From positions 1 through 64,000 of the forward strand of contig NZ_JASBVP010000001.1 of NCBI RefSeq assembly GCF_029961025.1: a stretch of 64,000 bases of DNA. Reading direction: 5' to 3'. The notes under the pieces were generated by a model. That model was given only the letters and a program-made list of their open reading frames with translations. It did no database searches and was not told the DNA's origin. Position 1 is the first letter of the stretch. Every line of letters starts with the position of its first letter. Source of the DNA: Mycobacterium sp. (lineage in GTDB: Bacteria > Actinomycetota > Actinomycetes > Mycobacteriales > Mycobacteriaceae). Shown piece by piece: positions 1-64,000 of this stretch. Both the position numbers and the translations under genes were made by a program.

Positions 1-71
1 ACAGCCTGCAACACCGTCGCCGTGCCGTAGCACACCGAGCAGCCCAGAGCCAGCAGCAACCCGATCAGCAC
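1..71 (-). CDS. N-terminal fragment of a membrane protein, cut by window edge
   Basis: Reading leftward from a GTG at 71, the first 23 codons encode a very hydrophobic segment (VLIGLLLALGCSVCYGTATV) that looks like the first transmembrane helix of a multi-pass membrane protein. Small residues in such a helix recall DMT/EamA-like permeases, but that is a guess. The rest of the gene lies beyond position 1. The 139 bp between this start and the vapC stop hold no gene; a 5-bp hairpin (GGGGC/GCCCC, 109-125) is the only structure seen. Confidence 0.45.
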   Translation of the reverse strand, partial: MLIGLLLALGCSVCYGTATVLQA

Positions 72-210
72 ACACCGACCCTACGAGACAGGTCAGCCGG
101 CTACCCACGGGGCGCTGAAAGCCCCTGTCGCACAGGTGTACTGCACCGGGTGCCGCGCTGGTATCGCGAATTGCCCTAAGCACCCGTCCGCTGCGCGGCC
201 AGGCTGTCGC

Positions 211-594
211 TCAGACCTTGATGATCGTGAGACCGGCCGCGCCGTCGAGGTTGGCAAAGTCGTCGTAAGGGGTGACGACGGGCAGCGCTCGCGAAGCAGC
301 GATGGCTGCGGTCCACAGGTCGTTGATCCGGACTCGGTGGCCAGTCTCGGCCAGATGGATGCGTAGCCGCGCCCACATGCGCGCCGCTTCCTCATCGACC
401 GGCAGCGTTTCCATGTCCGCAACGGATTCGAGGGTCGCGAGTTGCTGCGCCCGGCTATCGGAAGTGCGTGCGGCCAGCACGCCGACGGTGAGTTCGGCAA
501 GCGTGATCACAGTAGTCGCGACCTCGGTGGGGATCAGCAACTCCTCGAGTTGACGGCCCGTTTCGGAGGCGAGGAACACCGATGCGTCGAGCAA
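211..594 (-). CDS. vapC: VapC-type PIN-domain ribonuclease toxin
   Basis: A 127-aa PIN-domain protein, the usual VapC size. It shows the conserved acidic residues: Asp3 in the opening LDASVFLA strand, Glu34 in ITLAELTVG, Asp96 in RINDLWTAA and an Asp pair in VVTPYDDFANL. VapC toxins are Mg-dependent RNases that cut tRNA or rRNA and are blocked by their cognate antitoxin. It lies 20 bp downstream of the Phd-type antitoxin on the same strand. The start is a TTG at 594; no ATG or GTG lies in frame between the antitoxin stop and the PIN core, so the N-terminus is slightly uncertain. Confidence 0.85.
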   Translation of the reverse strand: MLDASVFLASETGRQLEELLIPTEVATTVITLAELTVGVLAARTSDSRAQQLATLESVADMETLPVDEEAARMWARLRIHLAETGHRVRINDLWTAAIAASRALPVVTPYDDFANLDGAAGLTIIKV

Positions 595-614
595 CCCCGC
601 TGGCGGCGTCTCGC

Positions 615-875
615 TTATCGAACAGGACCGAGATCGTCGGTGGTGTCGCCGGCGAGTAACGCGAGGTCGTCGCGCAAACCTGGATCCGCTTGCGCGCGGT
701 GCAACCGGGCCAGAAACTCGGTTTTGGCCAACCAGCGCCGACGCGGAAGCCCAGCCGCGGTAAGCAGTGCGACGGGGCGGCCCTCGACCGTGACGGTGAT
801 GTCTTCTCCGGCTTGCACGCGGCGAAGCACCCCCGCCGTATCGTTGCGCAAGTCACGGGAAGCCACTTCGGACAT
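615..875 (-). CDS. vapB: VapB antitoxin, Phd/YefM-type
   Basis: An 86-aa antitoxin. The N-terminal part (MSEVASRDLRNDTAGVLRRV, then GEDITVTVEGRPVALL) is the Phd/YefM DNA-binding fold found in many mycobacterial VapB proteins: residues 1-50 bind operator DNA and the C-terminal tail wraps the toxin. It is the first gene of a two-gene operon with the PIN toxin downstream. The ATG at 875 is preceded by a TACGTT -10 box six bases away, suggesting a leaderless transcript, and by overlapping inverted repeats likely to be the autoregulatory operator. Confidence 0.85.
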   Translation of the reverse strand: MSEVASRDLRNDTAGVLRRVQAGEDITVTVEGRPVALLTAAGLPRRRWLAKTEFLARLHRAQADPGLRDDLALLAGDTTDDLGPVR

Positions 876-881
876 GCCACA

Positions 882-899
882 AACGTACTACGTTCGTAG
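882..899 (-). promoter_or_regulatory. vapBC promoter and putative autoregulatory operator
   Basis: Two overlapping inverted repeats lie just upstream of the antitoxin start: ACGTA-C-TACGT (883-893) and CTACG-TT-CGTAG (888-899). On the minus strand a TACGTT -10 box (887-882) ends six bases before the ATG at 875, so the repeats cover the promoter. Phd-type antitoxins commonly repress their own operon through such sites. Confidence 0.5.
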
Positions 900-960
900 C
901 ATCGGGTTCGCTACGCTCCCGACCGCCGCGCCGACACGAACAAACTCCGCGGCGCACCGT

Positions 961-1153
961 CCCCAATGCGCTGCGGCGGGCGGCGCTGGTAGCGGGCCAG
1001 CATCGCGGCGGCGCTGCATCATCGATCGGTGCCGCTCCCGGGCCTCGGGGTTATTGAAGTCGGGGCCGGGCGCCTCGACGGCGAGCCGGCTGCCGGTGGC
1101 GGTCAGCGTCTGGATGCGCTCGAACAGCAGATCCTGGCCCGCGGCCGCGGCAA
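961..1153 (-). pseudogene. Fragment of a class I SAM-dependent methyltransferase gene
   Basis: On the minus strand this stretch encodes about 40 residues ([20 protein letters not shown] followed by [17 protein letters not shown]) that match, almost residue for residue, an internal part of the intact methyltransferase at 27937-28881 ([37 protein letters not shown]). Nothing of the N-terminal half or the C-terminal end remains, so it is a relic of a PF04072-type (Rv0281/Rv0726c-like) gene. A rightward open frame beginning at 1029 runs antisense through it and is not a real N-terminus. Confidence 0.75.
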
Positions 1154-1187
1154 GTCACTCTCCGGGGATCAGAAGCACTCACCGGTC

Positions 1188-1337
1188 GTGCAAGTGCGGG
1201 TGTCAGAGCACACGCGCGACAGGCTTCGGGCGATCGCCAAGGCCCGCGGCATGAGCGTTTCGAAGCGGTCCCGAAAGGTGCTCGACGAGTTCGTCGCACG
1301 CGAGGCGCTTGGTGATCCAAGCCCGAGGTGCTGGTAA
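1188..1337 (+). CDS. Short ribbon-helix-helix-like orphan antitoxin fragment
   Basis: From a GTG at 1188 this encodes 49 residues. The core (QVRVSEHTRDRLRAIAKARG then MSVSKRSRKVLDEFV) resembles the strand-helix-helix of a VapB/MazE-type DNA-binding antitoxin. No toxin gene follows and the C-terminal toxin-binding tail is missing, so this is probably the remnant of a toxin-antitoxin operon. The same frame stays open upstream to 1029 only because it crosses the methyltransferase relic. It could still encode a small DNA-binding peptide. Confidence 0.35.
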   Translation: MQVRVSEHTRDRLRAIAKARGMSVSKRSRKVLDEFVAREALGDPSPRCW

Positions 1338-1519
1338 CCCACCTTCGGTGCCGACATCCTTATGCCGGCGCGACAACGCGAGCACGCACCGGCCGAAGCT
1401 GCGGGGCCATGTGAAAGTTGCGACTGTACGAGAGCTCCTGAGCCCAATCCCACACGTGACGGCATGTGGCAGTTACCTCGCGCTGGTGTGCGTCGTAACG
1501 ATGCGGAAGGATGCGGGCC

Positions 1520-1666
1520 GTGAGTCTGGTGGAGCGGTTGGAGCGGGAGTGATATGCGGCGGCCACTGCGCGCCCGAGGGATTCGGCGAGGTACGCGGCG
1601 GTGCTGGAGCGGGCGGTGCTGACGTGCGACGCCGATCCGGAGGCGGCTGAGATGTTCGACCTGTAG
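1520..1666 (+). pseudogene. Possible broken small gene with in-frame TGA
   Basis: From a GTG at 1520 the frame reads MSLVERLERE, then TGA at 1550-1552, then continues for 37 codons (YAAATARPRDSARYAAVLER and on) to a TAG at 1664-1666. The composition is helix-rich and codon-like, so it may be a small gene interrupted by one nonsense change. The family is not recognised. Its end overlaps the palindromic operator of the next vapBC operon. Confidence 0.2.
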
Positions 1667-1681
1667 CACTAGTGCTACAGT
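1661..1681 (+). promoter_or_regulatory. 20-bp perfect palindrome over the vapB promoter
   Basis: CTGTAGCACTAGTGCTACAG at 1661-1680 is a perfect 20-bp palindrome. Its right end supplies the -10 box TACAGT (1676-1681), which ends six bases before the GTG of the downstream antitoxin at 1688. A dimeric Phd-type antitoxin bound here would directly occlude RNA polymerase, so this is a strong autoregulatory operator candidate and implies a leaderless mRNA. Confidence 0.65.
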
Positions 1682-1687
1682 AGCGTT

Positions 1688-1942
1688 GTGGCCAAGCAGA
1701 TCACCCAGCGGGAGCTGCGTAATAACAGCGGCGAGATCATGCGCCAGCTTGATCAAGGCGAGTCGTTCGTCGTGACCAGGAACGGCGTCCCGGTCGGCGA
1801 GCTGTGCCCGCTGCGCCGGCATCGATTCGTCGCCGCCGAAGCGGCTGTCGCCGCGTTCAGGGGCGCTCCGGCGGTGGACTTCGACCGGTTCCGACAAGAT
1901 CTCGATCGGGCAGCCAGCCAGGAGATCGCGCCTCGTGGCTGA
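1688..1942 (+). CDS. vapB: VapB antitoxin, Phd/YefM-type
   Basis: An 84-aa Phd/YefM antitoxin. The opening MAKQITQRELRNNSGEIMRQ and the following FVVTRNGVPVGELCPL are the canonical DNA-binding half; the tail from about residue 50 would cover the PIN active site of its partner. The GTG start at 1688 lies six bases after a -10 box embedded in a perfect palindrome, so the transcript is probably leaderless and autoregulated. The stop overlaps the start of vapC by 8 bp, indicating translational coupling. Confidence 0.88.
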   Translation: MAKQITQRELRNNSGEIMRQLDQGESFVVTRNGVPVGELCPLRRHRFVAAEAAVAAFRGAPAVDFDRFRQDLDRAASQEIAPRG

Positions 1943-2348
1943 GGCTGCGCGTGCGGCGCGGGGACTCATCGACACCTCCGTCGTGATCGATCTGGATCAC
2001 CTCGACGCCGAGCAGCTCCCCAGGGAACTGGCCATCAGCGCCCTTACTATGGCTGAGCTCGCCGCCGGTCCGCACGCAACGGCCGATGCCGGCGAGCGCG
2101 CACGACGTCAGGATCGCCTACAGCGAGCCGAGGCCAACTTCGATCCACTGCCGTTTGACAGCGACTCGGCGAGGGCCTATGGACGCGTCTACGCCGCGAT
2201 CGCCGCGACGGGTCGAAAGGCACGTGGTCCCCGAGCCGTCGATCTGTTGATCGCCGCCACCGCCGTGGCCACCAACCTGCCGCTGTACACACGCAACGTC
2301 GATGACTTCCAGGGGCTCGAACGCGTGCTGACCATCGTCGGCATCTGA
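1935..2348 (+). CDS. vapC: VapC-type PIN-domain ribonuclease toxin
   Basis: A 137-aa PIN toxin. Conserved acidic residues are visible: Asp13 in GLIDTSVVIDL, Glu41 in LTMAELAAG, Asp103 in PRAVDLLIAATA and an Asp pair in YTRNVDDFQGL. This is the arrangement of a metal-dependent RNase. The GTG start at 1935 overlaps the antitoxin stop by 8 bp. The 206 bp downstream contain no recognisable gene before the next antitoxin promoter. Confidence 0.88.
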   Translation: MAEAARAARGLIDTSVVIDLDHLDAEQLPRELAISALTMAELAAGPHATADAGERARRQDRLQRAEANFDPLPFDSDSARAYGRVYAAIAATGRKARGPRAVDLLIAATAVATNLPLYTRNVDDFQGLERVLTIVGI

Positions 2349-2504
2349 TTGCCGCGTGCTCGCGACTTCGGCGAGCGCCAATTCGCTGTCAGCCGCCGAC
2401 TCGGAGTTGGTGTTCACCACCGCGCGGTGCCGCGACGCGGTGTTTCGACTGGGTTGGAATCACCGTCCGGCACTGGTGCGAGCCGCGTTGCGGCGCGCGC
2501 CAAA

Positions 2505-2549
2505 GCACGTGTATTGTCATCATCCGATGCTGAAAAACGTGCCTGGAGG
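2505..2549 (+). promoter_or_regulatory. Promoter, operator-like repeat and RBS of third vapBC operon
   Basis: A TATTGT -10 box at 2512-2517 would start transcription near 2524. It is bracketed by the inverted repeat GCACGT (2505-2510) and ACGTGC (2537-2542). A strong GGAGG ribosome site (2545-2549) lies five bases before the ATG at 2555. Unlike the Phd-type vapB genes nearby, this ribbon-helix-helix antitoxin has a conventional leader. Confidence 0.45.
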
Positions 2550-2554
2550 TAGGG

Positions 2555-2749
2555 ATGCGGACGACGATCGCCTTGGATGATGACCTCGTCCGAGAAGCGC
2601 AGCGCTTGACGGGAACCACCGAAAAGAGCGCGTTGGTTCGTGAGGCCCTGCGAGCACTGATCGAGCGCGAAAGCGCCCGACGTCTAGCCAAACTGGCGGG
2701 CAGCGAACCCACGCTGGAAGCCGTCCCGAGGCGGCAGACAACACGGTGA
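2555..2749 (+). CDS. vapB: VapB antitoxin, ribbon-helix-helix type
   Basis: A 64-aa protein beginning MRTTIALDDDLVREAQRLTG, the typical ribbon-helix-helix VapB fold: a DNA-contacting strand followed by two helices (residues 1-45), then a basic toxin-binding tail. It is preceded by a GGAGG ribosome site and overlaps the following PIN toxin by 4 bp (GTGA). Antitoxins of this kind bind inverted repeats in their own promoter as dimers of dimers. Confidence 0.88.
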   Translation: MRTTIALDDDLVREAQRLTGTTEKSALVREALRALIERESARRLAKLAGSEPTLEAVPRRQTTR

Positions 2750-3117
2750 TCCTCGTCGACACGTCGATTTGGGTTAAGCACCTGCGCGTCGGCGACCCAC
2801 AGCTTGCCACCCTCCTGCAGGACGGACACGTGCTTACCCACCCGTGGGTCATCGGCGAACTCGCACTCGGCCAATTGTCTCGTCGCAGCGAGATTCTCGG
2901 GCTGCTCCACAACCTTCCGCACGCACAGACCGCAACCGACGCCGAGGTGCTGAACCTGGTCGAAAGCCGGCAGCTATTCGGGATCGGCATCGGTTACGTC
3001 GATGCGCACCTACTGGCCGCGACGCTCCTAACCGCAGGAGCCCGCCTGTGGACAGGCGACAAGCGGCTCGCGACAGTCGCCGCACAGCTCAGACTTAGCG
3101 CGAAGCCGACGGCCTAA
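2746..3117 (+). CDS. vapC: VapC-type PIN-domain ribonuclease toxin
   Basis: A 123-aa PIN protein opening MILVDTSIWVKHLR, with Asp5, Glu39 (VIGELALGQL), Asp86 (GYVDAHLLAA) and Asp104 (LWTGDKRLA) as the likely metal-binding carboxylates. The size and motif spacing are those of the VapC32/VapC group paired with ribbon-helix-helix VapB. Its GTG start overlaps the antitoxin stop, so the pair is translationally coupled. Confidence 0.9.
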   Translation: MILVDTSIWVKHLRVGDPQLATLLQDGHVLTHPWVIGELALGQLSRRSEILGLLHNLPHAQTATDAEVLNLVESRQLFGIGIGYVDAHLLAATLLTAGARLWTGDKRLATVAAQLRLSAKPTA

Positions 3118-3121
3118 GCGA

Positions 3122-3667
3122 GTGAACGCCGCTCACGGCGTCGGTGGGTGGTCCTTAGCCAGTGGGCGCCACCCTTTGCTGGCGTTATCGACGTGGGAGG
3201 AGTTCGGCGAACTGCCCCTCCGTCTTGAGCGTGCCGTCGTCGACGGTGAGCCGATGACGGATCTGGATTGGGCGCGAGTGCTGTTTTTGACTGAAGTCAC
3301 GTGTGCCAGCGACCTAATCGGGCCAGGCCTGGACTTCGCGAGGATGACCGAATGCGGCTGCTTTGTGGATCAGCCGGCGCAATCGACCGCGATCTCGAGG
3401 GCTGCGCAGATCTCGCGCATCCGGGCGTCGGCAAGCCGGCCAAGGCGGCTGACCAAGACCGCGACCGAGACGTTTTCCACCGAGTCCAGGTTGACCGCAC
3501 AGTGGCGCGGGATCGGGTCGGAATCCGGTTCCAGGACGACCTCGCTGGCGAGTCCCCGGATGGTCGTGGTGCAAGGCGCGACGAGGGCAGCCGGAGCCGA
3601 GGGATCGCCGCGTCACGGGACAGCACAACGACTGGGCGGCGCAATGCCGCGAGGGCCTCATCGATGA
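3122..3667 (+). pseudogene. Truncated copy of a conserved hypothetical gene (paralogue at 18533)
   Basis: Codons 21-74 (STWEEFGELPLRLERAVVDG and [20 protein letters not shown]) are closely related to the protein starting at 18533. After codon 77, near 3353, homology ends and the frame becomes arginine/serine-rich because it runs antisense through the mazEF relic. The gene is therefore probably a 5' fragment with its 3' part replaced. The family is not recognised. The GTG at 3122 begins 2 bp after the vapC stop, but the true start may be internal. Confidence 0.5.
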
Positions 3668-3755
3668 GGGCGGCGTCGGTGATTCCCGACCGCAGGCGCC
3701 GTGCACTGTCAAGGAGTTCGGCATCCACCGTCGTGCGCAGCCGTATGCGGCTCAT
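3370..3755 (-). pseudogene. Fossil mazEF module: antitoxin N-terminus joined to MazF C-terminus
   Basis: From an ATG at 3755 the first 40 codons ([20 protein letters not shown], then [15 protein letters not shown]) are a ribbon-helix-helix antitoxin. The frame then passes directly into [12 protein letters not shown], the MazF start-of-domain strand, without the antitoxin tail or the MazF N-terminus. In the next frame the MazF C-terminal half follows ([53 protein letters not shown]) to a stop at 3370. An internal deletion plus a frameshift thus collapsed an antitoxin-toxin operon into one broken gene. Confidence 0.75.
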
Positions 3756-3855
3756 GCCATGAGTATGCCACTAACACCACGGCCCGCTGCCGCGGCAAAC
3801 CCGGCACGGATGTCGGTGCCACGATGCATACTGCCTCCTGTCGAAGGAGATGCAG

Positions 3856-4908
3856 GTGACTACGGCCAGTTCGCGGGTTGGCCGCAGATTCGGCAAGTAC
3901 AGCCTGAGCCGGTTGCTGGGCGGGGGCGGGATGGGTGAGGTCTACGAGGCCTACGACACCGACAAGGGCAGAACCGTTGCCCTGAAAATCCTTGCCGAGC
4001 AGTACTCGCAGGACGAACGGTTCCGCACGCGCTTTCAGCGTGAGTCACACGCCGCGGCGATTCTACAAGAGCCACACGTCATTCCGATCCATGACTGGGG
4101 CGAAATCGCGGGCGCGCTGGGGCGCGCCGCCCAACGCGCACTGAAAGGAAACGGACACACGCCGTCTCAGACCGATACGATGCCGGCCCCCGGCAATGTG
4201 GGTCCTGGATGGTTCGGCGCGCAACCAGGCGGTCCTGCAACGGCTCCCACGGTTGCCGCGCCTGCCGGGGCGATGCGCGGCGGCTCGGGGACGCGAACGC
4301 TATTGATCGTTGTCGCAGTTGCCTCGGCGCTGCTCTTGGGTGGCGTTGGCGTCGTCATCGGTCTTCTCGCCAACCAAAAGTCCGGACCCGAACCCAGCGG
4401 TGCACCCACGACCGCCTACCCCACCCAGCCGTCCTCCGCCGCTCCTGAACCCGCCATCACCACCGAAATGCCTTCGGCGCCAGCAGCGCCCACGTCCACC
4501 CCCGAGTCGCCGCCGGCGGATCCCGAGGCGGCCGCTCTGCAACGGCTGCGCCAACGCGCGCGCTCGGACCGCCCCTTTGTCGCCGCCGAACTTGCCGATC
4601 ATTGGGTGCCGCAACTCAGTTCCAAGCGCCCAGGGGTCGTCGACGAGGGCGTGGTGTGGAATAACGCAATGATCCTGCAGGAGCATCTTGACCTGCGCGA
4701 GCAGTATCGCGATGTCCGACTGCTGTGGTCGGGCGACTGGTCGACATTCTCCGCGCCGGATTATTGGGTCACCGTCGTCGGCATCACCTACCCCGACGCG
4801 TCGGGTGCGCTGGCGTGGTGCAGAAGCCACGGTTTTGACCGCGACCACTGCGTCGCCAAGCTGATCAGCGCAACGCACCCGGTGCCGGGCAGCACCGCGT
4901 ACAACTGA
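3856..4908 (+). CDS. Receptor Ser/Thr kinase paralogue lacking the catalytic core
   Basis: A 350-aa intact frame related end to end to the kinase at 20008-21576 but missing 178 codons. It keeps the glycine loop (GGGGMGEVYEAYD) and the ATP-anchoring lysine (VALKILAEQ), then jumps from HDWGEI to AGALGRAAQRAL: the hinge, HRD catalytic loop, DFG and APE motifs are gone. The juxtamembrane linker, one transmembrane helix (about residues 150-175) and the extracellular C-terminal domain (HWVPQLSSKRPGVVDEGVVW, LLWSGDWSTFSAPDYWV) remain. It cannot phosphorylate. The GTG at 3856 is chosen over the ATG at 3850 because AAGGAG (3844-3849) is correctly spaced only for the GTG. It may be a decoy receptor or early-stage pseudogene. 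Confidence 0.8.
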   Translation: MTTASSRVGRRFGKYSLSRLLGGGGMGEVYEAYDTDKGRTVALKILAEQYSQDERFRTRFQRESHAAAILQEPHVIPIHDWGEIAGALGRAAQRALKGNGHTPSQTDTMPAPGNVGPGWFGAQPGGPATAPTVAAPAGAMRGGSGTRTLLIVVAVASALLLGGVGVVIGLLANQKSGPEPSGAPTTAYPTQPSSAAPEPAITTEMPSAPAAPTSTPESPPADPEAAALQRLRQRARSDRPFVAAELADHWVPQLSSKRPGVVDEGVVWNNAMILQEHLDLREQYRDVRLLWSGDWSTFSAPDYWVTVVGITYPDASGALAWCRSHGFDRDHCVAKLISATHPVPGSTAYN

Positions 4909-5063
4909 CCGGCGACGCCAGCGTTAGCCCGCGTGGGCGTGGATCGGCCAGACGCCACCGCCTACGCGGCCAGGCAGCGGATTGGTGATGCGCTGTCGCC
5001 GGGCGTGCGCCGCCGACCGACACCCGGTCCACGGCGGCCGCCGGCTTTTGGCAGACTATCCGC

Positions 5064-5567
5064 ATGGCACAGATAACGTTGCGTGGAAATCCGGTCAATA
5101 CGGTTGGCGAGCTACCGGCCGCGGGATCCCCGGCTCCCGGCTTCACCCTGACGGGCACCGACCTCGGCGCGGTCAGCAGCGCACAGTTTCACGGTAAACC
5201 CGTCTTGCTCAACATCTTTCCGTCCATCGACACACCCGTCTGCGCGACCAGCGTGCGGACCTTCAACGAACGCGCGGCCGGAAGTGGTCTGTCCGTGCTG
5301 TGCGTGTCGAAAGACCTACCCTTTGCGCAGCAACGGTTCTGCGGCGCGGAGGGCATCGAGAACGTCACGGCGGCATCGGCGTTCCGTGACAGCTTCGGCG
5401 AGGACTACGGTGTCACCATGGTCGACGGTCCGATGGCCGGGCTGCTGGCGCGGGCCGTGGTGGTGATCGGCGCGGACGGTAAGGTCGCATACACAGAGTT
5501 GGTGCCCGAAATCGCCGCCGAGCCCAACTACGATGCGGCACTGGCCGCACTGAGCTCGTCGGTGTAA
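5064..5567 (+). CDS. tpx: Thiol peroxidase Tpx
   Basis: A 167-aa atypical 2-Cys peroxiredoxin that reduces hydrogen peroxide and alkyl hydroperoxides with electrons from thioredoxin. The signature PSIDTPVCATSVRTFNERAA carries the peroxidatic cysteine (about residue 60), and a second cysteine in QRFCGAEGI (about residue 93) is the resolving one. The length matches Mtb Tpx (Rv1932). It stands alone, between the truncated kinase and a leftward vapBC operon; no OxyR/FurA-type site is obvious upstream. Confidence 0.95.
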   Translation: MAQITLRGNPVNTVGELPAAGSPAPGFTLTGTDLGAVSSAQFHGKPVLLNIFPSIDTPVCATSVRTFNERAAGSGLSVLCVSKDLPFAQQRFCGAEGIENVTAASAFRDSFGEDYGVTMVDGPMAGLLARAVVVIGADGKVAYTELVPEIAAEPNYDAALAALSSSV

Positions 5568-5693
5568 ATCCCCAGCCCCGCACAAGCTGTTCCATCCAGG
5601 GCGCGTCATCCGGGGAGCGAGCGCTGGCTGACCTCGGCTACGCCAGAAACTCCCACTCGGCGTTTGTATTTCGCGACAGCATGACGTATGCCG

Positions 5694-6092
5694 TCAGCCC
5701 GTCCAGATCCGAAGCGGTGTGCATGTGGCGAGGCGGTCGAAGTCCTCGTCGGCATGCAACATCGGGGCACCGGTACGCACGCAGGGAGCGGCGATCAAGC
5801 AGTCGAGCGTCTTGCGAACGGTGACGCCGGCGCGTCGCGCCGCGCGATACAGCCTGGCCGCGAGCACGAAATCATCAAGATCCTGCAGGCGAAGGATCGG
5901 GAAGGCGCGCAGATGCCGCTCCACCAGCGCCGCCTCCCGATCCGACCGCAGCCCCTGCAGAACCTCGGTCAGGATGACGTCGGTGAGCCCGATGGGTTGT
6001 CCCGATTCAATGAGCTGCACACAACGCTGGGCCTGCGGGGCGGGGGTGTCGTTCAAGACGTCGATCCACACACTCGTGTCAACGACGATCAC
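5694..6092 (-). CDS. vapC: VapC-type PIN-domain ribonuclease toxin
   Basis: A 132-aa PIN toxin opening MIVVDTSVWIDVLN. Asp5, Glu43 (ILTEVLQGL), Asp97 (RKTLDCLIAAP) and an acidic cluster at HADEDFDRLA form the expected metal site. It overlaps the preceding ribbon-helix-helix antitoxin by 4 bp (6089-6092), so the toxin is translated as the coupled second gene. Confidence 0.9.
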   Translation of the reverse strand: MIVVDTSVWIDVLNDTPAPQAQRCVQLIESGQPIGLTDVILTEVLQGLRSDREAALVERHLRAFPILRLQDLDDFVLAARLYRAARRAGVTVRKTLDCLIAAPCVRTGAPMLHADEDFDRLATCTPLRIWTG

Positions 6093-6286
6093 GGCCGGCC
6101 GCGTCGACTCTCGGCCAGGTCGCCGTCCCAGTGCACCTTCCCGCGCAGGTCCAGCACGCCGATCTGGCGATGCCGGGCGACGAGTTCACGCAGCGCCAGG
6201 TCCACCGTCTCGCGCTTGGTGCGGGTGCCGACCAGACGCTGCGCTTCGCGCAAGACGTCGTCATCGATGTCGATGTTCGTCCGCAT
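6089..6286 (-). CDS. vapB: VapB antitoxin, ribbon-helix-helix type
   Basis: A 65-aa antitoxin opening MRTNIDIDDDVLREAQRLVG, very like the VapB at 2555. The open frame extends 30 codons further upstream, but the ATG at 6286 is chosen because the ribbon-helix-helix strand starts there and a TAGCTT -10 box lies seven bases upstream, implying a leaderless mRNA. The tail LRGKVHWDGDLAESRRGR would contact the toxin groove. Confidence 0.88.
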   Translation of the reverse strand: MRTNIDIDDDVLREAQRLVGTRTKRETVDLALRELVARHRQIGVLDLRGKVHWDGDLAESRRGRP

Positions 6287-6293
6287 ACACGTA

Positions 6294-6316
6294 AAGCTAC
6301 ACCAGCTCTTGTGTAG
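6294..6316 (-). promoter_or_regulatory. vapBC promoter and operator-like inverted repeat
   Basis: On the minus strand TAGCTT (6299-6294) is a -10 box seven bases before the ATG at 6286. It overlaps one arm of the inverted repeat CTACAC (6297-6302) / GTGTAG (6311-6316), which is a plausible VapBC autoregulatory site. Confidence 0.4.
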
Positions 6317-6689
6317 ATCATTCCTGCCACCGACCTCCCCGCTTGACCCGCTGACGCGCCCGGCGACGTCAGGCACGTCAGGCGTGTTTTGATGGGATGA
6401 AGGGGGCGGGGCCTCCGCTCCTCGTGACGTTGCCGGCGGATACTGGGGGCGTTACTTCCACGAACCACGGGATGCACCGATGAGCGAGTAGGAGGATGGA
6501 CGGTTCGTGGGGGCCGATCGGCATTGCCAGCGGTCGGTGATCGTGCGTCAATCCGAGTCCGGTGAGCAGCTCCCAGCGGTACGGATCGTCAACGACCCGG
6601 GTGCGTTGCCGAGCCGAGCTGGTCGCGCTCGATCTGGCCTGAAAGCCCAGACCCATGCGGTGCTGGCCAAAGCAGGGGGACGGCTTCGC

Positions 6690-7150
6690 GGCGTTTGCGA
6701 GTGTGGGCGGTCAGGGCGTCCAGCGAGGCTTGGGTGACGGTCATGGGTTTGGGCGGGGTCAGCGTTGCGCAGGGCGCAATCATGGGCTCCGCGGGTGGCG
6801 ATGACTTGAAGCGGGAGTCTTTTAGCGGTGCCGGCGCCGGCGACCGCGGCGCTACGTGTGGCTTCGTCGATAGCGAGTCGCTCGAGGATGGCGTCTCGGG
6901 AGTTCAACTCGCGCAACCGTTCACGGATCCACGGACCGCGGCGCGGCGCCGGTAGTGGTCGCCGCGCAGCGCGCTTAGGGCGGTGGTCTTGGCGTGCTGG
7001 TCACGTAGTTCGGCGGCATGGGTGGCATCGGTGGCGAAATGCCGACAGGGCAGACCCGTTGCCCTTGTCGCGGCTTTCAGCGGCGGCAGCAGGCAGACCC
7101 GATTGGGCAGGACCCGGTCGGTGCGCTGGGAAAGTTGAGTCATGTCAAGG
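6690..7150 (-). mobile_element. Degenerate recombinase-type mobile element debris
   Basis: On the minus strand pieces of two adjacent genes can be read. The first, around 7150-6904, contains ATGLPCRHFATDATHAAELR and, after a frameshift near 6950, RERLRELNSRDAILERLAID and VAGAGTAKRLPL; this looks like the C-terminal, zinc-ribbon-bearing end of a Tn554-type site-specific recombinase. The second begins at an ATG near 6745 (MTVTQASLDALTAHTRKRRE), like the DUF6262 protein that usually follows such recombinases, and breaks down after about 25 residues. No terminal repeats were found. The flanks, 6384-6690 and 7150-7408, contain nothing recognisable. Confidence 0.4.
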
Positions 7151-7408
7151 ATGTCGGCGGGGGTGATTGCGATGTCGACACCGTGGACGCCGATCTATTT
7201 GTGGTTGAGGAATTCCGCTTCGGCGGTGGCGGCCAATGTGGCCTCTGGCGCAGCGTCATCTCGGGGCTTTGGTGTTTTTACGGTGCGCCGGCTTCGCCGA
7301 GAGCGATGGTTGCGGCAGCGCCAGTTCCGTCCCGACGTCCCACCGCCGCCGCCTTGGCACGCGACACCGATCCGGTATCCAGCGGAATGACCCGCGCTCA
7401 CGGTGATC

Positions 7409-7434
7409 AGCTTCCGCAAAATCTTGCGGAAGCT
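7409..7434 (-). terminator. Hairpin terminator directly after the DUF732 gene
   Basis: AGCTTCCGCAA (7409-7419), a four-base loop, then TTGCGGAAGCT (7424-7434) form a perfect 11-bp stem ending 2 bp beyond the stop codon at 7437. There is no U-tract, as is common for mycobacterial hairpin terminators. Confidence 0.55.
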
Positions 7435-7436
7435 TT

Positions 7437-8087
7437 TCAGTAGCACGTGGGGTAAGCCACTTGCGCGCTGGCGTCCAACTGGGTGGCGTCGGCGCCGATC
7501 AGGGTCGTCATCTCGCGGTCGGCCGCCTGGACGCTTTCGCCTTGCTGCAAGAGGCGGCAATAGTGGTGCCCCCACGCGATCACCTGCGCGGGATTCACGA
7601 AGGTATAGCCAGGCGGCTCCAGACTCTGCAAGAACGCCTGGTCCTCTGCCGGTGTGAACCCACCTTGCTCGTGTGGGACGGAGCGCGCTGGCGCTCGAGG
7701 TTGCTTGGGCTGCGGCGCGCTCGGTGCCAGCGCTGCCGGTGGTGCTGCCTGCACGGGCGGCGGCGCTGTCTTCCGTGGCGCGGCGGCTTTCGACGGTGGC
7801 GCGGCCCTCGGGAGCGGTGCCTGAACAGGGCTGGGCGCGATGGTGTAGTGGCTGCCGGGCTGTGGCGGGGGTATCAGCACCAACATTCCGGCGATGGATG
7901 CCGCGGCGATGGCTACGGCCGCGATGGTAGCGGCAATGAGCAGGTAGGCGGCCCTGACGGGCCACCTGTCCTCCTGCCATGTTGTGTCATCGCCTGGGTA
8001 AGGTTCCTCGCCCCAGGCGTACGCAACGCCTGTGGCTGCCCGGTCTAGCGCCGCTGTCGCGCCGACAACGGTGCAGTCGTCGCTCAT
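7437..8087 (-). CDS. Membrane-anchored DUF732 domain protein
   Basis: A 216-aa protein: a short cytosolic N-terminus, one transmembrane helix (about residues 48-72, AAYLLIAATIAAVAIAAASI), a long Pro/Ala-rich linker (about 75-140) and a C-terminal DUF732 domain with the two family cysteines (HHYCRLLQQG and VAYPTCY). DUF732 proteins are small exported mycobacterial proteins of unknown function; here the domain is tethered at the outer face of the membrane. The ATG at 8087 fits the domain plan, although the frame is open for 90 more codons upstream. A perfect hairpin follows the stop. Confidence 0.7.
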   Translation of the reverse strand: MSDDCTVVGATAALDRAATGVAYAWGEEPYPGDDTTWQEDRWPVRAAYLLIAATIAAVAIAAASIAGMLVLIPPPQPGSHYTIAPSPVQAPLPRAAPPSKAAAPRKTAPPPVQAAPPAALAPSAPQPKQPRAPARSVPHEQGGFTPAEDQAFLQSLEPPGYTFVNPAQVIAWGHHYCRLLQQGESVQAADREMTTLIGADATQLDASAQVAYPTCY

Positions 8088-8391
8088 GGCTCTAGTGTGC
8101 TCCCGGTGTCCGACAAGCCGGTCTCCTCGGCCGCACACGATGCGTCGAAGGCCCCATCGAAGGAAGCACCGCCTGCAACTGATCGGATGAGCGGAGTTGC
8201 CTTCCGCCAGCGGCGATGTCCAGCACGTCAGCCGCCGGCCTTCATAAGCCGTTGGATAGTATAGCTCGAATTTGCCGTTCTTCCAACAGGATTCGAAGGT
8301 ATCCCGGAGCTTCTCCAGCAGGTGCGCTGTGGACCCGCAGCTCGACAAAGCCAGCATCCACAGCGTGGCGCTGTGCGACCCGCCGGATCAC
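8088..8391. other. Intergenic region with a possible gene remnant
   Basis: No complete gene is seen. The frame upstream of the DUF732 start stays open and reads HLLEKLRDTFESCWKNGKFE then LYYPTAYEGRRLTCWTSPL, which looks protein-like and may be the relic of a short gene between about 8200 and 8357, but it matches no family I recognise. Confidence 0.3.
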
Positions 8392-9365
8392 TCACGTCGC
8401 CAGTAGGTAGCCGGACGCCACGCTGCGCCGGTCCAACCGGCGCAGGCCCAGTTCGTCGGCGAGCTTCACCGCACGCACGTACTCGTCTCGCCGCAGATGC
8501 CGGTTGATCTCCGGGTAGGGATCCCGCACGTCGCCACGCCCGACTAGGCCGGCCGGGTAGTACTCTGGGCCATCAGGTCGACGTACGTGTCGGGTCCGAG
8601 CACGTCGGCGATCCACCGCAGAATCTCTGCCGTCTCACCGAACATCCCGGGCATGACCAAATGGCGCACCAGCAAACCGCGAACCGCCAGCCCGTCGTGG
8701 TCGAGGACGAGCTTCCCCACCTGCCGGCCCATCTCCGGGATGGTTGCGCGCATCACCTCCGGATAATCCGGCATGCGCAGGAAGCGGCGGGCCCGCTCAC
8801 GGCTCCACACCTTGGCGTCGGGCATGTAGATGTCGACAATCCCGTCCATCAGGGCCAGGCTGTCCAGGCTGTCATACGAACTGGTGTTGTACACGATCGG
8901 CAGCCGCAGCCCGGCGTCGATCGCGTGCGGCAGCGCCTCGAGGATCTGCGGCACCACATGTTCGGGCGTTACGAAGTTGATGTTGTGGCAGCCATTGTCT
9001 TGCAGCTCCAACATCATCTGCGCTAGCCGCTGCGGGGTAACCCGCTCCCCGCGAACCTCCCAGGAGATGTCGTGGTTCTGGCAGAACACGCAGCGCAGGT
9101 TGCAGCCGGAGAAGAAGATCGTGCCTGAGCCGTTCCACCCCCGCAGGCAGTTCTCCTCGCCGAAGTGCGCGAAGTGCGACGCAACAACAGCCGTGCGCCC
9201 GATCTGACACAGGCCTTTGACGTCATGCAGCCGGTCAACCCGGCACAGCCGCGGGCAGACCCGGCACCGGTCGGGACCGAGCAGAACCCGGGCCTGCACA
9301 GCCCGCCGAGAGATCTCGTCGACGCCGAGGCCGAGATACGCAGGGCGCGGTGGGACGCTTTCCAT
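8392..9365 (-). pseudogene. PflX-type radical SAM protein, frameshifted near its C-terminus
   Basis: From ATG 9365 the frame encodes a PflA-homologue of the COG1313 (PflX) type: an N-terminal cysteine cluster (CRVCPRLCRVDR), then GSGTIFFSGCNLRCVFCQNH with the CX3CX2C motif that binds the radical SAM [4Fe-4S] cluster. Around 8565 the frame shifts: after TYVDLMAQ it ends in a spurious tail, while another frame continues YYPAGLVGRGDVRDPYPEIN and RAVKLADELGLRRL to a stop at 8392. An extra AG (CTCT at 8563-8566 on the plus strand) explains the shift. The catalytic part is intact, so a truncated protein (8544-9365, 273 aa) could be made. Confidence 0.75.
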
Positions 9366-9417
9366 GGCTCAACTCTCAAGCTCGGAGCTTACGCGGCCAT
9401 GCAGCGGATTGGTTTCT

Positions 9418-9444
9418 GTAACGTTCGAACAGCTGAGTTACGAT
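9418..9444 (+). promoter_or_regulatory. Promoter and operator-like repeats of the ParS/RES operon
   Basis: GTAAC (9418-9422) and GTTAC (9437-9441) flank the 8-bp palindrome GTTCGAAC (9423-9430). A TACGAT -10 box (9439-9444) overlaps the right arm and ends seven bases before the GTG at 9452. The layout suits repression by the antitoxin encoded immediately downstream. Confidence 0.45.
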
Positions 9445-9451
9445 GATCCTC

Positions 9452-10138
9452 GTGAGAAAAAACATCGAGATCATCGATTTCACTGATGGCCTTGGGGGCG
9501 GCGCTGCGGTCAAGGGGCTTGTTGTCCCGGAATCGGCGCCCGCCACGGCCTCAGATCTCGCCGCGGCGATCAAGCAAATCCGCGCGGAACGCCAAGAGGT
9601 TGTGGCGATTGCCGCCGACCATTCCGTCGCCACCCGAGTCAGGCGGATCACGCGCATGCTGGCTCAGAACGAACTGCTGACGGAACGCCTGATCGACGCG
9701 ATGCTGGTTCCCGGCGGCACCGTGTCGCCCGCGGCGGCGCGCCAAGCACAACGCAATGCCGAGGCCCGCCAAGAGCTGATCGATGAGTTCGGCCTCTATG
9801 ACAGCGACCACGTCGCCGACTTAGCCGGTTCGGCTGCGAGTAATCGCTCGGCCACGGCGTCACGCTGGCTGGCCGCCCGGAAGATCTTCGCCGTCAACCA
9901 CCGGGGCACCCGGCTGTATCCGAGCTTCCAGTTCGGCACGGATGGACGCCCGAGGCCCGTCATTGCCCGTGTGCTCGAGGCATTCGAGCCCTACGGCCTG
10001 GATGGCTGGGAGATTGCCCTGTGGTTCACCACGGCCAGTGGCTGGCTTGACGATCAGCGTCCGGTCGACCTGCTGACCCGCGCGCCGGACCAGATCGTCG
10101 ACGCCGCGCAACACACATTTGAAGAGGCAGACGTATAG
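9452..10138 (+). CDS. Antitoxin with MbcA/ParS-like toxin-binding domain
   Basis: A 228-aa protein placed 2 bp before a RES-domain toxin. The central part (about residues 90-150, RNAEARQELIDEFGLYDSDH then SNRSATASRWLAARKIFAVN) resembles a helix-turn-helix segment, and the C-terminal EAFEPYGLDGWEIALWFTTA/SGWLDDQRPVDLL is typical of the MbcA/ParS domain that plugs RES toxins. It is about twice the length of MbcA because of an extra N-terminal region. The GTG at 9452 fits a -10 box seven bases upstream; an in-frame ATG at 9443 would overlap that box. Confidence 0.75.
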   Translation: MRKNIEIIDFTDGLGGGAAVKGLVVPESAPATASDLAAAIKQIRAERQEVVAIAADHSVATRVRRITRMLAQNELLTERLIDAMLVPGGTVSPAAARQAQRNAEARQELIDEFGLYDSDHVADLAGSAASNRSATASRWLAARKIFAVNHRGTRLYPSFQFGTDGRPRPVIARVLEAFEPYGLDGWEIALWFTTASGWLDDQRPVDLLTRAPDQIVDAAQHTFEEADV

Positions 10139-10140
10139 GG

Positions 10141-10776
10141 ATGCGCGTCCCCGACGTGCCGGATCCGCTGCCGGATCCGCGCGTGCACACCTGGCCCGCC
10201 GGTGGACCGATCGTCCGCTGTCACCACATATCGATGGACGCAACCGAATTCAACACCTCAAAGGTGTCCCGGCGCTTCCGCCCGGTGATGAGCGGCGGCG
10301 AGATTGTGCCGACGCTTTATGGGGCCGATTTGCCAGCGGGCGCGCTGTCGGAGACCGTGTTTCACGACGTGCCGGTACGAGGCGGTGGGCGGCGGGTTCA
10401 GCGCAAGGCGCTGATTCCGATGGTGCGCTCGACGGTAATCCCCAACCGGCCCCTGCGGCTGGTCGAGCTCCACGGCGCCGGCCTTCGCCGCTTGCAGGCG
10501 ACCCATGGCGAGCTGATCGAGAGCGGCTCGCGGCAGTACCCTCGTACCGCCGCGTGGGGGCAGGCACTGCACGACCATGCCGACTGCGACGGCCTGATCT
10601 GGCGCTCCCGCCAGTTCAACGACTCGTTCGCTTTGATGCTGTGGGGAGACCGTGTCAACCGCTGGGAGGAACTGGAAGCCGACCCGGACAATGCGCCGCT
10701 GCCGCTCTACGCGGGCGCGGGGTTCGACGAGATTCAGCAGCTGGCCGATGACTGCGGGATCACCGTCATCGGCTGA
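10141..10776 (+). CDS. RES-domain toxin (NAD-consuming type)
   Basis: A 211-aa RES-domain protein, the toxin half of a ParS/RES module. Characteristic elements are the Arg/His near the start (VRCHHISMDATEFN), the conserved aromatic/glutamate stretch (ALSETVFHDVP), RLVELHGAGLRRL and the closing strand DCDGLIWRSRQFNDSFALML that carries the Arg/Ser pair. Characterised RES toxins such as MbcT destroy NAD+ by phosphorolysis or hydrolysis. It starts 2 bp after the antitoxin stop and is surely co-transcribed. Confidence 0.85.
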   Translation: MRVPDVPDPLPDPRVHTWPAGGPIVRCHHISMDATEFNTSKVSRRFRPVMSGGEIVPTLYGADLPAGALSETVFHDVPVRGGGRRVQRKALIPMVRSTVIPNRPLRLVELHGAGLRRLQATHGELIESGSRQYPRTAAWGQALHDHADCDGLIWRSRQFNDSFALMLWGDRVNRWEELEADPDNAPLPLYAGAGFDEIQQLADDCGITVIG

Positions 10777-10955
10777 ATAGGCAAGGCGGACAGTCGATGA
10801 GAGCATCCCGGCACCACCCATCGCCCGGGGCGCGACCTTCCAATTGACGATCCCAGGACACGTGACCGGGCGGATACACGCCCGGGTGGCACCGGCCCCG
10901 CGTCGTTGCCGCCTGCGCGGTCTGCCGGGTCAGGGCGCGAGAACCGCTCCGGCAC

Positions 10956-10968
10956 GTAGGATCCCTAC
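10956..10968 (+). promoter_or_regulatory. Promoter with inverted repeat before small membrane protein
   Basis: GTAGG-ATC-CCTAC is a perfect inverted repeat that includes the -10 box TAGGAT (10957-10962), which ends six bases before the ATG at 10969. This predicts a leaderless mRNA under control of a factor binding over the -10 region. Confidence 0.4.
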
Positions 10969-11169
10969 ATGAGAAGGACTTTCGTCGCTACATTCGCGGT
11001 CGGGTTGATCGTCGCAGTGTTCGGTCTGATCTGGGCGCTGCAGGGATTCGGAGTGCTTGGCGGTAGCCCGATGAGCAACACCACCACCTGGTCCATCATT
11101 GGTCCCATCACGGCGCTGATCGGCATCGTGATTGCGGTATTCGGTTGGCGGAAACTCTCGTCGAAATAG
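10969..11169 (+). CDS. Small two-helix membrane protein
   Basis: A 66-aa protein with two predicted transmembrane helices (about residues 5-27 and 43-61) joined by a Gly/Ser/Thr loop and ending in a basic WRKLSSK. The family is not recognised. It is immediately followed, convergently, by the molybdopterin oxidoreductase gene (4 bp between stops). Confidence 0.6.
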   Translation: MRRTFVATFAVGLIVAVFGLIWALQGFGVLGGSPMSNTTTWSIIGPITALIGIVIAVFGWRKLSSK

Positions 11170-11173
11170 TGCT

Positions 11174-12721
11174 TCAGGTCTGCACCACGGCGAAGTCCAC
11201 CGTGTGCCAGCCGGTGGCGCCGTCGGGGAAAGTACCAACCCGATCTGCAGTCTGGACAGCTCCGGTGTTGTCGGTGGCGCGCACGGTGATGGTGTGTTTC
11301 CCAGGGCTTTTCGCCTGCCAGGGGAAGCTCCACAACCGCCACGTCTCGTTGGAATAGCTCGCGCCCAGTTGCGCGGGCTGCCACACCCCATCGTCGATGC
11401 GGACCTGCACGGCCCGCACGCCACGATTTTGTGCCCACGCGACACCGCCGAACACCACGGGCCCCGTCGGCACCTTCTGACCCCTTTTCGGCACGTCGAT
11501 CCGCGACTCGGTCTTGATGGGCCCGCGCGGCGCCCAGCCCTGCCGCGTCCAGTACGCCTTTGCTCTGTCGAAGCGGGCCAGCTCCATCTCGACGACCCAC
11601 TTGGTGGCCGACACGTACCCGTAGAGCCCGGGTACTACCAGCCGGGCCGGGTAGCCATGCTCGATCGGCAGCGGCTGACCGTTGAGGCCGACGGCCAGCA
11701 GCGCGTCACGGCCATCGGTGAGCGCCTCCACCGGTGTGCCGACGGTGAACCCGTCGATCGACGTCGAGAGCAACATGTCGGCGTCCGGGTGCACACCGGC
11801 CGCCGCCAGCAGGTCGGCCACCCGGTAGCCGGTCCAGACACCGGTCGAAATCAGGTTTCCACCAATGGGATTCGACACACAGGTCAACGTTATCACCGTT
11901 TCGACGACGTCGAAGCCGGCGAGGTCATCGAAGCTGTAAGTGGCTTCGCGGTTCACCATGCCGTGGATGCGCAGCCGCCAGTCGCGGCGGCTGAGTTGGG
12001 GAACACTGAGCGCGGTGTCCACCCGGTAAAAGTCGACGCTGGCGGTGACAAAGCTCGGCAGCGCAACGCCCTTCGGTTGCACGTCGGCAGGTATGGGCGG
12101 CGCCGATGTGCGCGGTCGGGGAAGCGTGAAGCTGTTGCGGTCAGCGGCCACCGAATGCGTCAGCCGCGTGATGACCGCACCCAGCACGCCACTTACCACC
12201 CCGAATCCGAGCAATCCGAACATGACCAACCTGCGCCTGCCGGCATCCGGCTCGTCGTGGTCGGCGCCGTCTTCCGGGTTTCCCAGGCCGGGCCGGAACC
12301 GACGGGTGAGCAAGCGTAGCGCCGCCACGCCGCAGGCGGCGCCCGCGACGGTGGGGATCGTGTCGAGTGCCGTCGCACCCGGCCGCGACAGCACCGCGAG
12401 GCATCCGAGCACGCCCGCGGCGGCGATCACGGCGCTGCCGAGCGGGCGGCGCTGAGTCTCGAGGGTCCCGGCGATCGCCGCGATGGCGGCGATCACCACG
12501 AGCACGACGACGGCCAGGAAGAGTTTGTCCAGAGAGCCCAGGGTTGAAATCGCCCACTCCTTGACGGGCCCCGGTGTCAGGTCGACGACCACAGAGCCGA
12601 TCGCAGCACGCGCATCGGCCCGCGCACCGAACGGGATGCCCACCAGCTGGGTCACCCCGAGCGCGACGGACCCGGCGGCGACCCCGGCAATCATCCGCCC
12701 CTCCGGCGGGGAGACAGCCAT
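11174..12721 (-). CDS. Membrane-bound molybdopterin-dependent oxidoreductase
   Basis: A 515-aa protein. The N-terminal 190 residues hold four or five transmembrane helices; the rest is a sulfite-oxidase-type Mo-cofactor domain facing outside (RDWRLRIHGMVNREATYSFD), the Cys-containing core VETVITLTCVSNPIGG that supplies the Mo ligand, SIDGFTVGTPVEAL and the HGYPARLVVPGLYGYVSAKW-like stretch, followed by an Ig-like dimerisation domain (about 410-515). It resembles Mtb Rv0218. The physiological substrate is unknown. A TAGAGT -10 box seven bases upstream predicts a leaderless transcript. Confidence 0.88.
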   Translation of the reverse strand: MAVSPPEGRMIAGVAAGSVALGVTQLVGIPFGARADARAAIGSVVVDLTPGPVKEWAISTLGSLDKLFLAVVVLVVIAAIAAIAGTLETQRRPLGSAVIAAAGVLGCLAVLSRPGATALDTIPTVAGAACGVAALRLLTRRFRPGLGNPEDGADHDEPDAGRRRLVMFGLLGFGVVSGVLGAVITRLTHSVAADRNSFTLPRPRTSAPPIPADVQPKGVALPSFVTASVDFYRVDTALSVPQLSRRDWRLRIHGMVNREATYSFDDLAGFDVVETVITLTCVSNPIGGNLISTGVWTGYRVADLLAAAGVHPDADMLLSTSIDGFTVGTPVEALTDGRDALLAVGLNGQPLPIEHGYPARLVVPGLYGYVSATKWVVEMELARFDRAKAYWTRQGWAPRGPIKTESRIDVPKRGQKVPTGPVVFGGVAWAQNRGVRAVQVRIDDGVWQPAQLGASYSNETWRLWSFPWQAKSPGKHTITVRATDNTGAVQTADRVGTFPDGATGWHTVDFAVVQT

Positions 12722-12724
12722 CTG

Positions 12725-12734
12725 AGTTACTCTA
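12725..12734 (-). promoter_or_regulatory. Leaderless promoter of the molybdopterin oxidoreductase
   Basis: On the minus strand TAGAGT (12734-12729) lies seven bases before the ATG at 12721. The surrounding GAGT-T-ACTC (12725-12733) is a small inverted repeat that could be a regulator site. Confidence 0.4.
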
Positions 12735-13168
12735 CTCTCAGCCTAGGTACCCCAAATGCCTTGCCGTGCCGGCAAACCGGTGATACTGACCTGCCGGGCG
12801 TCATGCTCGCGACGCCACGTCGCCGGCGATTACCCCGGTGCGCGGCGATCGAGACTCGCGCGCCGGAAGCTGCGCAGGAAGCAGCTGCCAGGGAAGTGAC
12901 GACTGTCACCTTGTGAGGCCGGTGAGCGGTTCGTCGGTTAGGCTGTTGGCAACGTCGGTGCCGGCAACCGCAGGCACCGACACGTCGTGGAACACCCCGT
13001 CATCCACCGGCATCCACCGGGTCCTGATGGTTCGCGCATCCAAGCGCGAGCTTTTTCTCACGGCGACTCGATTTTGCCCACCGGCAATCTCGCCACCTTG
13101 TGCTCACCGTCGCACGTCGAGGCCGTCGCGCCGATGGGGCACACCCGATGCCTGAGAGGCACCAAAAC
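12735..13168 (+). other. Long leader region upstream of the DEAD-box helicase
   Basis: This stretch encodes no convincing protein. A candidate -10 box TAGGCT at 12939-12944 would give a leader of about 215 nt before the helicase start. It contains a direct repeat of CATCCACCGG near 13000-13020, a terminator-like hairpin at 13032-13056 and a GAGAGG ribosome site about 10 bases before the ATG at 13169. Confidence 0.4.
13032..13056 (+). terminator. Intrinsic terminator-like hairpin in helicase leader (attenuator?)
   Basis: TCGCGC, loop ATCCAA, GCGCGA forms a 6-bp GC-rich stem (13032-13049) followed by GC and five T residues. Classic U-tract terminators are rare in mycobacteria, so its presence about 113 bp before a helicase gene on the same strand suggests premature termination control. 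Confidence 0.45.
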
Positions 13169-14437
13169 ATGACCACCCGAAGAACTTTCGACGCTCTCGG
13201 CGTCCCCGAACCGCTGATCGCCGTGCTCGCCGCACAGGGGATCACCACCCCGTTTCCGATCCAGGCCGACACCCTGCCCGACGCCCTCGCCGGCCGCGAC
13301 GTGCTCGGGCGCGGCAAAACGGGCAGCGGCAAGACCCTGGCCTTTGCCATCCCGCTGGTCGCCCGGCTGGCCTCGGGTAAGCGCCGGCCCTCGCGGCCGC
13401 GCGGCCTGGTGTTGGCGCCCACCCGCGAGTTGGCGAGCCAAATCACCGCCGTGCTCGCCCCGCTGGCGACCACCTCCGGCCTGAAAGTTGGCACGATCTT
13501 CGGCGGGGTGCCGCAAACCCGTCAGGTGGCCGCGCTCAAGGCGGGAATCGACATCGTCGTCGCCTGTCCGGGACGGTTGGAAGACCTGATGAGGCAACGC
13601 CTGATCGGCCTGGACGCGGTGCGGATCACCGTGATCGACGAAGCCGATCACATGGCGGATCTGGGTTTTCTACCGGGCGTGACCCGCATCCTGGCCGCCA
13701 CCCCGGCGGCCGGCCAGCGGCTGCTGTTTTCCGCGACGCTCGATGGCGACGTCGACACGCTGGTCAAGCGATTCCTGCGCAGCGACGCGGTGTCGCACTG
13801 CGCCGACGAGGACCACCTGCCGACGACCGCGATGACCCACCACGTCTTTCACGTCGCCAGCGCCGACGCCAAAAAGGAGCTGGTACACCGGCTGGCTTCC
13901 GGTACCGGCCGGCGCATCCTGTTCATGCGCACCAAGCATCGGGCGCGCACCCTGGCGCGTCAGCTCACCGAGGCCGGGGTCCCGTCGGTTGACCTGCACG
14001 GCAACCTGTCTCAGCCCGCGCGGAACCGCAACCTCGCCGCGTTCAGCGCCGGCACGGCACGCGTGCTGGTGGCCACCGACATCGCCGCGCGCGGCGTGCA
14101 CGTCGACGGGGTGGAGCTGGTGGTGCACGTAGACCCCCCGGCCGAGCCCAAAGCCTATCTGCACCGCTCCGGGCGCACCGCGCGCGCCGGCAGCGCCGGC
14201 GACGTCGTCACCGTGGTGCTACCCGAGCAACGCAAAGACCTTTCGGCGCTGATGCGCAAGGCCGGCATCGACGTCTGCCCGCAACAGGTGACCGCCCACT
14301 GTGAGCCGGTCACCAAGCTGGTCGGCGAGGCCGCGGCCTACCAGGCGCCCGCCCCCAAGGCCGCTCCGGGGTCACGCGCCGCGGCCGGCAGGGCGCGGGG
14401 GCGCCGATCCGCACGGGGGCCGCAGCGGCGCAAGTAA
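13169..14437 (+). CDS. rhlE: DEAD-box ATP-dependent RNA helicase, RhlE-like
   Basis: A 422-aa helicase with the complete DEAD-box motif set: F-motif/Q-motif (TTRRTFDALG, TPFPIQADTLP), Walker A GRGKTGSGKTLAF, APTRELASQ, DEAD in VIDEADHMADLG, SAT in LLFSATLDGD, and HRSGRTARAG (motif VI). The basic C-terminal tail (RAAAGRARGRRSARGPQRRK) suits RNA binding. It matches Mtb Rv3211 in type but lacks its longer C-terminus. It unwinds RNA during ribosome assembly or mRNA turnover. The ATG at 13169 follows a GAGAGG site; an upstream ATG at 13148 is possible. Confidence 0.92.
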   Translation: MTTRRTFDALGVPEPLIAVLAAQGITTPFPIQADTLPDALAGRDVLGRGKTGSGKTLAFAIPLVARLASGKRRPSRPRGLVLAPTRELASQITAVLAPLATTSGLKVGTIFGGVPQTRQVAALKAGIDIVVACPGRLEDLMRQRLIGLDAVRITVIDEADHMADLGFLPGVTRILAATPAAGQRLLFSATLDGDVDTLVKRFLRSDAVSHCADEDHLPTTAMTHHVFHVASADAKKELVHRLASGTGRRILFMRTKHRARTLARQLTEAGVPSVDLHGNLSQPARNRNLAAFSAGTARVLVATDIAARGVHVDGVELVVHVDPPAEPKAYLHRSGRTARAGSAGDVVTVVLPEQRKDLSALMRKAGIDVCPQQVTAHCEPVTKLVGEAAAYQAPAPKAAPGSRAAAGRARGRRSARGPQRRK

Positions 14438-14685
14438 CCCGAGATGTCGCAAAGCTATCCCCTGTGGCCGAACTAGATTCGGCCGTGGCGTCGGTCGCGT
14501 CCTCAAACCGATGTAAAGGGGGCCACCGCAGGTCGATTAGCACCGGAACCTGAACGCCACCGTGGCGTGGGTGGCGTTCTATCTGCGCGGCTTCGTCGAG
14601 GTCGAGAGTATTGCGTACCCAGTCGCCGGCCCGAGCGGACACCACCGGGTACCGTCACCGGTGACACCCGAGCCGGGTTTCCCGC

Positions 14686-14691
14686 TAGGCT
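14686..14691 (+). promoter_or_regulatory. Leaderless promoter of the Rv2541-Rv2544-like operon
   Basis: A TAGGCT -10 box ends six bases before the ATG at 14698. No ribosome-binding site is present, so the first gene of this operon is probably translated from a leaderless mRNA. Confidence 0.4.
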
Positions 14692-14697
14692 TGCCCC

Positions 14698-14994
14698 ATG
14701 CCCGCGCTGCTGGCTTTCGACCCTGCCGAACTGCGGTGGCGGGCGTCGCGGTGCGAGGCGTTGGCCGCCGAGGTGGGCAGCTGCGGCGAGAGCCCGTCGG
14801 GTCAACTGCCCACCGGACAAGCGAGCGCGGCGGCGGCGCACACCGCCCGATTGGCGGCTTACCATGCCACGACGGCGATGGCGGACTGGCTGCGGGCCGC
14901 CGCCAGCGGGGTCAGCGGCTACACCGACCGGATGCTGGCCAACGAGGCGCTGTCCGCCGCTAAGCTGCGCGCAGTGGACCCGAAGGCGGGGTAG
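14698..14994 (+). CDS. Small helical protein, Rv2541-like
   Basis: A 98-aa alanine-rich, helical protein (LRWRASRCEALAAEVGSCGE near the start; WLRAAASGVSGYTDRMLANE near the end). The helical plan resembles small ESX/WXG100-type partners, but no WXG motif is present. It is the first gene of a four-gene operon with a DUF1023 protein and two LppA-type lipoproteins, an arrangement like Mtb Rv2541-Rv2544. Function unknown; a partner or substrate of the following protein is the best guess. Confidence 0.65.
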   Translation: MPALLAFDPAELRWRASRCEALAAEVGSCGESPSGQLPTGQASAAAAHTARLAAYHATTAMADWLRAAASGVSGYTDRMLANEALSAAKLRAVDPKAG

Positions 14995-14996
14995 GC

Positions 14997-16559
14997 GTGC
15001 CCGCGGTGTCGGGTGGTCTGCCGCCGCTTGCGGGGGTGCGGTTCTGGTCGGTCTCCCCCCTGCTCTCGCTTGCCGCGGATTTGGAGGCGAAGGCAGAGCG
15101 CTGCGAGGCGTGCTTTTCTGAGGCCTACACGGTGCTGTCGGCGCCCGGCTGGAAGGGCGCCTTCCGCGACACCACCGTCGAGCGCGCGGCGATCGCCAAG
15201 ACGCGGGTGGACGGGGCGGCTGATCAGCTGCGGGAGACCGCGGACACGGCCCGCCGTGGCGCGGAGCGCATCAGGGCGGCCAAGAAGTACGCGCTGGAAA
15301 AGGTCAATGAGGCGGAGCGCGAGGGCTTCGAGGTCGGTGAGGACTATAGCGTCACCGACACCCGCCGCGGCGGCAGCGAGCAGCAGCGCGCGGCCCGGGC
15401 GCAACAGGCCGCGGTGCTGCGGGCCGACATCCGCCACCGGGTGGCGCTGCTGGTGGCCGCCGACCGGGAGGTCGGTGAGCAGGTCATCGCGGCGTCGGCC
15501 GGGCTTGCCGAGTTCGGCTTCCCCGAAGACGTGCCCGGCACCGGCGGGGACCAGCACGCAGGCCCGGCGTCCGGCGCGACGGACATGTCCTCGGGTGACA
15601 TCACCGCCATCGACAAGGCCAGCCGCGGCCTGCTCGACCAACTCGAGCGGGAATACCGGGCGCTGCCCGACGGCCAAATCAAAACCGACCGGTTGGCCGA
15701 CATCGCGGGCATCCGCTCGGCACTTCAGGTGCCCGACTCGCACCTGCTGTATCTGGCCCGCCCCGACGACCCCTCGCAGATGATCCCGGCGGCTGTCGCC
15801 ATCGGCGACCCGTTCACCGCCGACCATGTGTCGGTGACCGTGCCCGGGGTGTCGGGCACCACCCGGGAAGCCCTCGCCACCATGACGCAGGAAGCCTATG
15901 GGCTGCGACGGGAAGCGCAGGGTATCGCGGGTAAAGTCGGCGAAAAATACCCAAGTGTCTCGACGATCGCGTGGACCGGATATCAGCCCCCGCCGACGCT
16001 GGTCTCGGGGGACACCCCCTTCGCCGATTTGGCGCACGCCGGGGCGCTTAGGCTGGAGTCGTTCCTGGCGAACCTGAATTCGGCGTCGCACAACCCGAAT
16101 CACACCACGGCGTTGTTCGGGCACTCTTACGGGTCGCTGGTCTCGGGTATCGCGCTGAAAGACGGCGCCAGCTCGGCGGTGACCAACGCGGTGATGTACG
16201 GTTCGCCGGGCTTTGAGGCGACCTCCCCGGCCAAGCTGGGCATGACCGACCACAACTTTTTCGTCATGACCGCCCCCGACGACCCGATCCGGCTCATCGC
16301 GGCCACCGCGCCGCTGCACGGGTGGGGCGCCGACCCCAACGACATCATCGACGGCCCGCCCGTGCCGCGCTACCGATTCACGCACCTGCAGACCGAGGCG
16401 GGCTGGGTGCACCTGGGCGGTGAGAATATCTACGAGAGCGCCTCCCATGGGCACGGCGGATACCCTCACGACCCGATGCACCAGATGACGGGTTTCAACC
16501 TGGCGGCGGTGCTGTTGAACCGGCCCGACCTCACCGTGCAGGTGCAACCCCACCAATGA
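14997..16559 (+). CDS. DUF1023 alpha/beta-hydrolase-like protein, Rv2542-like
   Basis: A 520-aa protein in two parts. Residues 1-190 are helical (AADLEAKAERCEACFSEAYT, then coiled-coil-like stretches with many Ala/Arg/Glu), resembling the helical hairpin of ESX-type proteins. Residues 230-510 are a DUF1023 alpha/beta hydrolase domain with the nucleophile elbow GHSYGSLVSG (Ser about 378) and a late His in SHGHGGYPHDP. No signal peptide is seen. The GTG start lies 2 bp after the upstream stop and the ATGA at 16556 couples it to the lipoprotein gene, so the four genes form one operon. Confidence 0.75.
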   Translation: MPAVSGGLPPLAGVRFWSVSPLLSLAADLEAKAERCEACFSEAYTVLSAPGWKGAFRDTTVERAAIAKTRVDGAADQLRETADTARRGAERIRAAKKYALEKVNEAEREGFEVGEDYSVTDTRRGGSEQQRAARAQQAAVLRADIRHRVALLVAADREVGEQVIAASAGLAEFGFPEDVPGTGGDQHAGPASGATDMSSGDITAIDKASRGLLDQLEREYRALPDGQIKTDRLADIAGIRSALQVPDSHLLYLARPDDPSQMIPAAVAIGDPFTADHVSVTVPGVSGTTREALATMTQEAYGLRREAQGIAGKVGEKYPSVSTIAWTGYQPPPTLVSGDTPFADLAHAGALRLESFLANLNSASHNPNHTTALFGHSYGSLVSGIALKDGASSAVTNAVMYGSPGFEATSPAKLGMTDHNFFVMTAPDDPIRLIAATAPLHGWGADPNDIIDGPPVPRYRFTHLQTEAGWVHLGGENIYESASHGHGGYPHDPMHQMTGFNLAAVLLNRPDLTVQVQPHQ

Positions 16560-17236
16560 GGGCCCGGTCGGTGCGTGCGCGGGCGGCTGCGGCCCTCGCC
16601 CCGGTCCTCGCTGTCGCCCTGATAGGGCTGTTGGGTGGCTGCGCGCTGTATGAGAAGGCAAGAAAGGCAGTCAAGGAGTTGAGCAACCCCTATGAAACCC
16701 AGCACCTGACCGAGCAGCAAAAGATCGCGCTGATCGACAGCATGCGCGCCAAGGGCTCCTACGAGGCCGCGCGCCAGCGCATCAACAACACCGCCCGGGT
16801 GATCGGCGAGCGGATCAGCGCCGCCGTGCCCGGCCAGACCTGGAAATTCGACGACGACCCCAATGAGCTGGAGTCCGCTCAGCAAGGCGGGCTGTGTGAC
16901 AAACTCGAGGCCGACATTGCGCGTCGTCCCATCGCTGACACGGTCAGATTCGGGCGCACGTTCACAGCGAACGAGTTCACCACCGCCGCCGGCATCGTGC
17001 GTAAGGAAGCCGCCAAGTACGGCGCCACCGACCAGTCCTCGCTGTTCAACGAGGCGTCCAAACGCGACTACACCGTGTCGGGCAACGGCTACGACTTCAA
17101 CCTGGGGCAGATCAATTTCGCCACGCTAAACGTCGAGGGCGACTGTTTCCTTTTGCAGCGGGCGCTTGACTCGCCGCCCGGTCGGCTGCCCCCGCCGACG
17201 ACCACCGCGCCCGACGCGCCCACACCATCCCCCTAA
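16556..17236 (+). CDS. lppA: LppA-family lipoprotein
   Basis: A 226-aa lipoprotein. The N-terminus is a signal peptide ending in the lipobox IGLLGGC (Cys about 29), followed by a conserved exported domain and a Pro/Thr-rich tail (PPPTTTAPDAPTPSP). It belongs to the LppA/LppB group (Mtb Rv2543/Rv2544), whose function is unknown. Its ATG overlaps the stop of the upstream DUF1023 gene. A near-identical second copy follows 21 bp downstream. Confidence 0.85.
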   Translation: MRARSVRARAAAALAPVLAVALIGLLGGCALYEKARKAVKELSNPYETQHLTEQQKIALIDSMRAKGSYEAARQRINNTARVIGERISAAVPGQTWKFDDDPNELESAQQGGLCDKLEADIARRPIADTVRFGRTFTANEFTTAAGIVRKEAAKYGATDQSSLFNEASKRDYTVSGNGYDFNLGQINFATLNVEGDCFLLQRALDSPPGRLPPPTTTAPDAPTPSP

Positions 17237-17257
17237 GCGACCGGAAGCGGTGAGCTG

Positions 17258-17941
17258 GTGAGAGCCCGGTCGGTGCGTGCGCGGGCGGCTGCGGCCCTCG
17301 CCCCGGTCCTCGCTGTCGCCCTGATAGGGCTGTTGACGGGCGGCTGCGCGCTGTATGAGAAGGCAAGAAAGGCTGGCAAGGAGTTGAGCAACCCCTATGA
17401 GACCCAGCACCTGACCGAGCAGCAGGAGATCACGCTGATCGACAGCATGCGCGCCAAGGGCTCCTACGAGGCCGCGCGCCAGCGCCTCAACAACACCGCC
17501 CGCGTGATCGGCGAGCGGATCAGCGCCGCCGTGCCGGGGCAGACCTGGAAATTCGACGACGACCCCAACTTGATCGAGTCCGCCCGGGCCGGGTTGCCGT
17601 GTGACAGACTCGAGGCCGACATCGCGCGTCGCCCCATCGCGGACGGCATCATGTTCGGGCGCACGTTCACAGCGAACGAGTTCACCACCGCCGCCGGCAT
17701 CGTGCGTGAGGAAGCCGCCAAGTACGGCGCCACCGACCAGTCCTCGCTGTTCAATGAGGCGTCCAAACGCGACTACACCGTGTCGGGCAACGGCTACGAC
17801 TTCAGCCTGGGGCAGATCAAATTCGCCGCACTGGAGATCCATGGCGCCTGTTTCCTTTTGCAGCGGGTGCTTGACTCGCCGCCCGGTCGGCTGCCCCCGC
17901 CGACCACCACCGCGCCCGACTCGCCCACACCGTCCCCCTAA
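17258..17941 (+). CDS. lppB: LppB-family lipoprotein, tandem duplicate of lppA
   Basis: A 227-aa lipoprotein nearly identical to its neighbour, with lipobox LLTGGC and the same exported domain and Pro/Thr-rich tail. Differences are concentrated in a middle patch (NLIESARAGLPCDRLEAD against NELESAQQGGLCDKLEAD) and near the C-terminus. It starts at a GTG 21 bp after the lppA stop. The very high nucleotide identity points to a recent duplication or continuing gene conversion. Confidence 0.85.
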   Translation: MRARSVRARAAAALAPVLAVALIGLLTGGCALYEKARKAGKELSNPYETQHLTEQQEITLIDSMRAKGSYEAARQRLNNTARVIGERISAAVPGQTWKFDDDPNLIESARAGLPCDRLEADIARRPIADGIMFGRTFTANEFTTAAGIVREEAAKYGATDQSSLFNEASKRDYTVSGNGYDFSLGQIKFAALEIHGACFLLQRVLDSPPGRLPPPTTTAPDSPTPSP

Positions 17942-18532
17942 GCGATTCCACATCGCAGGAAACGGGTGAGCCGTTGAGGGCCGGCGCGATTAGCGAATTG
18001 TAGTGACCGCCGCATCGTGAAATCCGTTCACGCCTTCCGCGATTCCTTTCAGCCTGGCACGCAGATCTGAGCGCAAAATGAAGCACCGACGAGCGGGTGA
18101 CACTGGGCGGGACTCATAACCGGTACATGGGCGTTTGCGTGTGCACGCCGGTGGTGCTGGTGATGATCTCGCCCACAACTTTGTTGTACGGCGAAAATAA
18201 GAAAATGAATTGCGATGAAAAGTAATTCGCCCGCTGTTTACGAGGCCAGACGCACCCGGTGACCCGCGGGCCCACCCGCATCCACCGGCCTCGGGCGCCA
18301 CAACCGTGCACTGCCCCAGCCGGGGCGGCAACCGCGACACCGGTGCCGCCTTGCACATCGTCCTGATTGTGCGACTACCCTGTCAGCAGTCCACGATCTC
18401 GCGGGATCAAAGTTGCCTGATATTTATTGCGGTAGTTGTCTTTTGAGGCTCGTTCAATCTTGCCCGGGCCGATGCCGCGGGAGCGGCACATCCCCACCCG
18501 ACAAAGTAGTGCGATCGGCTCGATGACAGGCT
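17942..18532. other. Non-coding gap with an AT-rich patch
   Basis: No gene is supported in either direction. The notable feature is an AT-rich stretch around 18175-18232 (many A-runs), unlike the flanking sequence, and a second AT-rich patch around 18418-18440 that may hold the promoter for the gene starting near 18533. No repeats or strong hairpins were recognised. Confidence 0.4.
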
Positions 18533-18973
18533 TTGGCCGGAATGCCATTTCCGTTTCATGTGCCGGGGTGCTCGACGTGGGATGAGTTCGGGGGGCTCAC
18601 AGGGCGTCTTGAGCGCGCCGTCTCCGACGGTCAGCCGCTGACGGATTTGGATTGGGCACGGGTGCTGTTTTTGACTGAAGTCACGTTTGCCAGCGATCTG
18701 ATCGGGTCGGGGCTTGATTTCGCGATCATGGCCAGGTTCTGCGATACCGAGGCGATAGGCCTGCTGCGGGGGTTGCAACGCAAGATCGGTGGCTGCGAGC
18801 GCGCCAATCCAGGTAACCGCTTAGGAGGGGCAGACGAGACGTGGCCGCAGCCGCTCCGACGTGACGGCGACGCCCGTCGTCAGGTCGTCGATCAACGCAT
18901 CCGCGAACTGCGCCAACCCGGCGACATCGACGCCGTAGGGTGCCGGGCGCTCGTCCTGGGCGAGGCGGGTTGA
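18533..18973 (+). CDS. Conserved hypothetical protein (paralogue of fragment at 3122)
   Basis: The first 87 codons ([60 protein letters not shown]) resemble the truncated gene at 3122 and look like a real, compact helical protein. Beyond codon 87 (position 18794) the frame becomes arginine-rich and runs antisense through the DUF309 gene; a one-base shift there would instead stop at TAG 18822-18824, so the true C-terminus is in doubt. The start is also uncertain (TTG 18533 or ATG 18542). Function unknown. Confidence 0.45.
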   Translation: MAGMPFPFHVPGCSTWDEFGGLTGRLERAVSDGQPLTDLDWARVLFLTEVTFASDLIGSGLDFAIMARFCDTEAIGLLRGLQRKIGGCERANPGNRLGGADETWPQPLRRDGDARRQVVDQRIRELRQPGDIDAVGCRALVLGEAG

Positions 18974-19300
18974 GGCGCTGCGCAGCAGGCTCACCGCACC
19001 CTTGACGTTGCCGCGTTGGACGTGGGTGATGCCAACCGCGAGTTGGGTCAGGCCCTGCCACAGCATCCGCTCGTCGGCCGGGCGGTGCTTCCACGCGGCC
19101 TCAAGCACCTCGTGGGCGTTGAACGCCAAGCCCCGGTCGAGCAGCTCCTGGGCATAGGCGAGGGTTTCGGCCGGCGCCAGCTCGAGGCCCTCCGGGATCG
19201 GCGGAACACCCACACTGCCGTGGGCAAGCGGTCGGCCTAGGGAGTCGCGCGGGCGTGCGCTTCGGGGACGGCCGAAGCGGTCGCGATCACGGTTGGCCAT
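18821..19300 (-). CDS. DUF309 domain protein
   Basis: A 159-aa protein with a basic N-terminus (MANRDRDRFGRPRSARPRDS) and the helical DUF309 domain, recognised by LLDRGLAFNAHEVLEAAWKH and LWQGLTQLAVGITHVQRGN. DUF309 proteins are widespread in actinobacteria and cyanobacteria; no biochemical role is established. The ATG at 19300 is chosen because the conserved basic start follows it; the frame is open further upstream. Confidence 0.8.
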   Translation of the reverse strand: MANRDRDRFGRPRSARPRDSLGRPLAHGSVGVPPIPEGLELAPAETLAYAQELLDRGLAFNAHEVLEAAWKHRPADERMLWQGLTQLAVGITHVQRGNVKGAVSLLRSASTRLAQDERPAPYGVDVAGLAQFADALIDDLTTGVAVTSERLRPRLVCPS

Positions 19301-19379
19301 GCACTCATCATGGCAACCTGAGCAACCTGAGCGGAGATCCGCTGGCGGGTCGCGCCGGCGGCCGAGGAGCGGGTGCGTG

Positions 19380-19862
19380 TCACCGGAGGGTGCGGTTTGC
19401 CACCTGCTCGTAGGCTTGCCTCGCCCCGGGGGACACAGCCGGCGAGAACACCAGCACCACGTCCTCCACCTGGAACATCCGCGGAATCGCGGCCGCATAC
19501 AGTTCGGCTTGGCCGGTGCTCGGAAACTTCAGGATCGACACGGTGTCGGTGTCCACGGCGTCAACACAGCCGATCTGCGGGCATTTCTGCGGCCCGACAT
19601 CGTGGGCGTTCGGGACCGCGAGCCCGGCGGCGGTGAAGGCGGCGACGAGTTCCGCGGCGGTCGTGGCATTGAGGATCGCCGCGCCGCCGGGGTGGCGGGT
19701 TTGGTCCGCGCCGCCGGGGGTGTGGGCACCGCACGCGCCGCCCGGCGCAACCAGAAGACCGGCCGCCGCAACCACCAGGGCCACGGGCCGACCCGCGGTG
19801 CGCGGCCGTGCCGTCGCGCGACGCGACGGCTCCGGCACCCCTCGACCCGCCGTCGTCGACAT
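19380..19862 (-). CDS. Exported hypothetical protein divergent from receptor kinase
   Basis: A 160-aa protein with a basic N-terminus, a hydrophobic segment (about residues 28-45, GRPVALVVAAAGLLVAPGGA) directly followed by a cysteine that could be a weak lipobox, and an exported domain with two further cysteines (QKCPQIGCVDAVDTDTVSIL). It would lie outside the membrane. It is divergent from the kinase at 20008 and shares a 145-bp promoter region with it, so it may work with the kinase sensor domain. The family is not recognised. Confidence 0.6.
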   Translation of the reverse strand: MSTTAGRGVPEPSRRATARPRTAGRPVALVVAAAGLLVAPGGACGAHTPGGADQTRHPGGAAILNATTAAELVAAFTAAGLAVPNAHDVGPQKCPQIGCVDAVDTDTVSILKFPSTGQAELYAAAIPRMFQVEDVVLVFSPAVSPGARQAYEQVANRTLR

Positions 19863-20007
19863 CCCCCCATCTTTCCCCTGCCGACCCCGACGCGGTGCCG
19901 CGTCACGGTCCTCAATCGGCACCGGTCCGTGATCGACCCGGGTGCTCCAAACGCCGCACGGGTGTCGGCGCCGCGGGGGATACTGCGTCGTATCGAAGGA
20001 GGCGCAG

Positions 20008-21576
20008 GTGACCACGGCCAATGCCCGCGGCGGCCGCATGTTCGGCAAGTATCGGCTGACCCGCTTACTCGGCAGGGGCGGGATGGGCGAGGTCTATGAG
20101 GCCTACGACACCGAAAAGGGCAGAACCGTCGCCCTGAAAATCCTCGCCGAGCAGCACTCGCACGACGAACAGTTCCGCACCCGGTTTCAGCGTGAGTCGC
20201 ACGCGGCGGCGATCCTGCAAGAGCCGCATGTGATCCCGATCCACGACTGGGGAGAGATCGACGGCAGCCTCTACATCGACATGCGCCTGGTGACGGGCCA
20301 AACGCTGCACGAGTTGCTCAAAGATGGCCCCCTGCAGCCGGATCGGGCCGTGGCCATCATCACCCAGGTCGCCGCGGCATTGGATGCCGCGCATGCCGAG
20401 GGGCTGATTCATCGCGACGTGAAGCCGCAGAACATCATCGTGACACCCGCTGATTTCGCCTACCTGGTCGACTTCGGCATCGCCGAGGCCCAAGGCGACA
20501 CCCGTCTTACGATGGTCGGCTATCACATCGGCAGTTTCGACTACATGGCCCCCGAACGGTTCAGCGACCGGCCGACGACGCCCGCAGCGGATGTCTATTC
20601 CCTGGCCGCCGTGCTGCACCAGGCGCTGACGGGGCAGACCCCGTTTCCGGCTCACGGCCTCGAGCAGGTCATGGCGGCTCAGCTCACCGCGCCGCCGCCG
20701 CGCCCCAGCATCATCAATCCCCGCGTTCCCGCGTCGTTTGACGACGTCATCGCCCGGGGCATGGCCAAGGAACCCGGCGACCGCTACGGTAGCGCGGGCG
20801 CCCTGGGGCGCGCCGCCCAGCGCGCGCTGCACGCCAACACCCGAAACCCGTTGCACACCCGGGTGCCGCCCGGACCCGGCGGCGTATTGCCCGCCGCCGG
20901 CCCTGCCGGCGCGCCGACCCGACCGGCCGGCCCGGTAGCCGGACCGCCCCTGGTGCGTCCCGGACGTGCGCCCGAACGCCGGTCGCGATGGCCGGCGCCG
21001 GTGATTGTCGTGGTGGCATCGGTGCTGCTGCTGAGCGGTATCGGCGTCGGCGCCGGTTTTCTGGCCCACCAAAAGCCGGGGCCCGCATACCCCACCGAGA
21101 CAACCTCCCCCGCCGCCGAACCCGGCTACCAACCGCCGTCCCCACCGCCGACCTCGACGCCGAGCGCGCTACCGTCGGCACCGGTGGATCCCGAGGAGGC
21201 GGCCCGGCAACGGCTGCGCCAGCTCGCGCGTGCGGACCGCCCGTTCGTCAGCGCCGAACTCGCCGATCACTGGGTGCCGCAACTCAGTTCCAAACGCCCG
21301 GGGGTTGTCGACGACGGCGTCGTGTGGGATAACGCAAGGATCCTGCAGGAGCATCTGGCCCTGCGCGAGGAATATCCCGGAGTGCGGCTGCTGTGGTCGG
21401 GCGACTGGTCGACCTTTTCCGCACCCGACTTTTGGGTCACGATCGTCGGCATCACCTTCCCCGACTCCTCCGGTGCCCTGGCGTGGTGCAAACACCGGGA
21501 TTTTGACCGTGACCACTGCCTGGCCAAGGTTGTCAGCACGACCCTCCCGATCGCGGGAAGCACCGCCTTGAACTGA
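20008..21576 (+). CDS. Transmembrane Ser/Thr protein kinase (PknE/PknF/PknH-like)
   Basis: A 522-aa receptor kinase. The cytosolic Hanks-type domain (about 13-275) is complete: GRGGMGEV glycine loop (22-29), VALK Lys44, HRDVKPQN catalytic loop (Asp137), DFG (155-157) and MAPE. A Pro/Ala-rich linker leads to one transmembrane helix (about 327-350) and an extracellular domain of about 150 residues with HWVPQLSSKRPGVVDDGVVW and LLWSGDWSTFSAPDFWV, also found in the catalytically deleted gene at 3856. The GTG at 20008 follows a good AAGGAGG site. The ligand and substrates cannot be told from sequence. Confidence 0.92.
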   Translation: MTTANARGGRMFGKYRLTRLLGRGGMGEVYEAYDTEKGRTVALKILAEQHSHDEQFRTRFQRESHAAAILQEPHVIPIHDWGEIDGSLYIDMRLVTGQTLHELLKDGPLQPDRAVAIITQVAAALDAAHAEGLIHRDVKPQNIIVTPADFAYLVDFGIAEAQGDTRLTMVGYHIGSFDYMAPERFSDRPTTPAADVYSLAAVLHQALTGQTPFPAHGLEQVMAAQLTAPPPRPSIINPRVPASFDDVIARGMAKEPGDRYGSAGALGRAAQRALHANTRNPLHTRVPPGPGGVLPAAGPAGAPTRPAGPVAGPPLVRPGRAPERRSRWPAPVIVVVASVLLLSGIGVGAGFLAHQKPGPAYPTETTSPAAEPGYQPPSPPPTSTPSALPSAPVDPEEAARQRLRQLARADRPFVSAELADHWVPQLSSKRPGVVDDGVVWDNARILQEHLALREEYPGVRLLWSGDWSTFSAPDFWVTIVGITFPDSSGALAWCKHRDFDRDHCLAKVVSTTLPIAGSTALN

Positions 21577-21626
21577 CGAAAAGCCGTGGCGGCGAACAGC
21601 TCGGCGGTATCGCTGACCACGCCTCA

Positions 21627-22055
21627 CTACCGACGCTCAAGCGGTTCGGTGATGAATGCGGCGATTTGCTCGACGAAACCCTGCAAATCGCCGAGGTCAT
21701 GAAGGCGCGCGATGACAATGCCGTCTGACACCTGGATATATTCGTGCACAAGAACATTTCGAAATCCGACGGCTTTGCGCAGCGCCTCCGCGATGTCGTC
21801 CGTGAGGACATCGTGACTTCCGAGCAGTCGCATCGCGTCGCCGTTGTCGGCAGGTGGCCCCCAACCTTTGGCCGAGCAGATGTGCTGTGCGACGTCGATG
21901 CAAGCCTCGATCGCAGTGACAAAGGTGTACTTGACGCCGCGCAGCCATATCGGGTCCGCCCGGCGGGCCTCATCGGCCGCGGATTCGCGACTCAGAATTT
22001 CCAGGTCGTCGCTGATACCGCGCAGCAGTCGAAGGATTCGAGTCTCATCGACCAC
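21627..22055 (-). CDS. hepT: HepT-type HEPN ribonuclease toxin
   Basis: A 142-aa all-helical HEPN protein. The catalytic RX4HXY motif is present in FRNVLVHEYIQV. HepT toxins cut RNA or are regulated by AMP groups placed on the motif tyrosine by the partner nucleotidyltransferase. The GTG start at 22055 lies inside the 3' end of mntA (11-bp overlap), the standard gene order for this module. Confidence 0.85.
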   Translation of the reverse strand: MVDETRILRLLRGISDDLEILSRESAADEARRADPIWLRGVKYTFVTAIEACIDVAQHICSAKGWGPPADNGDAMRLLGSHDVLTDDIAEALRKAVGFRNVLVHEYIQVSDGIVIARLHDLGDLQGFVEQIAAFITEPLERR

Positions 22056-22425
22056 GGCGCACCGCTTCGGCGAACTCCCTATGGGCCTGGGTGAGTCTCG
22101 GCAGCTCGTCCAGGTAGATCTTGCGCGTCGTCGCTTCCCAGACCACCCGCCTTGCGCGGTCGGTCTCGAATAACAGCCTGCCGTGCAGCGCAACTCTGCC
22201 CGCGAGTTCGAGGGGAGCATCGTTTAAGACGAGCAGGTCGACACCTGCGGGCAAAAGAACCTCGAAAGCCTGCGGTGGGTGCCCGCCGAAGTAGGCGGCT
22301 ATGTCGATGTCAGACGTCGCCCGTGCCGTGTTGTTGGCCCGGCTGCCGTGCAGGTAGGCGAAGACCGCGCCGTGACGCCGCAGCGCCTCGACGGCCTGGT
22401 CGATTCGCGTCGGGGCGTCGTTCAT
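22045..22425 (-). CDS. mntA: MntA-type nucleotidyltransferase antitoxin
   Basis: A 126-aa minimal nucleotidyltransferase with the signature GSRANNTARATSDIDIAAYF (GSX10DXD), the ATP- and metal-binding site. In characterised MNT-HEPN systems the enzyme neutralises HepT by adding AMP to the tyrosine of its RX4HXY motif. The ATG at 22425 is preferred; an in-frame start 12 codons upstream is possible. It precedes and overlaps hepT. Confidence 0.85.
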   Translation of the reverse strand: MNDAPTRIDQAVEALRRHGAVFAYLHGSRANNTARATSDIDIAAYFGGHPPQAFEVLLPAGVDLLVLNDAPLELAGRVALHGRLLFETDRARRVVWEATTRKIYLDELPRLTQAHREFAEAVRRGR

Positions 22426-22553
22426 GTGCGCAATTGTCGCAATTATCCGAGTAGGCCGCACACAGCCCGGATTTGCCGGTGCCCGGCGACTTTATGGGTC
22501 GACGGGTGTCGGTGTCCGCAGCCGCTCACCGCGCCAGGCGAAGACGGTCCGGC

Positions 22554-25241
22554 TTAGGCCCGCGGCCATTGCTCGGCGCCGGCCTGGCCGACCGCGACCA
22601 GCAGCATGAACGTCCGGGTCCCCTTGCCGGCGGCCGTGGTGAGAACGACCGGGTAATACCCGTCGAGCACGGACTGGGCCACGCTGATCGCCACCGTCGC
22701 GGTGGCCGAACCGTCGGCGGCGAAGCGTCCCGATACCGGTGCCACCGCGATCCCCGCACCGTAGGAGGTACCGGTGACGGTGTAGTCGGGGGCGCCGCCG
22801 CCGATCATCCGTTGCGCATCGACGGTCACGGTCGCCGTGGTTCCCGGCGCGACCGCGACGATGTCGGGGACGACGTTGACGGTCACCGCCGAGCCACCCT
22901 CACCGAATGCCGGCGGTGATGCGGATTCCACAGTGCCCCAGCCGTTGTCGGGAGTGGCGGAGAGCGCGAACACCAGCTCGCCGCCGGTGCGGGTGATCGA
23001 CTCCGGGAGATATGTTCGCTCGGTGGGCCGCCCATCGACACTGAGGCCGTTGATGTACTTCAGGCGGTTGGGTGCCGAGACTCGGGACGCGGAGATGCGA
23101 ATGAATCTCCCTGCGGGCAGCGCGATCACGATGCGGTCGAATAGCGGTGTGTGCACCGTGAGGATCGCCGTTCCCGGGGTGCTGGGATACAGGCCGAGCG
23201 CGGCCCAGACATACCAGCTGGACAGCGCGCCCAGGTCGTCATTGCCCGGCTCCCCGTCGGGTGTCGGCCCGAACAGGCTGCTGCGCACCCGGTCGACCAG
23301 GTCCTGGGTTTTCCACGGCTGACCGACGTAGTTGTACAGCCACGGCACCCCGAAGCCCGGCTCGTTGCCGATCCACAGGTAGGGCTTGTCCGGGCCCGCG
23401 TTGAGTTCCTTTGTGAAGCCGTCGAGCCGCTCGGCCACCGCCTTGCGGCCGCCCAGGGCGGTCACCAGGCCCGTGATATTCTGCGGCACCCACCACACGT
23501 ACTGCGCGGCGTTGCCCTCGTCGAAGCCGGGCTGGCCGAAGCAGAACGGCGGGGGCTCGACGAAGCCGGGTCCGCGGGGAAAGAAGCCGTAGACGTTGCG
23601 GGGCGAGATGTAACGGGTGGTGGGGTTGAACAGGTTCTGCCAATACTGCGCCCGGCGCTGGAATTCGGCGGCTGTCGCGGAATCACCCAGCGCGTCGGCG
23701 AATCGCGAAATCGCGAAATCGTCAACCGACCACTCCAGCGTGATCGAGGCACCGGGGACGGAGCCGTCGACGCACGACTCGGACGTCACCGGAAGGTAGC
23801 CTCGCTGCAGGTAGGTGGCGATTCCCGGGCGCTCCACGTAACCGTCCCGCCCGGCACCGCCGTGGGTTGCCGCGCCGACCATGTAACGCAGTGCCGTGTG
23901 GACGTCAAAGTCCTTGGCCCCGAACGTGTAGAGATTTACGATCAGCGGTACCACGCTGTCTCCGGTCATCTCGGCGGTCGCGGCATTGGCCAGCGCCCAC
24001 CGCGGAAAAGAGCCGCTTTGCTCCGCGTCGTTCACCAGCGATTGGGCCATGTCGCTGGCACGCTCCGGAAACAGCAACCCGTGCAGGGCGGCGACACCCC
24101 GGTAGGTGTCCCAGTCGGAGAAGTTGGTGTATTGGGCGTGCCCCGCGGTCACCGTGTGGATGACTCCGTCGAATCCGATGTAGCGACCGTCGACGTCGTT
24201 GAAGGTGTTGGGGTGCAGCAGCGAATGGTACAAGGCGGTGTAGAACGTCGCCACGTCATCGCTATTGGCGCCGGCCACGGCGATGCGCGACAACGCGGCG
24301 TTCCATTCCCGCGTCGCCGCGGCGCGCACGTCGTCGAAGCTTGCCCCGCCCTCGGCGGCGAGGTTGGCTCGCGCCCCGTCCACTCCGACGTAGGACAGCG
24401 CGGTGCGCACCTCGATCACCGAGCCGGACGGGAACTCCACGTAACCGCCGCTGTCACTCGAAAACGCAACGCGGCCAGCGGGATACACCCAGAACCCGTC
24501 CCAGGTGCCGTAGGAGGTGAACGGACGGTTGAACTTCATCGCGAAATACACCGTGTAGGCGTTCTTCTTGCCGCAAAATCCGCCGCTGGTCGCCGCTCCG
24601 GTGATCGTGGTGTTGTCGGCACCGATCTGCAGGGTCGCGGCGGAGTTCCCCGCCAGCGACCCGCCGGCCCGAACCAGCAGCCGGGCAGGACGAGCGTTGT
24701 GCGGGTAGTGGAACCGCCCGACGCCAGTGCGGGTGGTGGCGGTGAGCTCCGCGCTCACCCCGGTGTCGGGAAACCGCACCGTGTAGTAGCCCGGCACACC
24801 CACCTCGGTGTCGTCGTGGGCGATTTTCTCGGTGGCGTCCCAGGGGTGCGTGCCGATCGCGGCGGTGGTGGGCAGCATCGAGATGTCGCCGAAGGCCGCA
24901 CAGCCCACCGAGGCGTGGGTCATGCTGAACCCGGTGACGCGATCTTTGTGGTAGTTGTAGCCGGCGTAGGTGTCGGTGGTGTCAGGTGAGTACTGCACCA
25001 TGCCGAATGGCATTGAGGCTCCGGGGAAGTTGTTGATCTCCCCCACGGTCGGGCCTCCCCTGCCGGTGCCGATCAGGGTGTTGACGTGGTCGACAGGGTT
25101 CACGACGAACGCCGGCTCACTCTCGTAGGCCGTGGGCGGAGCGGTCATCACCATCGCGCCGACGAGCATCACCGCTACCAGTACCGCGAGCCCGCCACGT
25201 GCTCCGGCGCGTCTTAGCATCCGCTGCTTTTGACGACGCAA
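22554..25241 (-). CDS. Secreted GH92 alpha-1,2-mannosidase
   Basis: An 895-aa exported glycoside hydrolase, like Mtb Rv0584. A signal sequence (about residues 10-40) precedes the GH92 catalytic region: [34 protein letters not shown], the calcium/acid-rich [20 protein letters not shown], and [20 protein letters not shown] with the catalytic acid region; a C-terminal beta-sandwich of about 150 residues follows. GH92 enzymes remove mannose from glycans, here probably cell-envelope mannan or host glycans. The start at 25241 or 25220 (MLRRAG) is undecided. It is divergent from the next gene. Confidence 0.92.
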
Positions 25242-25471
25242 TCACTTGGCACCCGATCCTCGGGTGCGGTCAGCTTCAGCCCCCGGGGGGTCCGGCTCAC
25301 CGCCGCGACGACGACCGCGCCGATGCGGTCAGGGCTGATCATTGTCATACAGTGATGGTAATTCGTCTGACGTCACGGGTTCCGTTTCCGCCGCGCCCGA
25401 CGGCCGGGTATCCGGTTAAGTTGTCGGCGAGCGCCGGCGCGGCGCTTGGCCGAGCCGAAGGATCGTGGAGC

Positions 25472-27847
25472 ATGCGAGTTGACGGGCGCGAGGTCGCCGT
25501 GACCGGCAGCTTGCTCCAACCACCGGCCCGGCGCACCAACGACATTCTCCGGCTCGTCTCAGCGGCGGCGTTTTTCGGGCTCGTGATCACCGGCTCCCTG
25601 ATCACCCGCCCGCAGTGGGTCGGCCTGGAGAAATCCATCTCGCAGATCGTCGGGGTGCTGCCCCCCGCACAAGCCGAGCTGGTGTACCTGGTATACGGCA
25701 TCGCGATAGTGGCGTTGCCGTTCGTGATCCTGATCGGCCTGATCGCCGCCCGGCAATGGAAACTGCTGGGCGCCTATGGCGCCGCGGGGCTCATCGCCAT
25801 CGTGGCGCTGTCGATCAGCGGAACCCACATCGCGGCTCCCCAATGGCATTTCGACCTCTCACAGCACCTCGACACGTTGCCCTCCCAGTTCCTCGACGAT
25901 CCGCGCTGGATCGCGATGCTCGCTGCGGTGCTCACCGTCTCGGGACCCTGGCTGCCCGCGCGCTGGAGGCACTGGTGGTGGGCATTGCTGTTGGGTTTCG
26001 TGCCGATCCACCTGCTGGTCAGCGCGGTGGTTCCGGCCCGCTCACTGCTGGGGCTGGCGGTGGGCTGGTTCGTCGGCGCCCTGGTGGTGCTGGTCGTCGG
26101 GACCCCCGCCCTGGAGGTGCCGCTGCACGGCGCGGTGCGCGCGATGGCCGCGCGCGGGTTTCGCGTGTCCGCGCTCACGGTGCTTCGCCCGGCCGGGACC
26201 GGTCCGCTGGTCCTTGCCGCCGAATCCCCGGATTCCGGGTTCACCGCGGTGATCGAGCTGTACGGCCCGCATCAACGCAGTGGCCGTGCCCTGCGCCAAC
26301 TCTGGGCCAAGCTGCGGCTGCGGGACACCGAGACCGCCCCCCTGCAGGCCTCGATGCGCCGCGCCGTGGAGCATCGCGCCTTGATCACCATCGCCGTCGG
26401 GAGCCTGGGCATCGCCAACACCGCGACGATCGCCGTCAGCGCGCTCGATCGGGGCTGGATGTTATACGCGCACACACCCGTGCGTGGACTCCCGATCAGC
26501 CGATGCGCCACGACGACACCGGTCGCGCGGGTGTGGGAAGCACTGCGATGCCTGCACGATCACCAAATCGCCCATGGCGACCTGCGCGGCACACACATCA
26601 CGGTGGCCGACGGCGCGGTGCTGTTCGGTGGTTTCGGCAGCGCCGAATACGGCGCCACCGACGCCCAATTACAATCCGACATCGCCCAACTGCTGGTGAC
26701 GACGTCGGCGCTATATGGCGCACAGTCCGCGGTGGGCGCCGCGATCGACACGTTCGGCAAAGACGCGGTGCTGACCGCGTCGCGCAGACTCACCAAATCC
26801 GCTGTGCCGGCGCGGATCCGCGCCTCGGTTCCCAACCCGGGCGCGGTGATCGCCGAGGGCCGCGCCGAGGTGATGCGCCAGACCGGTACCGATCAGATTC
26901 GCGCCGAAACGATCACCCGGTTCAGCCGTGGCCAGGTCATTCAACTGGTGCTGTTGGTTGCGCTGGTCTACGTCGCCTACCCGTTCATCAGCACCGTGCC
27001 GACGTTCTTCGCCGAGCTGAGCAGGGCCAACTGGTGGTGGGCCCTGTTGGGCCTGGCGGTCTCGGGGATGACGTATGTCGGCGCGGCCGGTGCGTTGTGG
27101 GCCAGCGCCGACGGGCTGGTGAGCTTCAAGAACCTGTCAATCATGCAGGTGGCCAACACATTTGCTGCGACCACCACCCCCGCCGGTGTCGGCGGGTTGG
27201 CGCTTAGCACACGGTTCCTGCAAAAGGGCGGTCTCAACACCGTGCGCGCCACCACGGCGGTGGCGCTGCAGCAGTCGGTTCAGGTGATCGTGCACGTCGC
27301 GTTGCTGATCGTCTTCAGCGCGGCCGCGGGCGCGGGCACCGATCTGTCGCACTTCGTGCCGAATGCCACCATGCTCTACCTGATCGCGGGCGTGGCGCTG
27401 GGCGTCGTCGGTGCGTTTTTGTTCGTGCCCAGGCTGCGGCGCTGGCTCGCGACCGCGGTGCGCCCACAGCTGAAGGAGGTGACCGGCGACCTTCTCGAGC
27501 TGGCGCGCGAACCCAAGCGGCTGGCGCTGATCGTGCTCGGCTGCGCCGGAACCACTCTGGGTGCGGCCCTGGCGTTGTGGGCCAGTGTCGAGGCGTTCGG
27601 TGGGAGGGCGACGTTCGTCACCGTCACCGTGGTGACGATGGTCGGTGGGACTCTCGCCTCGGCCGCCCCCACCCCGGGTGGCGTCGGGGCCGTGGAAGCG
27701 GCGCTGATCGGTGGGCTCGCCGCCTTCGGCGTGCCCGCGGCCGTCGGTGTGCCGTCGGTGTTGCTGTATCGGGTGCTCACCTGCTGGTTACCGGTCTTCG
27801 TCGGTTGGCCCGTCATGCGGTGGCTGACGAAGAACGACATGATCTAA
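25472..27847 (+). CDS. Polytopic membrane protein with kinase-like and flippase-like domains, Rv0585c-like
   Basis: A 791-aa protein, close to Mtb Rv0585c in length. It has an N-terminal block of six or so transmembrane helices (about 20-220), a central cytosolic region with a degenerate kinase-like catalytic loop (HDHQIAHGDLRGTHITVADG, about 365-385, followed by LQSDIAQLLVT), and a C-terminal LPG-synthase-TM/UPF0104 block (about 490-790) whose relatives move lipids or act as lysyl-lipid flippases. The divergent GH92 mannosidase suggests a cell-envelope glycolipid role. The ATG at 25472 gives the family length; the frame is open upstream. Confidence 0.85.
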   Translation: MRVDGREVAVTGSLLQPPARRTNDILRLVSAAAFFGLVITGSLITRPQWVGLEKSISQIVGVLPPAQAELVYLVYGIAIVALPFVILIGLIAARQWKLLGAYGAAGLIAIVALSISGTHIAAPQWHFDLSQHLDTLPSQFLDDPRWIAMLAAVLTVSGPWLPARWRHWWWALLLGFVPIHLLVSAVVPARSLLGLAVGWFVGALVVLVVGTPALEVPLHGAVRAMAARGFRVSALTVLRPAGTGPLVLAAESPDSGFTAVIELYGPHQRSGRALRQLWAKLRLRDTETAPLQASMRRAVEHRALITIAVGSLGIANTATIAVSALDRGWMLYAHTPVRGLPISRCATTTPVARVWEALRCLHDHQIAHGDLRGTHITVADGAVLFGGFGSAEYGATDAQLQSDIAQLLVTTSALYGAQSAVGAAIDTFGKDAVLTASRRLTKSAVPARIRASVPNPGAVIAEGRAEVMRQTGTDQIRAETITRFSRGQVIQLVLLVALVYVAYPFISTVPTFFAELSRANWWWALLGLAVSGMTYVGAAGALWASADGLVSFKNLSIMQVANTFAATTTPAGVGGLALSTRFLQKGGLNTVRATTAVALQQSVQVIVHVALLIVFSAAAGAGTDLSHFVPNATMLYLIAGVALGVVGAFLFVPRLRRWLATAVRPQLKEVTGDLLELAREPKRLALIVLGCAGTTLGAALALWASVEAFGGRATFVTVTVVTMVGGTLASAAPTPGGVGAVEAALIGGLAAFGVPAAVGVPSVLLYRVLTCWLPVFVGWPVMRWLTKNDMI

Positions 27848-27936
27848 CGGCTCCCCGGTAGCGAAATCGCTCAGAGGCGGGCAAACCGAACATCCTCCTC
27901 GCGCAGACCGATGATGCCGACGCAGTAGCGGCGCCG

Positions 27937-28881
27937 CTACGGGCGCCGCGCCGTCACGAACAAGCTGTGCGGCACCGCATCGTCGATGTCTGCGGGCGGA
28001 CGCCCATAGCGGGCCATCAGCTCCTCGGCCGCCACCACCGAGACCTCCCAGCCGTGGCGGCGGAACCAGTCGCCCACGTCGCCGCGGTCCTCGAGGTACC
28101 ACAGCTCCTGAACGTCGGGGATGTCCCGCCGCTCGCCCAGCCGGGCCATGATGTCACGGATGCGCTGCATCTGCTCACGCCACCTGGCGCGGGCCTGCGG
28201 GTTGTTGAAGTCGGGTCCGGGTGCCTCGACCGCGATGCGGCTGCCGGTGGCGGCCAGTGCCCGCGCCCGCTCGAACAGCAAATCCTGGGCCGCGGCCGGC
28301 AAAAACGGCAGCAGCCCCTCCACCGACCAAGCGCTGGGGGCTACGACATCGAAGCCGGCCTGCTGCAACGCCGTCGGCCAATCTTGGCGCAGGTCCACCG
28401 GGACGTCGACGAGATGACATCTGGGCTGCACACCGTGTTCGCGCAGTGTCGACGATTTGAACTCCAGCACCTTGGGTTGGTCCAGTTCGTAGACGGTGGT
28501 GCCGCCGAGCCACGGCAACCGCCAGGCCCGCGAGTCCAGGCCCGCGGCCAGGATCACCACTTGGCGTATACCCGCGTTGCCGGCGTCAAGGAAAAACTCG
28601 TCGAAAAAGGCTGTCCGGCAAGCCATGTAGTCGACCATCGACCGCCTTCGCAGCACCAGATCGGGTTCGGCCTCAAGGACTTCAGGGGGCAACTCGCGAC
28701 CCCAGAACCAGTTCCAGAAGCCGTCCCCCGCGGCGTCGAGGAACACCCGCGCGAACGGATCGGTGATCAGCGGGTTCTCGCTCTCGGTTTCCGCCGCCCG
28801 AGCCGCCGCCACTCCCAGTGCGGTCGCGCCCACGCTTTCGGTGATCTCCCAGCTGTCGTTGTCGGTCCTGGCCACCATCAC
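27937..28881 (-). CDS. SAM-dependent methyltransferase, Rv0281/Rv0726c family
   Basis: A 314-aa PF04072-type methyltransferase of the large mycobacterial paralogue family. Visible motifs are the SAM-binding [17 protein letters not shown], the acidic [11 protein letters not shown], and [20 protein letters not shown]. Substrates of this family are mostly unknown, with O-methylation suspected. A fragment of a close paralogue survives at 961-1153. Start at 28881 (MMVARTDND) or the second Met. Confidence 0.9.
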
Positions 28882-29031
28882 TCCTCACCTACTCACCCAT
28901 TCCGTCGATCTGCCCGTCGACCTGGAGGCTACGCCGAACTCTTGCGGGTGCCGCGGGCCCGCACCCACCACGGTAGCGCGGCCCGTCGCCGGTGTGGCTG
29001 TTTCAATTGTTTCGATCCTGCCGAAGAGTGC

Positions 29032-29037
29032 TAGCCT
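29032..29037 (+). promoter_or_regulatory. Leaderless promoter of the second RES operon
   Basis: A TAGCCT -10 box ends six bases before the ATG at 29044, predicting a leaderless mRNA. The AT-rich TTTCAATTGTTTCGA just upstream (about 29000-29015) contains the palindrome CAATTG and may be part of an operator. Confidence 0.35.
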
Positions 29038-29043
29038 GCAACC

Positions 29044-29559
29044 ATGCCCACCGCCGCCGCGCCGCTCGCCCGCCAAATCGCGGAGCGTGCGCATCGCGAC
29101 CGGCCGTTTGCCCAAGTCCTCGGCGCGCTCCTGGAGGCCCCGACGGTGCCGCAGGGAACACTCGAGCGGATCGCCGCCCACGCGCTGAACGACCGGCGCC
29201 GTGCCGCCGTCGTGCAGGAATTCGTCGAAGGCTCGCTGCCCACCCCGGCGGTCCAAGCGCTGCTGGGTCTCGGCACACCGCAAGCGGTGCACCGGTTGCG
29301 CAGCCGGGGCAAGCTCCTGGGCGGGCCGGTGGGCAACCGGACGTGGTTTCCCGCATGGCAATTCGACGACGGCCGGCTGCGCCCGGATCTGCCCCGGATC
29401 CTCGAATTGCTGGCCCGCTTCACCGCGGATCCGCTGGCCGCCGATCGCATCATGCGCATCAGGCACGACGAGCTCGGTGGCGCGTCGATCGCCGAGGCGC
29501 TGCGCAACACCAAGGCCGCGGCCACGGCCTGGCGGATGCTCGCGGACCTCGGTGCCTGA
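29044..29559 (+). CDS. Antitoxin of RES-type toxin-antitoxin pair
   Basis: A 171-aa protein in front of a RES toxin. The middle carries a helix-turn-helix-like stretch (VQALLGLGTPQAVHRLRSRG, then LLGGPVGNRTWFPAWQFDDG) similar to the DNA-binding part of Xre/ParS-type antitoxins, and the C-terminal helix-rich tail (GGASIAEALRNTKAAATAWR) would bind the toxin. It overlaps the toxin gene by 8 bp. It resembles the Rv3188 type more than the larger antitoxin at 9452. Confidence 0.7.
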   Translation: MPTAAAPLARQIAERAHRDRPFAQVLGALLEAPTVPQGTLERIAAHALNDRRRAAVVQEFVEGSLPTPAVQALLGLGTPQAVHRLRSRGKLLGGPVGNRTWFPAWQFDDGRLRPDLPRILELLARFTADPLAADRIMRIRHDELGGASIAEALRNTKAAATAWRMLADLGA

Positions 29560-30199
29560 GCTTCCCGGCGGCTATCTGGCGCCCCTTCCCGGCGCTCGGC
29601 CCACCGGGCTCCGCCGTCGGCGCGTTCGTGCCGGGACCGAGATCTGGCGACTGGACGCGTCCGCGCCTGCCGACTGGACCTGGGAGGGGTTCCCCACGCC
29701 GCGTCACCGCTTCGACCCCGCCTCCGGTGCGTTTCGCGCCCGCTACGGCGCCAGCAGCCTCGTGGGCGCGTTCCGGGAGCGCTACCGGGCCACCGGCCTG
29801 GTGATCCCCGCCGACCACGCCGCCCACCGCCTGGTCCGGCTCGTCGCCGCCCGGCACCTTCGGGTACTGGACCTGCGAACCGAGCGCAACCTCGACGCGC
29901 TGCGCGTCGACGACCAGATCAGCACCGGGATGCACCCCGAGGTGTGGACGACGTGTCAGCGGCTGGCCGACGCGGTCAGGCGGTGGTGGCCCGACCTCGA
30001 CGCCATCGTCTACCGGTCCCGCACCACCCCCGAAACCTCGGTCAACGTCGCCTTTTTCGCTGCGGAGGCGTTCGCCGTCGAGTCCTGGGCGCTCGACGAG
30101 CGTGCCGATATTCTCAGCAATCTTGTGCTGCGCCACGGCTTCACCGTGGTTCAGGGGATCCCGCGGAGCCGGTCGATGAGTGCGACCAACCGTGCCTGA
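29552..30199 (+). CDS. RES-domain toxin (NAD-consuming type)
   Basis: A 215-aa RES-domain protein like Mtb Rv3189. It shows the N-terminal Arg (GTEIWRLDASAP), FRARYGASSLVGAFRERYRA with the conserved tyrosine/glutamate, a central Arg/Asp strand (VLDLRTERNLDALRVDDQIS) and the closing LDAIVYRSRTTPETSVNVAF with its Arg/Ser pair. The GTG at 29552 overlaps the antitoxin stop. Its 3' end overlaps the convergent Mut7-C gene by 49 bp. Confidence 0.82.
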   Translation: MPELPGGYLAPLPGARPTGLRRRRVRAGTEIWRLDASAPADWTWEGFPTPRHRFDPASGAFRARYGASSLVGAFRERYRATGLVIPADHAAHRLVRLVAARHLRVLDLRTERNLDALRVDDQISTGMHPEVWTTCQRLADAVRRWWPDLDAIVYRSRTTPETSVNVAFFAAEAFAVESWALDERADILSNLVLRHGFTVVQGIPRSRSMSATNRA

Positions 30200-30897
30200 T
30201 GAGACCCCGGCCAGTAGATCTGCCCGCATCCGGTACAGCGGCTGAAGTCGTGGTAGTAGCGGCGGGTCAACGGCTGCAGGTCGTGGATCACCGCGTCTTT
30301 GGTGACCGCGGCCAACCCGCCGTTGCAGCGCACGCAGCGGGTTAGCGGTGCCAGCCGCTCGCGCAAATCCAGGCGCCGGATCACCTCACGCGTCTGCTCC
30401 TCGGGTTCATCGGAGTGCACGAAAAGGCCATGGGTGATCGCGCGGCGTTTTAGCAGGCCGCGGTCCCGGGTCAACAGGATCCGCTGCTGGCCCAGGCTGA
30501 TGTCGGTCAGCGTCTGGTCATCGGCGTCGCTTGACCACCACACGTCGAATCCCAGCACGCGAAGCAGTCGCGCCAGCCGGCCGAGGTTGACATCGACGAC
30601 AAAGCGCGGATCGCGCAGCGGGACCGGCCGCAGCCTGGCCGTCAAGCCGATGTCGAGGGCCTCGAACATCGGGTAGGCGGCGATGCGCTCACCGGGATTG
30701 GGCCGGTGCGCGAAGTCCACCGGTTCGCCCTCCACCAGGATGAGGTCGACCTCGATGTGCGGAATGCCCATGGCCTCCAGGACGTCCTTGACCGTTTGGT
30801 GGGGCCGGAACGGACGGCGTACCGTCACACCGCGCGACTCCGGGTCGAGGAAGTCGTTCAGTTCGGCGTAGGCCCGCACATCGACGTAGCCGCTCAT
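30151..30897 (-). CDS. Mut7-C RNase-like protein with ubiquitin-like domain, Rv0579-like
   Basis: A 248-aa protein. Residues 1-85 form a ThiS/ubiquitin-like domain (DVRAYAELNDFLDPESRGVT). Residues 95-245 are Mut7-C: a PIN-like part (RFVVDVNLGRLARLLRVLGF, RILLTRDRGLLKRR with conserved Asp residues) and a zinc ribbon with CVRCNGG and CTGCGQIYWPG. Mut7-C proteins are predicted RNases; the bacterial role is unproven. Start at MSGYVDVRAY (30897). Same type as Mtb Rv0579. Confidence 0.88.
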   Translation of the reverse strand: MSGYVDVRAYAELNDFLDPESRGVTVRRPFRPHQTVKDVLEAMGIPHIEVDLILVEGEPVDFAHRPNPGERIAAYPMFEALDIGLTARLRPVPLRDPRFVVDVNLGRLARLLRVLGFDVWWSSDADDQTLTDISLGQQRILLTRDRGLLKRRAITHGLFVHSDEPEEQTREVIRRLDLRERLAPLTRCVRCNGGLAAVTKDAVIHDLQPLTRRYYHDFSRCTGCGQIYWPGSHQARLVALIDRLRGIP

Positions 30898-30946
30898 TCC
30901 CCATGCTCTCGCGTGCGGGTCGCCGCGCGCAACGTGGTTATCCGCG

Positions 30947-32032
30947 TCACCCGCAGACGGCCGCACCCGGCGCGGCATGGGTGCGGGTGATCACCGGTCG
31001 CGCATGGCCCGCGGCGCGCACCGCCCGGCGCACCGCTTCGCCGACGGACCGCACCCGCGCCTCCGGCGCCAACGCGATCACGCAGCCGCCGAAGCCGCCG
31101 CCGGTCATCCGGGCGCCCAGCGCCCCGGCGCGAACCGCGGTGTCGACGATCAGATCGATGGACGCCGTGGTGATTTCGAAGTCGTCACGCATGGAAGCGT
31201 GCGACGCGGTCAGGATGCGACCGGCCTCGGCGAAATCCGCATCGCTCAGCGCCGCAACGAAATCGAGCACCCGACGGTTCTCGGTCAGCACATGGCGGGC
31301 ACGGCGGGCCGCGACCGGGTCGGTGATCGCCTGCAGCGACGACAGATCCTCGATGTCGCGCAGCGAAGGCGCGTGCAACTCGGTCGCGGCGTGCTCGCAC
31401 GCCCAGCGGCGGGCCGCGTACTCGCCGCCGGCGTGGCTATGCCGCTCGCGGGTGTCGATCAGCAGCAGCGCCACACCGTAGGCGTCCGGGTCGAAGCGCA
31501 CCGGTCGCACACTGACGTCGCGAAAGTCGATCAGCAGGGCCGTCGACGGCTCCCCGAACAGCGAGGCCAGCTGGTCGAGCAAACCCGTTGGGGCGCCGAC
31601 GTAGTCATTTTCGGCACGCTGCGCAACCCGCGCCTGCTCGAGACGCTCGATGCGGATACCGGCGGCGGAGGTGATCGCACCCAGGGCCGCGCACGTCAAC
31701 GCCGCCGACGACGCCAGGCCCGATCCGATCTCGATGCCGCTGGTGACCGACATCGCGCCGCCGGGCAGCGGGTATCCGCGACCCCGCAGCGCCCACACCA
31801 CCCCCGCCACGTAGCCGGCCCAGCCGGTCACCTCACCGGGAACGGTGCTCAGCGGAATCCGCGCCGATCCGGGCAGGCGGTCGCTGCACACCGTGATCGC
31901 GTCGGTGTCCCCGGGCTCGAAGGTCACCACGGTGCGTTGCGGCAGCGCGATCGGCAGCGCCAAACCCAGGTTGTAGTCGGTATGCTCGCCGACGAGGTTG
32001 ATCCGCCCCGGCGCGCCGTAGCGGATCGTCAT
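30947..32032 (-). CDS. galK: Galactokinase
   Basis: A 361-aa GHMP kinase that phosphorylates galactose at C1 with ATP. Diagnostic motifs are [20 protein letters not shown] (galactokinase signature), the ATP loop [20 protein letters not shown], and [16 protein letters not shown]. The ATG at 32032 overlaps the galT stop by 4 bp, so the Leloir genes are coupled. Slightly shorter than the E. coli enzyme, normal for actinobacteria. Confidence 0.95.
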
Positions 32033-33117
32033 CCGAGTTCCCGCAGCCGCTGCGCCACGTTTTCGGGCGTCACGTCACTGATGAACGCGTCCATCGCCGA
32101 CTCGGAGGCCGCGAGATACTTAAGCTTGGTGGCGCTACGCCGGATCGACATCAGCTCAACGTGAAAGTAGCCGTCTCGCTGGGTATCCGAGGTGGTGAAC
32201 TGGTGCAGCGCTGAAATATACGGCAGCGGAGTCGAGTACATCCGATCGAACCGTCGCAGCACATCGAGGTAGATCCCGGCGAACCCCTCCAGCTCGGCGG
32301 TGTCGAGCTCGACGAGGTTGTGCACGAACCTGTTCGGGTAGATATGCACCTCCACCGGCCAGCGCGCGGCGAACGGGACGAACGCGGTGAACAGCTCGTT
32401 GCGGGCGATCACCCGGACGCCGTCAGCGAGCTCATGGGCAAGCAGGTCTGCAAAGAGGTTGCTGCCGTGGCTGAGTCGATGCTTCCGGGCTTGATGCAGC
32501 ATCGCCGCGGTGCGCGGGGTCAGATACGGGTAACCGTAGATCTGACCGTGCGGATGGGTCAGCGTCACCCCGATCTCCTCGCCGCGATTCTCGAAGCAGA
32601 ACACCTGCTCGATCCCCGGCGCGGTCATCAGCTCGGCGGTGCGATGCCGCCACGCCTCCACCACCAGCCGGGCGTGCCGCGGATCCAGGTCGGCGAACGA
32701 ACCGTCGTGCTCGCTGCAGAAGCAGATCACCTCGCAGCGGCCGTGAGCCGGCGCGGCCGCGAAGCCCGCCGGGGGCGCCAGCGTCCCCCGACCCGCATCC
32801 GACAGGCTGGGGAACCGGTTTTCGAAGACGACGACGTCGTAGTCGGGCGCCGGCACCTCACTGGTCAACCCGGTCGGACCCGGACACAGCGGGCACTGAT
32901 CCGGCGGCGGTTTGTAGGTGCGGTCCTGGCGCAGCGCCGCGATGATCACCCACTGCCCGGTCGAGCGGTCGAACCGCAACTGCGATCGGCCCGGATCCCG
33001 CGCCTCCCGCGCCGGCAGCCGCCGGCGGTCGGCCACCGGGGCCGGCGTGCGGCCGGGTAACGCGAAGAACAGCAGGTCACGGCCGTCGGCCAGCTTCACC
33101 CGGGTCGGCGCCGTCAC
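32029..33117 (-). CDS. galT: Galactose-1-phosphate uridylyltransferase
   Basis: A 362-aa enzyme that exchanges UMP between UDP-glucose and galactose-1-phosphate. The active-site [12 protein letters not shown] contains the nucleophilic His, zinc-site residues are in QCPLCPG and the downstream His, and [10 protein letters not shown] is characteristic. It uses a GTG start at 33117 and is followed directly by galK. In Mtb this function is split between galTa and galTb (Rv0618/Rv0619); here the gene is a single intact frame. Confidence 0.95.
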
Positions 33118-33207
33118 GATGTCGAACAGTAACCGACCGGCGGGCCGCGGCGTGCTCGACGTCGACCTGGCCGCGCGTTCCCGGGCACCGGCGGTGACCC
33201 GGGGATC

Positions 33208-34695
33208 TCATGCCCGCGCGACCAGCCGTGAGACGATGGGCGTGGCCGGCGTCAGCGGAGTCGAGGCGAACTTCGCCCTAAAGCCGGCGACCCAGCGCCG
33301 GCAGCGCTCGGTGAGCTGGTAGTCGTCGGTCTGCAAGTGCCCGCGGGTGACGAGCACACCGAGCTGGGCGCCCGCGCAGCGCAAGTCGCCGGGAGCCGCG
33401 ACCCGCAGGTAGAAGGCCTCGGACCCGTCGATCAGCGTGGCCCAGTCGTTGGCGGAGCGGGCGAAGCAGACCCGACCGTCGTCGTCGATGCGCCACACGC
33501 CGGTGCGCGGCGTCGCGGTGAAGAGCTCGATATCCGGTGAGGTCTCCGCGATTATCACTTGGCCCCAGACCTCGTCCTCCCCGTAGCCCCGCTCCCAGCG
33601 CGAGTTGATCTCGTCGATGTCGAGCCGGTACTCCACGTCGAGGTACTCGAGCAGGTGAAAGAGGAACAGGGGTATGTCGGCGTAGGCCTCGGTCGTCAGG
33701 TTGGTCATCGGGCTGGCACCGCTCAGGCGGGGGTTGACCTCGCCGAGGTAGAGCCGGCCGGAATCCAGGTCGTGAAGAAGGTCCACCTCGAAGTAGCCGC
33801 GGTAGCCCTGGCGGTCGAGAACGTCACCGAGCTTTCGCACCATCTCGCGCGCGGCATGCGTCTGCTCCGGCGGCAGCGCCCCGCGCCAGATATCGTTGCC
33901 GCACCAGGCGCCCGGGTACGGTGTCAGCTCCGGGTAGCCGACGAGACTCGTCATCGCGGGGCCGATCACGGTTCCGTAGCGGGTCACGACTCCCTCGATG
34001 CACACCTCGACGTTGCGGATGCGCGTCATGACCTTGATTTCCTGCGGATTGTCCCGCTGACTTTCCTGCTGGCCGGTCAGGGCAGCGGCGTAGCGGTCCC
34101 AGTCGCCCCGATTGCGGATAAAAAACGTCCCGCTGCCCGCGTTGCCATAAGCGGCCTCGACGACCAGATCCTCTCCCAACCCGGCATGGCGCGCGAGCGC
34201 CAGCAGCTCGTCGTAGGAGCCGGCCCGTCCGATCGCGTGCGGCACACTGGGTACCCCCGCCTCATCGGCCAGGCGGGTCATGACGATCTTGGAGTCAAGC
34301 CGATGGCGTAGCTCCGCCGGCGGATGCATCACCTCGAGGCCCGCCTGGCGTGCCAGCGCCTGGGTCTGCTCGTCGAGCATCACAAAGCAGGCCTTGCCTC
34401 CCGGCCCCCGGCTGGCGATGAATTCGAGTGTCTCGGGATCACGCAGCAGGTGGTTGCACACCTCACCCATGGACTCGAAATCCACGCGGTCGCGCCGCCG
34501 GGGCACAAACACCCGCGAATGTTCGCCCTCGAAGGAATCAAAGTAGGTCAGGTAGAAGAAGTTTCGTACCCAGCGGTCGATGCCGAGCAGGTTGAACGGG
34601 GTCGGCGAGATGAAGTACAGCGGCGTGACGTTGGTGTGAAAGAACGCACGCACGTCCGAGAGTCCGTTTAAGGGACGGCGTGGTCCGGGCGCCAT
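33208..34695 (-). CDS. ATP-grasp carboxylate-amine ligase-like protein
   Basis: A 495-aa protein with a pre-ATP-grasp N-terminal region (about 1-130), a central ATP-grasp domain (AYGNAGSGTFFIRNRGDWDR as the flexible glycine loop; MTRIRNVEVCIEGVV; YFEVDLLHDLDSGRLYLGEV then NPRLSGASPMT with the Mg-binding Glu/Asn), and a C-terminal extension. Such enzymes couple a carboxylate to an amine via acyl phosphate. No partner gene (peptide precursor, acyl carrier) is adjacent, so the product is unknown. The ATG at 34695 is chosen; upstream codons are low-complexity. Confidence 0.8.
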   Translation of the reverse strand: MAPGPRRPLNGLSDVRAFFHTNVTPLYFISPTPFNLLGIDRWVRNFFYLTYFDSFEGEHSRVFVPRRRDRVDFESMGEVCNHLLRDPETLEFIASRGPGGKACFVMLDEQTQALARQAGLEVMHPPAELRHRLDSKIVMTRLADEAGVPSVPHAIGRAGSYDELLALARHAGLGEDLVVEAAYGNAGSGTFFIRNRGDWDRYAAALTGQQESQRDNPQEIKVMTRIRNVEVCIEGVVTRYGTVIGPAMTSLVGYPELTPYPGAWCGNDIWRGALPPEQTHAAREMVRKLGDVLDRQGYRGYFEVDLLHDLDSGRLYLGEVNPRLSGASPMTNLTTEAYADIPLFLFHLLEYLDVEYRLDIDEINSRWERGYGEDEVWGQVIIAETSPDIELFTATPRTGVWRIDDDGRVCFARSANDWATLIDGSEAFYLRVAAPGDLRCAGAQLGVLVTRGHLQTDDYQLTERCRRWVAGFRAKFASTPLTPATPIVSRLVARA

Positions 34696-34940
34696 CACAC
34701 CGGCCCCGGCGATATCCGTATCGGATTGCCGTGCGCGGACTGCGAGACCGGTGGGGGCGCGCCGACCGGCGCCACCCGGGTGCAACGGCGGGGATTCATG
34801 CCCCGATTCTGCCCTACCGGTAGTGGTGTCGAAGTATCCGGGGCACGGCGGTGGTATCCACTGCGTGAACCCACGCGAATATCGAATGAATACCATGAGT
34901 ATTTCCGGGTTGTGGCGGTTTCACCAGCGGTATTTCGGTT

Positions 34941-34946
34941 TAGGCT
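34941..34946 (+). promoter_or_regulatory. Leaderless promoter of sigma factor gene
   Basis: A TAGGCT -10 box ends six bases before the GTG at 34953, so the sigma factor mRNA is probably leaderless. The AT-rich spacer upstream (TATTTCGGTT) is consistent with a promoter. Confidence 0.4.
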
Positions 34947-34952
34947 GCTGCT

Positions 34953-35516
34953 GTGAGCACCCCAGAGATCCCCGATTGCCAGACCACCGAGCTGGCGCTG
35001 GCGGCCGGGCGTGGTGACCGGGACGCGCTGGCGGAATTCGTGCGCGCGACGCAGCACGACCTGTGGCGTTTTCTGGCGCATCTGTCCGGCGCCGACACCG
35101 CCGAAGACCTCGCCCAGGAAACCTACCTGCGCGCGATCACCAGCCTGCCCAGGTTCAGCGGCCAGTCCAGCGCGCGCACCTGGCTGCTGGCGATCGCCCG
35201 CCGGGTCAGCATCGATCACACCCGCCGGGAAATGGCGCGCCCGCGGATCTCCCCGCATGCGGACTGGGCGGCCGCCGCCGACCGGGCGGCGGCCCGGCGC
35301 TCCTGCGGCCACGAGGACATCGTCGAGCTGAACCTGCTGCTGGATGCGTTGTGCCCGGAGCAGCGCGAGGCGCTGGTGCTCACCCAGGTGATCGGGATGT
35401 CCTACGCGGAAGCCGCCGACGTCATGGGGTGTCAGGTGGGCACCATCCGCTCCCGCGTGGCCCGGGCCCGCGAGGAACTCCTGCAGGCCCGCGACGTCTG
35501 CGCCGAAGCCGGCTGA
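34953..35516 (+). CDS. sigC: ECF sigma factor, SigC-like
   Basis: A 187-aa group 4 sigma factor with region 2 (LWRFLAHLSGADTAEDLAQE, TYLRAITSLPRF, SARTWLLAIARRV) that binds the -10 element and core polymerase, and region 4 (LCPEQREALVLTQVIGMSYA, CQVGTIRSRVARAREELL), the -35-binding helix-turn-helix. The region 2 wording is very close to Mtb SigC. No anti-sigma factor gene is adjacent, which also fits SigC. Confidence 0.8.
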   Translation: MSTPEIPDCQTTELALAAGRGDRDALAEFVRATQHDLWRFLAHLSGADTAEDLAQETYLRAITSLPRFSGQSSARTWLLAIARRVSIDHTRREMARPRISPHADWAAAADRAAARRSCGHEDIVELNLLLDALCPEQREALVLTQVIGMSYAEAADVMGCQVGTIRSRVARAREELLQARDVCAEAG

Positions 35517-35518
35517 GA

Positions 35519-36046
35519 TTACTCGCCTTCGGCTGAATCCGCGGCGACAACGCGCGCCAATCCTGGTCCACGTGGGCGTAGCGCACACCGGGCACTTTCG
35601 GCACGCGCGATGCGCACAATCTCACCGGCGGTCCGAAAGGCCTGGGTGCTCCGGTCCGCCGGCTCGATCGTGAACGCGGCGGCTAGGCGCAACACCATCA
35701 CCGCCAGCGCGCTGGAGGTTCGGCACGGCACCACCAGGAGATTCGCCGAAGCCCGGCTGCCGGTGATCAGCATCAAGCGCTGGCGGCCCGCCGCCCTGCA
35801 AGGATCCGCCATTCGCGGGCGATTCAGCGAGTCCAGGTCCGGCGAACCCTCCAGCGGTGACCAGTTGACGCTGATATCGATGATCCGACCCAATCGTGTG
35901 GACAGGGCGTCGATCAGTTCGGGAAGCTCGCGGGCTATCGAGCCGGTGCGCGGCCACCACGCTCCGTCAAGCCGCTCGCCCAGTTCACTCGCCAGGGTGA
36001 GGCGCACCGGGCTGGCCAAGCGCCGGCCGTGAGCCGCGCTGTTCAT
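35519..36046 (-). CDS. DUF5994 family protein
   Basis: A 175-aa actinobacterial protein of unknown function recognised by the family core SPVRLTLASELGERLDGAWW followed by ELPELIDALSTRLGRIIDIS and VNWSPLEGSPD. The frame is open a further 75 codons upstream (to 36271); the ATG at 36046 is chosen because family homology starts there. It is convergent with the sigma factor gene (2 bp between stops). Confidence 0.75.
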   Translation of the reverse strand: MNSAAHGRRLASPVRLTLASELGERLDGAWWPRTGSIARELPELIDALSTRLGRIIDISVNWSPLEGSPDLDSLNRPRMADPCRAAGRQRLMLITGSRASANLLVVPCRTSSALAVMVLRLAAAFTIEPADRSTQAFRTAGEIVRIARAESARCALRPRGPGLARVVAADSAEGE

Positions 36047-36502
36047 GGCGCTGAAATCCCCGCGGCGGCACCGGCCGGTTCGCAGCGCGGAAAACGGGTA
36101 CACCCACCGGATTTCGAGGCTGCGGTCGATGAAATCGGTTTCTCCCCAAGGCGAAAAGCGCATGACTTTCGGTGATCCATAGACGATTCCTTCACTTCGA
36201 GGTTGACTCGGTGCATGAGTGGGCTCGACAACCAAATCCGGGTGCAGATGGTTGTTATCGTCCGACAGCACGTCCGAGGATCACCGCTGGCTACGAAACG
36301 TTCACCGTCGACGCTACACCCCTGCGGGTCGCGTGGATACCGTCACGGCGGGCCGAGCCGCGAGCGGGGGCCACCCGCAGTGCACCCCGTCGATTCACCG
36401 AGCACGAAGCGACCACCGCGCACCCACGCTCATTATTCAGACGGCTTCCCTGCAAACCGGAAAATAGGAGAAAACTCGCCGGGAAACCGCAAGGCGCCCA
36501 GC
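36047..36502. other. Intergenic region upstream of DUF5994 and cspA
   Basis: About 450 bp without a supported gene. The reverse frame upstream of the DUF5994 start stays open (RFSPWGETDFIDRSLEIRWV), which could be a longer N-terminus. The rest has no recognisable coding sequence; it probably carries the DUF5994 promoter. Confidence 0.35.
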
Positions 36503-36540
36503 GTCCACAATAGTGGACAATAAATTGTGGACAATAATTG
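36503..36540 (+). repeat. GTGGACAATAA repeats upstream of cspA
   Basis: GTCCAC-AATA-GTGGAC (36503-36518) is an inverted repeat. The right arm begins a 14-bp near-identical tandem repeat, GTGGACAATAAATT (36513-36526) and GTGGACAATAATTG (36527-36540). The three copies of the hexamer, one inverted and two direct at 14-bp spacing, look like a cluster of binding sites for a regulator about 40 bp upstream of the cspA promoter. Confidence 0.5.
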
Positions 36541-36581
36541 CCACCCACGCTCGGGGCGCGGGCGCGTCTTTTTGTTCGTGC

Positions 36582-36629
36582 TACACTGCATCAGGATGTT
36601 TTTCGTACATCCATTCTGAATGAGAGAAG
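36582..36629 (+). promoter_or_regulatory. cspA promoter and structured leader
   Basis: A TACACT -10 box (36582-36587) places the transcript start near 36594. The leader then opens with a GGATG/CATCC hairpin with a nine-base U-rich loop (36594-36612) and has a purine-rich ribosome site (GAGAGAAG, 36622-36629) before the ATG at 36639. Cold-shock mRNAs commonly use structured leaders for temperature-dependent stability or translation. Confidence 0.5.
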
Positions 36630-36638
36630 TTGAAAAGT

Positions 36639-36842
36639 ATGGCACAGGGAACTGTGAAATGGTTTAACAGCGAGAGAGGCTTCGGTTTTATCGCTCCTGA
36701 CGACGGCACAAAAGATGTGTTCGTGCACTACACGGAAATCCGTGGGACCGGTTTGCGGTCGCTGGAGGAGAACCAGCGGGTTCAATTTGACGTCGGCCAC
36801 GGGACCAAGGGGCCCCAGGCGGTGGGAGTGACACTCGTTTAG
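36639..36842 (+). CDS. cspA: Cold shock protein, CspA-type
   Basis: A 67-aa single-domain nucleic-acid chaperone. RNP1 (ERGFGFIAP) and RNP2 (DVFVHYTEI) motifs are intact, as is the opening [10 protein letters not shown]. It is very similar to Mtb CspA (Rv3648c). It melts secondary structure in mRNA. The gene stands alone, with operator-like repeats upstream and a strong hairpin terminator downstream. Confidence 0.95.
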
Positions 36843-36860
36843 CGATCTTTTCGCGACTTG

Positions 36861-36890
36861 TGGGCTGGCAGGCAGTGTCCTGCCAGCCCA
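36861..36890 (+). terminator. Strong bidirectional hairpin terminator between cspA and tRNA-Tyr
   Basis: TGGGCTGGCAGG (36861-36872), loop CAGTGT, CCTGCCAGCCCA (36879-36890) is a perfect 12-bp GC-rich stem. It lies 18 bp after the cspA stop and 71 bp beyond the 3' end of the opposing tRNA, so it can end both transcripts. There is no U-tract. Confidence 0.7.
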
Positions 36891-36961
36891 CCTGCGTTGA
36901 GATGACCGCAACCCGTGTCGTGTCGACGTTCTCGACGGCATCTCGCACGCGATCAGTCCGG

Positions 36962-37044
36962 TGGCAGGTGCAGGATTCGAACCTGCGTAGGCGTACGCCG
37001 ACGGATTTACAGTCCGCTCCCATTGGCCGCTCGGGCAACCTGCC
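36962..37044 (-). tRNA. tRNA-Tyr (anticodon GTA)
   Basis: On the minus strand the sequence folds as a class II tRNA: acceptor GGCAGGT/ACCTGCC, D-arm GCCCGAGCGGCC, anticodon loop CTGTAAA with GTA at 37010-37008, a long variable arm typical of bacterial tRNA-Tyr, and the T-arm GCAGGTTCGAATCCTGC. The discriminator is A (36962); the genome continues CC then G, so the final A of CCA is not encoded. Confidence 0.93.
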
Positions 37045-37098
37045 GTTTAGCAGGGTACAACGATCGGGCTGACCGGGCACACACGGCCATGACCCGGG

Positions 37099-37731
37099 CT
37101 ATGGGTCGGGCTGGGGCCGGAGCGCGGTGAGGACTTTGCGCAGCAAGTTCACCGCGTGATAGCCGACTACCGCCGCGATAACCAGAGCCACAACGGGATC
37201 CAGCCAAAACCAGCCGCCGGCCGCCAGGATGACGGCACCGCTGATCGCCACCCCACCGGCAGCGGCGGCATCGGCCGCCGTGTCCAGCATGATCGCCTTC
37301 ATATTGAGGTCTTCGCCACCGTCCTCACGGTCGACGCCGCCGCCGAGGATCAGGACGCCGGCCAGCATCACCACTGCGGCGACAGCGCTCGCAATCAGCA
37401 CCGGCAGTGCCACGATTTCGGGTGCGCCGGCCAGCAGACGCCGGATCGCGGTCGCGATGATCACCGCGCTCAGCACCAGTAGCCAACCGCCGTTCACCAG
37501 GGCGGCCACATCGGTCGCGTTGCGATAGCCGCCCGGCCGCCGAGGAGTCGGCGGTCGGCGTGATAACCAGATAGCAAACAGCGAAAGACCGATCGCCGCC
37601 GCGTCGGCAAGGTAATCGCCGCCGGCCGCTAATACTCCCAGCGAGTGAGCACCGATCCCCACTCCGACCAGGCCGGCGACCAGAAACAGGTTCAATGCCA
37701 GCACGAGCGCCAGGCGCTTGGGCCTTGACAT
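37099..37731 (-). CDS. Cation diffusion facilitator-type transporter
   Basis: A 210-aa protein with six predicted transmembrane helices and the CDF metal site in helix II (GDYLADAAAIGLSLFAIWLS) and helix V (KAIMLDTAADAAAAGGVAIS). It lacks the cytosolic C-terminal domain of most CDF exporters, a short form seen in mycobacteria. Probable function is export of zinc or another divalent cation by proton exchange. Start at MSRPKRLAL (37731); the frame is open upstream (REHWRRAYDWP) and the real start could be 10-15 codons earlier. Confidence 0.8.
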   Translation of the reverse strand: MSRPKRLALVLALNLFLVAGLVGVGIGAHSLGVLAAGGDYLADAAAIGLSLFAIWLSRRPPTPRRPGGYRNATDVAALVNGGWLLVLSAVIIATAIRRLLAGAPEIVALPVLIASAVAAVVMLAGVLILGGGVDREDGGEDLNMKAIMLDTAADAAAAGGVAISGAVILAAGGWFWLDPVVALVIAAVVGYHAVNLLRKVLTALRPQPDP

Positions 37732-37871
37732 CGGCCAATCGTATGCCCGCCGCCAATGCTCACGAAGAATCGGCACCGCCTTCCGAAACGCCTCACCGCG
37801 GACTCGGGAAGAATGGGCGTCGGTGAAGATCCAGAAAAATCCAGAAAACTCTGTCCCAGGGAACGGTTTCA

Positions 37872-38363
37872 ATGGCGGATTCCTCGTTTGACGTCGTCAG
37901 CAAGGTCGACCGGCAGGAGGTCGACAACGCTCTCAACCAGGCGGCCAAGGAGCTGGCCACCCGCTTCGACTTCCGCGGCACCGATACCAAGATCGCCTGG
38001 AAAGGCGAGTCGACCGTCGAGCTGACCAGCACGACCGAAGAGCGTGTCAGGGCCGCGGTGGACGTGTTCAAAGAGAAGCTGGTCCGCCGCGACGTCAGCC
38101 TGAAAGCCTTCGAGGCCGGTGAGCCCACTCCATCGGGCAAGGCCTTCAAAGTCACCGGCACCCTCAGGCAGGGCATCAGCGCCGAAAACGCCAAAAAGAT
38201 CACCAAGCTCATCCGAGACGAGGGCCCCAAGGGCGTCAAGACCCAGATCCAGGGCGACGAGCTCCGCGTCTCCAGCAAAAAGAAGGACGACCTGCAGGCC
38301 GTTATCGCCCTGCTGAAGAACGCCGACCTGGACGTCGCGCTGCAGTTCGTCAACTACCGCTAA
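37872..38363 (+). CDS. yajQ: YajQ family nucleotide-binding protein
   Basis: A 163-aa YajQ/UPF0234 protein, orthologous in length and context to Mtb Rv0566c. Family marks are [40 protein letters not shown] and [20 protein letters not shown]. Members bind nucleotides, and one group binds cyclic di-GMP to control transcription; the mycobacterial role is not established. It stands divergent from the CDF gene. Confidence 0.94.
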
Positions 38364-38509
38364 ACGGATTCAGCGCCCGTATCGTGCGCCGCGAGGCGGG
38401 CCTCGCACCGGCCGGCCCAGGCCGGGCGACCGCCGCCGCGCCTGGCCCAATCAACCGGTGGGTTGCTATCGTAAAGGCGACGCTGCCGCTCGAAAAAGCG
38501 AGGTTCACG

Positions 38510-40027
38510 ATGTCCGTGACAGCCCAGGAAGCCACGGAGCGCGCGCCGCTCGAGGCGGATACCGAATACTTCGACCTGATCATCATCGGCGCCGGCATCT
38601 CCGGATTGGGGGCGGCCTACCGCATCACCGAGCGCGATCCCGCCATCGGCTACGTGATCCTGGAGCGCCGTGGGCAGATCGGCGGCACCTGGGATCTGTT
38701 CCGCTACCCCGGGGTGCGCTCCGACAGCAGCATCTTCACGCTGTGCTTCCCCTATGAGCCGTGGACCCGCAAAGAGGGCGTCGCCGACGGTGTCCACATC
38801 CGCGAGTACCTGATTGCCACCGCTCAGAAGTACGGTATCGACCGTCATATCCGGTTCAACAGCCAGGTGCGCTCGGCGGACTGGGACTCATCCACCGACA
38901 CCTGGATCATCAGCGCTGAACAGAACGGCGCGACCAAGCGCTATCGTTCGCGGTTTGTGTTCTTCGGGTCCGGCTACTACAACTACGACGAGGGCTACAC
39001 CCCGGAGTTCGTGGGCATCGAGCGGTTCGGGGGAATCGTCGTGCACCCCCAGCACTGGCCGGAGAACCTGGACTACACGGGCAAAAGACTGGTGGTGATC
39101 GGCAGTGGGGCGACGGCGATCTCGCTGATCCCGTCGCTGGCCGCGCGGGCCGCGAAAGTCACCATGCTGCAGCGCTCGCCCACCTATCTGATTGCGGCGC
39201 CACGCTATAGCCTATTTGCCGACGTCTTGCGGAAAGTGTTGCCGCGCAGGCTGGCCCATCCGATCCTTCGGATGTTCAATGCGCTGCTAGAGGGTGTGGT
39301 CTGGATTTTGGCGCGCAAGACCCCGGCCTTCATGAAGTGGCTGCTGCGCCGGATGGCGGTGAAGAATTTGCCCGAAGGCTACGACGTCGACACCCACTTC
39401 AAACCGCGTTACCGACCGTGGGACCAACGGCTGTGCCTGATCCCCGACGCCGACCTCTACCGGACGATCAGCGAGGGCCGTGCCGAGGTGGTCACCGACC
39501 ACATCGACTACTTCGACGACACCGGCATCGTCCTGAAATCCGGAACCCACCTGGACGCCGACATCATCGTCACCGCCACCGGCCTGCAGCTGCAGGCGCT
39601 CGGCGGCGTGACCCTCAGCCTCGACGGGGCGGAGATCAAACCGCAGGACCGCTTCGTCTACAAGGCGCACATGCTCGAAGGGGTGCCCAACCTGTTCTGG
39701 TGCGTGGGCTACACCAACGCCTCGTGGACGCTGCGCGCCGACATGACCGCTCGGGCCACAGCGAAACTGTTGGCGTACATGAAGTCTCATGGTTACACGC
39801 ATGCCTACCCGGATCGCGGCGGGGAGCCGATGCCCGAAAAACCGTCCTGGGACATCCAGGCCGGCTACGTGCTGCGGTCGCCGCATGCGCTGCCCAAGTC
39901 GGGCACCAGGCGGCCGTGGCATGTTCGGCAGAATTACTTCGCCGACGCCATCGACTACCGGTTCGACCGGATCACCGAGGCGATGGTGTTCGGCCGGGTC
40001 GGCGAGCGGGCGCGGTCCGCGTCGTAG
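38510..40027 (+). CDS. FAD-dependent Baeyer-Villiger-type monooxygenase, Rv0565c-like
   Basis: A 505-aa flavoprotein. An N-terminal FAD fold (LIIIGAGISGLGAAYRITER), the Baeyer-Villiger fingerprint FGGIVVHPQHWP, and a second Rossmann motif for NADPH (VVIGSGATAISLIPSLAARA) are all present. It is of the EthA/Rv0565c type, whose members oxidise ketones and can activate thioamide prodrugs. The ATG at 38510 is preferred over open sequence beginning at 38384 because the FAD fold begins about 20 residues later. Confidence 0.92.
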   Translation: MSVTAQEATERAPLEADTEYFDLIIIGAGISGLGAAYRITERDPAIGYVILERRGQIGGTWDLFRYPGVRSDSSIFTLCFPYEPWTRKEGVADGVHIREYLIATAQKYGIDRHIRFNSQVRSADWDSSTDTWIISAEQNGATKRYRSRFVFFGSGYYNYDEGYTPEFVGIERFGGIVVHPQHWPENLDYTGKRLVVIGSGATAISLIPSLAARAAKVTMLQRSPTYLIAAPRYSLFADVLRKVLPRRLAHPILRMFNALLEGVVWILARKTPAFMKWLLRRMAVKNLPEGYDVDTHFKPRYRPWDQRLCLIPDADLYRTISEGRAEVVTDHIDYFDDTGIVLKSGTHLDADIIVTATGLQLQALGGVTLSLDGAEIKPQDRFVYKAHMLEGVPNLFWCVGYTNASWTLRADMTARATAKLLAYMKSHGYTHAYPDRGGEPMPEKPSWDIQAGYVLRSPHALPKSGTRRPWHVRQNYFADAIDYRFDRITEAMVFGRVGERARSAS

Positions 40028-40086
40028 AACTTCTCCCGGACGGTGCCGCTATTCGCAAACCTCCGGTAAACACCGGGTGCCGGCAA

Positions 40087-40092
40087 TACTCT
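40087..40092 (+). promoter_or_regulatory. Leaderless promoter of gpsA
   Basis: A TACTCT -10 box ends six bases before the ATG at 40099, with no ribosome-binding site between. This supports the ATG at 40099 and a leaderless mRNA. Confidence 0.45.
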
Positions 40093-40098
40093 GATGCC

Positions 40099-41124
40099 AT
40101 GACACCCGCGATGCGCGTCCCGAAGGTCGTCGTCTTCGGTGGGGGCTCTTGGGGCACCACCGTCGCGTCCATCTGCGCCCGCCGCGGCCCCACCCTGCAG
40201 TGGGCGCGGTCCGAGCAAACCGTCAACGACATCAACGAAAACCACCGCAACACCCGCTATCTCGGCAAGGACATCGTCCTCAGCGACACCCTGCTCGCCA
40301 CCACCGACTTCTCCGAGGCGGCCCGCTGCGCTGACGTCGTCGTCATGGGGGTGCCCTCGCACGGGTTCCGCCGGGTGCTCACCGAGCTGGCCGCCGAGCT
40401 GCGGCCCTGGGTGCCGGTGGTGTCACTGGTCAAAGGGCTCGAACAGGGCACCAATATGCGGATGACCCAGATCGTCGAGGAGGTGCTGCCCGGGCATCCG
40501 GCCGGCATCCTGGCCGGGCCGACGATCGCCCGCGAGGTGGCCGAGGGCTATGCGGCCGCCGCGGTGCTGGCGATGCCCGATCAGCACCTGGCCGCGCGGC
40601 TTGCGCAACTGTTTCGCACCAAGCGTTTTCGGGTGTACACCACCGACGATGTGGTGGGCGTCGAGATGGCCGGCGCGCTGAAGAACGTCTACGCGATCGC
40701 CGTCGGCATGGGCTACTCGCTGGGCATCGGGGAGAACACCCGCGCCATGGTGATGGCCCGCTCGATCCGCGAGATGTCCAAGCTCGGTGAGGCTATGGGC
40801 GGACGCCGCGACACCTTCGCCGGCCTGGCCGGGATCGGTGATCTGATCGTCACCTGCACCAGCCAGCGCAGCCGCAACCGTTACGTCGGCGAGCAAATCG
40901 GCGCGGGCAAACCGATCGAGGAGATCATCGCCTCGATGAACCAGGTCGCCGAGGGGGTCAAGGCCGTCGGCGTCATCATGGAGTTCGCCGACAAATACGG
41001 GCTCAGCATGCCGATCGCGCGCGAGGTCGACGCCGTGATCAACCACGGCTCGACCGTCGAGCAGGCCTATCGCGGGCTGATGGTCGAGACCCCGGGAGAC
41101 GAAGTCCACGGCACCGGGTTCTAG
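40099..41124 (+). CDS. gpsA: Glycerol-3-phosphate dehydrogenase [NAD(P)+]
   Basis: A 341-aa enzyme reducing dihydroxyacetone phosphate to sn-glycerol-3-phosphate for phospholipid synthesis. The Rossmann motif VVVFGGGSWGTTVAS, LAGPTIAREVAEG, GALKNVYAIAVGMG with the catalytic Lys, and RSRNRYVGEQIG are diagnostic. It corresponds to Mtb gpdA1 (Rv0564c). Its stop overlaps the convergent LLM-class gene by 4 bp. Confidence 0.95.
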   Translation: MTPAMRVPKVVVFGGGSWGTTVASICARRGPTLQWARSEQTVNDINENHRNTRYLGKDIVLSDTLLATTDFSEAARCADVVVMGVPSHGFRRVLTELAAELRPWVPVVSLVKGLEQGTNMRMTQIVEEVLPGHPAGILAGPTIAREVAEGYAAAAVLAMPDQHLAARLAQLFRTKRFRVYTTDDVVGVEMAGALKNVYAIAVGMGYSLGIGENTRAMVMARSIREMSKLGEAMGGRRDTFAGLAGIGDLIVTCTSQRSRNRYVGEQIGAGKPIEEIIASMNQVAEGVKAVGVIMEFADKYGLSMPIAREVDAVINHGSTVEQAYRGLMVETPGDEVHGTGF

Positions 41125-42149
41125 CGCCGGTTCATCACGCCGGGAGCACACTCGGTGATCAGGGAATTCAGGTTCTCCTGGACACGTTCGGCGGGGATGC
41201 CGATCGATGGGGCGTAGAGCATGATGTGATCCAGCACGCCCTCATAGCGGCGCAGCCCGTCGCGCACCTGATCGGCGGTGCCGGCCACCCCCATGGTGTC
41301 GATCATGTCATCAGAGACGGCGTCGAACATCGCGGCAAAGTCCCGCCGGGCGAAGGCATCCCGAATCGCTTGGCCTTCCCTGGTGAAACCGTTGACGTCA
41401 AGCACCGTGTCATAGGTCTTGACCGAGGCGTAAAAGGCGATCTGCTGGGCGAGTTCGCGGCGGGCCAGCTCGGGGTCGTCGTGGATGGAGCACATCACCA
41501 TGGAGATGATCTCGACGTCCTTGGGGTCCCGGTCGGCGTGCTCGGCGCCTTTCGCGATGGCGGGCTTCACGATCTCTTCGACATAGGTGGTGGTGAACAG
41601 CGGGTGGCCGGCCAGGCCGTCGGCGACCCGCCCGGCGGCTTCGCACATCCGGGGACGCACGCCGGCGGTGATGATCGGAATCCTGCGCTGCGGAGGCTTC
41701 ACCGCTTCGGTGGGCACCAGGTTCATCCGGTAGAAGCGACCCTCATGGTGAATCGGTCCCTCGTGCAAATTCCAGATCCGGCGCACCAGCGGGACGAGTT
41801 CCTCCATCCGCAGCGCCGGCGCGGAGGTGTCGGCGACGCCGTGCCAGTCGCTCATCATCCGCTTGGTTCCATTGCCGATTCCGAGCACCACCCGCCCGTT
41901 GGACAGCTCGTCGAGGTCGCGGGCCTCGGTGGCCAGCACCAGCGGGCTGCGGCCGATGCCGTAGAGGATCGAGGAACCCACCCGGCACCGTCGCGTGGCC
42001 AGCGCCATCGCCGCCATCGAGATGCTTCCGGAGCGGGAATAGAATTCCGAGGCCCACACCGCGTCGAATCCGGCGCGGTCGGCGGCATCCGCGGTCGCGG
42101 CGAGTGCGTTGAGGTCGGGGCTGAGGATCGCAACACCGTACGTGCTCAC
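41121..42149 (-). CDS. LLM-class F420-dependent oxidoreductase
   Basis: A 342-aa luciferase-like (TIM-barrel) oxidoreductase. The family pattern is visible in GFDAVWASEFYSRSGSISMA, RCRVGSSILYGIGRSPLVLA, ARDLDELSNGRVVLGIGNGT and IITAGVRPRMCEAAGRVADG. In mycobacteria such proteins use reduced coenzyme F420; the substrate cannot be predicted. It sits between gpsA and htpX, which are neighbours in Mtb, so it looks like an insertion or a loss in Mtb. Confidence 0.88.
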   Translation of the reverse strand: MSTYGVAILSPDLNALAATADAADRAGFDAVWASEFYSRSGSISMAAMALATRRCRVGSSILYGIGRSPLVLATEARDLDELSNGRVVLGIGNGTKRMMSDWHGVADTSAPALRMEELVPLVRRIWNLHEGPIHHEGRFYRMNLVPTEAVKPPQRRIPIITAGVRPRMCEAAGRVADGLAGHPLFTTTYVEEIVKPAIAKGAEHADRDPKDVEIISMVMCSIHDDPELARRELAQQIAFYASVKTYDTVLDVNGFTREGQAIRDAFARRDFAAMFDAVSDDMIDTMGVAGTADQVRDGLRRYEGVLDHIMLYAPSIGIPAERVQENLNSLITECAPGVMNRR

Positions 42150-42218
42150 GGCCCCTATTAGAACCCGCCGGCCGGAGGTGCTGCCGAAAGGCCGGGGGTG
42201 CTGCCGAAACGCGCTGCC

Positions 42219-43079
42219 TCAGCCGCGTGCCATCGCCTCGAGCCGGCGAATCCGGTCAGCGATCGGCGGGTGTGTCGAGAACAACGAGCCGATCCGATCG
42301 CCGGCGCGGAACGGGTTGGCGATCATCAGGTGCGCCTGGCTGGCCAGTTGCGGCTCCGGCGGCAGCGGAGCCGCCTCCACCCCCTGGGAGATCTTGCGCA
42401 GCGCCGACGCCAGCGCCAGTGGGTCCCCGGTCAGCACCGCGCCCGACTCGTCGGCCTGGTACTCCCGCGAGCGGGACACCGCCAGCCGCACCACCGTCGC
42501 CGCGATCGGGCCCAGCAACGAAACCAGCAGCAGCGCGAACGGGTTGTCGCCTTGCCGGTTGCCACCGAACATCCCGGCCCACATGGCCATGTTGGCCAGC
42601 CCGGTGATCACCGAAGCCATCGCCCCGGCGACACACGAGATCAGGATGTCGCGGTTGTAGACGTGCGACAGCTCGTGGCCCAGCACGGCTCGCAGTTCGC
42701 GCTCGTTGAGGATGTGCAGGATGCCGGTGGTGGCACACACCGCGGCGTTGCGCGGGTTGCGGCCGGTGGCGAACGCGTTGGGCGCGGCGGTGTCGCTGAT
42801 GTATAACCGCGGCATCGGCTGGTGGGCGGCGGTGGCCAGCTCCCGCACAATGCGGTACATCACCGGGGCCTGCACTTCGGAAACCGGCTGGGCGTGCATG
42901 GCCCGCAGCGCCAGCTTGTCGCTGTTGTAGTAGGTGTAAACATTCATCCCCACGGCGAACAGCACCGCCAGCCACAGCGCCGTCCGGCCGAACAGCCCCC
43001 CGATGAACACGATCAGCGCCGACATCCCGACCAGCAGCGCGAACGTCTTCAAACTGTTGTGATGCGGATGCCAGGTCAT
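42219..43079 (-). CDS. htpX: Membrane zinc metalloprotease HtpX
   Basis: A 286-aa M48 protease, exactly the Mtb length. Two N-terminal transmembrane helices, the zinc motif HELSH (in [16 protein letters not shown]), two more hydrophobic segments, and the third zinc ligand in [14 protein letters not shown] are present. HtpX degrades misfolded membrane proteins together with FtsH. ATG at 43079. Confidence 0.95.
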
Positions 43080-43183
43080 CAGGTGCTTGCCTTTCTCGTC
43101 AGGAACCCACATGCTCTCGGCGGTTAAACGCGCGGGGTGACCGCCGCGGTTCCGACCGCAGAGATCCACGAACTCAACCGTGC

Positions 43184-44191
43184 TCAACCGTGCCGGTTGA
43201 TGGTGTAGTCCACCAGGGCTGCCAGGGCATGGCGGCCGGGGACGTCGGGCAGCGCGGCCAGTTCCCGGCGGGCCTGCTCCGCGTACCGGGCGACGGTGTC
43301 TTTGGCCTTGGCCATGCCCGCCGAGGCGCGCAGCAGTGTCAGCGCCTCGGCCAGCACGGCATCGGCGCCGATGGGGCCGGCCAGCAACTCGCGTAGCCGG
43401 TCGGCGTCCGGCCCGGTTTCGGCCAGCGCATAGAGCACCGGCAGCGTGTGCACCCCCTCACGCAGGTCGGTGCCGGGCAGCTTGCCCGACTCGTCGGGGT
43501 CACTGTCGATGTCGATGATGTCGTCGGAAATCTGAAACGCGGTGCCGATGATGCCGCCGAGGCGGCCCAGCCGTTCGACCTGCTCGTCGTCGGCGCCGGA
43601 AAACATCGCGCCGAACCGGCCCGCCGCCTCGATCAGGCAGGCGGTCTTTTCGTGCACCACCTGCAGGTAGTGCGCGATCGGGTCGGCTCCCTCGCCGGGC
43701 CCGCGGGTCTCGCGGATCTGCCCGGTCACCAGCTGGGCAAACGTTTCGGCGATCACCCGCACCGCTTCCGACCCCAGCCGGGCCACCAGCCGCGATGCCG
43801 TCGCGAACAGATAGTCGCCGGCCAGGATCGCGACATTGTTGCCCCAGCGCACGTTGGCGCTGGGCGCGCCGCGGCGCACCTGTGCCTCGTCCATCACGTC
43901 GTCGTGATACAGGGTTGCCAGGTGCACCAGCTCGATGACCGCGCCGGCGACGGCCACCTCCCCGGCGTCGGGCGTCGGGCCGAGTTGCGCGGAGAGCACC
44001 GTGAACAACGGCCGGAACCGTTTGCCGCCGGCCTCGAACAGGTGCAGCACCGCATCGGTCAGCAGGTCGTCGGAACCGCGCAGTTCGGCCCGCACCAGCC
44101 GCTCGATCCGCGCGACGCCATCGCGTACGTTCGCGGCGAACACGGCGTCACCCAAATCCACGCCCGCCACCACCGTCGCCGGAGTCCTCAC
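43184..44191 (-). CDS. grcC1: Polyprenyl diphosphate synthase GrcC1
   Basis: A 335-aa trans-isoprenyl diphosphate synthase. The first Asp-rich motif [13 protein letters not shown] and the second DDIIDIDSD bind Mg-diphosphate; [14 protein letters not shown] is also typical. Gene context and length match Mtb GrcC1 (Rv0562), thought to make the nonaprenyl chain of menaquinone-9. The GTG at 44191 ([10 protein letters not shown] follows) is chosen over upstream codons by family length and by a TATGTT -10 box six bases upstream. Confidence 0.92.
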
Positions 44192-44197
44192 CCGACC

Positions 44198-44203
44198 AAC
44201 ATA
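44198..44203 (-). promoter_or_regulatory. Leaderless promoter of grcC1 in the grcC1/menJ divergent gap
   Basis: On the minus strand TATGTT (44203-44198) ends six bases before the GTG at 44191. Only 21 bp separate the grcC1 and menJ start codons, so the two promoters must overlap; the menJ -10 box is less clear (TACTGG, 44202-44207). Confidence 0.45.
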
Positions 44204-44212
44204 CTGGTGCCC

Positions 44213-45433
44213 ATGGACACCAAAGCCGACGTGGTCGTGGTGGGTGCCGGTCCGGCCGGGTCGGCGGCGTCGGCCTGGGCGGCCCGGGCGGGCCGCGACG
44301 TGCTGGTCATCGACTCGGCCGGCTTCCCCCGCGACAAAACCTGCGGTGACGGGCTGACCCCCCGCGCGGTGGTGGAACTGCATCGGCTGGGCCTCAGCGA
44401 GTGGCTGCGGGCCCGAATTTGTCATCGGGGCTTGAAAATGAGCGGATTCGGCCGCGAGCTGCTGGTGGACTGGCCCGGCCCGTCATTCCCGTCGACCGGC
44501 AGCGCGGTTACCCGCGTCGAGTTCGACGACCGCATCCGCAGAGTCGCCGAAGAGGCCGGAGCGCGGATGCAGTTGGGAGTGAAAGCAATTGGTGTCCAAC
44601 ATGATTCGAAAGGAAGGGTAAGCGCGGTGCTATTGGCCGACGGCTCGCGGGTGAGCTGCGGTGAGCTCGTCGTGGCCGACGGCGCCCGCTCCCCGTTGGG
44701 CCGCAAACTCGGACGCCGATGGCATCGGGACACGGTGTACGGGGTTGCCGCGCGAGGGTATCTTTCCTCCCCGCGCAGCGACGAGCCCTGGTTGACGGCT
44801 CAACTGGATCTGCGCTCCCCCGCGGGCGTGGTGCTGCCCGGTTACGGGTGGATTTTCCCGCTGGGCAACGGCGAGGTGAACATCGGGGTGGGCGCGATGT
44901 CGACCGCGAAGCGGCGCGCCGACCTGGGGCTGCGCTCGCTGATGTGTCACTACGCCGACCTGTGCCGCGACACCTGGGGATTTACCGGCCAGCCGCGGGC
45001 GATGTCGTCGGCGCTGCTGCCGATGGGCGGCGCGGTGTCGGGGGTGGCCGGGCCGAACTGGATGCTGGTCGGTGACGCCGCGGCCTGCATCAACCCTCTC
45101 AACGGCGAGGGCATCGACTACGGGCTGGAAGCCGGCCGGCTGGCCGCCGAGCTGCTGGGCTCCGGGGACCTGTCGCGGGCGTGGCCGGCGGTGCTGGCGC
45201 ACCACTATGGGCGGGCGTTCTCGGTCGCGCGCCGGCTGGCGGTGTTGCTGACCTTGCAGCGCTTCCTGCCCACGACCGGTCCGGTGGCGATCCGCTCCCC
45301 CGCGATCATGCGGGTCGCCGTGCGGGTGATGGCCAACCTGGTCAACGACGACGACGTCGACTGGGTCGCGCGGGTGTGGCGGGCCGGCGGGGTGGTGTCG
45401 CGGTTGGCGGATCGCCGGCCACCGTTCAGCTGA
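44213..45433 (+). CDS. menJ: Menaquinone isoprenoid-chain reductase MenJ
   Basis: A 406-aa geranylgeranyl reductase-family flavoprotein, orthologous by position to Mtb Rv0561c (MenJ), which saturates the second isoprene unit to give MK-9(II-H2). The FAD motifs are VVVVGAGPAGSAASAWAARA at the start, the middle DGARSPLG, and GDAAACINPLNGEGIDYGLE. It is divergent from grcC1, the probable source of the prenyl chain it reduces. Confidence 0.93.
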   Translation: MDTKADVVVVGAGPAGSAASAWAARAGRDVLVIDSAGFPRDKTCGDGLTPRAVVELHRLGLSEWLRARICHRGLKMSGFGRELLVDWPGPSFPSTGSAVTRVEFDDRIRRVAEEAGARMQLGVKAIGVQHDSKGRVSAVLLADGSRVSCGELVVADGARSPLGRKLGRRWHRDTVYGVAARGYLSSPRSDEPWLTAQLDLRSPAGVVLPGYGWIFPLGNGEVNIGVGAMSTAKRRADLGLRSLMCHYADLCRDTWGFTGQPRAMSSALLPMGGAVSGVAGPNWMLVGDAAACINPLNGEGIDYGLEAGRLAAELLGSGDLSRAWPAVLAHHYGRAFSVARRLAVLLTLQRFLPTTGPVAIRSPAIMRVAVRVMANLVNDDDVDWVARVWRAGGVVSRLADRRPPFS

Positions 45434-45519
45434 GGCTCGGCTTTAGGCCGATTCGCCGCCCACCGTTCGCCCGCACCCGCCGTTCCGGGCGGCCGGCCGG
45501 CCCGGATCCGTTGGGGAGG

Positions 45520-45525
45520 TACGAT
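45520..45525 (+). promoter_or_regulatory. Promoter of the small DUF732 secreted protein
   Basis: TACGAT is a -10 box seven bases before the ATG at 45533, consistent with a leaderless mRNA. A GGGGAGG stretch at 45513-45519 is too far upstream to act as a good ribosome site. Confidence 0.35.
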
Positions 45526-45532
45526 CCAGCCC

Positions 45533-45877
45533 ATGAGGCCAACGAGGCTCGCCGCCGTCGTCAGCGCCGCCGCCGCAGCGGTCGTGCTGGCGGTGCCGGC
45601 GCACGCCGATGACTACGACACCCAATTCGAGGACCAGATCAACCGGTTCGGCATCTACGGCTCCCAGGACTACAACGCCTGGCTGGCCAAGATCGCCTGC
45701 GAGAGGCTGGCCACCGGCGTGGACGCCAATGCCTACCAATCGGCGACGTTCCTGCAGCACAACCTCCCGCGCGGCACCACCGAAGGCCAGTCGCTGCAGT
45801 TCCTCGGCGCGGCTATCGGCCATTACTGCCCCGCGCTGGCACCGCGGCTGCAAGAGGCCGGGGCGCATCCGGGCTGA
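45533..45877 (+). CDS. Secreted DUF732 protein, Rv0559c-like
   Basis: A 114-aa exported protein: a cleavable signal peptide (about 1-25, ending VLAVPAHADD) and a DUF732 domain with the paired cysteines (AKIACERLATG and GHYCPALAP). It matches Mtb Rv0559c in place and size. In Mtb the next gene is the salicylate-induced methyltransferase Rv0560c, which is absent here. Function unknown. Confidence 0.88.
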   Translation: MRPTRLAAVVSAAAAAVVLAVPAHADDYDTQFEDQINRFGIYGSQDYNAWLAKIACERLATGVDANAYQSATFLQHNLPRGTTEGQSLQFLGAAIGHYCPALAPRLQEAGAHPG

Positions 45878-45894
45878 TTCCGGCGGCCGTGCCG

Positions 45895-46587
45895 CTAGCG
45901 TTCCGGTTTGTAGCCGGCATGCAGGGCGACGATGCCGCCGGTGAGATTGCGCCAGCGCACCGCGGACCAGCCGGCCCGCGACATCAGGCCCGCCAGCGTC
46001 GCCTGGTCGGGCCAGGCCCTGATCGATTCCGCGAGGTACGCATAGGCCTGCGGGTTGCTGGACACTACCCGCGCCACCGCCGGCAGCGCCCGCATTAGGT
46101 ACTCCTTGTACCCGGTGGCGAGGAAAGGGGTGGTCGGCGTGGAAAATTCGCACACCACCAGCCGGCCGCCGGGGCGGGTGACGCGGGCCATCTCGCGCAG
46201 CGCCGCGTGTGGGTCGGCGATGTTGCGCAGCCCGAAACTGATGGTCACGGCGTCGAACACCGCGTCGCCGAACGGCAGCCTGGTGGCATCACCGGCGATT
46301 TTCGGCAGGTAGCGCGCGGTGCCGGCGGCCAGCATGCCGACCGAGAAGTCCACGGCCACACACCAAGCACCCGACTTGGCCAGTTCGGCGGTCGACACGG
46401 CGGTTCCCGCGGCCAGATCCAGAACCTTTTCCCCGGGCCTGATCCGCAGCGCCAGCCGGGTGGCGCGCCGCCAGTAGCGGTCACGGCCCAGCGACAGCAC
46501 GGTGTTGGTCAGGTCGTAGCGGGGTGCGACGGCGTCGAACATCGACGCCACCTCGCGGGGATTCTTGTCCAGGGTCGTGCGGCGCAT
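45895..46587 (-). CDS. menG: Demethylmenaquinone methyltransferase
   Basis: A 230-aa UbiE/MenG methyltransferase that methylates demethylmenaquinone in the last ring step of menaquinone synthesis. [20 protein letters not shown], the SAM motif [36 protein letters not shown] and [17 protein letters not shown] are family signatures; it is nearly the Mtb Rv0558 sequence. ATG 46587 lies seven bases after a TAGCGT -10 box. Confidence 0.95.
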
Positions 46588-46590
46588 TAC

Positions 46591-46624
46591 CCCGACGCTA
46601 CCCGGTTTATCCCGACGCTACCCG
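46591..46624. repeat. 14-bp direct repeat over the menG promoter
   Basis: CCCGACGCTACCCG occurs twice, at 46591-46604 and 46611-46624, 20 bp start to start (about two helical turns). The proximal copy contains the menG -10 box (TAGCGT on the minus strand, 46600-46595). It may be a regulator-binding pair or a small promoter duplication. Confidence 0.45.
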
Positions 46625-46648
46625 AGCTTGTCCCGGATACCCGACGCA

Positions 46649-47776
46649 TCAGGCGGCCGCGGCCCGCCGGCCGCCTCGCACCGCCTCGTAGTGGCCGAGC
46701 AACTCCTCGCAAATCGTGGGCCAGCTGCGATGCAGCACACTGCGCCGCGCGGCCACCGAATAGCGTGTCCGCCGGTCGAGCAGGTGGGCGACCGCGGCGG
46801 GCAGCCGCGCCTCGAACTCGGTGACGGGAAGCAGTAATCCGGTGCGCCGCGGGCTGACCAGGTCACGCGGTCCGCCGGCGTCGGGGGCGATCACCGGCAG
46901 CCCCGACGCCAGCGCTTCCTGCACGGCCTGACAAAACGTCTCGTGCTCGCCGGGATGCACGAAAACGTCCATACTGGCATACGCCGCGGCGAGCTCGTCG
47001 CCGTAGAGCGCGCCGGTGAAAACCGCAGTGGGCATTGTCGATTGCAGCTTGGCGCGGTCGACCCCATCGCCGACGATGACGACCTGGACGGTGCTGTCGC
47101 CCGCCAGCGCCGCCAGCCGATCGACATGTTTTTCCGGTGCCAGCCGGCCCACGAAGCCGACGATCGGCTTGCCGTGCGGCGACCAGTGGCGCCGGAGCGC
47201 CTGGTCTCGCGCCGACGGCGCGAATTGCACCACGTCGACACCGCGTGCCCACCGATACACCCGTGGGATACCATGGGCCGCAAGGCTTTCCATTGCCGAC
47301 GTCGACGGCGCCAGGGTGCGGTCGGCAAGCCGGTGCAGGTGGCGCAGCCACGCCCACGCCGCCCGCGACAGCGGCCCAATGCCGTAGCTCGCCGCGAAAC
47401 CCGCGACGTCGGTTTGGAATACCGCAACCGTCGGCACCCCCAGGCGCCGTGCCGCCAGCATCCCGCCGTAGCCGAGCAGCGCCGGGGACGCCAGATGCAC
47501 CACGTCGGGGCCGAATCCGTTCAGCACTCGCAGGATTCGGGGTGTGGGCACACCGAGCGGCAACGTGGTCACCTTGGGAAACATCCGCGACGGTGTGCGG
47601 TGCACCCGGATACCGTCGTACACCCGCTCGGCGCGAGGCTTACCCGGAGGGGTGTCGGGCGCGATAACCAGGGCTTCCTGCCCGGTGTGGCGCAGATGCT
47701 CGAGAATGCGGACCACCGAGTTGCTGACGCCGTTGACATCGGGGAGGAAGGACTCGGCGACGATGGCGACGCGCAC
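46649..47776 (-). CDS. mgtA: GDP-mannose-dependent alpha-mannosyltransferase MgtA
   Basis: A 375-aa GT4 glycosyltransferase, the counterpart of Mtb Rv0557 (first called PimB, later MgtA), which adds mannose to glucuronyl-diacylglycerol-type acceptors in lipomannan-like synthesis. The N-terminal [40 protein letters not shown] and the donor-binding [20 protein letters not shown] (EX7E motif) are visible. GTG start at 47776. Confidence 0.92.
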
Positions 47777-47928
47777 GCCATCACCGTGTCAGCGCCGGCT
47801 GTCGATTAGGTTGCCGCCCGGCATACAGCCTTTGAACTTCGGGCGCCAACTACGAGGTAGCTATTGTCGTTTGGGTCGTCGCCGGACTACTGCCTAGCCC
47901 GATCAGCCTTGGTGCTGCCGCCGAAACC

Positions 47929-48432
47929 CTAAGAACCGTCAACCTCACGGTCCAGCCGCTTCTCGACCACCGCCAAAGCAACCAGCGCCAGTCCGGCGAT
48001 CAGCCAGCCCACCAGCGCGACGGACACCGCCGGGACGATCGCCAGCATGGCGTTGCGGTGCTGGACCCGCACCAGGTTGGGGTCGCGCTTGTCGTACTCC
48101 ACGTAAATCCGCATCCCGGTGGATAATTCGGAGGGGTAAAGCACCCCCAGTTCGGGCCGGTAGGTGACCCGGTCCGGGGTGACGAATTCGATGGTGGAGC
48201 GCCGCGGCCCGGCACTGAGCACTTCGGCTTGCGCGACACCCATATTGTGCTCGATGGCCAGGTCGTTGCGCCGCGCCCCGGCCACCAGCAGCACCGCTTG
48301 CAGGGTGACCAGCGCGACCGCGATCAGCACCCCGACCCGGATCCAGCGCAAGACGCGGGGGGTGTCGTGAGCGCCGTCGATGCGCCCATGAATCAGAATG
48401 CGCCACAATACTTTTAGCGAGCCAATCCTCAC
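47929..48432 (-). CDS. Two-helix membrane protein, Rv0556-like
   Basis: A 167-aa protein with transmembrane helices at about residues 30-52 and 128-155 enclosing a DUF3592-like extracytoplasmic beta domain (IEFVTPDRVTYRPELGVLYP, then GMRIYVEYDKRDPNLVRVQH). Same position as Mtb Rv0556 between menD and mgtA. It starts at a GTG (48432) just after the menD stop and is likely in the same transcript. Function unknown. Confidence 0.82.
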   Translation of the reverse strand: MRIGSLKVLWRILIHGRIDGAHDTPRVLRWIRVGVLIAVALVTLQAVLLVAGARRNDLAIEHNMGVAQAEVLSAGPRRSTIEFVTPDRVTYRPELGVLYPSELSTGMRIYVEYDKRDPNLVRVQHRNAMLAIVPAVSVALVGWLIAGLALVALAVVEKRLDREVDGS

Positions 48433-48439
48433 GGCATCC

Positions 48440-50098
48440 TCACAGCGCGGCCCTGATGGCGGCGTGCAGCCGTCGCAGCGAGGACCGATCCGCCTTGACC
48501 TCCAGTACCCGCATGCCCGCGCACGGCTCGTCGAGGGCGGCCGCCAGGTCGTCGATCTCGATCTGGCGGCTGTCCACATGGTAAGCGCGGCACAGTGCCC
48601 CCACGTCGACATCGTGGGGGGTGCCGAAGATCCGGGCAGACACGTCGGAAAACCGCGGATCGCCCTGCTCGAGCAGTTCGAAGATGCCGCCGCCGTTGTC
48701 GTTGGACACCACGATCGTCAGGTTTTGCGGCACCGGTTCGGTGGGTCCGATCAGCAGCCCGGAACTGTCGTGCACGAAGGTCAAGTCGCCGATCAGCGCG
48801 ATGGTACGGGGCGCGACGCCGCCGCGCCCGGGTGCGCGCTCGTAGGCCAGCGCAGCCCCGATGGCGGTCGACACGGTGCCGTCGATCCCGGCGACACCGC
48901 GGTTGGAGCGCACCGCGATGCCGTGGGTGTCCAACCCGACCAGCGCGACGTCGCGAATCGGGTTGGACGCGCCCAGCACCAGCTGGTCCCCCGGGCGCAA
49001 CGCGTCGGCCACCGTCGCGGCCACGTGCAGCCCGGTGGTCAGCGGGTGGGCCCTGAGCTGCGAGCGCACCGCCGTGATCGCATGCCGGTGCAGTTCCGCG
49101 CAGCGGCGCAGCCACGCCGGGTTCGGCGTTCCGGTGGTGACCGCCCGGGTGCCGGTGGCCTGCGAGTTCCCCGACACGTCCGGCCAGCGGGGCCCGGTCG
49201 TCAGCGCGTACACCGGCACCGACGGGTCGGCCAGCAGGGCCGCCACCGGGCGGTGCAGCGTCGGGCGGCCGAGCATGATCACCTGCTGGGGGTGCAGCAG
49301 CGGCAGCACCCAGGGATGCAGCGGATTGTCCGCAGGGGGTGCCGTCGGCTCGGCGACGGTCGGCAGGCCCGCCAGGTTGGGGTGCGCACCGGCGCCGTGT
49401 CCGCTGATGACAACCGTGTCCCGGGACAAGTCGATCTGAAGCGGCTGGTCGAAGGTGACCGGCGGGGTGTAGGTCCACGGCGCCCCGCCGGGCCGTCCCG
49501 CCGGGGTGCGGGTGCCGGCGGGATCGGGTTCCTGGTCGGGCACCAGCGGTTCGCGCAGCGGGATGTCGAAGTGCACCGGGCCGGCATTAGCGGTGCGCGC
49601 GCCGGTGGCGGCCACCAACACCCGGCAGGTGGCCGAGCGCCACGTCGCGTTGAGGGCCTCGATGCGCTCCGGCGCGTCCTCGGCCAGGCCCAGGCTGATG
49701 GTGGCCCGGACCTGGGTGCCGAAATAGCCCAGCTGCTCCATGGTCTGGTTGGCGCCGGTGCCGAGCAGCTCGTAGGGCCGGTTGGCCGACAGCACGATCA
49801 ACGGCACCCGGGCGTAGTTGGCCTCCACCACCGCGGGGCCGAGGTTGGCCACCGCGGTACCCGAGGTCATCGCCACGCACACCGGTGCCCCGGCTCCGAT
49901 CGCCAGCCCGATGGCCAGATACCCCGCGGTGCGCTCGTCGATACGCACATGCAGCCGGATCCGCCCCGAACGGTCGGCGTCCTGCAGCGCGAACGCCAGC
50001 GGGGCGTTGCGCGAGCCCGGGCAGAGCACCACATCGCGGACGCCGCCGCGAATCAGCTCGTCGACGACGACACGGGCCTGGGTGGTGGACGGGTTCAC
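48440..50098 (-). CDS. menD: SEPHCHC synthase MenD
   Basis: A 552-aa thiamine diphosphate enzyme that joins 2-oxoglutarate to isochorismate, the first committed menaquinone step. It is very close to Mtb MenD (Rv0555): [20 protein letters not shown], the catalytic Glu in [13 protein letters not shown], and the ThDP/Mg motif [13 protein letters not shown] with [13 protein letters not shown]. The GTG at 50098 gives [14 protein letters not shown] as in Mtb. Transcribed leftward after bpoC. Confidence 0.97.
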
Positions 50099-50163
50099 CA
50101 CCCCAGCGTGGCACACACCGGCGAGGGCGCGGCCCCGGCGGGTCGCCGGGAAGCCGCGCTGAC

Positions 50164-50982
50164 TCACCCCGGCGCGTCGGCGAAAAACTGCAGCGCGGCG
50201 GCGTTGACCGCCTCCGGCCGCTCGACGAAACCCAGGTGCCCGGCGTCGGGTATCTGCAGGTAGCGGCCGTTGGGTATGGCGTCGGCGACCTCGCGGCTCA
50301 GGTGCGGCGGGGTCATCACGTCGTCGGCGAAGCCGATCACCAGCACCGGCGCGGTAATGGCTCGGTAGGCCGACAGCCGGTTGTCCCGGGGGGTGACGTT
50401 GAGCTGGCAGCGCAGGCCCGGGGTGAGCTTGTTCGGCCACATGGTAAACATCGCGATCCAGTCGGCGACGGCACTGTCGTCGTTCAGGGTCTTCGGTGAA
50501 AAGCTTTCCAGCAGACGGACTTTCGCATCGTAGGAGTTCGGCAGCCGAACTCCGGAGTCGCACAGTTCGGCCTCGGCGGTGTGAAAGAACTCCCGGGCGC
50601 GGTCCAGGCGCCCCCGGGTCGCTATCAGCACGGCGGCGCTGACCAGGTCGGGCCGGGTGAGCATGAGTTCCTGGGCGATGAACGCGCCCATCGAGGCCGC
50701 GACGATGCGCGCCGGAGCCGCGCCCAGGGTCTCGATCAGCGTCGCGGTGTCGGCAACCATGGTCTGCGTCGTGAAGCCGTCGGTGTTCTCGGTGGCGCCC
50801 ACCCCGCGATTGTCGAAGGTGATGGCGCGGTATCCGGCGGCCAAAAACGCCGGGACCTGATGCAGATGCCAGGTGCGTCCCATGCCGCCGCTGCCGGCGA
50901 TAAAAACCACGGGCTCGCCGGATCCGCGGTCGTCGTAAGCCAAGTCGGTCACGGAGACGAAGGGTACTGCCGGCCGGTCCAC
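50164..50982 (-). CDS. bpoC: Alpha/beta hydrolase BpoC (MenH-position protein)
   Basis: A 272-aa alpha/beta hydrolase similar to Mtb BpoC (Rv0554), annotated historically as a non-haem peroxidase. The oxyanion-hole stretch [20 protein letters not shown], nucleophile elbow [11 protein letters not shown] (Ser), Asp in [12 protein letters not shown] and His in [11 protein letters not shown] form a triad. Its place between menC and menD is where other bacteria have menH (SHCHC synthase), but that activity cannot be inferred from sequence alone. Confidence 0.88.
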
Positions 50983-50987
50983 CCCGG

Positions 50988-52139
50988 TTACCCGCCCGCC
51001 GCCCGGTTTCGGCCCGCGGGGAGCGGAACGCTGTGCTTGTGGGCGATGTAGTAGATGTTAAGCGGATCGTCTTCGACCTCCGCCGTACGCACCCCGGCGA
51101 ATCCGGCCTCCTCGAGCATCGACAGGGCCAACTGCTGTCCCCACACCGTGCCCAGCCCGGCGCCGCCGTGCGCCAGCGAGACGGTCATGCAGTGCATCGT
51201 GGAAATCGTGTAGAGAAACGGGGAGAACGGGAGACCGATGTTGTCCTCCAGCCGGCTGGAAGCTTTGATGTCGGCCATCAGGAACACCCCGCCGGGCCGC
51301 AGCGCCCGGTGGATGTTGGCCAGCACCCGCGCCGGCTGGGCCTGGTCGTGGATCGCATCGAACACGGTGATCAGGTCGTAGGCTTCGGCGCGATCCAGTT
51401 CGGCCAGGTCGCGCCGCTCGAACCGGGCGTTCGCCAGGCCCAGCCGGGTCGCCTCGGCGGCGGCCGCGGCCACGGCCTCTTCGGAAAAGTCCACCCCGGT
51501 GAACCGGCTGGCCGGAAATTCCTGCGCCATCACGTTGACGGCGTGCCCACTGCCGCAAGCGAAGTCGGCCACGTCCAGGCCGGCGCGCAGTCGCTGCGGC
51601 AGGTCGTCGGCCAGCGGCAGGATCTCGTCGATCAGCACGGCGTCGAACACCGCGCCGCTCTGCTCGGCCATCATCGCATGAAACCGGGGGTATTCGGTGT
51701 AGGGCAGCCCGCCGCCGTTGCGGAAGCAGGTGATGATCTTCTGCTCGACCTCACCCATCATCGGAATCATCTGGGCCATCCGGGCCAGGTTTTTCGGCCC
51801 GGCGGCCCGGGTCAGCACCGCGGCGCGGTGCTCGGGCAGCACGTAGGTCCCCCGGGCCGGGTCGTAGTCGACGATCCCGCCGGCGGCCGCGCCACCCAGC
51901 CATTCGCGCACGTAGCGCTCGTTGAGCCCGGCGGCTTGGGCGATCTGCGCACTGGTGGCCGGCGGGAGTTCGGCCAGGGTGTCAAACAGGCCGGTTTGGT
52001 GCCCGATGCTGACCAGCACTGTCACGCAGGCGCTGTCGATGGCACCGGCCATGCGGGCCACGAACTGATCGGTGTTTTCCTCGGTTGCCCGGGCGCTTTC
52101 CCGGTCTGAAACCACCGGAGTGTCGTTGGGTACCGTCAT
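50988..52139 (-). CDS. Winged-helix class I SAM-dependent methyltransferase, Rv2258c-like
   Basis: A 383-aa methyltransferase: an N-terminal winged-helix dimerisation part (about 35-110, [40 protein letters not shown]) and a Rossmann domain with SAM motif [19 protein letters not shown], then [14 protein letters not shown] and [20 protein letters not shown]. It resembles Mtb Rv2258c. The stop lies 5 bp before the bpoC start and the gene overlaps the DoxX-like gene upstream by 4 bp, so it belongs to the men operon here. Substrate unknown. Confidence 0.87.
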
Positions 52140-52711
52140 GGCGGTGACGCTACGCCGGCCATCGTCCGCACCGGCATCGGGCCGGCGCCGACGCCCACCG
52201 GTCCGGAGAGTCTGGACCACCAGGGGGCGCGGCGAACCAGCGCGGCATCCAGCGCGAGCCGACCGCTGTGGCCGTGCTCGAGCATCACCAGCAGGGTGAG
52301 GAACACCATCGCGTAGACGATGCCCGGCCCGATGTCGGTGGCCCCCGGGCCGTACGGCGCGCCGAAACCGTCCGCGGTGCACCATATCGACAGGCTGTAC
52401 AGGGCGCCGCCCGCATAGACGGCGCGCCGGCCGACCCCGAGGAGCAGCGTGATCGCCAGCAGGGTCTCCACCGTCGCGCCCAGGTACACGAAAAGTGCCG
52501 GCGCGGAGCGTTCCAGTGCGACAACGAAATCGAACCACCACTTCAGCCAGTGCGGCTCCGCACCCGCGGTGGTGATCATGTTCGGCAAAAACGTCGCCCG
52601 AAACCCCGGCTGCCACTTCAGCCAGGCGTCGACCGCCCAGATGACCCCGAACATGATCCGCACCGCCGCGGCGGCCCAATCCCGCCAGCCGGTGCCCGTG
52701 GGTGTGCTCAT
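52136..52711 (-). CDS. DoxX/DoxD-like membrane protein
   Basis: A 191-aa protein with four predicted transmembrane helices and DoxX-type features ([20 protein letters not shown]; a later [12 protein letters not shown]). DoxX relatives include subunits of thiosulfate:quinone oxidoreductases and redox-linked membrane complexes. It is coupled by a 4-bp overlap to the methyltransferase and lies downstream of menC, so a quinone-linked role is conceivable but not shown. Confidence 0.75.
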
Positions 52712-52818
52712 CGCAGCTGCCTTTCTCGGGGGTCAGCCCGCTCACGCGTGATCGTGCCGCCTCGGTCAAACCTACGTCGGCGCCCGCCACGATCACCGCG
52801 GCCACGCGGGAGCGCCGG

Positions 52819-53799
52819 TCACCAGCCCAGCAACCGGTAGCAGGCCGTGACCCGCTCGGTCCACCACCGCCGTCGTTCGGGCGGCGCCGCCAGCGCGTGC
52901 AACCGCGCGGGGTCCGGGGTCACCGGTGCGACCGGCAGCGAGCCGTCGACGGGCACCTGATCCGCGACGTCCGCGACGAACAGCCCCCCGGTGGCCAGGC
53001 CGCAGGCGTGGCGCAGCTGCGGCAGGGCGGCGGCGGCGCTCAGCCCGGCGGCGATACCGACCGCCGAATCCAGCGCGCTGGAGATGACCACCGGGATGTC
53101 GATCTGCGCCGCGACTTTCAATAGGGCCGAGATTCCGCCCAGCGGAGCGACTTTCAGGACCGCGATATCGGCGGCGCCTGCCCGGATGACCCGCAGGGGG
53201 TCCGCGGCTTTGCGGATGCTCTCGTCCGCGGCGATCGGCACGTCGACGCGGCGCCGCAGCTCGGCGAGTTCCTCAACGGTGGCGCAGGGCTGCTCGAGGT
53301 ATTCCAGCGGGCCGGTCGCGGTGAGCGCGGCAGCGGCCTCGGCGGCCTGCGCGACCGTCCAGCCGCCGTTGGCGTCGACCCGCACCGTGGGAACCTGGGC
53401 ACGCACCGCCTCCACGCGGGCGACATCGTCGGCGAGGGCCTGGCCGGGTTCGGCGACCTTGACCTTGGCGGTGCGCGCACCGGGGAACCGCGCCAGCACG
53501 GCGGGCACCTGCGCTGCGGGCACGGCCGGCACCGTGGCGTTGACGGGGATGCTCGCCCGGCGGGCCGGTGGCGGCGGCCGGTACGCCGCCTCCACCGCGG
53601 CGGCCAGCCATGGCGCCGCCTCGTGCGGGCCGTACTCGGGGAAGGCGCCGAATTCTCCCCAGCCGGCCGGACCGTGGAGCAACGCCACCTCACGGATGCT
53701 GATACCGCGGAACCGGACCCGCATCGGCAGCGCCACCACGTGCAATCGGTCCAGAATCTCATCCAGGGCGGGCCGCGGGCCTTCAGCGCCCCCCGTCAC
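52819..53799 (-). CDS. menC: o-Succinylbenzoate synthase MenC
   Basis: A 326-aa enolase-superfamily dehydratase that makes o-succinylbenzoate. The catalytic lysine pair appears in [18 protein letters not shown] and in [18 protein letters not shown], with Mg ligands in [16 protein letters not shown] and IAADESIRK. Very close to Mtb MenC (Rv0553). The GTG at 53799 reproduces the Mtb length; the frame is open 35 codons further. Confidence 0.95.
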
Positions 53800-53878
53800 C
53801 GGGACGGCGTCAGCGCCGGTCACCGATGGTGCGGAGTCGACCGGGCCGGGCGCCCCCGGGTGACAGCCCCCGGCCTGC

Positions 53879-54592
53879 TCAGGTGATCGCGGCACCGACC
53901 ACATGACCTATCAGGTAGGTGCTCGCCAACGCCAGGCCCCCGCCGATGAGGTTGCGCAGCACCGCACGATTCTTGGGTGCCCCGCCCAGGATCGCCGACA
54001 CCACACCGGTGGCGCCCAGGGCCAGCAGCACCGCCGCCACGGTGATCGGGATCCGCACCCCGGTCGGTGCGACCAGGATCGCGATCAGCGGCAGCAGCGC
54101 GCCGACCCCGAACGACACCGCCGAGGACAGCGCCGCCTGCCACGGGTTGGTCAGATCCGACGGGTCGAAACCCAGCTCGACCTCGGCGTGCGCGGCGACG
54201 GGATCGTGATCGGTGAGCTCCTCGGCGACGGTGCGCGCGGTAGCCGCCGACAACCCCTTGGCCTCGTAGAGCGCGGCGAGCTCCGCCAGCTCGGCGGCGG
54301 GATCCTCGTGGAGTTCCCGACGCTCCTGGCGCAGCAGCGCCCGCTCGGTGTCCCGCTGGGCGCTCACCGAGACGTACTCCCCCAGCGCCATCGACGCCGC
54401 TCCCGCGGCCAGCCCCGCGATTCCGGCCGTCAGCACGGGACCGCGGGCCGCGGTCGCCGCGGCGACCCCGACCACGATGCCCGCCGTCGACACGATGCCG
54501 TCATTGGCGCCCAAAACGCCGGCGCGCAGCCAATTCAGCCTGGCGGAGACCGACCCCACATGCGGTTCATGCCGGTGCGAGAAGCTGGACAC
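53879..54592 (-). CDS. VIT1/CCC1-family iron/manganese transporter
   Basis: A 237-aa VIT-family protein with five transmembrane helices. The first helix motif LNWLRAGVLGANDGIVSTAG, MALGEYVSVSAQRDTE, and the acidic cytosolic metal-binding segment (about 85-140) identify the family, which moves Fe2+ or Mn2+ out of the cytosol. It is transcribed leftward 80 bp before menC. Start at the GTG 54592 or ATG 54622. Confidence 0.88.
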   Translation of the reverse strand: MSSFSHRHEPHVGSVSARLNWLRAGVLGANDGIVSTAGIVVGVAAATAARGPVLTAGIAGLAAGAASMALGEYVSVSAQRDTERALLRQERRELHEDPAAELAELAALYEAKGLSAATARTVAEELTDHDPVAAHAEVELGFDPSDLTNPWQAALSSAVSFGVGALLPLIAILVAPTGVRIPITVAAVLLALGATGVVSAILGGAPKNRAVLRNLIGGGLALASTYLIGHVVGAAIT

Positions 54593-54709
54593 GCAGCCCA
54601 ACCTAGACACCGGAAACCTCACCCGCCAGCAAACCTAGCCTTGCCAAAGCGGTGCCCGACGGGGACGGTAACGTCCAGGTATGCCGATGAGCGAACCGGT
54701 GCGGACGGG

Positions 54710-55681
54710 ATGGTTGCCGCGACCGATGAGGATTCTTGGCGTCGAGCCGTCGGGATGGGGGCTGCCTTGACCGACAACCCTTTTGATCCCAGCATCTGGA
54801 AGCGGGTCTCGGACTTCGACGCCGGGTTCGCCGACCTGACCGACATCACCTATCACCGCCATGTCACCGATGCCACGGTGCGGGTCGCCTTCAACCGGCC
54901 GGAAGTGCGCAACGCGTTTCGTCCGCGCACCGTCGACGAGCTGTACCGCGTTTTGGATCACGCCCGGATGTCGCCGGACGTCGGCGTGGTGCTGCTGACC
55001 GGCAACGGCCCGTCGCCGAAAGACGGCGGCTGGGCGTTTTGCTCCGGGGGAGACCAGCGTATCCGTGGGCGCACCGGCTACCAGTACGCCTCCGGGGAGA
55101 CCGCCGACACCGTCGACCCGGCGCGCGCCGGACGGCTGCACATCCTGGAGGTGCAGCGGCTGATCCGGTTCATGCCCAAGGTGGTGATCTGCCTGGTCAA
55201 CGGCTGGGCGGCCGGCGGCGGTCACAGCCTGCACGTGGTCTGCGACCTCACCCTGGCCAGCCGCGAGCACGCCCGCTTCAAGCAGACCGACGCCGACGTG
55301 GGAAGTTTCGACGGCGGCTACGGCAGCGCGTACCTGGCACGCCAGGTGGGCCAGAAGTTCGCCCGGGAAATCTTCTTCCTGGGCAGGGCGTACACCGCGG
55401 AGGAGATGCAGCGCATGGGTGCGGTCAACGCGGTGGTGGACCACCGGGATCTGGAGACCGTCGGCCTGCAGTGGGCGGCCGCGATCAACGCGAAATCCCC
55501 TCAGGCGCAGCGGATGCTGAAGTACGCGTTCAACCTGCTAGATGACGGGTTGGTGGGCCAGCAGCTGTTCGCCGGCGAGGCCACGCGACTGGCGTACATG
55601 ACCGATGAGGCCATCGAGGGTCGCGATGCCTTCCTGCAGAAGCGCCCCCCGGACTGGAGCCGGTTTCCCCGCTACTTCTGA
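54710..55681 (+). CDS. menB: 1,4-Dihydroxy-2-naphthoyl-CoA synthase MenB
   Basis: A 323-aa crotonase-family enzyme closing the naphthoate ring from o-succinylbenzoyl-CoA. NRPEVRNAFRPRTVDELYRV, the oxyanion region GGWAFCSGGDQRIRGR, GWAAGGGHSLHVVCDLTLAS and DVGSFDGGYGSAYLARQVG are near-identical to Mtb MenB (Rv0548c). The ATG at 54710 (VAATDEDSW) is chosen; Mtb MenB is 9 residues shorter, so a start at ATG 54755 is possible. Confidence 0.96.
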   Translation: MVAATDEDSWRRAVGMGAALTDNPFDPSIWKRVSDFDAGFADLTDITYHRHVTDATVRVAFNRPEVRNAFRPRTVDELYRVLDHARMSPDVGVVLLTGNGPSPKDGGWAFCSGGDQRIRGRTGYQYASGETADTVDPARAGRLHILEVQRLIRFMPKVVICLVNGWAAGGGHSLHVVCDLTLASREHARFKQTDADVGSFDGGYGSAYLARQVGQKFAREIFFLGRAYTAEEMQRMGAVNAVVDHRDLETVGLQWAAAINAKSPQAQRMLKYAFNLLDDGLVGQQLFAGEATRLAYMTDEAIEGRDAFLQKRPPDWSRFPRYF

Positions 55682-55744
55682 GGGACTTCTCAGGGCCCGC
55701 CCGGCGATGGGCGGCGACGACCCCGGGCGCGCCGGGCCGCCGCC

Positions 55745-55750
55745 TAGACT
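55745..55750 (+). promoter_or_regulatory. Promoter of the SDR gene
   Basis: TAGACT is a -10 box eight bases before the ATG at 55759, leaving at most one or two leader bases. The SDR gene may thus have its own promoter separate from menB. Confidence 0.3.
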
Positions 55751-55758
55751 TCCGGTTC

Positions 55759-56652
55759 ATGGGTAAAAGTCCGCTTCGCCGGGCCGCCGAGGCGTTCGCG
55801 CTGGCCGGTATGCGCCCGCCCGTCAGCCCGCGGCTGCTGCTCTACCGGCCCGCGGTAAAGCCGGTGGAGTTAGCCGGAAAGCGGGTGCTGCTCACCGGGG
55901 CATCCTCGGGCATCGGGGAGGCCGCCGCCGAGAGATTCGCCCGCCACGGCGCCACCGTGGTCGCCGTCGCCCGCCGCAAAGACCGGCTCGACGCGGTGGC
56001 GGACCGGATCACCCGTCGCGGCGGCAGCGCGATGGCGATCGCCTGCGATCTGTCGGACATGGACGCCGTCGACACGCTGGTGGCCGACGTCGAGCAACGT
56101 CTCGGCGGGGTGGACATCCTGGTCAACAACGCCGGGCGGTCCATCCGCCGGCCGCTGGCCGAGTCACTGCAGCGCTGGCATGACGTGGAACGCACCATGG
56201 TGCTCAACTACTACGCCCCGCTGCGGCTGATCCGCGGGATCGCGCCCGGGATGCTCGAGCGCGGCGACGGCCACATCATCAACGTCGCGACCTGGGGGGT
56301 GCTCTCGGAGGCCTCGCCGCTGTTCTCGGTGTACAACGCCTCCAAAGCCGCACTCTCGGCGGTCAGCCGGGTCATCGAAACCGAATGGGCCGCAAAGGGA
56401 GTGCATTCGACGACGCTGTACTACCCGCTGGTGGCCACCCCGATGATCGCACCGACGAAAGCCTTCGAGGGAATACCCGCACTGAGCGCGCACGAGGCCG
56501 CGGGCTGGATGGTCACCGCGGCCCGCACCCGGCCGGTCCGGATCGCCCCACGGGTCGCGGTCGCGGTCAACGCCCTGGACAGCATCGGTCCCGGCTGGGT
56601 CACCGCCCTGATGAGGCGGCGAAACAGCGACCCGGCTTCGCCTCCGGGGTGA
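55759..56652 (+). CDS. Short-chain dehydrogenase/reductase, Rv0547c-like
   Basis: A 297-aa classical SDR. The NAD(P) motif TGASSGIGEAAAERFARHG, NNAGRS, and the catalytic YNASK (Tyr-X3-Lys) are present, with a Ser/Thr region at HIINVATWG. It matches Mtb Rv0547c in position, between menB and the VOC protein. Substrate unknown; a lipid or quinone-related carbonyl is plausible by context only. Confidence 0.9.
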   Translation: MGKSPLRRAAEAFALAGMRPPVSPRLLLYRPAVKPVELAGKRVLLTGASSGIGEAAAERFARHGATVVAVARRKDRLDAVADRITRRGGSAMAIACDLSDMDAVDTLVADVEQRLGGVDILVNNAGRSIRRPLAESLQRWHDVERTMVLNYYAPLRLIRGIAPGMLERGDGHIINVATWGVLSEASPLFSVYNASKAALSAVSRVIETEWAAKGVHSTTLYYPLVATPMIAPTKAFEGIPALSAHEAAGWMVTAARTRPVRIAPRVAVAVNALDSIGPGWVTALMRRRNSDPASPPG

Positions 56653-56676
56653 GACACCCGTGATAGACACGAGGGC

Positions 56677-57093
56677 ATGGAGATTTTGGCCAGCCGGATG
56701 TTGCTTCGACCGAGAGACTATCAACGGTCGCTCAGCTTTTACCGCGACCAGATCGGGCTGGCTATCGCCCGCGAATATTATTCTGGCACAGTGTTTTTCG
56801 CAGGACAATCACTGCTTGAGCTGGCCGGTTACGGCACGCCGGACCACTCGCGCGGCCCGTTTCCGGGAGCGCTGTGGCTGCAGGTGCGTGACCTCGCCGC
56901 CGCCCGGGCCGAACTGCAGAGCAGAGCCGTGCCGATCACCCGGGAGGCCCGCCGCGAGCCCTGGGGACTGCACGAGATGCACGTGACCGACCCGGACGGG
57001 GTGACGCTGATCTTTGTCCAGGTGCCCGAGGATCACCCGTTGCGCCGCGACACCCGCGGTGAGCTGCGGGGCGGCCGGGAGCAGTTCCCGTAA
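56677..57093 (+). CDS. VOC/glyoxalase-fold protein, Rv0546c-like
   Basis: A 138-aa vicinal-oxygen-chelate protein with the paired beta-alpha-beta-beta-beta modules (LRPRDYQRSLSFYRDQIGLA; WLQVRDLAAARAELQSRAVP; MHVTDPDGVTLIFVQVPED). The metal-ligand positions seem to be Glu/His in ELAGYG and HVTDPDG. Matches Mtb Rv0546c. Function unknown; glyoxalase or resistance activity is not assured. Confidence 0.85.
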   Translation: MEILASRMLLRPRDYQRSLSFYRDQIGLAIAREYYSGTVFFAGQSLLELAGYGTPDHSRGPFPGALWLQVRDLAAARAELQSRAVPITREARREPWGLHEMHVTDPDGVTLIFVQVPEDHPLRRDTRGELRGGREQFP

Positions 57094-57238
57094 TATCCCG
57101 TCGTGGTGATCTGCCCGTCGTGGTGCGCAACCCGTTTCTCCCTGCGGTGATCACCGGCCGAACCCGGCGTTATCACCCGGCCGAGCCCATGTCGCCGCTT
57201 GGCGGTAGCCGCGAGAGCGAGGTGGCCCCATAGCCGTT

Positions 57239-58408
57239 TTGCGTGCGCTTGCCGTTTCGCCGGGGTCCGCAGCGGCGGCGATGTTGCCGGCCCTGGAAGA
57301 AGTGTTGGCCGGGCGCGCCCCGGCGATCGTCCCGGTGCCCGCCGATGACCGTCGGTCTGGACCGCTGACAGCGGCGCTGCGGGTGGGTGAGGACATCGAC
57401 GACGACGTCGCACTGGTGATGGCGACATCGGGAACGACCGGGGTACCCAAGGGTGCGCTGCTGAGCGCCGCCGCGCTGATCTCCAGTGCGGCTGCGACCC
57501 ATCGCCGGCTCGGCGGCGCCGGCCGGTGGCTGCTGGCGCTGCCGCCGTATCACATCGCCGGTGCGCAGGTGCTGGTGCGCTGCGTGCTGGCCGGCACCAC
57601 CCCGGTGGAGATGAACGTCTCCGCGGGGTTCGACGTCGCAGACCTGCCCGGCGCGGTTCGGCGACTGGGCTCCGGTCGCCGCTATGTGTCACTGGTAGCA
57701 GCGCAGCTGGCCAAGGCGCTCGCCGACCCCGCGGCGGCGGGCGCACTGGCCGAGGTGGACGCCGTGCTGATCGGCGGCGGGCCGGCCCCGAGCCGGGTCC
57801 TGGACGCCGCCGCGGCGGTAGGCATTCCGGTGGTGCGCAGCTACGGCATGAGCGAAACCGCCGGTGGCTGCGTGTATGACGGGATCCCGCTCGACGGGGT
57901 ACGGCTGCGGATCGACGCCGGCGGGCGGATTGTGATCGGCGGTGCCACCCTGGCCACAGGGTATCGCAACCCGGTACACCCCGACCCGTTCGTCGAGCCG
58001 GGCTGGTTTCACACCAATGATGCGGGAACCCTGGACGATTCCGGTGTGCTGACGGTGCGGGGCCGCATCGACGAGGCGATCAGCACCGGCGGGCTGACGG
58101 TGCTGCCGCAGCCGGTCGAGGCCGCGCTGCGCACCCATCCCGCGGTCGAGGACTGTGCGGTGTTCGGGGTTGCCGACGACCGGTTGGGTCAGCGGGTGGT
58201 GGCCGCGGTGGTGGTGACCCCCGGGTGTGCGCCCCCGACACTGCAGACACTGCGCACGCACCTGGCCCGCACCCTGGACGCCACCGCCGCGCCGCGTGAA
58301 CTGCACGTTGTCGAGGCGCTACCGTGGCGCGGGATCGGCAAGGTGGACCGGGAGGCGCTGGCGCGCAGGTTCGGCGGCAACGCCCGCCGCGATCCGCCGG
58401 ATCCGTAG
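57239..58408 (+). CDS. menE: o-Succinylbenzoate-CoA ligase MenE
   Basis: A 389-aa acyl-CoA synthetase that activates o-succinylbenzoate with ATP and CoA. The AMP-binding loop MATSGTTGVPKGALLS, YGMSETAGGCVYDG, the hinge WFHTNDAGTLDDSGVLTVRG and the catalytic Lys in GIGKVDREAL are all present; it is the short actinobacterial MenE (Mtb Rv0542c, 362 aa). The start is uncertain: TTG at 57239 or ATG at 57281. Confidence 0.94.
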   Translation: MRALAVSPGSAAAAMLPALEEVLAGRAPAIVPVPADDRRSGPLTAALRVGEDIDDDVALVMATSGTTGVPKGALLSAAALISSAAATHRRLGGAGRWLLALPPYHIAGAQVLVRCVLAGTTPVEMNVSAGFDVADLPGAVRRLGSGRRYVSLVAAQLAKALADPAAAGALAEVDAVLIGGGPAPSRVLDAAAAVGIPVVRSYGMSETAGGCVYDGIPLDGVRLRIDAGGRIVIGGATLATGYRNPVHPDPFVEPGWFHTNDAGTLDDSGVLTVRGRIDEAISTGGLTVLPQPVEAALRTHPAVEDCAVFGVADDRLGQRVVAAVVVTPGCAPPTLQTLRTHLARTLDATAAPRELHVVEALPWRGIGKVDREALARRFGGNARRDPPDP

Positions 58409-58456
58409 GCCCCCCAGGCGATTAGCGGCGATCGCCGGCCCCGCTCGGCAGCGGCC

Positions 58457-59251
58457 TCACGGCAAATCCCACGGTAGCTTGGCCCCCACGTGCGGTAGGC
58501 ACTGTGTGCAGGTGTGTGGCACGGGGAGCCGGCCGATCGCCCGGCGTACCAATGTTTTGAAGCCCTCGAGGTTCTTCTCGAATTCGGCGAAGACGTCCAC
58601 GGCCTTGACGCCACCACCGGACACCGCCCCCGCATCCAGATCGGTCACTAAAGCAATTGCCGCATAGCATATTTCGAGTTCTCTGGCGAGCACTGCCTCC
58701 GGGTAGCCGGTCATGTTGATCAAGGTGAACCCGGCGGAGGCAAACCAGCGGCTTTCCGCGCGGGTGGAAAACCGGGGCCCCTGCACCACCACCAGGGTGC
58801 CGCCGTCGACCACCCCCGGCAGACTGGTGACCGCGGCCCGCAACGTCGGGCAGTACGGGTCGGCGAAACTGACATGGATCCCGCCGGATTCGTAATAGGT
58901 GTCCGGCCGGCCGTGGGTACGGTCGACCAGCTGGTCGGGCACCACCACCGTGCCGGGGCCGATCGTGGGGGTCAGGCTGCCGACCGCGCACGGGGCGAAG
59001 GCCCGGCGCACCCCGAGAGCCCGCAACGCCCACATGTTGGCCCGGTAGGGCACCGTGTGCGCCGAGTACTCGTGGTTGAGTCCGTGCCGGGGCAGGAAAG
59101 CGACCTTATGCTCGCCGACCACGCCCACGGTGATCGGCGCGCTGGGCTTGCCGAACGGGGTGTCCATGCTGATGGCGCGCGTTGTGTCACCGAAGAAGGT
59201 GTAAAAACCACTGCCGCCGATCACCGCGAGCACCCGCTCATTGTCGGGCAT
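58457..59251 (-). CDS. mtnP: S-methyl-5'-thioadenosine phosphorylase
   Basis: A 264-aa purine nucleoside phosphorylase-family enzyme, identical in length to Mtb Rv0535. [31 protein letters not shown] (phosphate/sugar site), [17 protein letters not shown] and [19 protein letters not shown] are the MTAP signatures; the Asp in TDLDAG contacts the purine. It recycles methylthioadenosine and, in mycobacteria, releases adenine. Confidence 0.94.
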
Positions 59252-59271
59252 TCCCGTGGAAGGATCGCAGC

Positions 59272-60144
59272 GTGGCCAGCTTCGGGCAATGGATCGCCGG
59301 TGCGCGGCCCCGGACGTGGCCCAACGCGGTGGCGCCGGTCATCGCCGGGACCGGTGCCGCGGCCTGGCTGCATGCCGCCGTGTGGTGGAAAGCGGTACTG
59401 GCGCAGGCCGTGGCGCTGGCGCTGATCGTCGGGGTGAACTTCGCCAACGACTATTCCGACGGCATCCGCGGCACCGACGACGAACGGGCCGGACCGCTGC
59501 GGTTGGTGGGCTCACGGCTGGCGACCCCCCGGGAGGTGCTGACCGCGGGCGTGGTGAGCCTGGTGGTCGCGGCGCTGGCGGGACTGGCCCTGGCGCTGTG
59601 CAGCGCACCGTGGCTGATCGCCGTCGGCGCGCTCTGCATCGCCGGCGCGTGGCTATATACCGGTGGCTCAAGGCCCTACGGTTACGCGGGCCTCGGTGAA
59701 TTGGCGGTGTTCGTGTTCTTCGGGCTGATCGCGGTGCTGGGCACCGAATACACCCAGGCCCTGCGAGTGGATCGGGTGGGCCTGGTGACGGCGGTGGCGG
59801 TGGGGGCGCTGTCGTCGGCGGTGCTGGTGGCCAACAATCTCCGGGATATCCCCACCGATCGGCAATCCGGCAAGACCACTCTGGCGGTGCGCCTGGGCGA
59901 CACCGGCACCCGGGTCTTCTATCAGGCACTGCTGGCGACCGCCGGGGTGCTGACCCTGGTGCTGATGGCAGCCACGCCCTGGTGCGCTGCGGGATTGCTT
60001 GCCGTGCCGCTGGCACTGCGGGCCTTACGACCGGTGCGGTGTGGCGCCGGCGGGGTTGAGCTGATCCCGGTGCTGCGCGACACCGGGCTGGCGATGCTGG
60101 TCTGGTCGACGGCCGTCGCGCTGGCGTTGACGCTCGCCCACTGA
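59272..60144 (+). CDS. menA: 1,4-Dihydroxy-2-naphthoate prenyltransferase MenA
   Basis: A 290-aa UbiA-family integral membrane enzyme that attaches the polyprenyl chain and decarboxylates the ring. About eight or nine transmembrane helices; the Mg-diphosphate motifs are [14 protein letters not shown] (about 61-74) and [20 protein letters not shown] (about 189-208). The GTG at 59272 follows a GGAAGGA site. Corresponds to Mtb MenA (Rv0534c). Divergent from mtnP with 20 bp between starts. Confidence 0.95.
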
Positions 60145-60232
60145 GGGCTCACCAGGGCCCACCGCCGGCCCACGGGGACGCCGGAGGCGTCGACCGGGGA
60201 TGCCGGCGCCTCCCCGGCCGACACCCGGGCGG

Positions 60233-60547
60233 TTACTGACCGTCGGGCGGCGGTTCTCCCCGCAGCCGGGCGCGCAACCGCTCGCGCTCCCGGCGCCGCC
60301 GCTCCCCGATCATCGCCAGACCGGCGGTGGCCCGGCGGCGCAGCGGACCGAACACCCAGATGCCCAGCGGCATCGCGATGATCAGACCGAACAACGCGGC
60401 GACGACGACCGGGAACTCGGTCACCCCGAGCCCCCGGGCCACCGCGTAGATCGCGGCGCTCAGCGCGACCGCCAAAAGCGTGCGGGCTGCCGCGTAGAGC
60501 AGCACGTCAACGGCTACCCGACCGGTGGAGGTGGGATCATCCGGCAC
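60233..60547 (-). CDS. DUF4229 membrane protein, Rv0531-like
   Basis: A 104-aa protein with two or three hydrophobic helices (LLYAAARTLLAVALSAAIYA; VVVAALFGLIIAMPLGIWVF) and a strongly basic C-terminus (RRRRERERLRARLRGEPPPD), the plan of DUF4229 proteins such as Mtb Rv0531. Divergent from the 53-aa membrane protein gene. Function unknown. Confidence 0.82.
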   Translation of the reverse strand: MPDDPTSTGRVAVDVLLYAAARTLLAVALSAAIYAVARGLGVTEFPVVVAALFGLIIAMPLGIWVFGPLRRRATAGLAMIGERRRRERERLRARLRGEPPPDGQ

Positions 60548-60593
60548 GGTTCGAGATTACGGCGCAGGTATATTCGGAGAAAGGAGGTGTCGA

Positions 60594-60755
60594 GTGCTCT
60601 ACCTGCTCCTGATCCTGGTCTTGGGGACGCTGATCTACATCGGCTGGCGGGTGGCCCGCTCGCAGGCCAACCGGCCGGTGACGCGGGTGATCGGGCCCGA
60701 CGACGACCCGGAGTTCCTGCGTCGGCTAAGCCAGGGCGACAACAACCCCCATTAA
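60594..60755 (+). CDS. 53-aa single-helix membrane protein, Rv0530A-like
   Basis: From a GTG at 60594, behind a perfect AAGGAGG site (60581-60587), this encodes 53 aa: one transmembrane helix (LYLLLILVLGTLIYIGWRVA) and a cytosolic tail ending PEFLRRLSQGDNNPH. Size, position and topology match Mtb Rv0530A. The final codons and the TAA stop lie inside the first unit of a 20-bp tandem repeat array. Confidence 0.75.
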   Translation: MLYLLLILVLGTLIYIGWRVARSQANRPVTRVIGPDDDPEFLRRLSQGDNNPH

Positions 60756-60840
60756 GCATCAAAACCCCCCGTTAAGCATCAACAACCCCCGTTAAGCATC
60801 AACAACCCTCGTTAAGCATCAACAGGCCCCAGTAAGCCCA
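60741..60840 (+). repeat. Five-copy 20-bp tandem repeat (VNTR-like)
   Basis: Five adjoining 20-bp units at 60741, 60761, 60781, 60801 and 60821 follow the consensus AACAACCCCCGTTAAGCATC. Units 1-4 differ at one to three positions; unit 5 is diverged (AACAGGCCCCAGTAAGCCCA). Each of the first four contains TTAAGC; in unit 1 the TAA is the stop codon of the 53-aa gene. Because copies can be gained or lost after the stop, the array can vary without changing the protein. Confidence 0.88.
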
Positions 60841-60863
60841 TTGGGCATTAGGCCCGGTCAGCG

Positions 60864-62156
60864 TCAGAGGAACGCCTCGTGGGGTCGTCGCTGGTCACTG
60901 GGAAACCCGTCGGCGACAACCGCAGCGAGCTCGATCAGCGCCTCGCGTGTCTCCCGCTTCAGCCGCTCCAGGCTGATCTCGGCGCCCTCTTCCAGGTGCG
61001 GGTCGAACGGCACCAGCCGCACCGCCCGGCACCGCCGGGAGAAGTGATCGACCACTTTTTGCATGTCGACCTTGCCCGAGCGGGGCCGCACCGCGTTGAT
61101 CACCGCGATGGAGTTGCGGACCTGGTCTTCATGACCATGCGCGTCCAGCCAGTCCAGGGTCGCCGAGGCGCTGCGCGCACCATCGATGGACGCCGAGCTG
61201 ATCACGATCAGCAAGTCGGCCTTGGCCAACACCGCCGCCATCGCCGAATGCAGCAATCCGGTGCCGCAGTCGGTGAGCACAATTCCGTAGAACCGCTCCA
61301 GGATGTCCAGGGTGCGGGCGTAGTCTTCGTCGCTGAACGCTTCCGACACGGCCGGATCGGTCTCCGACGCCAGCACTTCCAGCCTGCTCGGTCCCTGATT
61401 GGTGTAGCTGCGAACATCGCTGTAGCGCTGGATGCCCTCGGCGTCGCGGAGCAGGTGGCGCACCGTCGCCGAGGTCTCCAACGGCACCTTTTGGCTCAGC
61501 GTGCCGCGATCGGGATTGGCGTCCACCGCCACCACCCGGTCGCCGCGGATAGAGGCGAAGGTGGCGCCCAGGCAGGCCGTGATGGTGGTCTTGCCGACCC
61601 CGCCCTTCAGGGACAGCAGGGCGATCTTGTAGCAGCCGCGCAGCGGCCGGTTCGCCTGCACCACCAGGTCGTTGTACCGGTTAACCCGGGGGCTTTCCCC
61701 CACGTTGATCAACCGGCCCGACAACACATACAGCCAGCGCCGCCAGCCCTCCGAGGGCGGCGGTTTGACCTGGCGCAAAAGCGTGCTGGTGGACAGCTCC
61801 GGATAACGGGTGGGCGGCATCGGCGCCGGCGGATACGGCACCTGCAGCGATCCCTCGGCCAGCGGGCCGCCGTAATGCGGGTAGAGCGGGCCGTCGACAA
61901 CCTGCTGCGGGATTCCCCTGGCCGGCGTCGTGGCCGCCCATGCCCGCGGCTCGGCGCGGGTCGGCGGGGGCGCCACACCACGGGTCTGGGTGTCGGTGAA
62001 GCGCCGTTGGGTGCGAAAGCCGGCGAACGCCTTGGTCTCGGCCTCGCTGGCTCTCGTGTCGGGCCCGCCGGCGTGCGGTTGCGGCGGCAACTCCGTTGTC
62101 GGATGATCGTCCTGGTCTCGAGGCACCTCGCCGGCCTGCGTTGGATGCTCAGACAC
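60864..62156 (-). CDS. ParA/MinD-like ATPase, Rv0530-like
   Basis: A 430-aa protein: a disordered Pro/Arg-rich N-terminal region (about 1-150) and a MinD/ParA-like P-loop ATPase domain with the deviant Walker A KGGVGKTTITACLG, Walker A' VVAVDANPDRGTLSQK and LTDCGTGLLHSAM. Its relatives include ESX-associated ATPases (EspI/EccA-adjacent) of the same disordered-plus-MinD form. Located next to cytochrome c maturation genes, as in Mtb. Start at GTG 62156; precise role unknown. Confidence 0.87.
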   Translation of the reverse strand: MSEHPTQAGEVPRDQDDHPTTELPPQPHAGGPDTRASEAETKAFAGFRTQRRFTDTQTRGVAPPPTRAEPRAWAATTPARGIPQQVVDGPLYPHYGGPLAEGSLQVPYPPAPMPPTRYPELSTSTLLRQVKPPPSEGWRRWLYVLSGRLINVGESPRVNRYNDLVVQANRPLRGCYKIALLSLKGGVGKTTITACLGATFASIRGDRVVAVDANPDRGTLSQKVPLETSATVRHLLRDAEGIQRYSDVRSYTNQGPSRLEVLASETDPAVSEAFSDEDYARTLDILERFYGIVLTDCGTGLLHSAMAAVLAKADLLIVISSASIDGARSASATLDWLDAHGHEDQVRNSIAVINAVRPRSGKVDMQKVVDHFSRRCRAVRLVPFDPHLEEGAEISLERLKRETREALIELAAVVADGFPSDQRRPHEAFL

Positions 62157-62175
62157 GTGCACTTCCCCTCGTTGT

Positions 62176-63141
62176 TCAGCCCACCCCAGCATAGGAGTGC
62201 AGCCCCACGGTCACCAGGTTGACGAAGAACAGGTTGAACACCATGACCGCGAAGCCGATCACGTTAACCCAGGCCGCCTTTTTGTCGCGCCATCCCGCGG
62301 TCGACCTGGCGTGCAGGTAGGCCGCATACACGATCCAGGCGACGAACGCCACCGTCTCCTTGGGATCCCAGCCCCAGTACCGGCCCCACGCCTGCTCGGC
62401 CCAGATCGCCCCGAAAATCACCCCGAATCCGAACACCGGGAAGGCGAAGATCGTCGTCCGGTAGGCGATCCGGTCCAGGGTCTGCGCATCGGGCAACCGG
62501 CGCACCAGCCGCGCGAGCGTTCCGGGGCTGTCCGGGTCGCTCAACCGCGACATCCTCGCCAAAAACAGCAGGCTGGCCACGCCGGCGACCAAAAACACCC
62601 CCGAGCCCAGGCTGACCACGAAAACATGGATCGGCAGCCAGTAAGACTGCAACGCGGGCATCACCGGGGCGGCGCTGGTGTACAGCCAGCGCCCGGACAC
62701 CGTCAGCAGGATCAGCACCGGAACCAGCAGGAAGACCCACAGCCCGCGGTGCTGCAAGCGGCGCAGCACCACGGCGCCGGCCAGCAGGGCGCAGCAGCAG
62801 GTCACGTTGATGAACTCGTACATGTTGCCCCAGGGCGCTCGCATGGTGGCCAGCCCGCGCAGCCCGATGCAGACCAGCAGCAGCCCGATCCCCAGGTAGG
62901 CCGCCGCCAGGCCGGCCCGCCCGACGCGCTCCTCGAACGGCTGCGCCGCGTCGGGCGCCGCACCGGGTGTCCCCCGGTCGATGGCCGCCGCGCCGGCCGT
63001 CACCAGCCCGTCGGTGCGGCTGCGGGTGAAGGCCAATTCGACGGCCAGCAGCAGCAGCGCCACCACCAGGGCAACCACGGCCGAGGTGAACGCCCAGTCG
63101 GAGTAGCGGGCCAAGCCGATATTGACGTGCATGGTGTTCAT
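62176..63141 (-). CDS. ccsA: Cytochrome c biogenesis protein CcsA/CcsB (system II haem exporter part)
   Basis: A 321-aa polytopic protein (about eight helices) of the CcsA/CcmC haem-handling superfamily. The tryptophan-rich haem-binding WGRYWGWDPKETVAFVAW and conserved histidines (QSYWLPIHVFVVSLGSGVF; GLHSYAGVG) are present. With ResB it forms the system II complex that attaches haem to apocytochrome c outside the membrane. Its ATG overlaps the resB stop by 4 bp. Same as Mtb Rv0529. Confidence 0.94.
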   Translation of the reverse strand: MNTMHVNIGLARYSDWAFTSAVVALVVALLLLAVELAFTRSRTDGLVTAGAAAIDRGTPGAAPDAAQPFEERVGRAGLAAAYLGIGLLLVCIGLRGLATMRAPWGNMYEFINVTCCCALLAGAVVLRRLQHRGLWVFLLVPVLILLTVSGRWLYTSAAPVMPALQSYWLPIHVFVVSLGSGVFLVAGVASLLFLARMSRLSDPDSPGTLARLVRRLPDAQTLDRIAYRTTIFAFPVFGFGVIFGAIWAEQAWGRYWGWDPKETVAFVAWIVYAAYLHARSTAGWRDKKAAWVNVIGFAVMVFNLFFVNLVTVGLHSYAGVG

Positions 63142-64000
63142 CCGACGTCCCTTCCCGCCGGGGCGGGTTGCCGCGGCGCCGGCGGCTCGGCCGGACCCGA
63201 GACGACACCGGCGAGCACCCGCTCGCTCAGGCGCTCGAACTCGTTGCCCCAGCCGGCGTTGTCGGTCCGCGCCAGGCCGCCCAGCTCGACTGTCACCGTA
63301 TCGGCCGCCGCCGGGAGGATCCGGGCCCACACCCGGCGGCGGCGCACCACCAGCGACACCACCAGCCCGGTCATCATCGTGACAGCGAAAACCAGCACCC
63401 AGATCTGGCCCGGGTCGTGGGAGACCTGCACGCCGATGAACGGCACCGCGCCGTCGAAGCGGACGACGGTCCCGTCGTCCTCCAGCCGGACCTGCTCGCC
63501 GGCGCGCAGGTTCACCCGCTTCTCCCTGGTCAGCCGGCCGTCCCGGACGAGCCGCGGATCGAGGGCGTACAGCGACTGCGGCCGGCCGCTGTCCAGGCCG
63601 GTGTCACCCCGGTAGATGTCGACCGCCACCGCGGGGTCGTTCAGCGCGGGAAAGCTCGACGAGAGCAGGGTGCCGTCGAGCTGTGCGGTCGGCGCGAACA
63701 GGCCCTGAATCGCGATCTGGTGTTTGCGACGCTCGTCGGGGTCGGGGTGGGTGCCGGCGGGCGGGTCGATGCGCACCGCACCCGCCGAGAGCAGCGTCGC
63801 GGCATTCTCGGGGCGCCACTGCACGGTTGCGGTGCGGGTCTGCCCGTCCGGGAAGGTCACGGTGAACGTGGGCGCATACCCGTGACCCTGCAGGTAGACC
63901 CGGTCGCCGCCGAGCCGCAGCGGGTGGTTGACCGCCAGCCGGTAGGGCCGCCAGCTGTTGGCGGCCAGGTCGCGGCCGGCTTGGTAGTCGATGTTCGCCA
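63138..64000 (-). CDS. resB: ResB-family cytochrome c biogenesis protein (5' part beyond window)
   Basis: The C-terminal 287 codons of a ResB/Ccs1 protein; the N-terminal transmembrane helices lie beyond position 64000. Visible are the large extracytoplasmic domain (GHGYAPTFTVTFPDGQTR, PALNDPAVAVDIYRGDTGLD), FIGVQVSHDPGQIWVLVFAV leading into the last transmembrane helix, and a cytosolic tail. It partners CcsA in haem ligation. Corresponds to Mtb Rv0528. Confidence 0.93.
   Translation of the reverse strand, partial: ANIDYQAGRDLAANSWRPYRLAVNHPLRLGGDRVYLQGHGYAPTFTVTFPDGQTRTATVQWRPENAATLLSAGAVRIDPPAGTHPDPDERRKHQIAIQGLFAPTAQLDGTLLSSSFPALNDPAVAVDIYRGDTGLDSGRPQSLYALDPRLVRDGRLTREKRVNLRAGEQVRLEDDGTVVRFDGAVPFIGVQVSHDPGQIWVLVFAVTMMTGLVVSLVVRRRRVWARILPAAADTVTVELGGLARTDNAGWGNEFERLSERVLAGVVSGPAEPPAPRQPAPAGRDVG

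What the first reader, a model, noticed from the sequence alone, without database searches (positions are those of the whole stretch)
3856..4908. Receptor kinase gene with an exact in-frame deletion of the catalytic core
Aligned by eye with the intact paralogue at 20008-21576, this gene lacks the equivalent of 20261-20794, i.e. 534 bp or 178 codons, joined at a 2-bp CG microhomology. The glycine loop and ATP-binding lysine, linker, transmembrane helix and extracellular sensor stay in frame, as does a good AAGGAG site. A membrane sensor with a stump of the kinase N-lobe could compete with the intact kinase for ligand or dimer partners (a decoy receptor), or it is a recent pseudogene that happened to keep its frame.
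Basis: partly seen in the sequence, partly recalled or inferred. Interest (0 to 1): 0.75.

Follow-up and report, generated by a model that had tools for sequence, protein, structure and literature searches.

The report
Transferred receptor kinase missing its core
A mycobacterium carries a second copy of a membrane receptor kinase, likely gained recently from a relative of Mycobacterium botniense, from which an in-frame deletion of 534 bases has cut out the catalytic core; it is likely a decaying gene, although it would still encode a membrane-anchored sensor.

Summary
The gene at 3856-4908 lacks exactly 534 bp (178 codons) against the intact paralogue B (20008-21576) and against a far closer intact orthologue, P0002 of M. 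botniense (528 aa; 97% and 95% identical in the retained parts). Catalytic loop, DFG and activation loop are gone; glycine loop, lysine, linker, predicted membrane helix and sensor stay in frame. Kinase B is followed by a GH92 gene, as the M. botniense kinase is by GH92 sequence, so the stump is likely a recently transferred extra copy. Its tract has a second deletion (176 bp, in a vapB). Twelve substitutions separate stump and intact gene: 9 nonsynonymous, 3 synonymous, the neutral expectation, but none of the 9 hits a conserved column (P about 0.03). I saw the same deletion in no other protein or genome examined. Best reading: a decaying transferred copy. A decoy receptor is not excluded: the sensor is predicted to fold and occurs on many kinase-free proteins; overexpressed kinase-free PknB fragments inhibit mycobacterial growth (PMC4632501).

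The parts
1627..4911 (.). tract 98.8% identical to M. botniense-like G417:C2 575691-579687; likely transferred recently; ends 3 bp after the kinase stop codon
1688..1942 (+). Phd/YefM-like antitoxin in the tract
   Evidence: 27.9 bits, just under the Pfam cut-off of 29.8
1935..2348 (+). PIN-domain (VapC-like) toxin in the tract
2555..2749 (+). VapB antitoxin in the tract
2746..3117 (+). PIN-domain (VapC-like) toxin in the tract
3640..3755 (-). remnant of a VapB gene; 176 bp present in M. botniense are missing at 3640/3641
3845..3850 (+). AAGGAG ribosome-binding site of the stump gene; 42 of the 55 bases before the GTG are shared with kinase B
3856..4908 (+). kinase stump gene, 350 codons
3856..4107 (+). 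retained kinase N-lobe part (84 codons) with glycine loop and lysine K44
4106..4108 (+). junction of the 534-bp deletion (2-bp CG overlap)
4291..4371 (+). predicted membrane helix, residues 146-172
4522..4875 (+). predicted folded extracellular sensor domain, residues 223-340
20008..21576 (+). intact kinase B, likely the resident orthologue
22554..25241 (-). GH92 glycosidase gene after kinase B (a HepT/nucleotidyltransferase pair lies between); a 76% identical stretch lies beside the M. botniense kinase

Best explanation
The gene is a second copy of a transmembrane serine/threonine kinase, likely acquired recently on a 3.3-kb tract from an M. botniense-like donor, which lost 534 bp spanning the catalytic core and is now likely decaying under little or no selection. 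Shown: the exact deletion, the intact donor-type allele, the 98.8% identity of the tract against an average of 80% for other aligned parts of the contig, and the intact second kinase B. Inferred: the transfer came first, beside a resident kinase that already did the job. The extra copy was then free to lose DNA, probably by illegitimate end joining (the 534-bp deletion here and the 176-bp deletion in the vapB upstream). The 534-bp deletion kept the frame by chance (1 in 3) and is likely too recent for stops to have built up. What is still translated would be a kinase-dead membrane protein with an incomplete N-lobe and a folded sensor, with little or no effect on the cell.
For: Intact orthologue P0002, 528 aa, recorded on a contig of 2,080,852 bases, the length of G417:C2. 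Tract 1627-4911 at 98.8% against a mean of 80.3% over 104,132 aligned bases elsewhere on the contig. Two deletions in the tract copy, 176 and 534 bp. 9 nonsynonymous to 3 synonymous changes, omega 1.07; for the intact pair (M. botniense kinase against B) omega is 0.09 in the N-lobe, 0.13 over the kinase and 0.26 in the sensor. At least 9 of 12 has P 0.0007 at omega 0.13 and 0.02 at 0.26; neutral simulations expect 8.3-8.8. The stump's branch is 0.017 against 0.0061 for M. botniense. Kinase B is followed by GH92 as in M. botniense. No second case of this deletion: of the other 119 proteins listed (best 120 of 1481), 117 are 505-556 aa long and the two short ones begin inside the kinase; 2 of 383 genomes, the own one and G417, match the stump gene at E 1e-150; in 0 of 38 short open frames that carry the sensor does the N-lobe stand in the same frame. 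In the model the last strand of the stump and the junction (residues 69-93) fall below pLDDT 50. Genes of this family also break elsewhere: 5 of those 38 are kinases split by a frame break, though sequencing error is not excluded.
Against: No stop or frameshift in the 350 codons, though 69% of neutral simulations also have no stop. None of the 9 amino-acid changes falls in a column at least 90% conserved (P 0.026-0.033), which hints at selection for part of the time. Five of the 9 lie in the fast-evolving linker, which by itself lifts omega. The two toxin-antitoxin pairs of the tract give 6 nonsynonymous to 6 synonymous, so the kinase does not clearly stand out. Omega between close sequences is inflated in general (recalled). 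Start codon, AAGGAG and the region before the gene are kept. The direction of transfer is not certain: the gene left of the tract (213-902) matches the M. botniense sequence left of it at 83%, so recombination either way or through a third species is possible. The grouping of B with the M. botniense kinase has uneven support (93/39).
Confidence: 0.66

Rival explanations
1. Decoy (dominant-negative) receptor: the stump is made, sits in the membrane, and would bind the ligand or the dimer partner of kinase B without transmitting a signal.
For: Frame, start, AAGGAG, predicted membrane helix and confidently modelled sensor are kept. Intact kinase B with the same sensor type is in the same genome. 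Changes avoid conserved columns. An overexpressed kinase-free PknB membrane-PASTA fragment inhibits mycobacterial growth, and its authors raise competition for ligand (PMC4632501, abstract and passages seen).
Against: Neutral ratio of changes. The deleted form was seen in this genome only, within the limits. The sensors of stump and B differ (78% identity), so sharing a ligand is not given. Ligand and dimerisation of this sensor are unknown.
Confidence: 0.17
2. New kinase-free sensor protein: the deletion recreated an architecture that is already common, membrane helix plus sensor without kinase, with a function of its own such as binding an envelope ligand.
For: 32 of 38 short open frames with the sensor show no kinase match in the frame or in the stretch fetched before it, one of them at a contig edge; 91 of the 120 best-listed relatives of one such protein carry no kinase Pfam domain (counted by hand; the search admits only lengths of about 200-635 aa); Nocardia has such proteins too.
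Against: Those proteins have other N-terminal parts, many with an extra middle domain; the stump has a broken kinase lobe instead. No selection shown for it.
Confidence: 0.1
3. Assembly artefact: an intact gene was collapsed in assembly.
For: The gene lies 3.9 kb from the contig end in an island with several related toxin-antitoxin genes.
Against: The junction has only 2 bp of overlap, both sides match one M. botniense gene, and the identical protein is recorded with another contig of 13,871 bases.
Confidence: 0.04

Closest known systems
PknE-like mycobacterial transmembrane Ser/Thr kinases (PDB 2h34, kinase domain)
   Same: Best solved sequence match of the kinase part of paralogue B (E 2.1e-94)
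   Different: The stump lacks everything from the fifth N-lobe strand to the last C-lobe helix; its sensor has no significant sequence match among solved structures
M. botniense MBOT_06190 (P0002)
   Same: 97% and 95% identical in the two retained parts
   Different: Has the 178 codons that the stump lacks; stands beside GH92 sequence
MUDP_075, a Ser/Thr kinase gene on M. marinum plasmid pMUM003 called a likely pseudogene (PMC4238996, passage seen)
   Same: A mycobacterial Ser/Thr kinase gene on acquired DNA that has lost its kinase function
   Different: Broken by frameshift, not by in-frame removal of the core
Kinase-free PknB membrane-PASTA construct (PMC4632501, abstract and passages seen)
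   Same: Membrane helix and sensor without kinase
   Different: Laboratory construct, overexpressed, different sensor

Membership tests
active transmembrane Ser/Thr kinase | glycine loop and ATP-binding lysine | tested here: met
   G22, G24, G25, G27 and K44 kept
active transmembrane Ser/Thr kinase | catalytic loop HRD, DFG and activation loop | tested here: not met
   all within the missing 178 codons
active transmembrane Ser/Thr kinase | one membrane helix and extracellular sensor | tested here: met
   predicted helix 146-172 and sensor 223-340; prediction only
decaying gene (pseudogene) | intact orthologue in a relative and loss of a functional part | tested here: met
decaying gene (pseudogene) | relaxed selection on the remaining codons | tested here: inconclusive
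   omega 1.07, interval 0.27-6.1; 0 of 9 changes in conserved columns
decaying gene (pseudogene) | stops or frameshifts | tested here: not met
   none in 350 codons
decaying gene (pseudogene) | no product or no effect | not testable with these tools
   needs RNA, protein and mutant data
recently transferred tract | identity to the donor far above the genome background | tested here: met
   98.8% against a mean of 80.3% on the same contig
recently transferred tract | extra copy beside a resident orthologue | tested here: met
   kinase B followed by GH92, as in M. botniense; tree support for B as sister only 93/39
recently transferred tract | mobile element at the ends | not tested
   no search for integrases or insertion sequences was made; an 8-base word stands at both ends
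decoy receptor | sensor present, kinase absent | tested here: met
decoy receptor | this kinase-less form kept in more than one species | tested here: not met
   seen in this genome only: best 120 of 1481 proteins, 383 genomes at DNA level, 38 short open frames of a cut list
decoy receptor | lowers signalling of the intact kinase | not testable with these tools
   needs an experiment

The most novel reading that the evidence does not exclude
A natural dominant-negative receptor caught at birth: a horizontally acquired receptor kinase that lost its catalytic core in one in-frame step, in a genome with a resident intact kinase of the same sensor type, in a family whose sensor already lives on kinase-free membrane proteins.
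Probability: 0.15. Interest if true: 0.7.

Novelty: new member of a known kind. Interest (0 to 1): 0.36.

Why it matters
As a decaying copy it is ordinary, but its history is unusually readable: donor-type allele, resident kinase and deletion are all visible, so the first steps of receptor-kinase loss can be followed. If it were active, it would be a natural bacterial counterpart of decoy receptors. The by-product may matter more: the sensor domain, which matched no Pfam or NCBIfam model here, is shared by these kinases and by many kinase-free proteins of mycobacteria and Nocardia, which gives a way to look for its ligand.

Tried and rejected
Chimera of paralogues A and B: rejected, because both halves match one M. 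botniense gene. Same deletion elsewhere: none found within the limits. P0023 (288 aa, contig of 3,044 bases) and P0095 (403 aa, longest contig 52,185) looked like shortened relatives, but both begin inside the kinase and lack the N-lobe; not counted as the same deletion. Loci that matched only part of the stump looked kinase-free, but L034, L038, L039, L040, L047 and L092 are full-length kinases; of those I looked at, only the Nocardia ones (L044-L046) lack a kinase in the frame. Glycine-loop change R23G as a sign of decay: dropped, because that column is variable (K, Q, T, R, E, S). Sensor alone modelled without an alignment: poor (pLDDT 48.6), so no fold search with it. Fold searches with the stump model listed mainly kinases, matched at the N-lobe (50 rows each); the second look covered mainly residues 3-76, so the sensor's fold was barely tested. 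Sigma-70-type promoter scan 3600-5100: nothing; it does not cover mycobacterial promoters. Paper searches: searches found none; one each (passages, or abstract and passages, seen); nothing on point (listings only); one search gave four listings, none opened. In these seven searches I saw no description of this stump or of natural kinase-deleted variants of this family. In the tree L036 was left out by the program for too few columns. In the background figure rows of 300 bases or less were dropped, and some paralogous rows are included. One search was this report sent in a wrong format.

Full report
Check. The gene at 3856-4908 is an open frame of 350 codons from GTG (ATG at 3850 is possible), with AAGGAG before it. 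Pfam matches only the first quarter of the kinase profile, against nearly the whole profile in paralogue B at 20008-21576. A protein search gave a far better yardstick than the paralogue: P0002, 528 aa, M. botniense MBOT_06190, 97% identical over 266 residues and 95% over 88. 528 minus 350 is 178 codons, and the DNA comparison shows one gap of 534 bp with a 2-bp overlap. A 2-bp overlap is what chance gives (23%).

What is lost and kept. The retained 84 codons hold strands 1-3, the glycine loop, lysine K44 and helix C; the deletion takes the hinge, catalytic loop, DFG, activation loop and nearly the whole C-lobe, and the frame resumes at the end of the last kinase helix. In an AlphaFold2 model on 50 sequences (mean pLDDT 67, pTM 0.44) residues 11-60 (block means 80-91), a membrane helix (146-172) and the sensor (223-340, block means 81-96 with one of 70) are defined, while residues 69-93, the last strand of the stump and the junction, fall below 50. 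The product could not carry out the kinase reaction as known from this family; that is an inference from missing motifs, not an assay.

Where it came from. The window's contig aligns with G417:C2 (length 2,080,852, the same as the contig of P0002, so very likely M. botniense) at a mean of 80.3% over 104,132 bases in rows over 300 bases; 11079-18007 reaches 87-96%, and 1627-4911 aligns at 98.8%. 2 of 383 genomes at least 99% complete, the own one and G417, match the stump gene at E 1e-150. The tract holds two antitoxin-PIN toxin pairs, a degenerate stretch, a vapB and the kinase, in the same order in both genomes. It ends 3 bp after the kinase stop. In M. botniense a GH92 sequence, seemingly broken into several frames, follows the kinase at once; in this window an intact GH92 gene follows kinase B, with a HepT/nucleotidyltransferase pair between. 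In Mycobacterium sp. 1274756.6 (L027; L127 is the same contig by length) a kinase of this family is followed by the membrane-protein gene that stands after GH92 here; among the loci scanned this was the only genome with that order. Kinase B is the nearest row by path to the M. botniense kinase apart from the stump, with uneven support (93/39). I read B as the resident orthologue and the stump as a transferred extra copy. Direction is inferred; the sequence left of the tract (213-902) matches the sequence left of it in M. botniense at 83%, so recombination through a shared neighbour is possible.

Decay or function. In the tract copy a 176-bp deletion removes the end of a vapB, and small indels lie in the degenerate stretch before the kinase; the M. 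botniense copy has one single-base gap there too. Between stump and intact gene there are 12 substitutions: 9 change an amino acid and 3 do not, omega 1.07, approximate interval 0.27-6.1. The intact pair, M. botniense kinase against B, has omega 0.09-0.26. Nine or more of 12 would be unlikely at omega 0.13 (0.0007) or 0.26 (0.02) and is usual without selection. The stump's branch is 2.8 times as long as that of M. botniense. Against this, none of the 9 changes lies in a column at least 90% conserved (P about 0.03), five lie in the naturally fast linker, and the toxin-antitoxin genes of the same tract also give 6 to 6. So selection is undecided on numbers alone. The deletion, redundancy with B, the lack of a second case and the second deletion tip the balance to decay.

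Why a decoy stays possible. A survey of the sensor found matches in 139 of 383 genomes of the genus at E 1e-15 (the match list was cut). I inspected all 38 matches on the printed list, the own genome apart, whose open frame is under 450 codons (20, 18 more). In none does the kinase N-lobe stand in the sensor's frame, so none repeats the stump. Five are kinases split by a frame break (L175, L176, L185, L187, L188), one is a sensor fragment (L194), and 32 show no kinase match in the frame or before it (one, L199, at a contig edge); 11 of these, by eye, are one family with a common N-terminus. Of the 120 best-listed relatives of one kinase-free protein, 91 carry no kinase Pfam domain (my count of the table), including Nocardia proteins. 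So sensors of this kind exist without a kinase elsewhere. Overexpressed kinase-free PknB fragments inhibit growth of mycobacteria, and the authors raise competition for the ligand (PMC4632501; abstract and passages). What the present sensor binds, and whether stump and B can pair, is unknown; their sensors are 78% identical.

Verdict. A real, exactly described deletion in a likely transferred receptor-kinase gene, most likely on its way out. It is a known kind of event, with an unusually clear history; the decoy reading keeps about one chance in six.

Noticed in passing
window 4522-4875; loci L177-L184, L186, L189-L193, L195-L212, L044-L046: The sensor domain matched no Pfam or NCBIfam model and occurs on kinase-free proteins in many mycobacteria and in Nocardia; three listed relatives are fused to a PQQ-like repeat domain.
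   Followed up: partly
window 11079-18007: This stretch aligns with M. botniense-like G417 at 87-96%, above the 80% mean of the contig: perhaps an older exchange or slow genes.
   Followed up: no
window 16556-17236 and 17258-17941: Tandem pair of LppA-like lipoprotein genes, 88% identical at protein level.
   Followed up: no
window 21627-22461: HepT-like and nucleotidyltransferase gene pair between kinase B and GH92; in M. botniense only some 40 bases separate kinase and GH92 sequence.
   Followed up: no
window 1-6400: Island with at least four PIN-domain toxin genes (211, 1935, 2746, 5694) and a VapB remnant.
   Followed up: partly
window 1626-1633 and 4912-4919: The 8-base word GCGACGCC stands at both ends of the transferred tract; it occurs 7 times on the + strand of the window.
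   Followed up: no
L175, L176, L185, L187, L188: Five kinases of this family in other genomes are split by a frame break; real losses or sequencing errors.
   Followed up: partly
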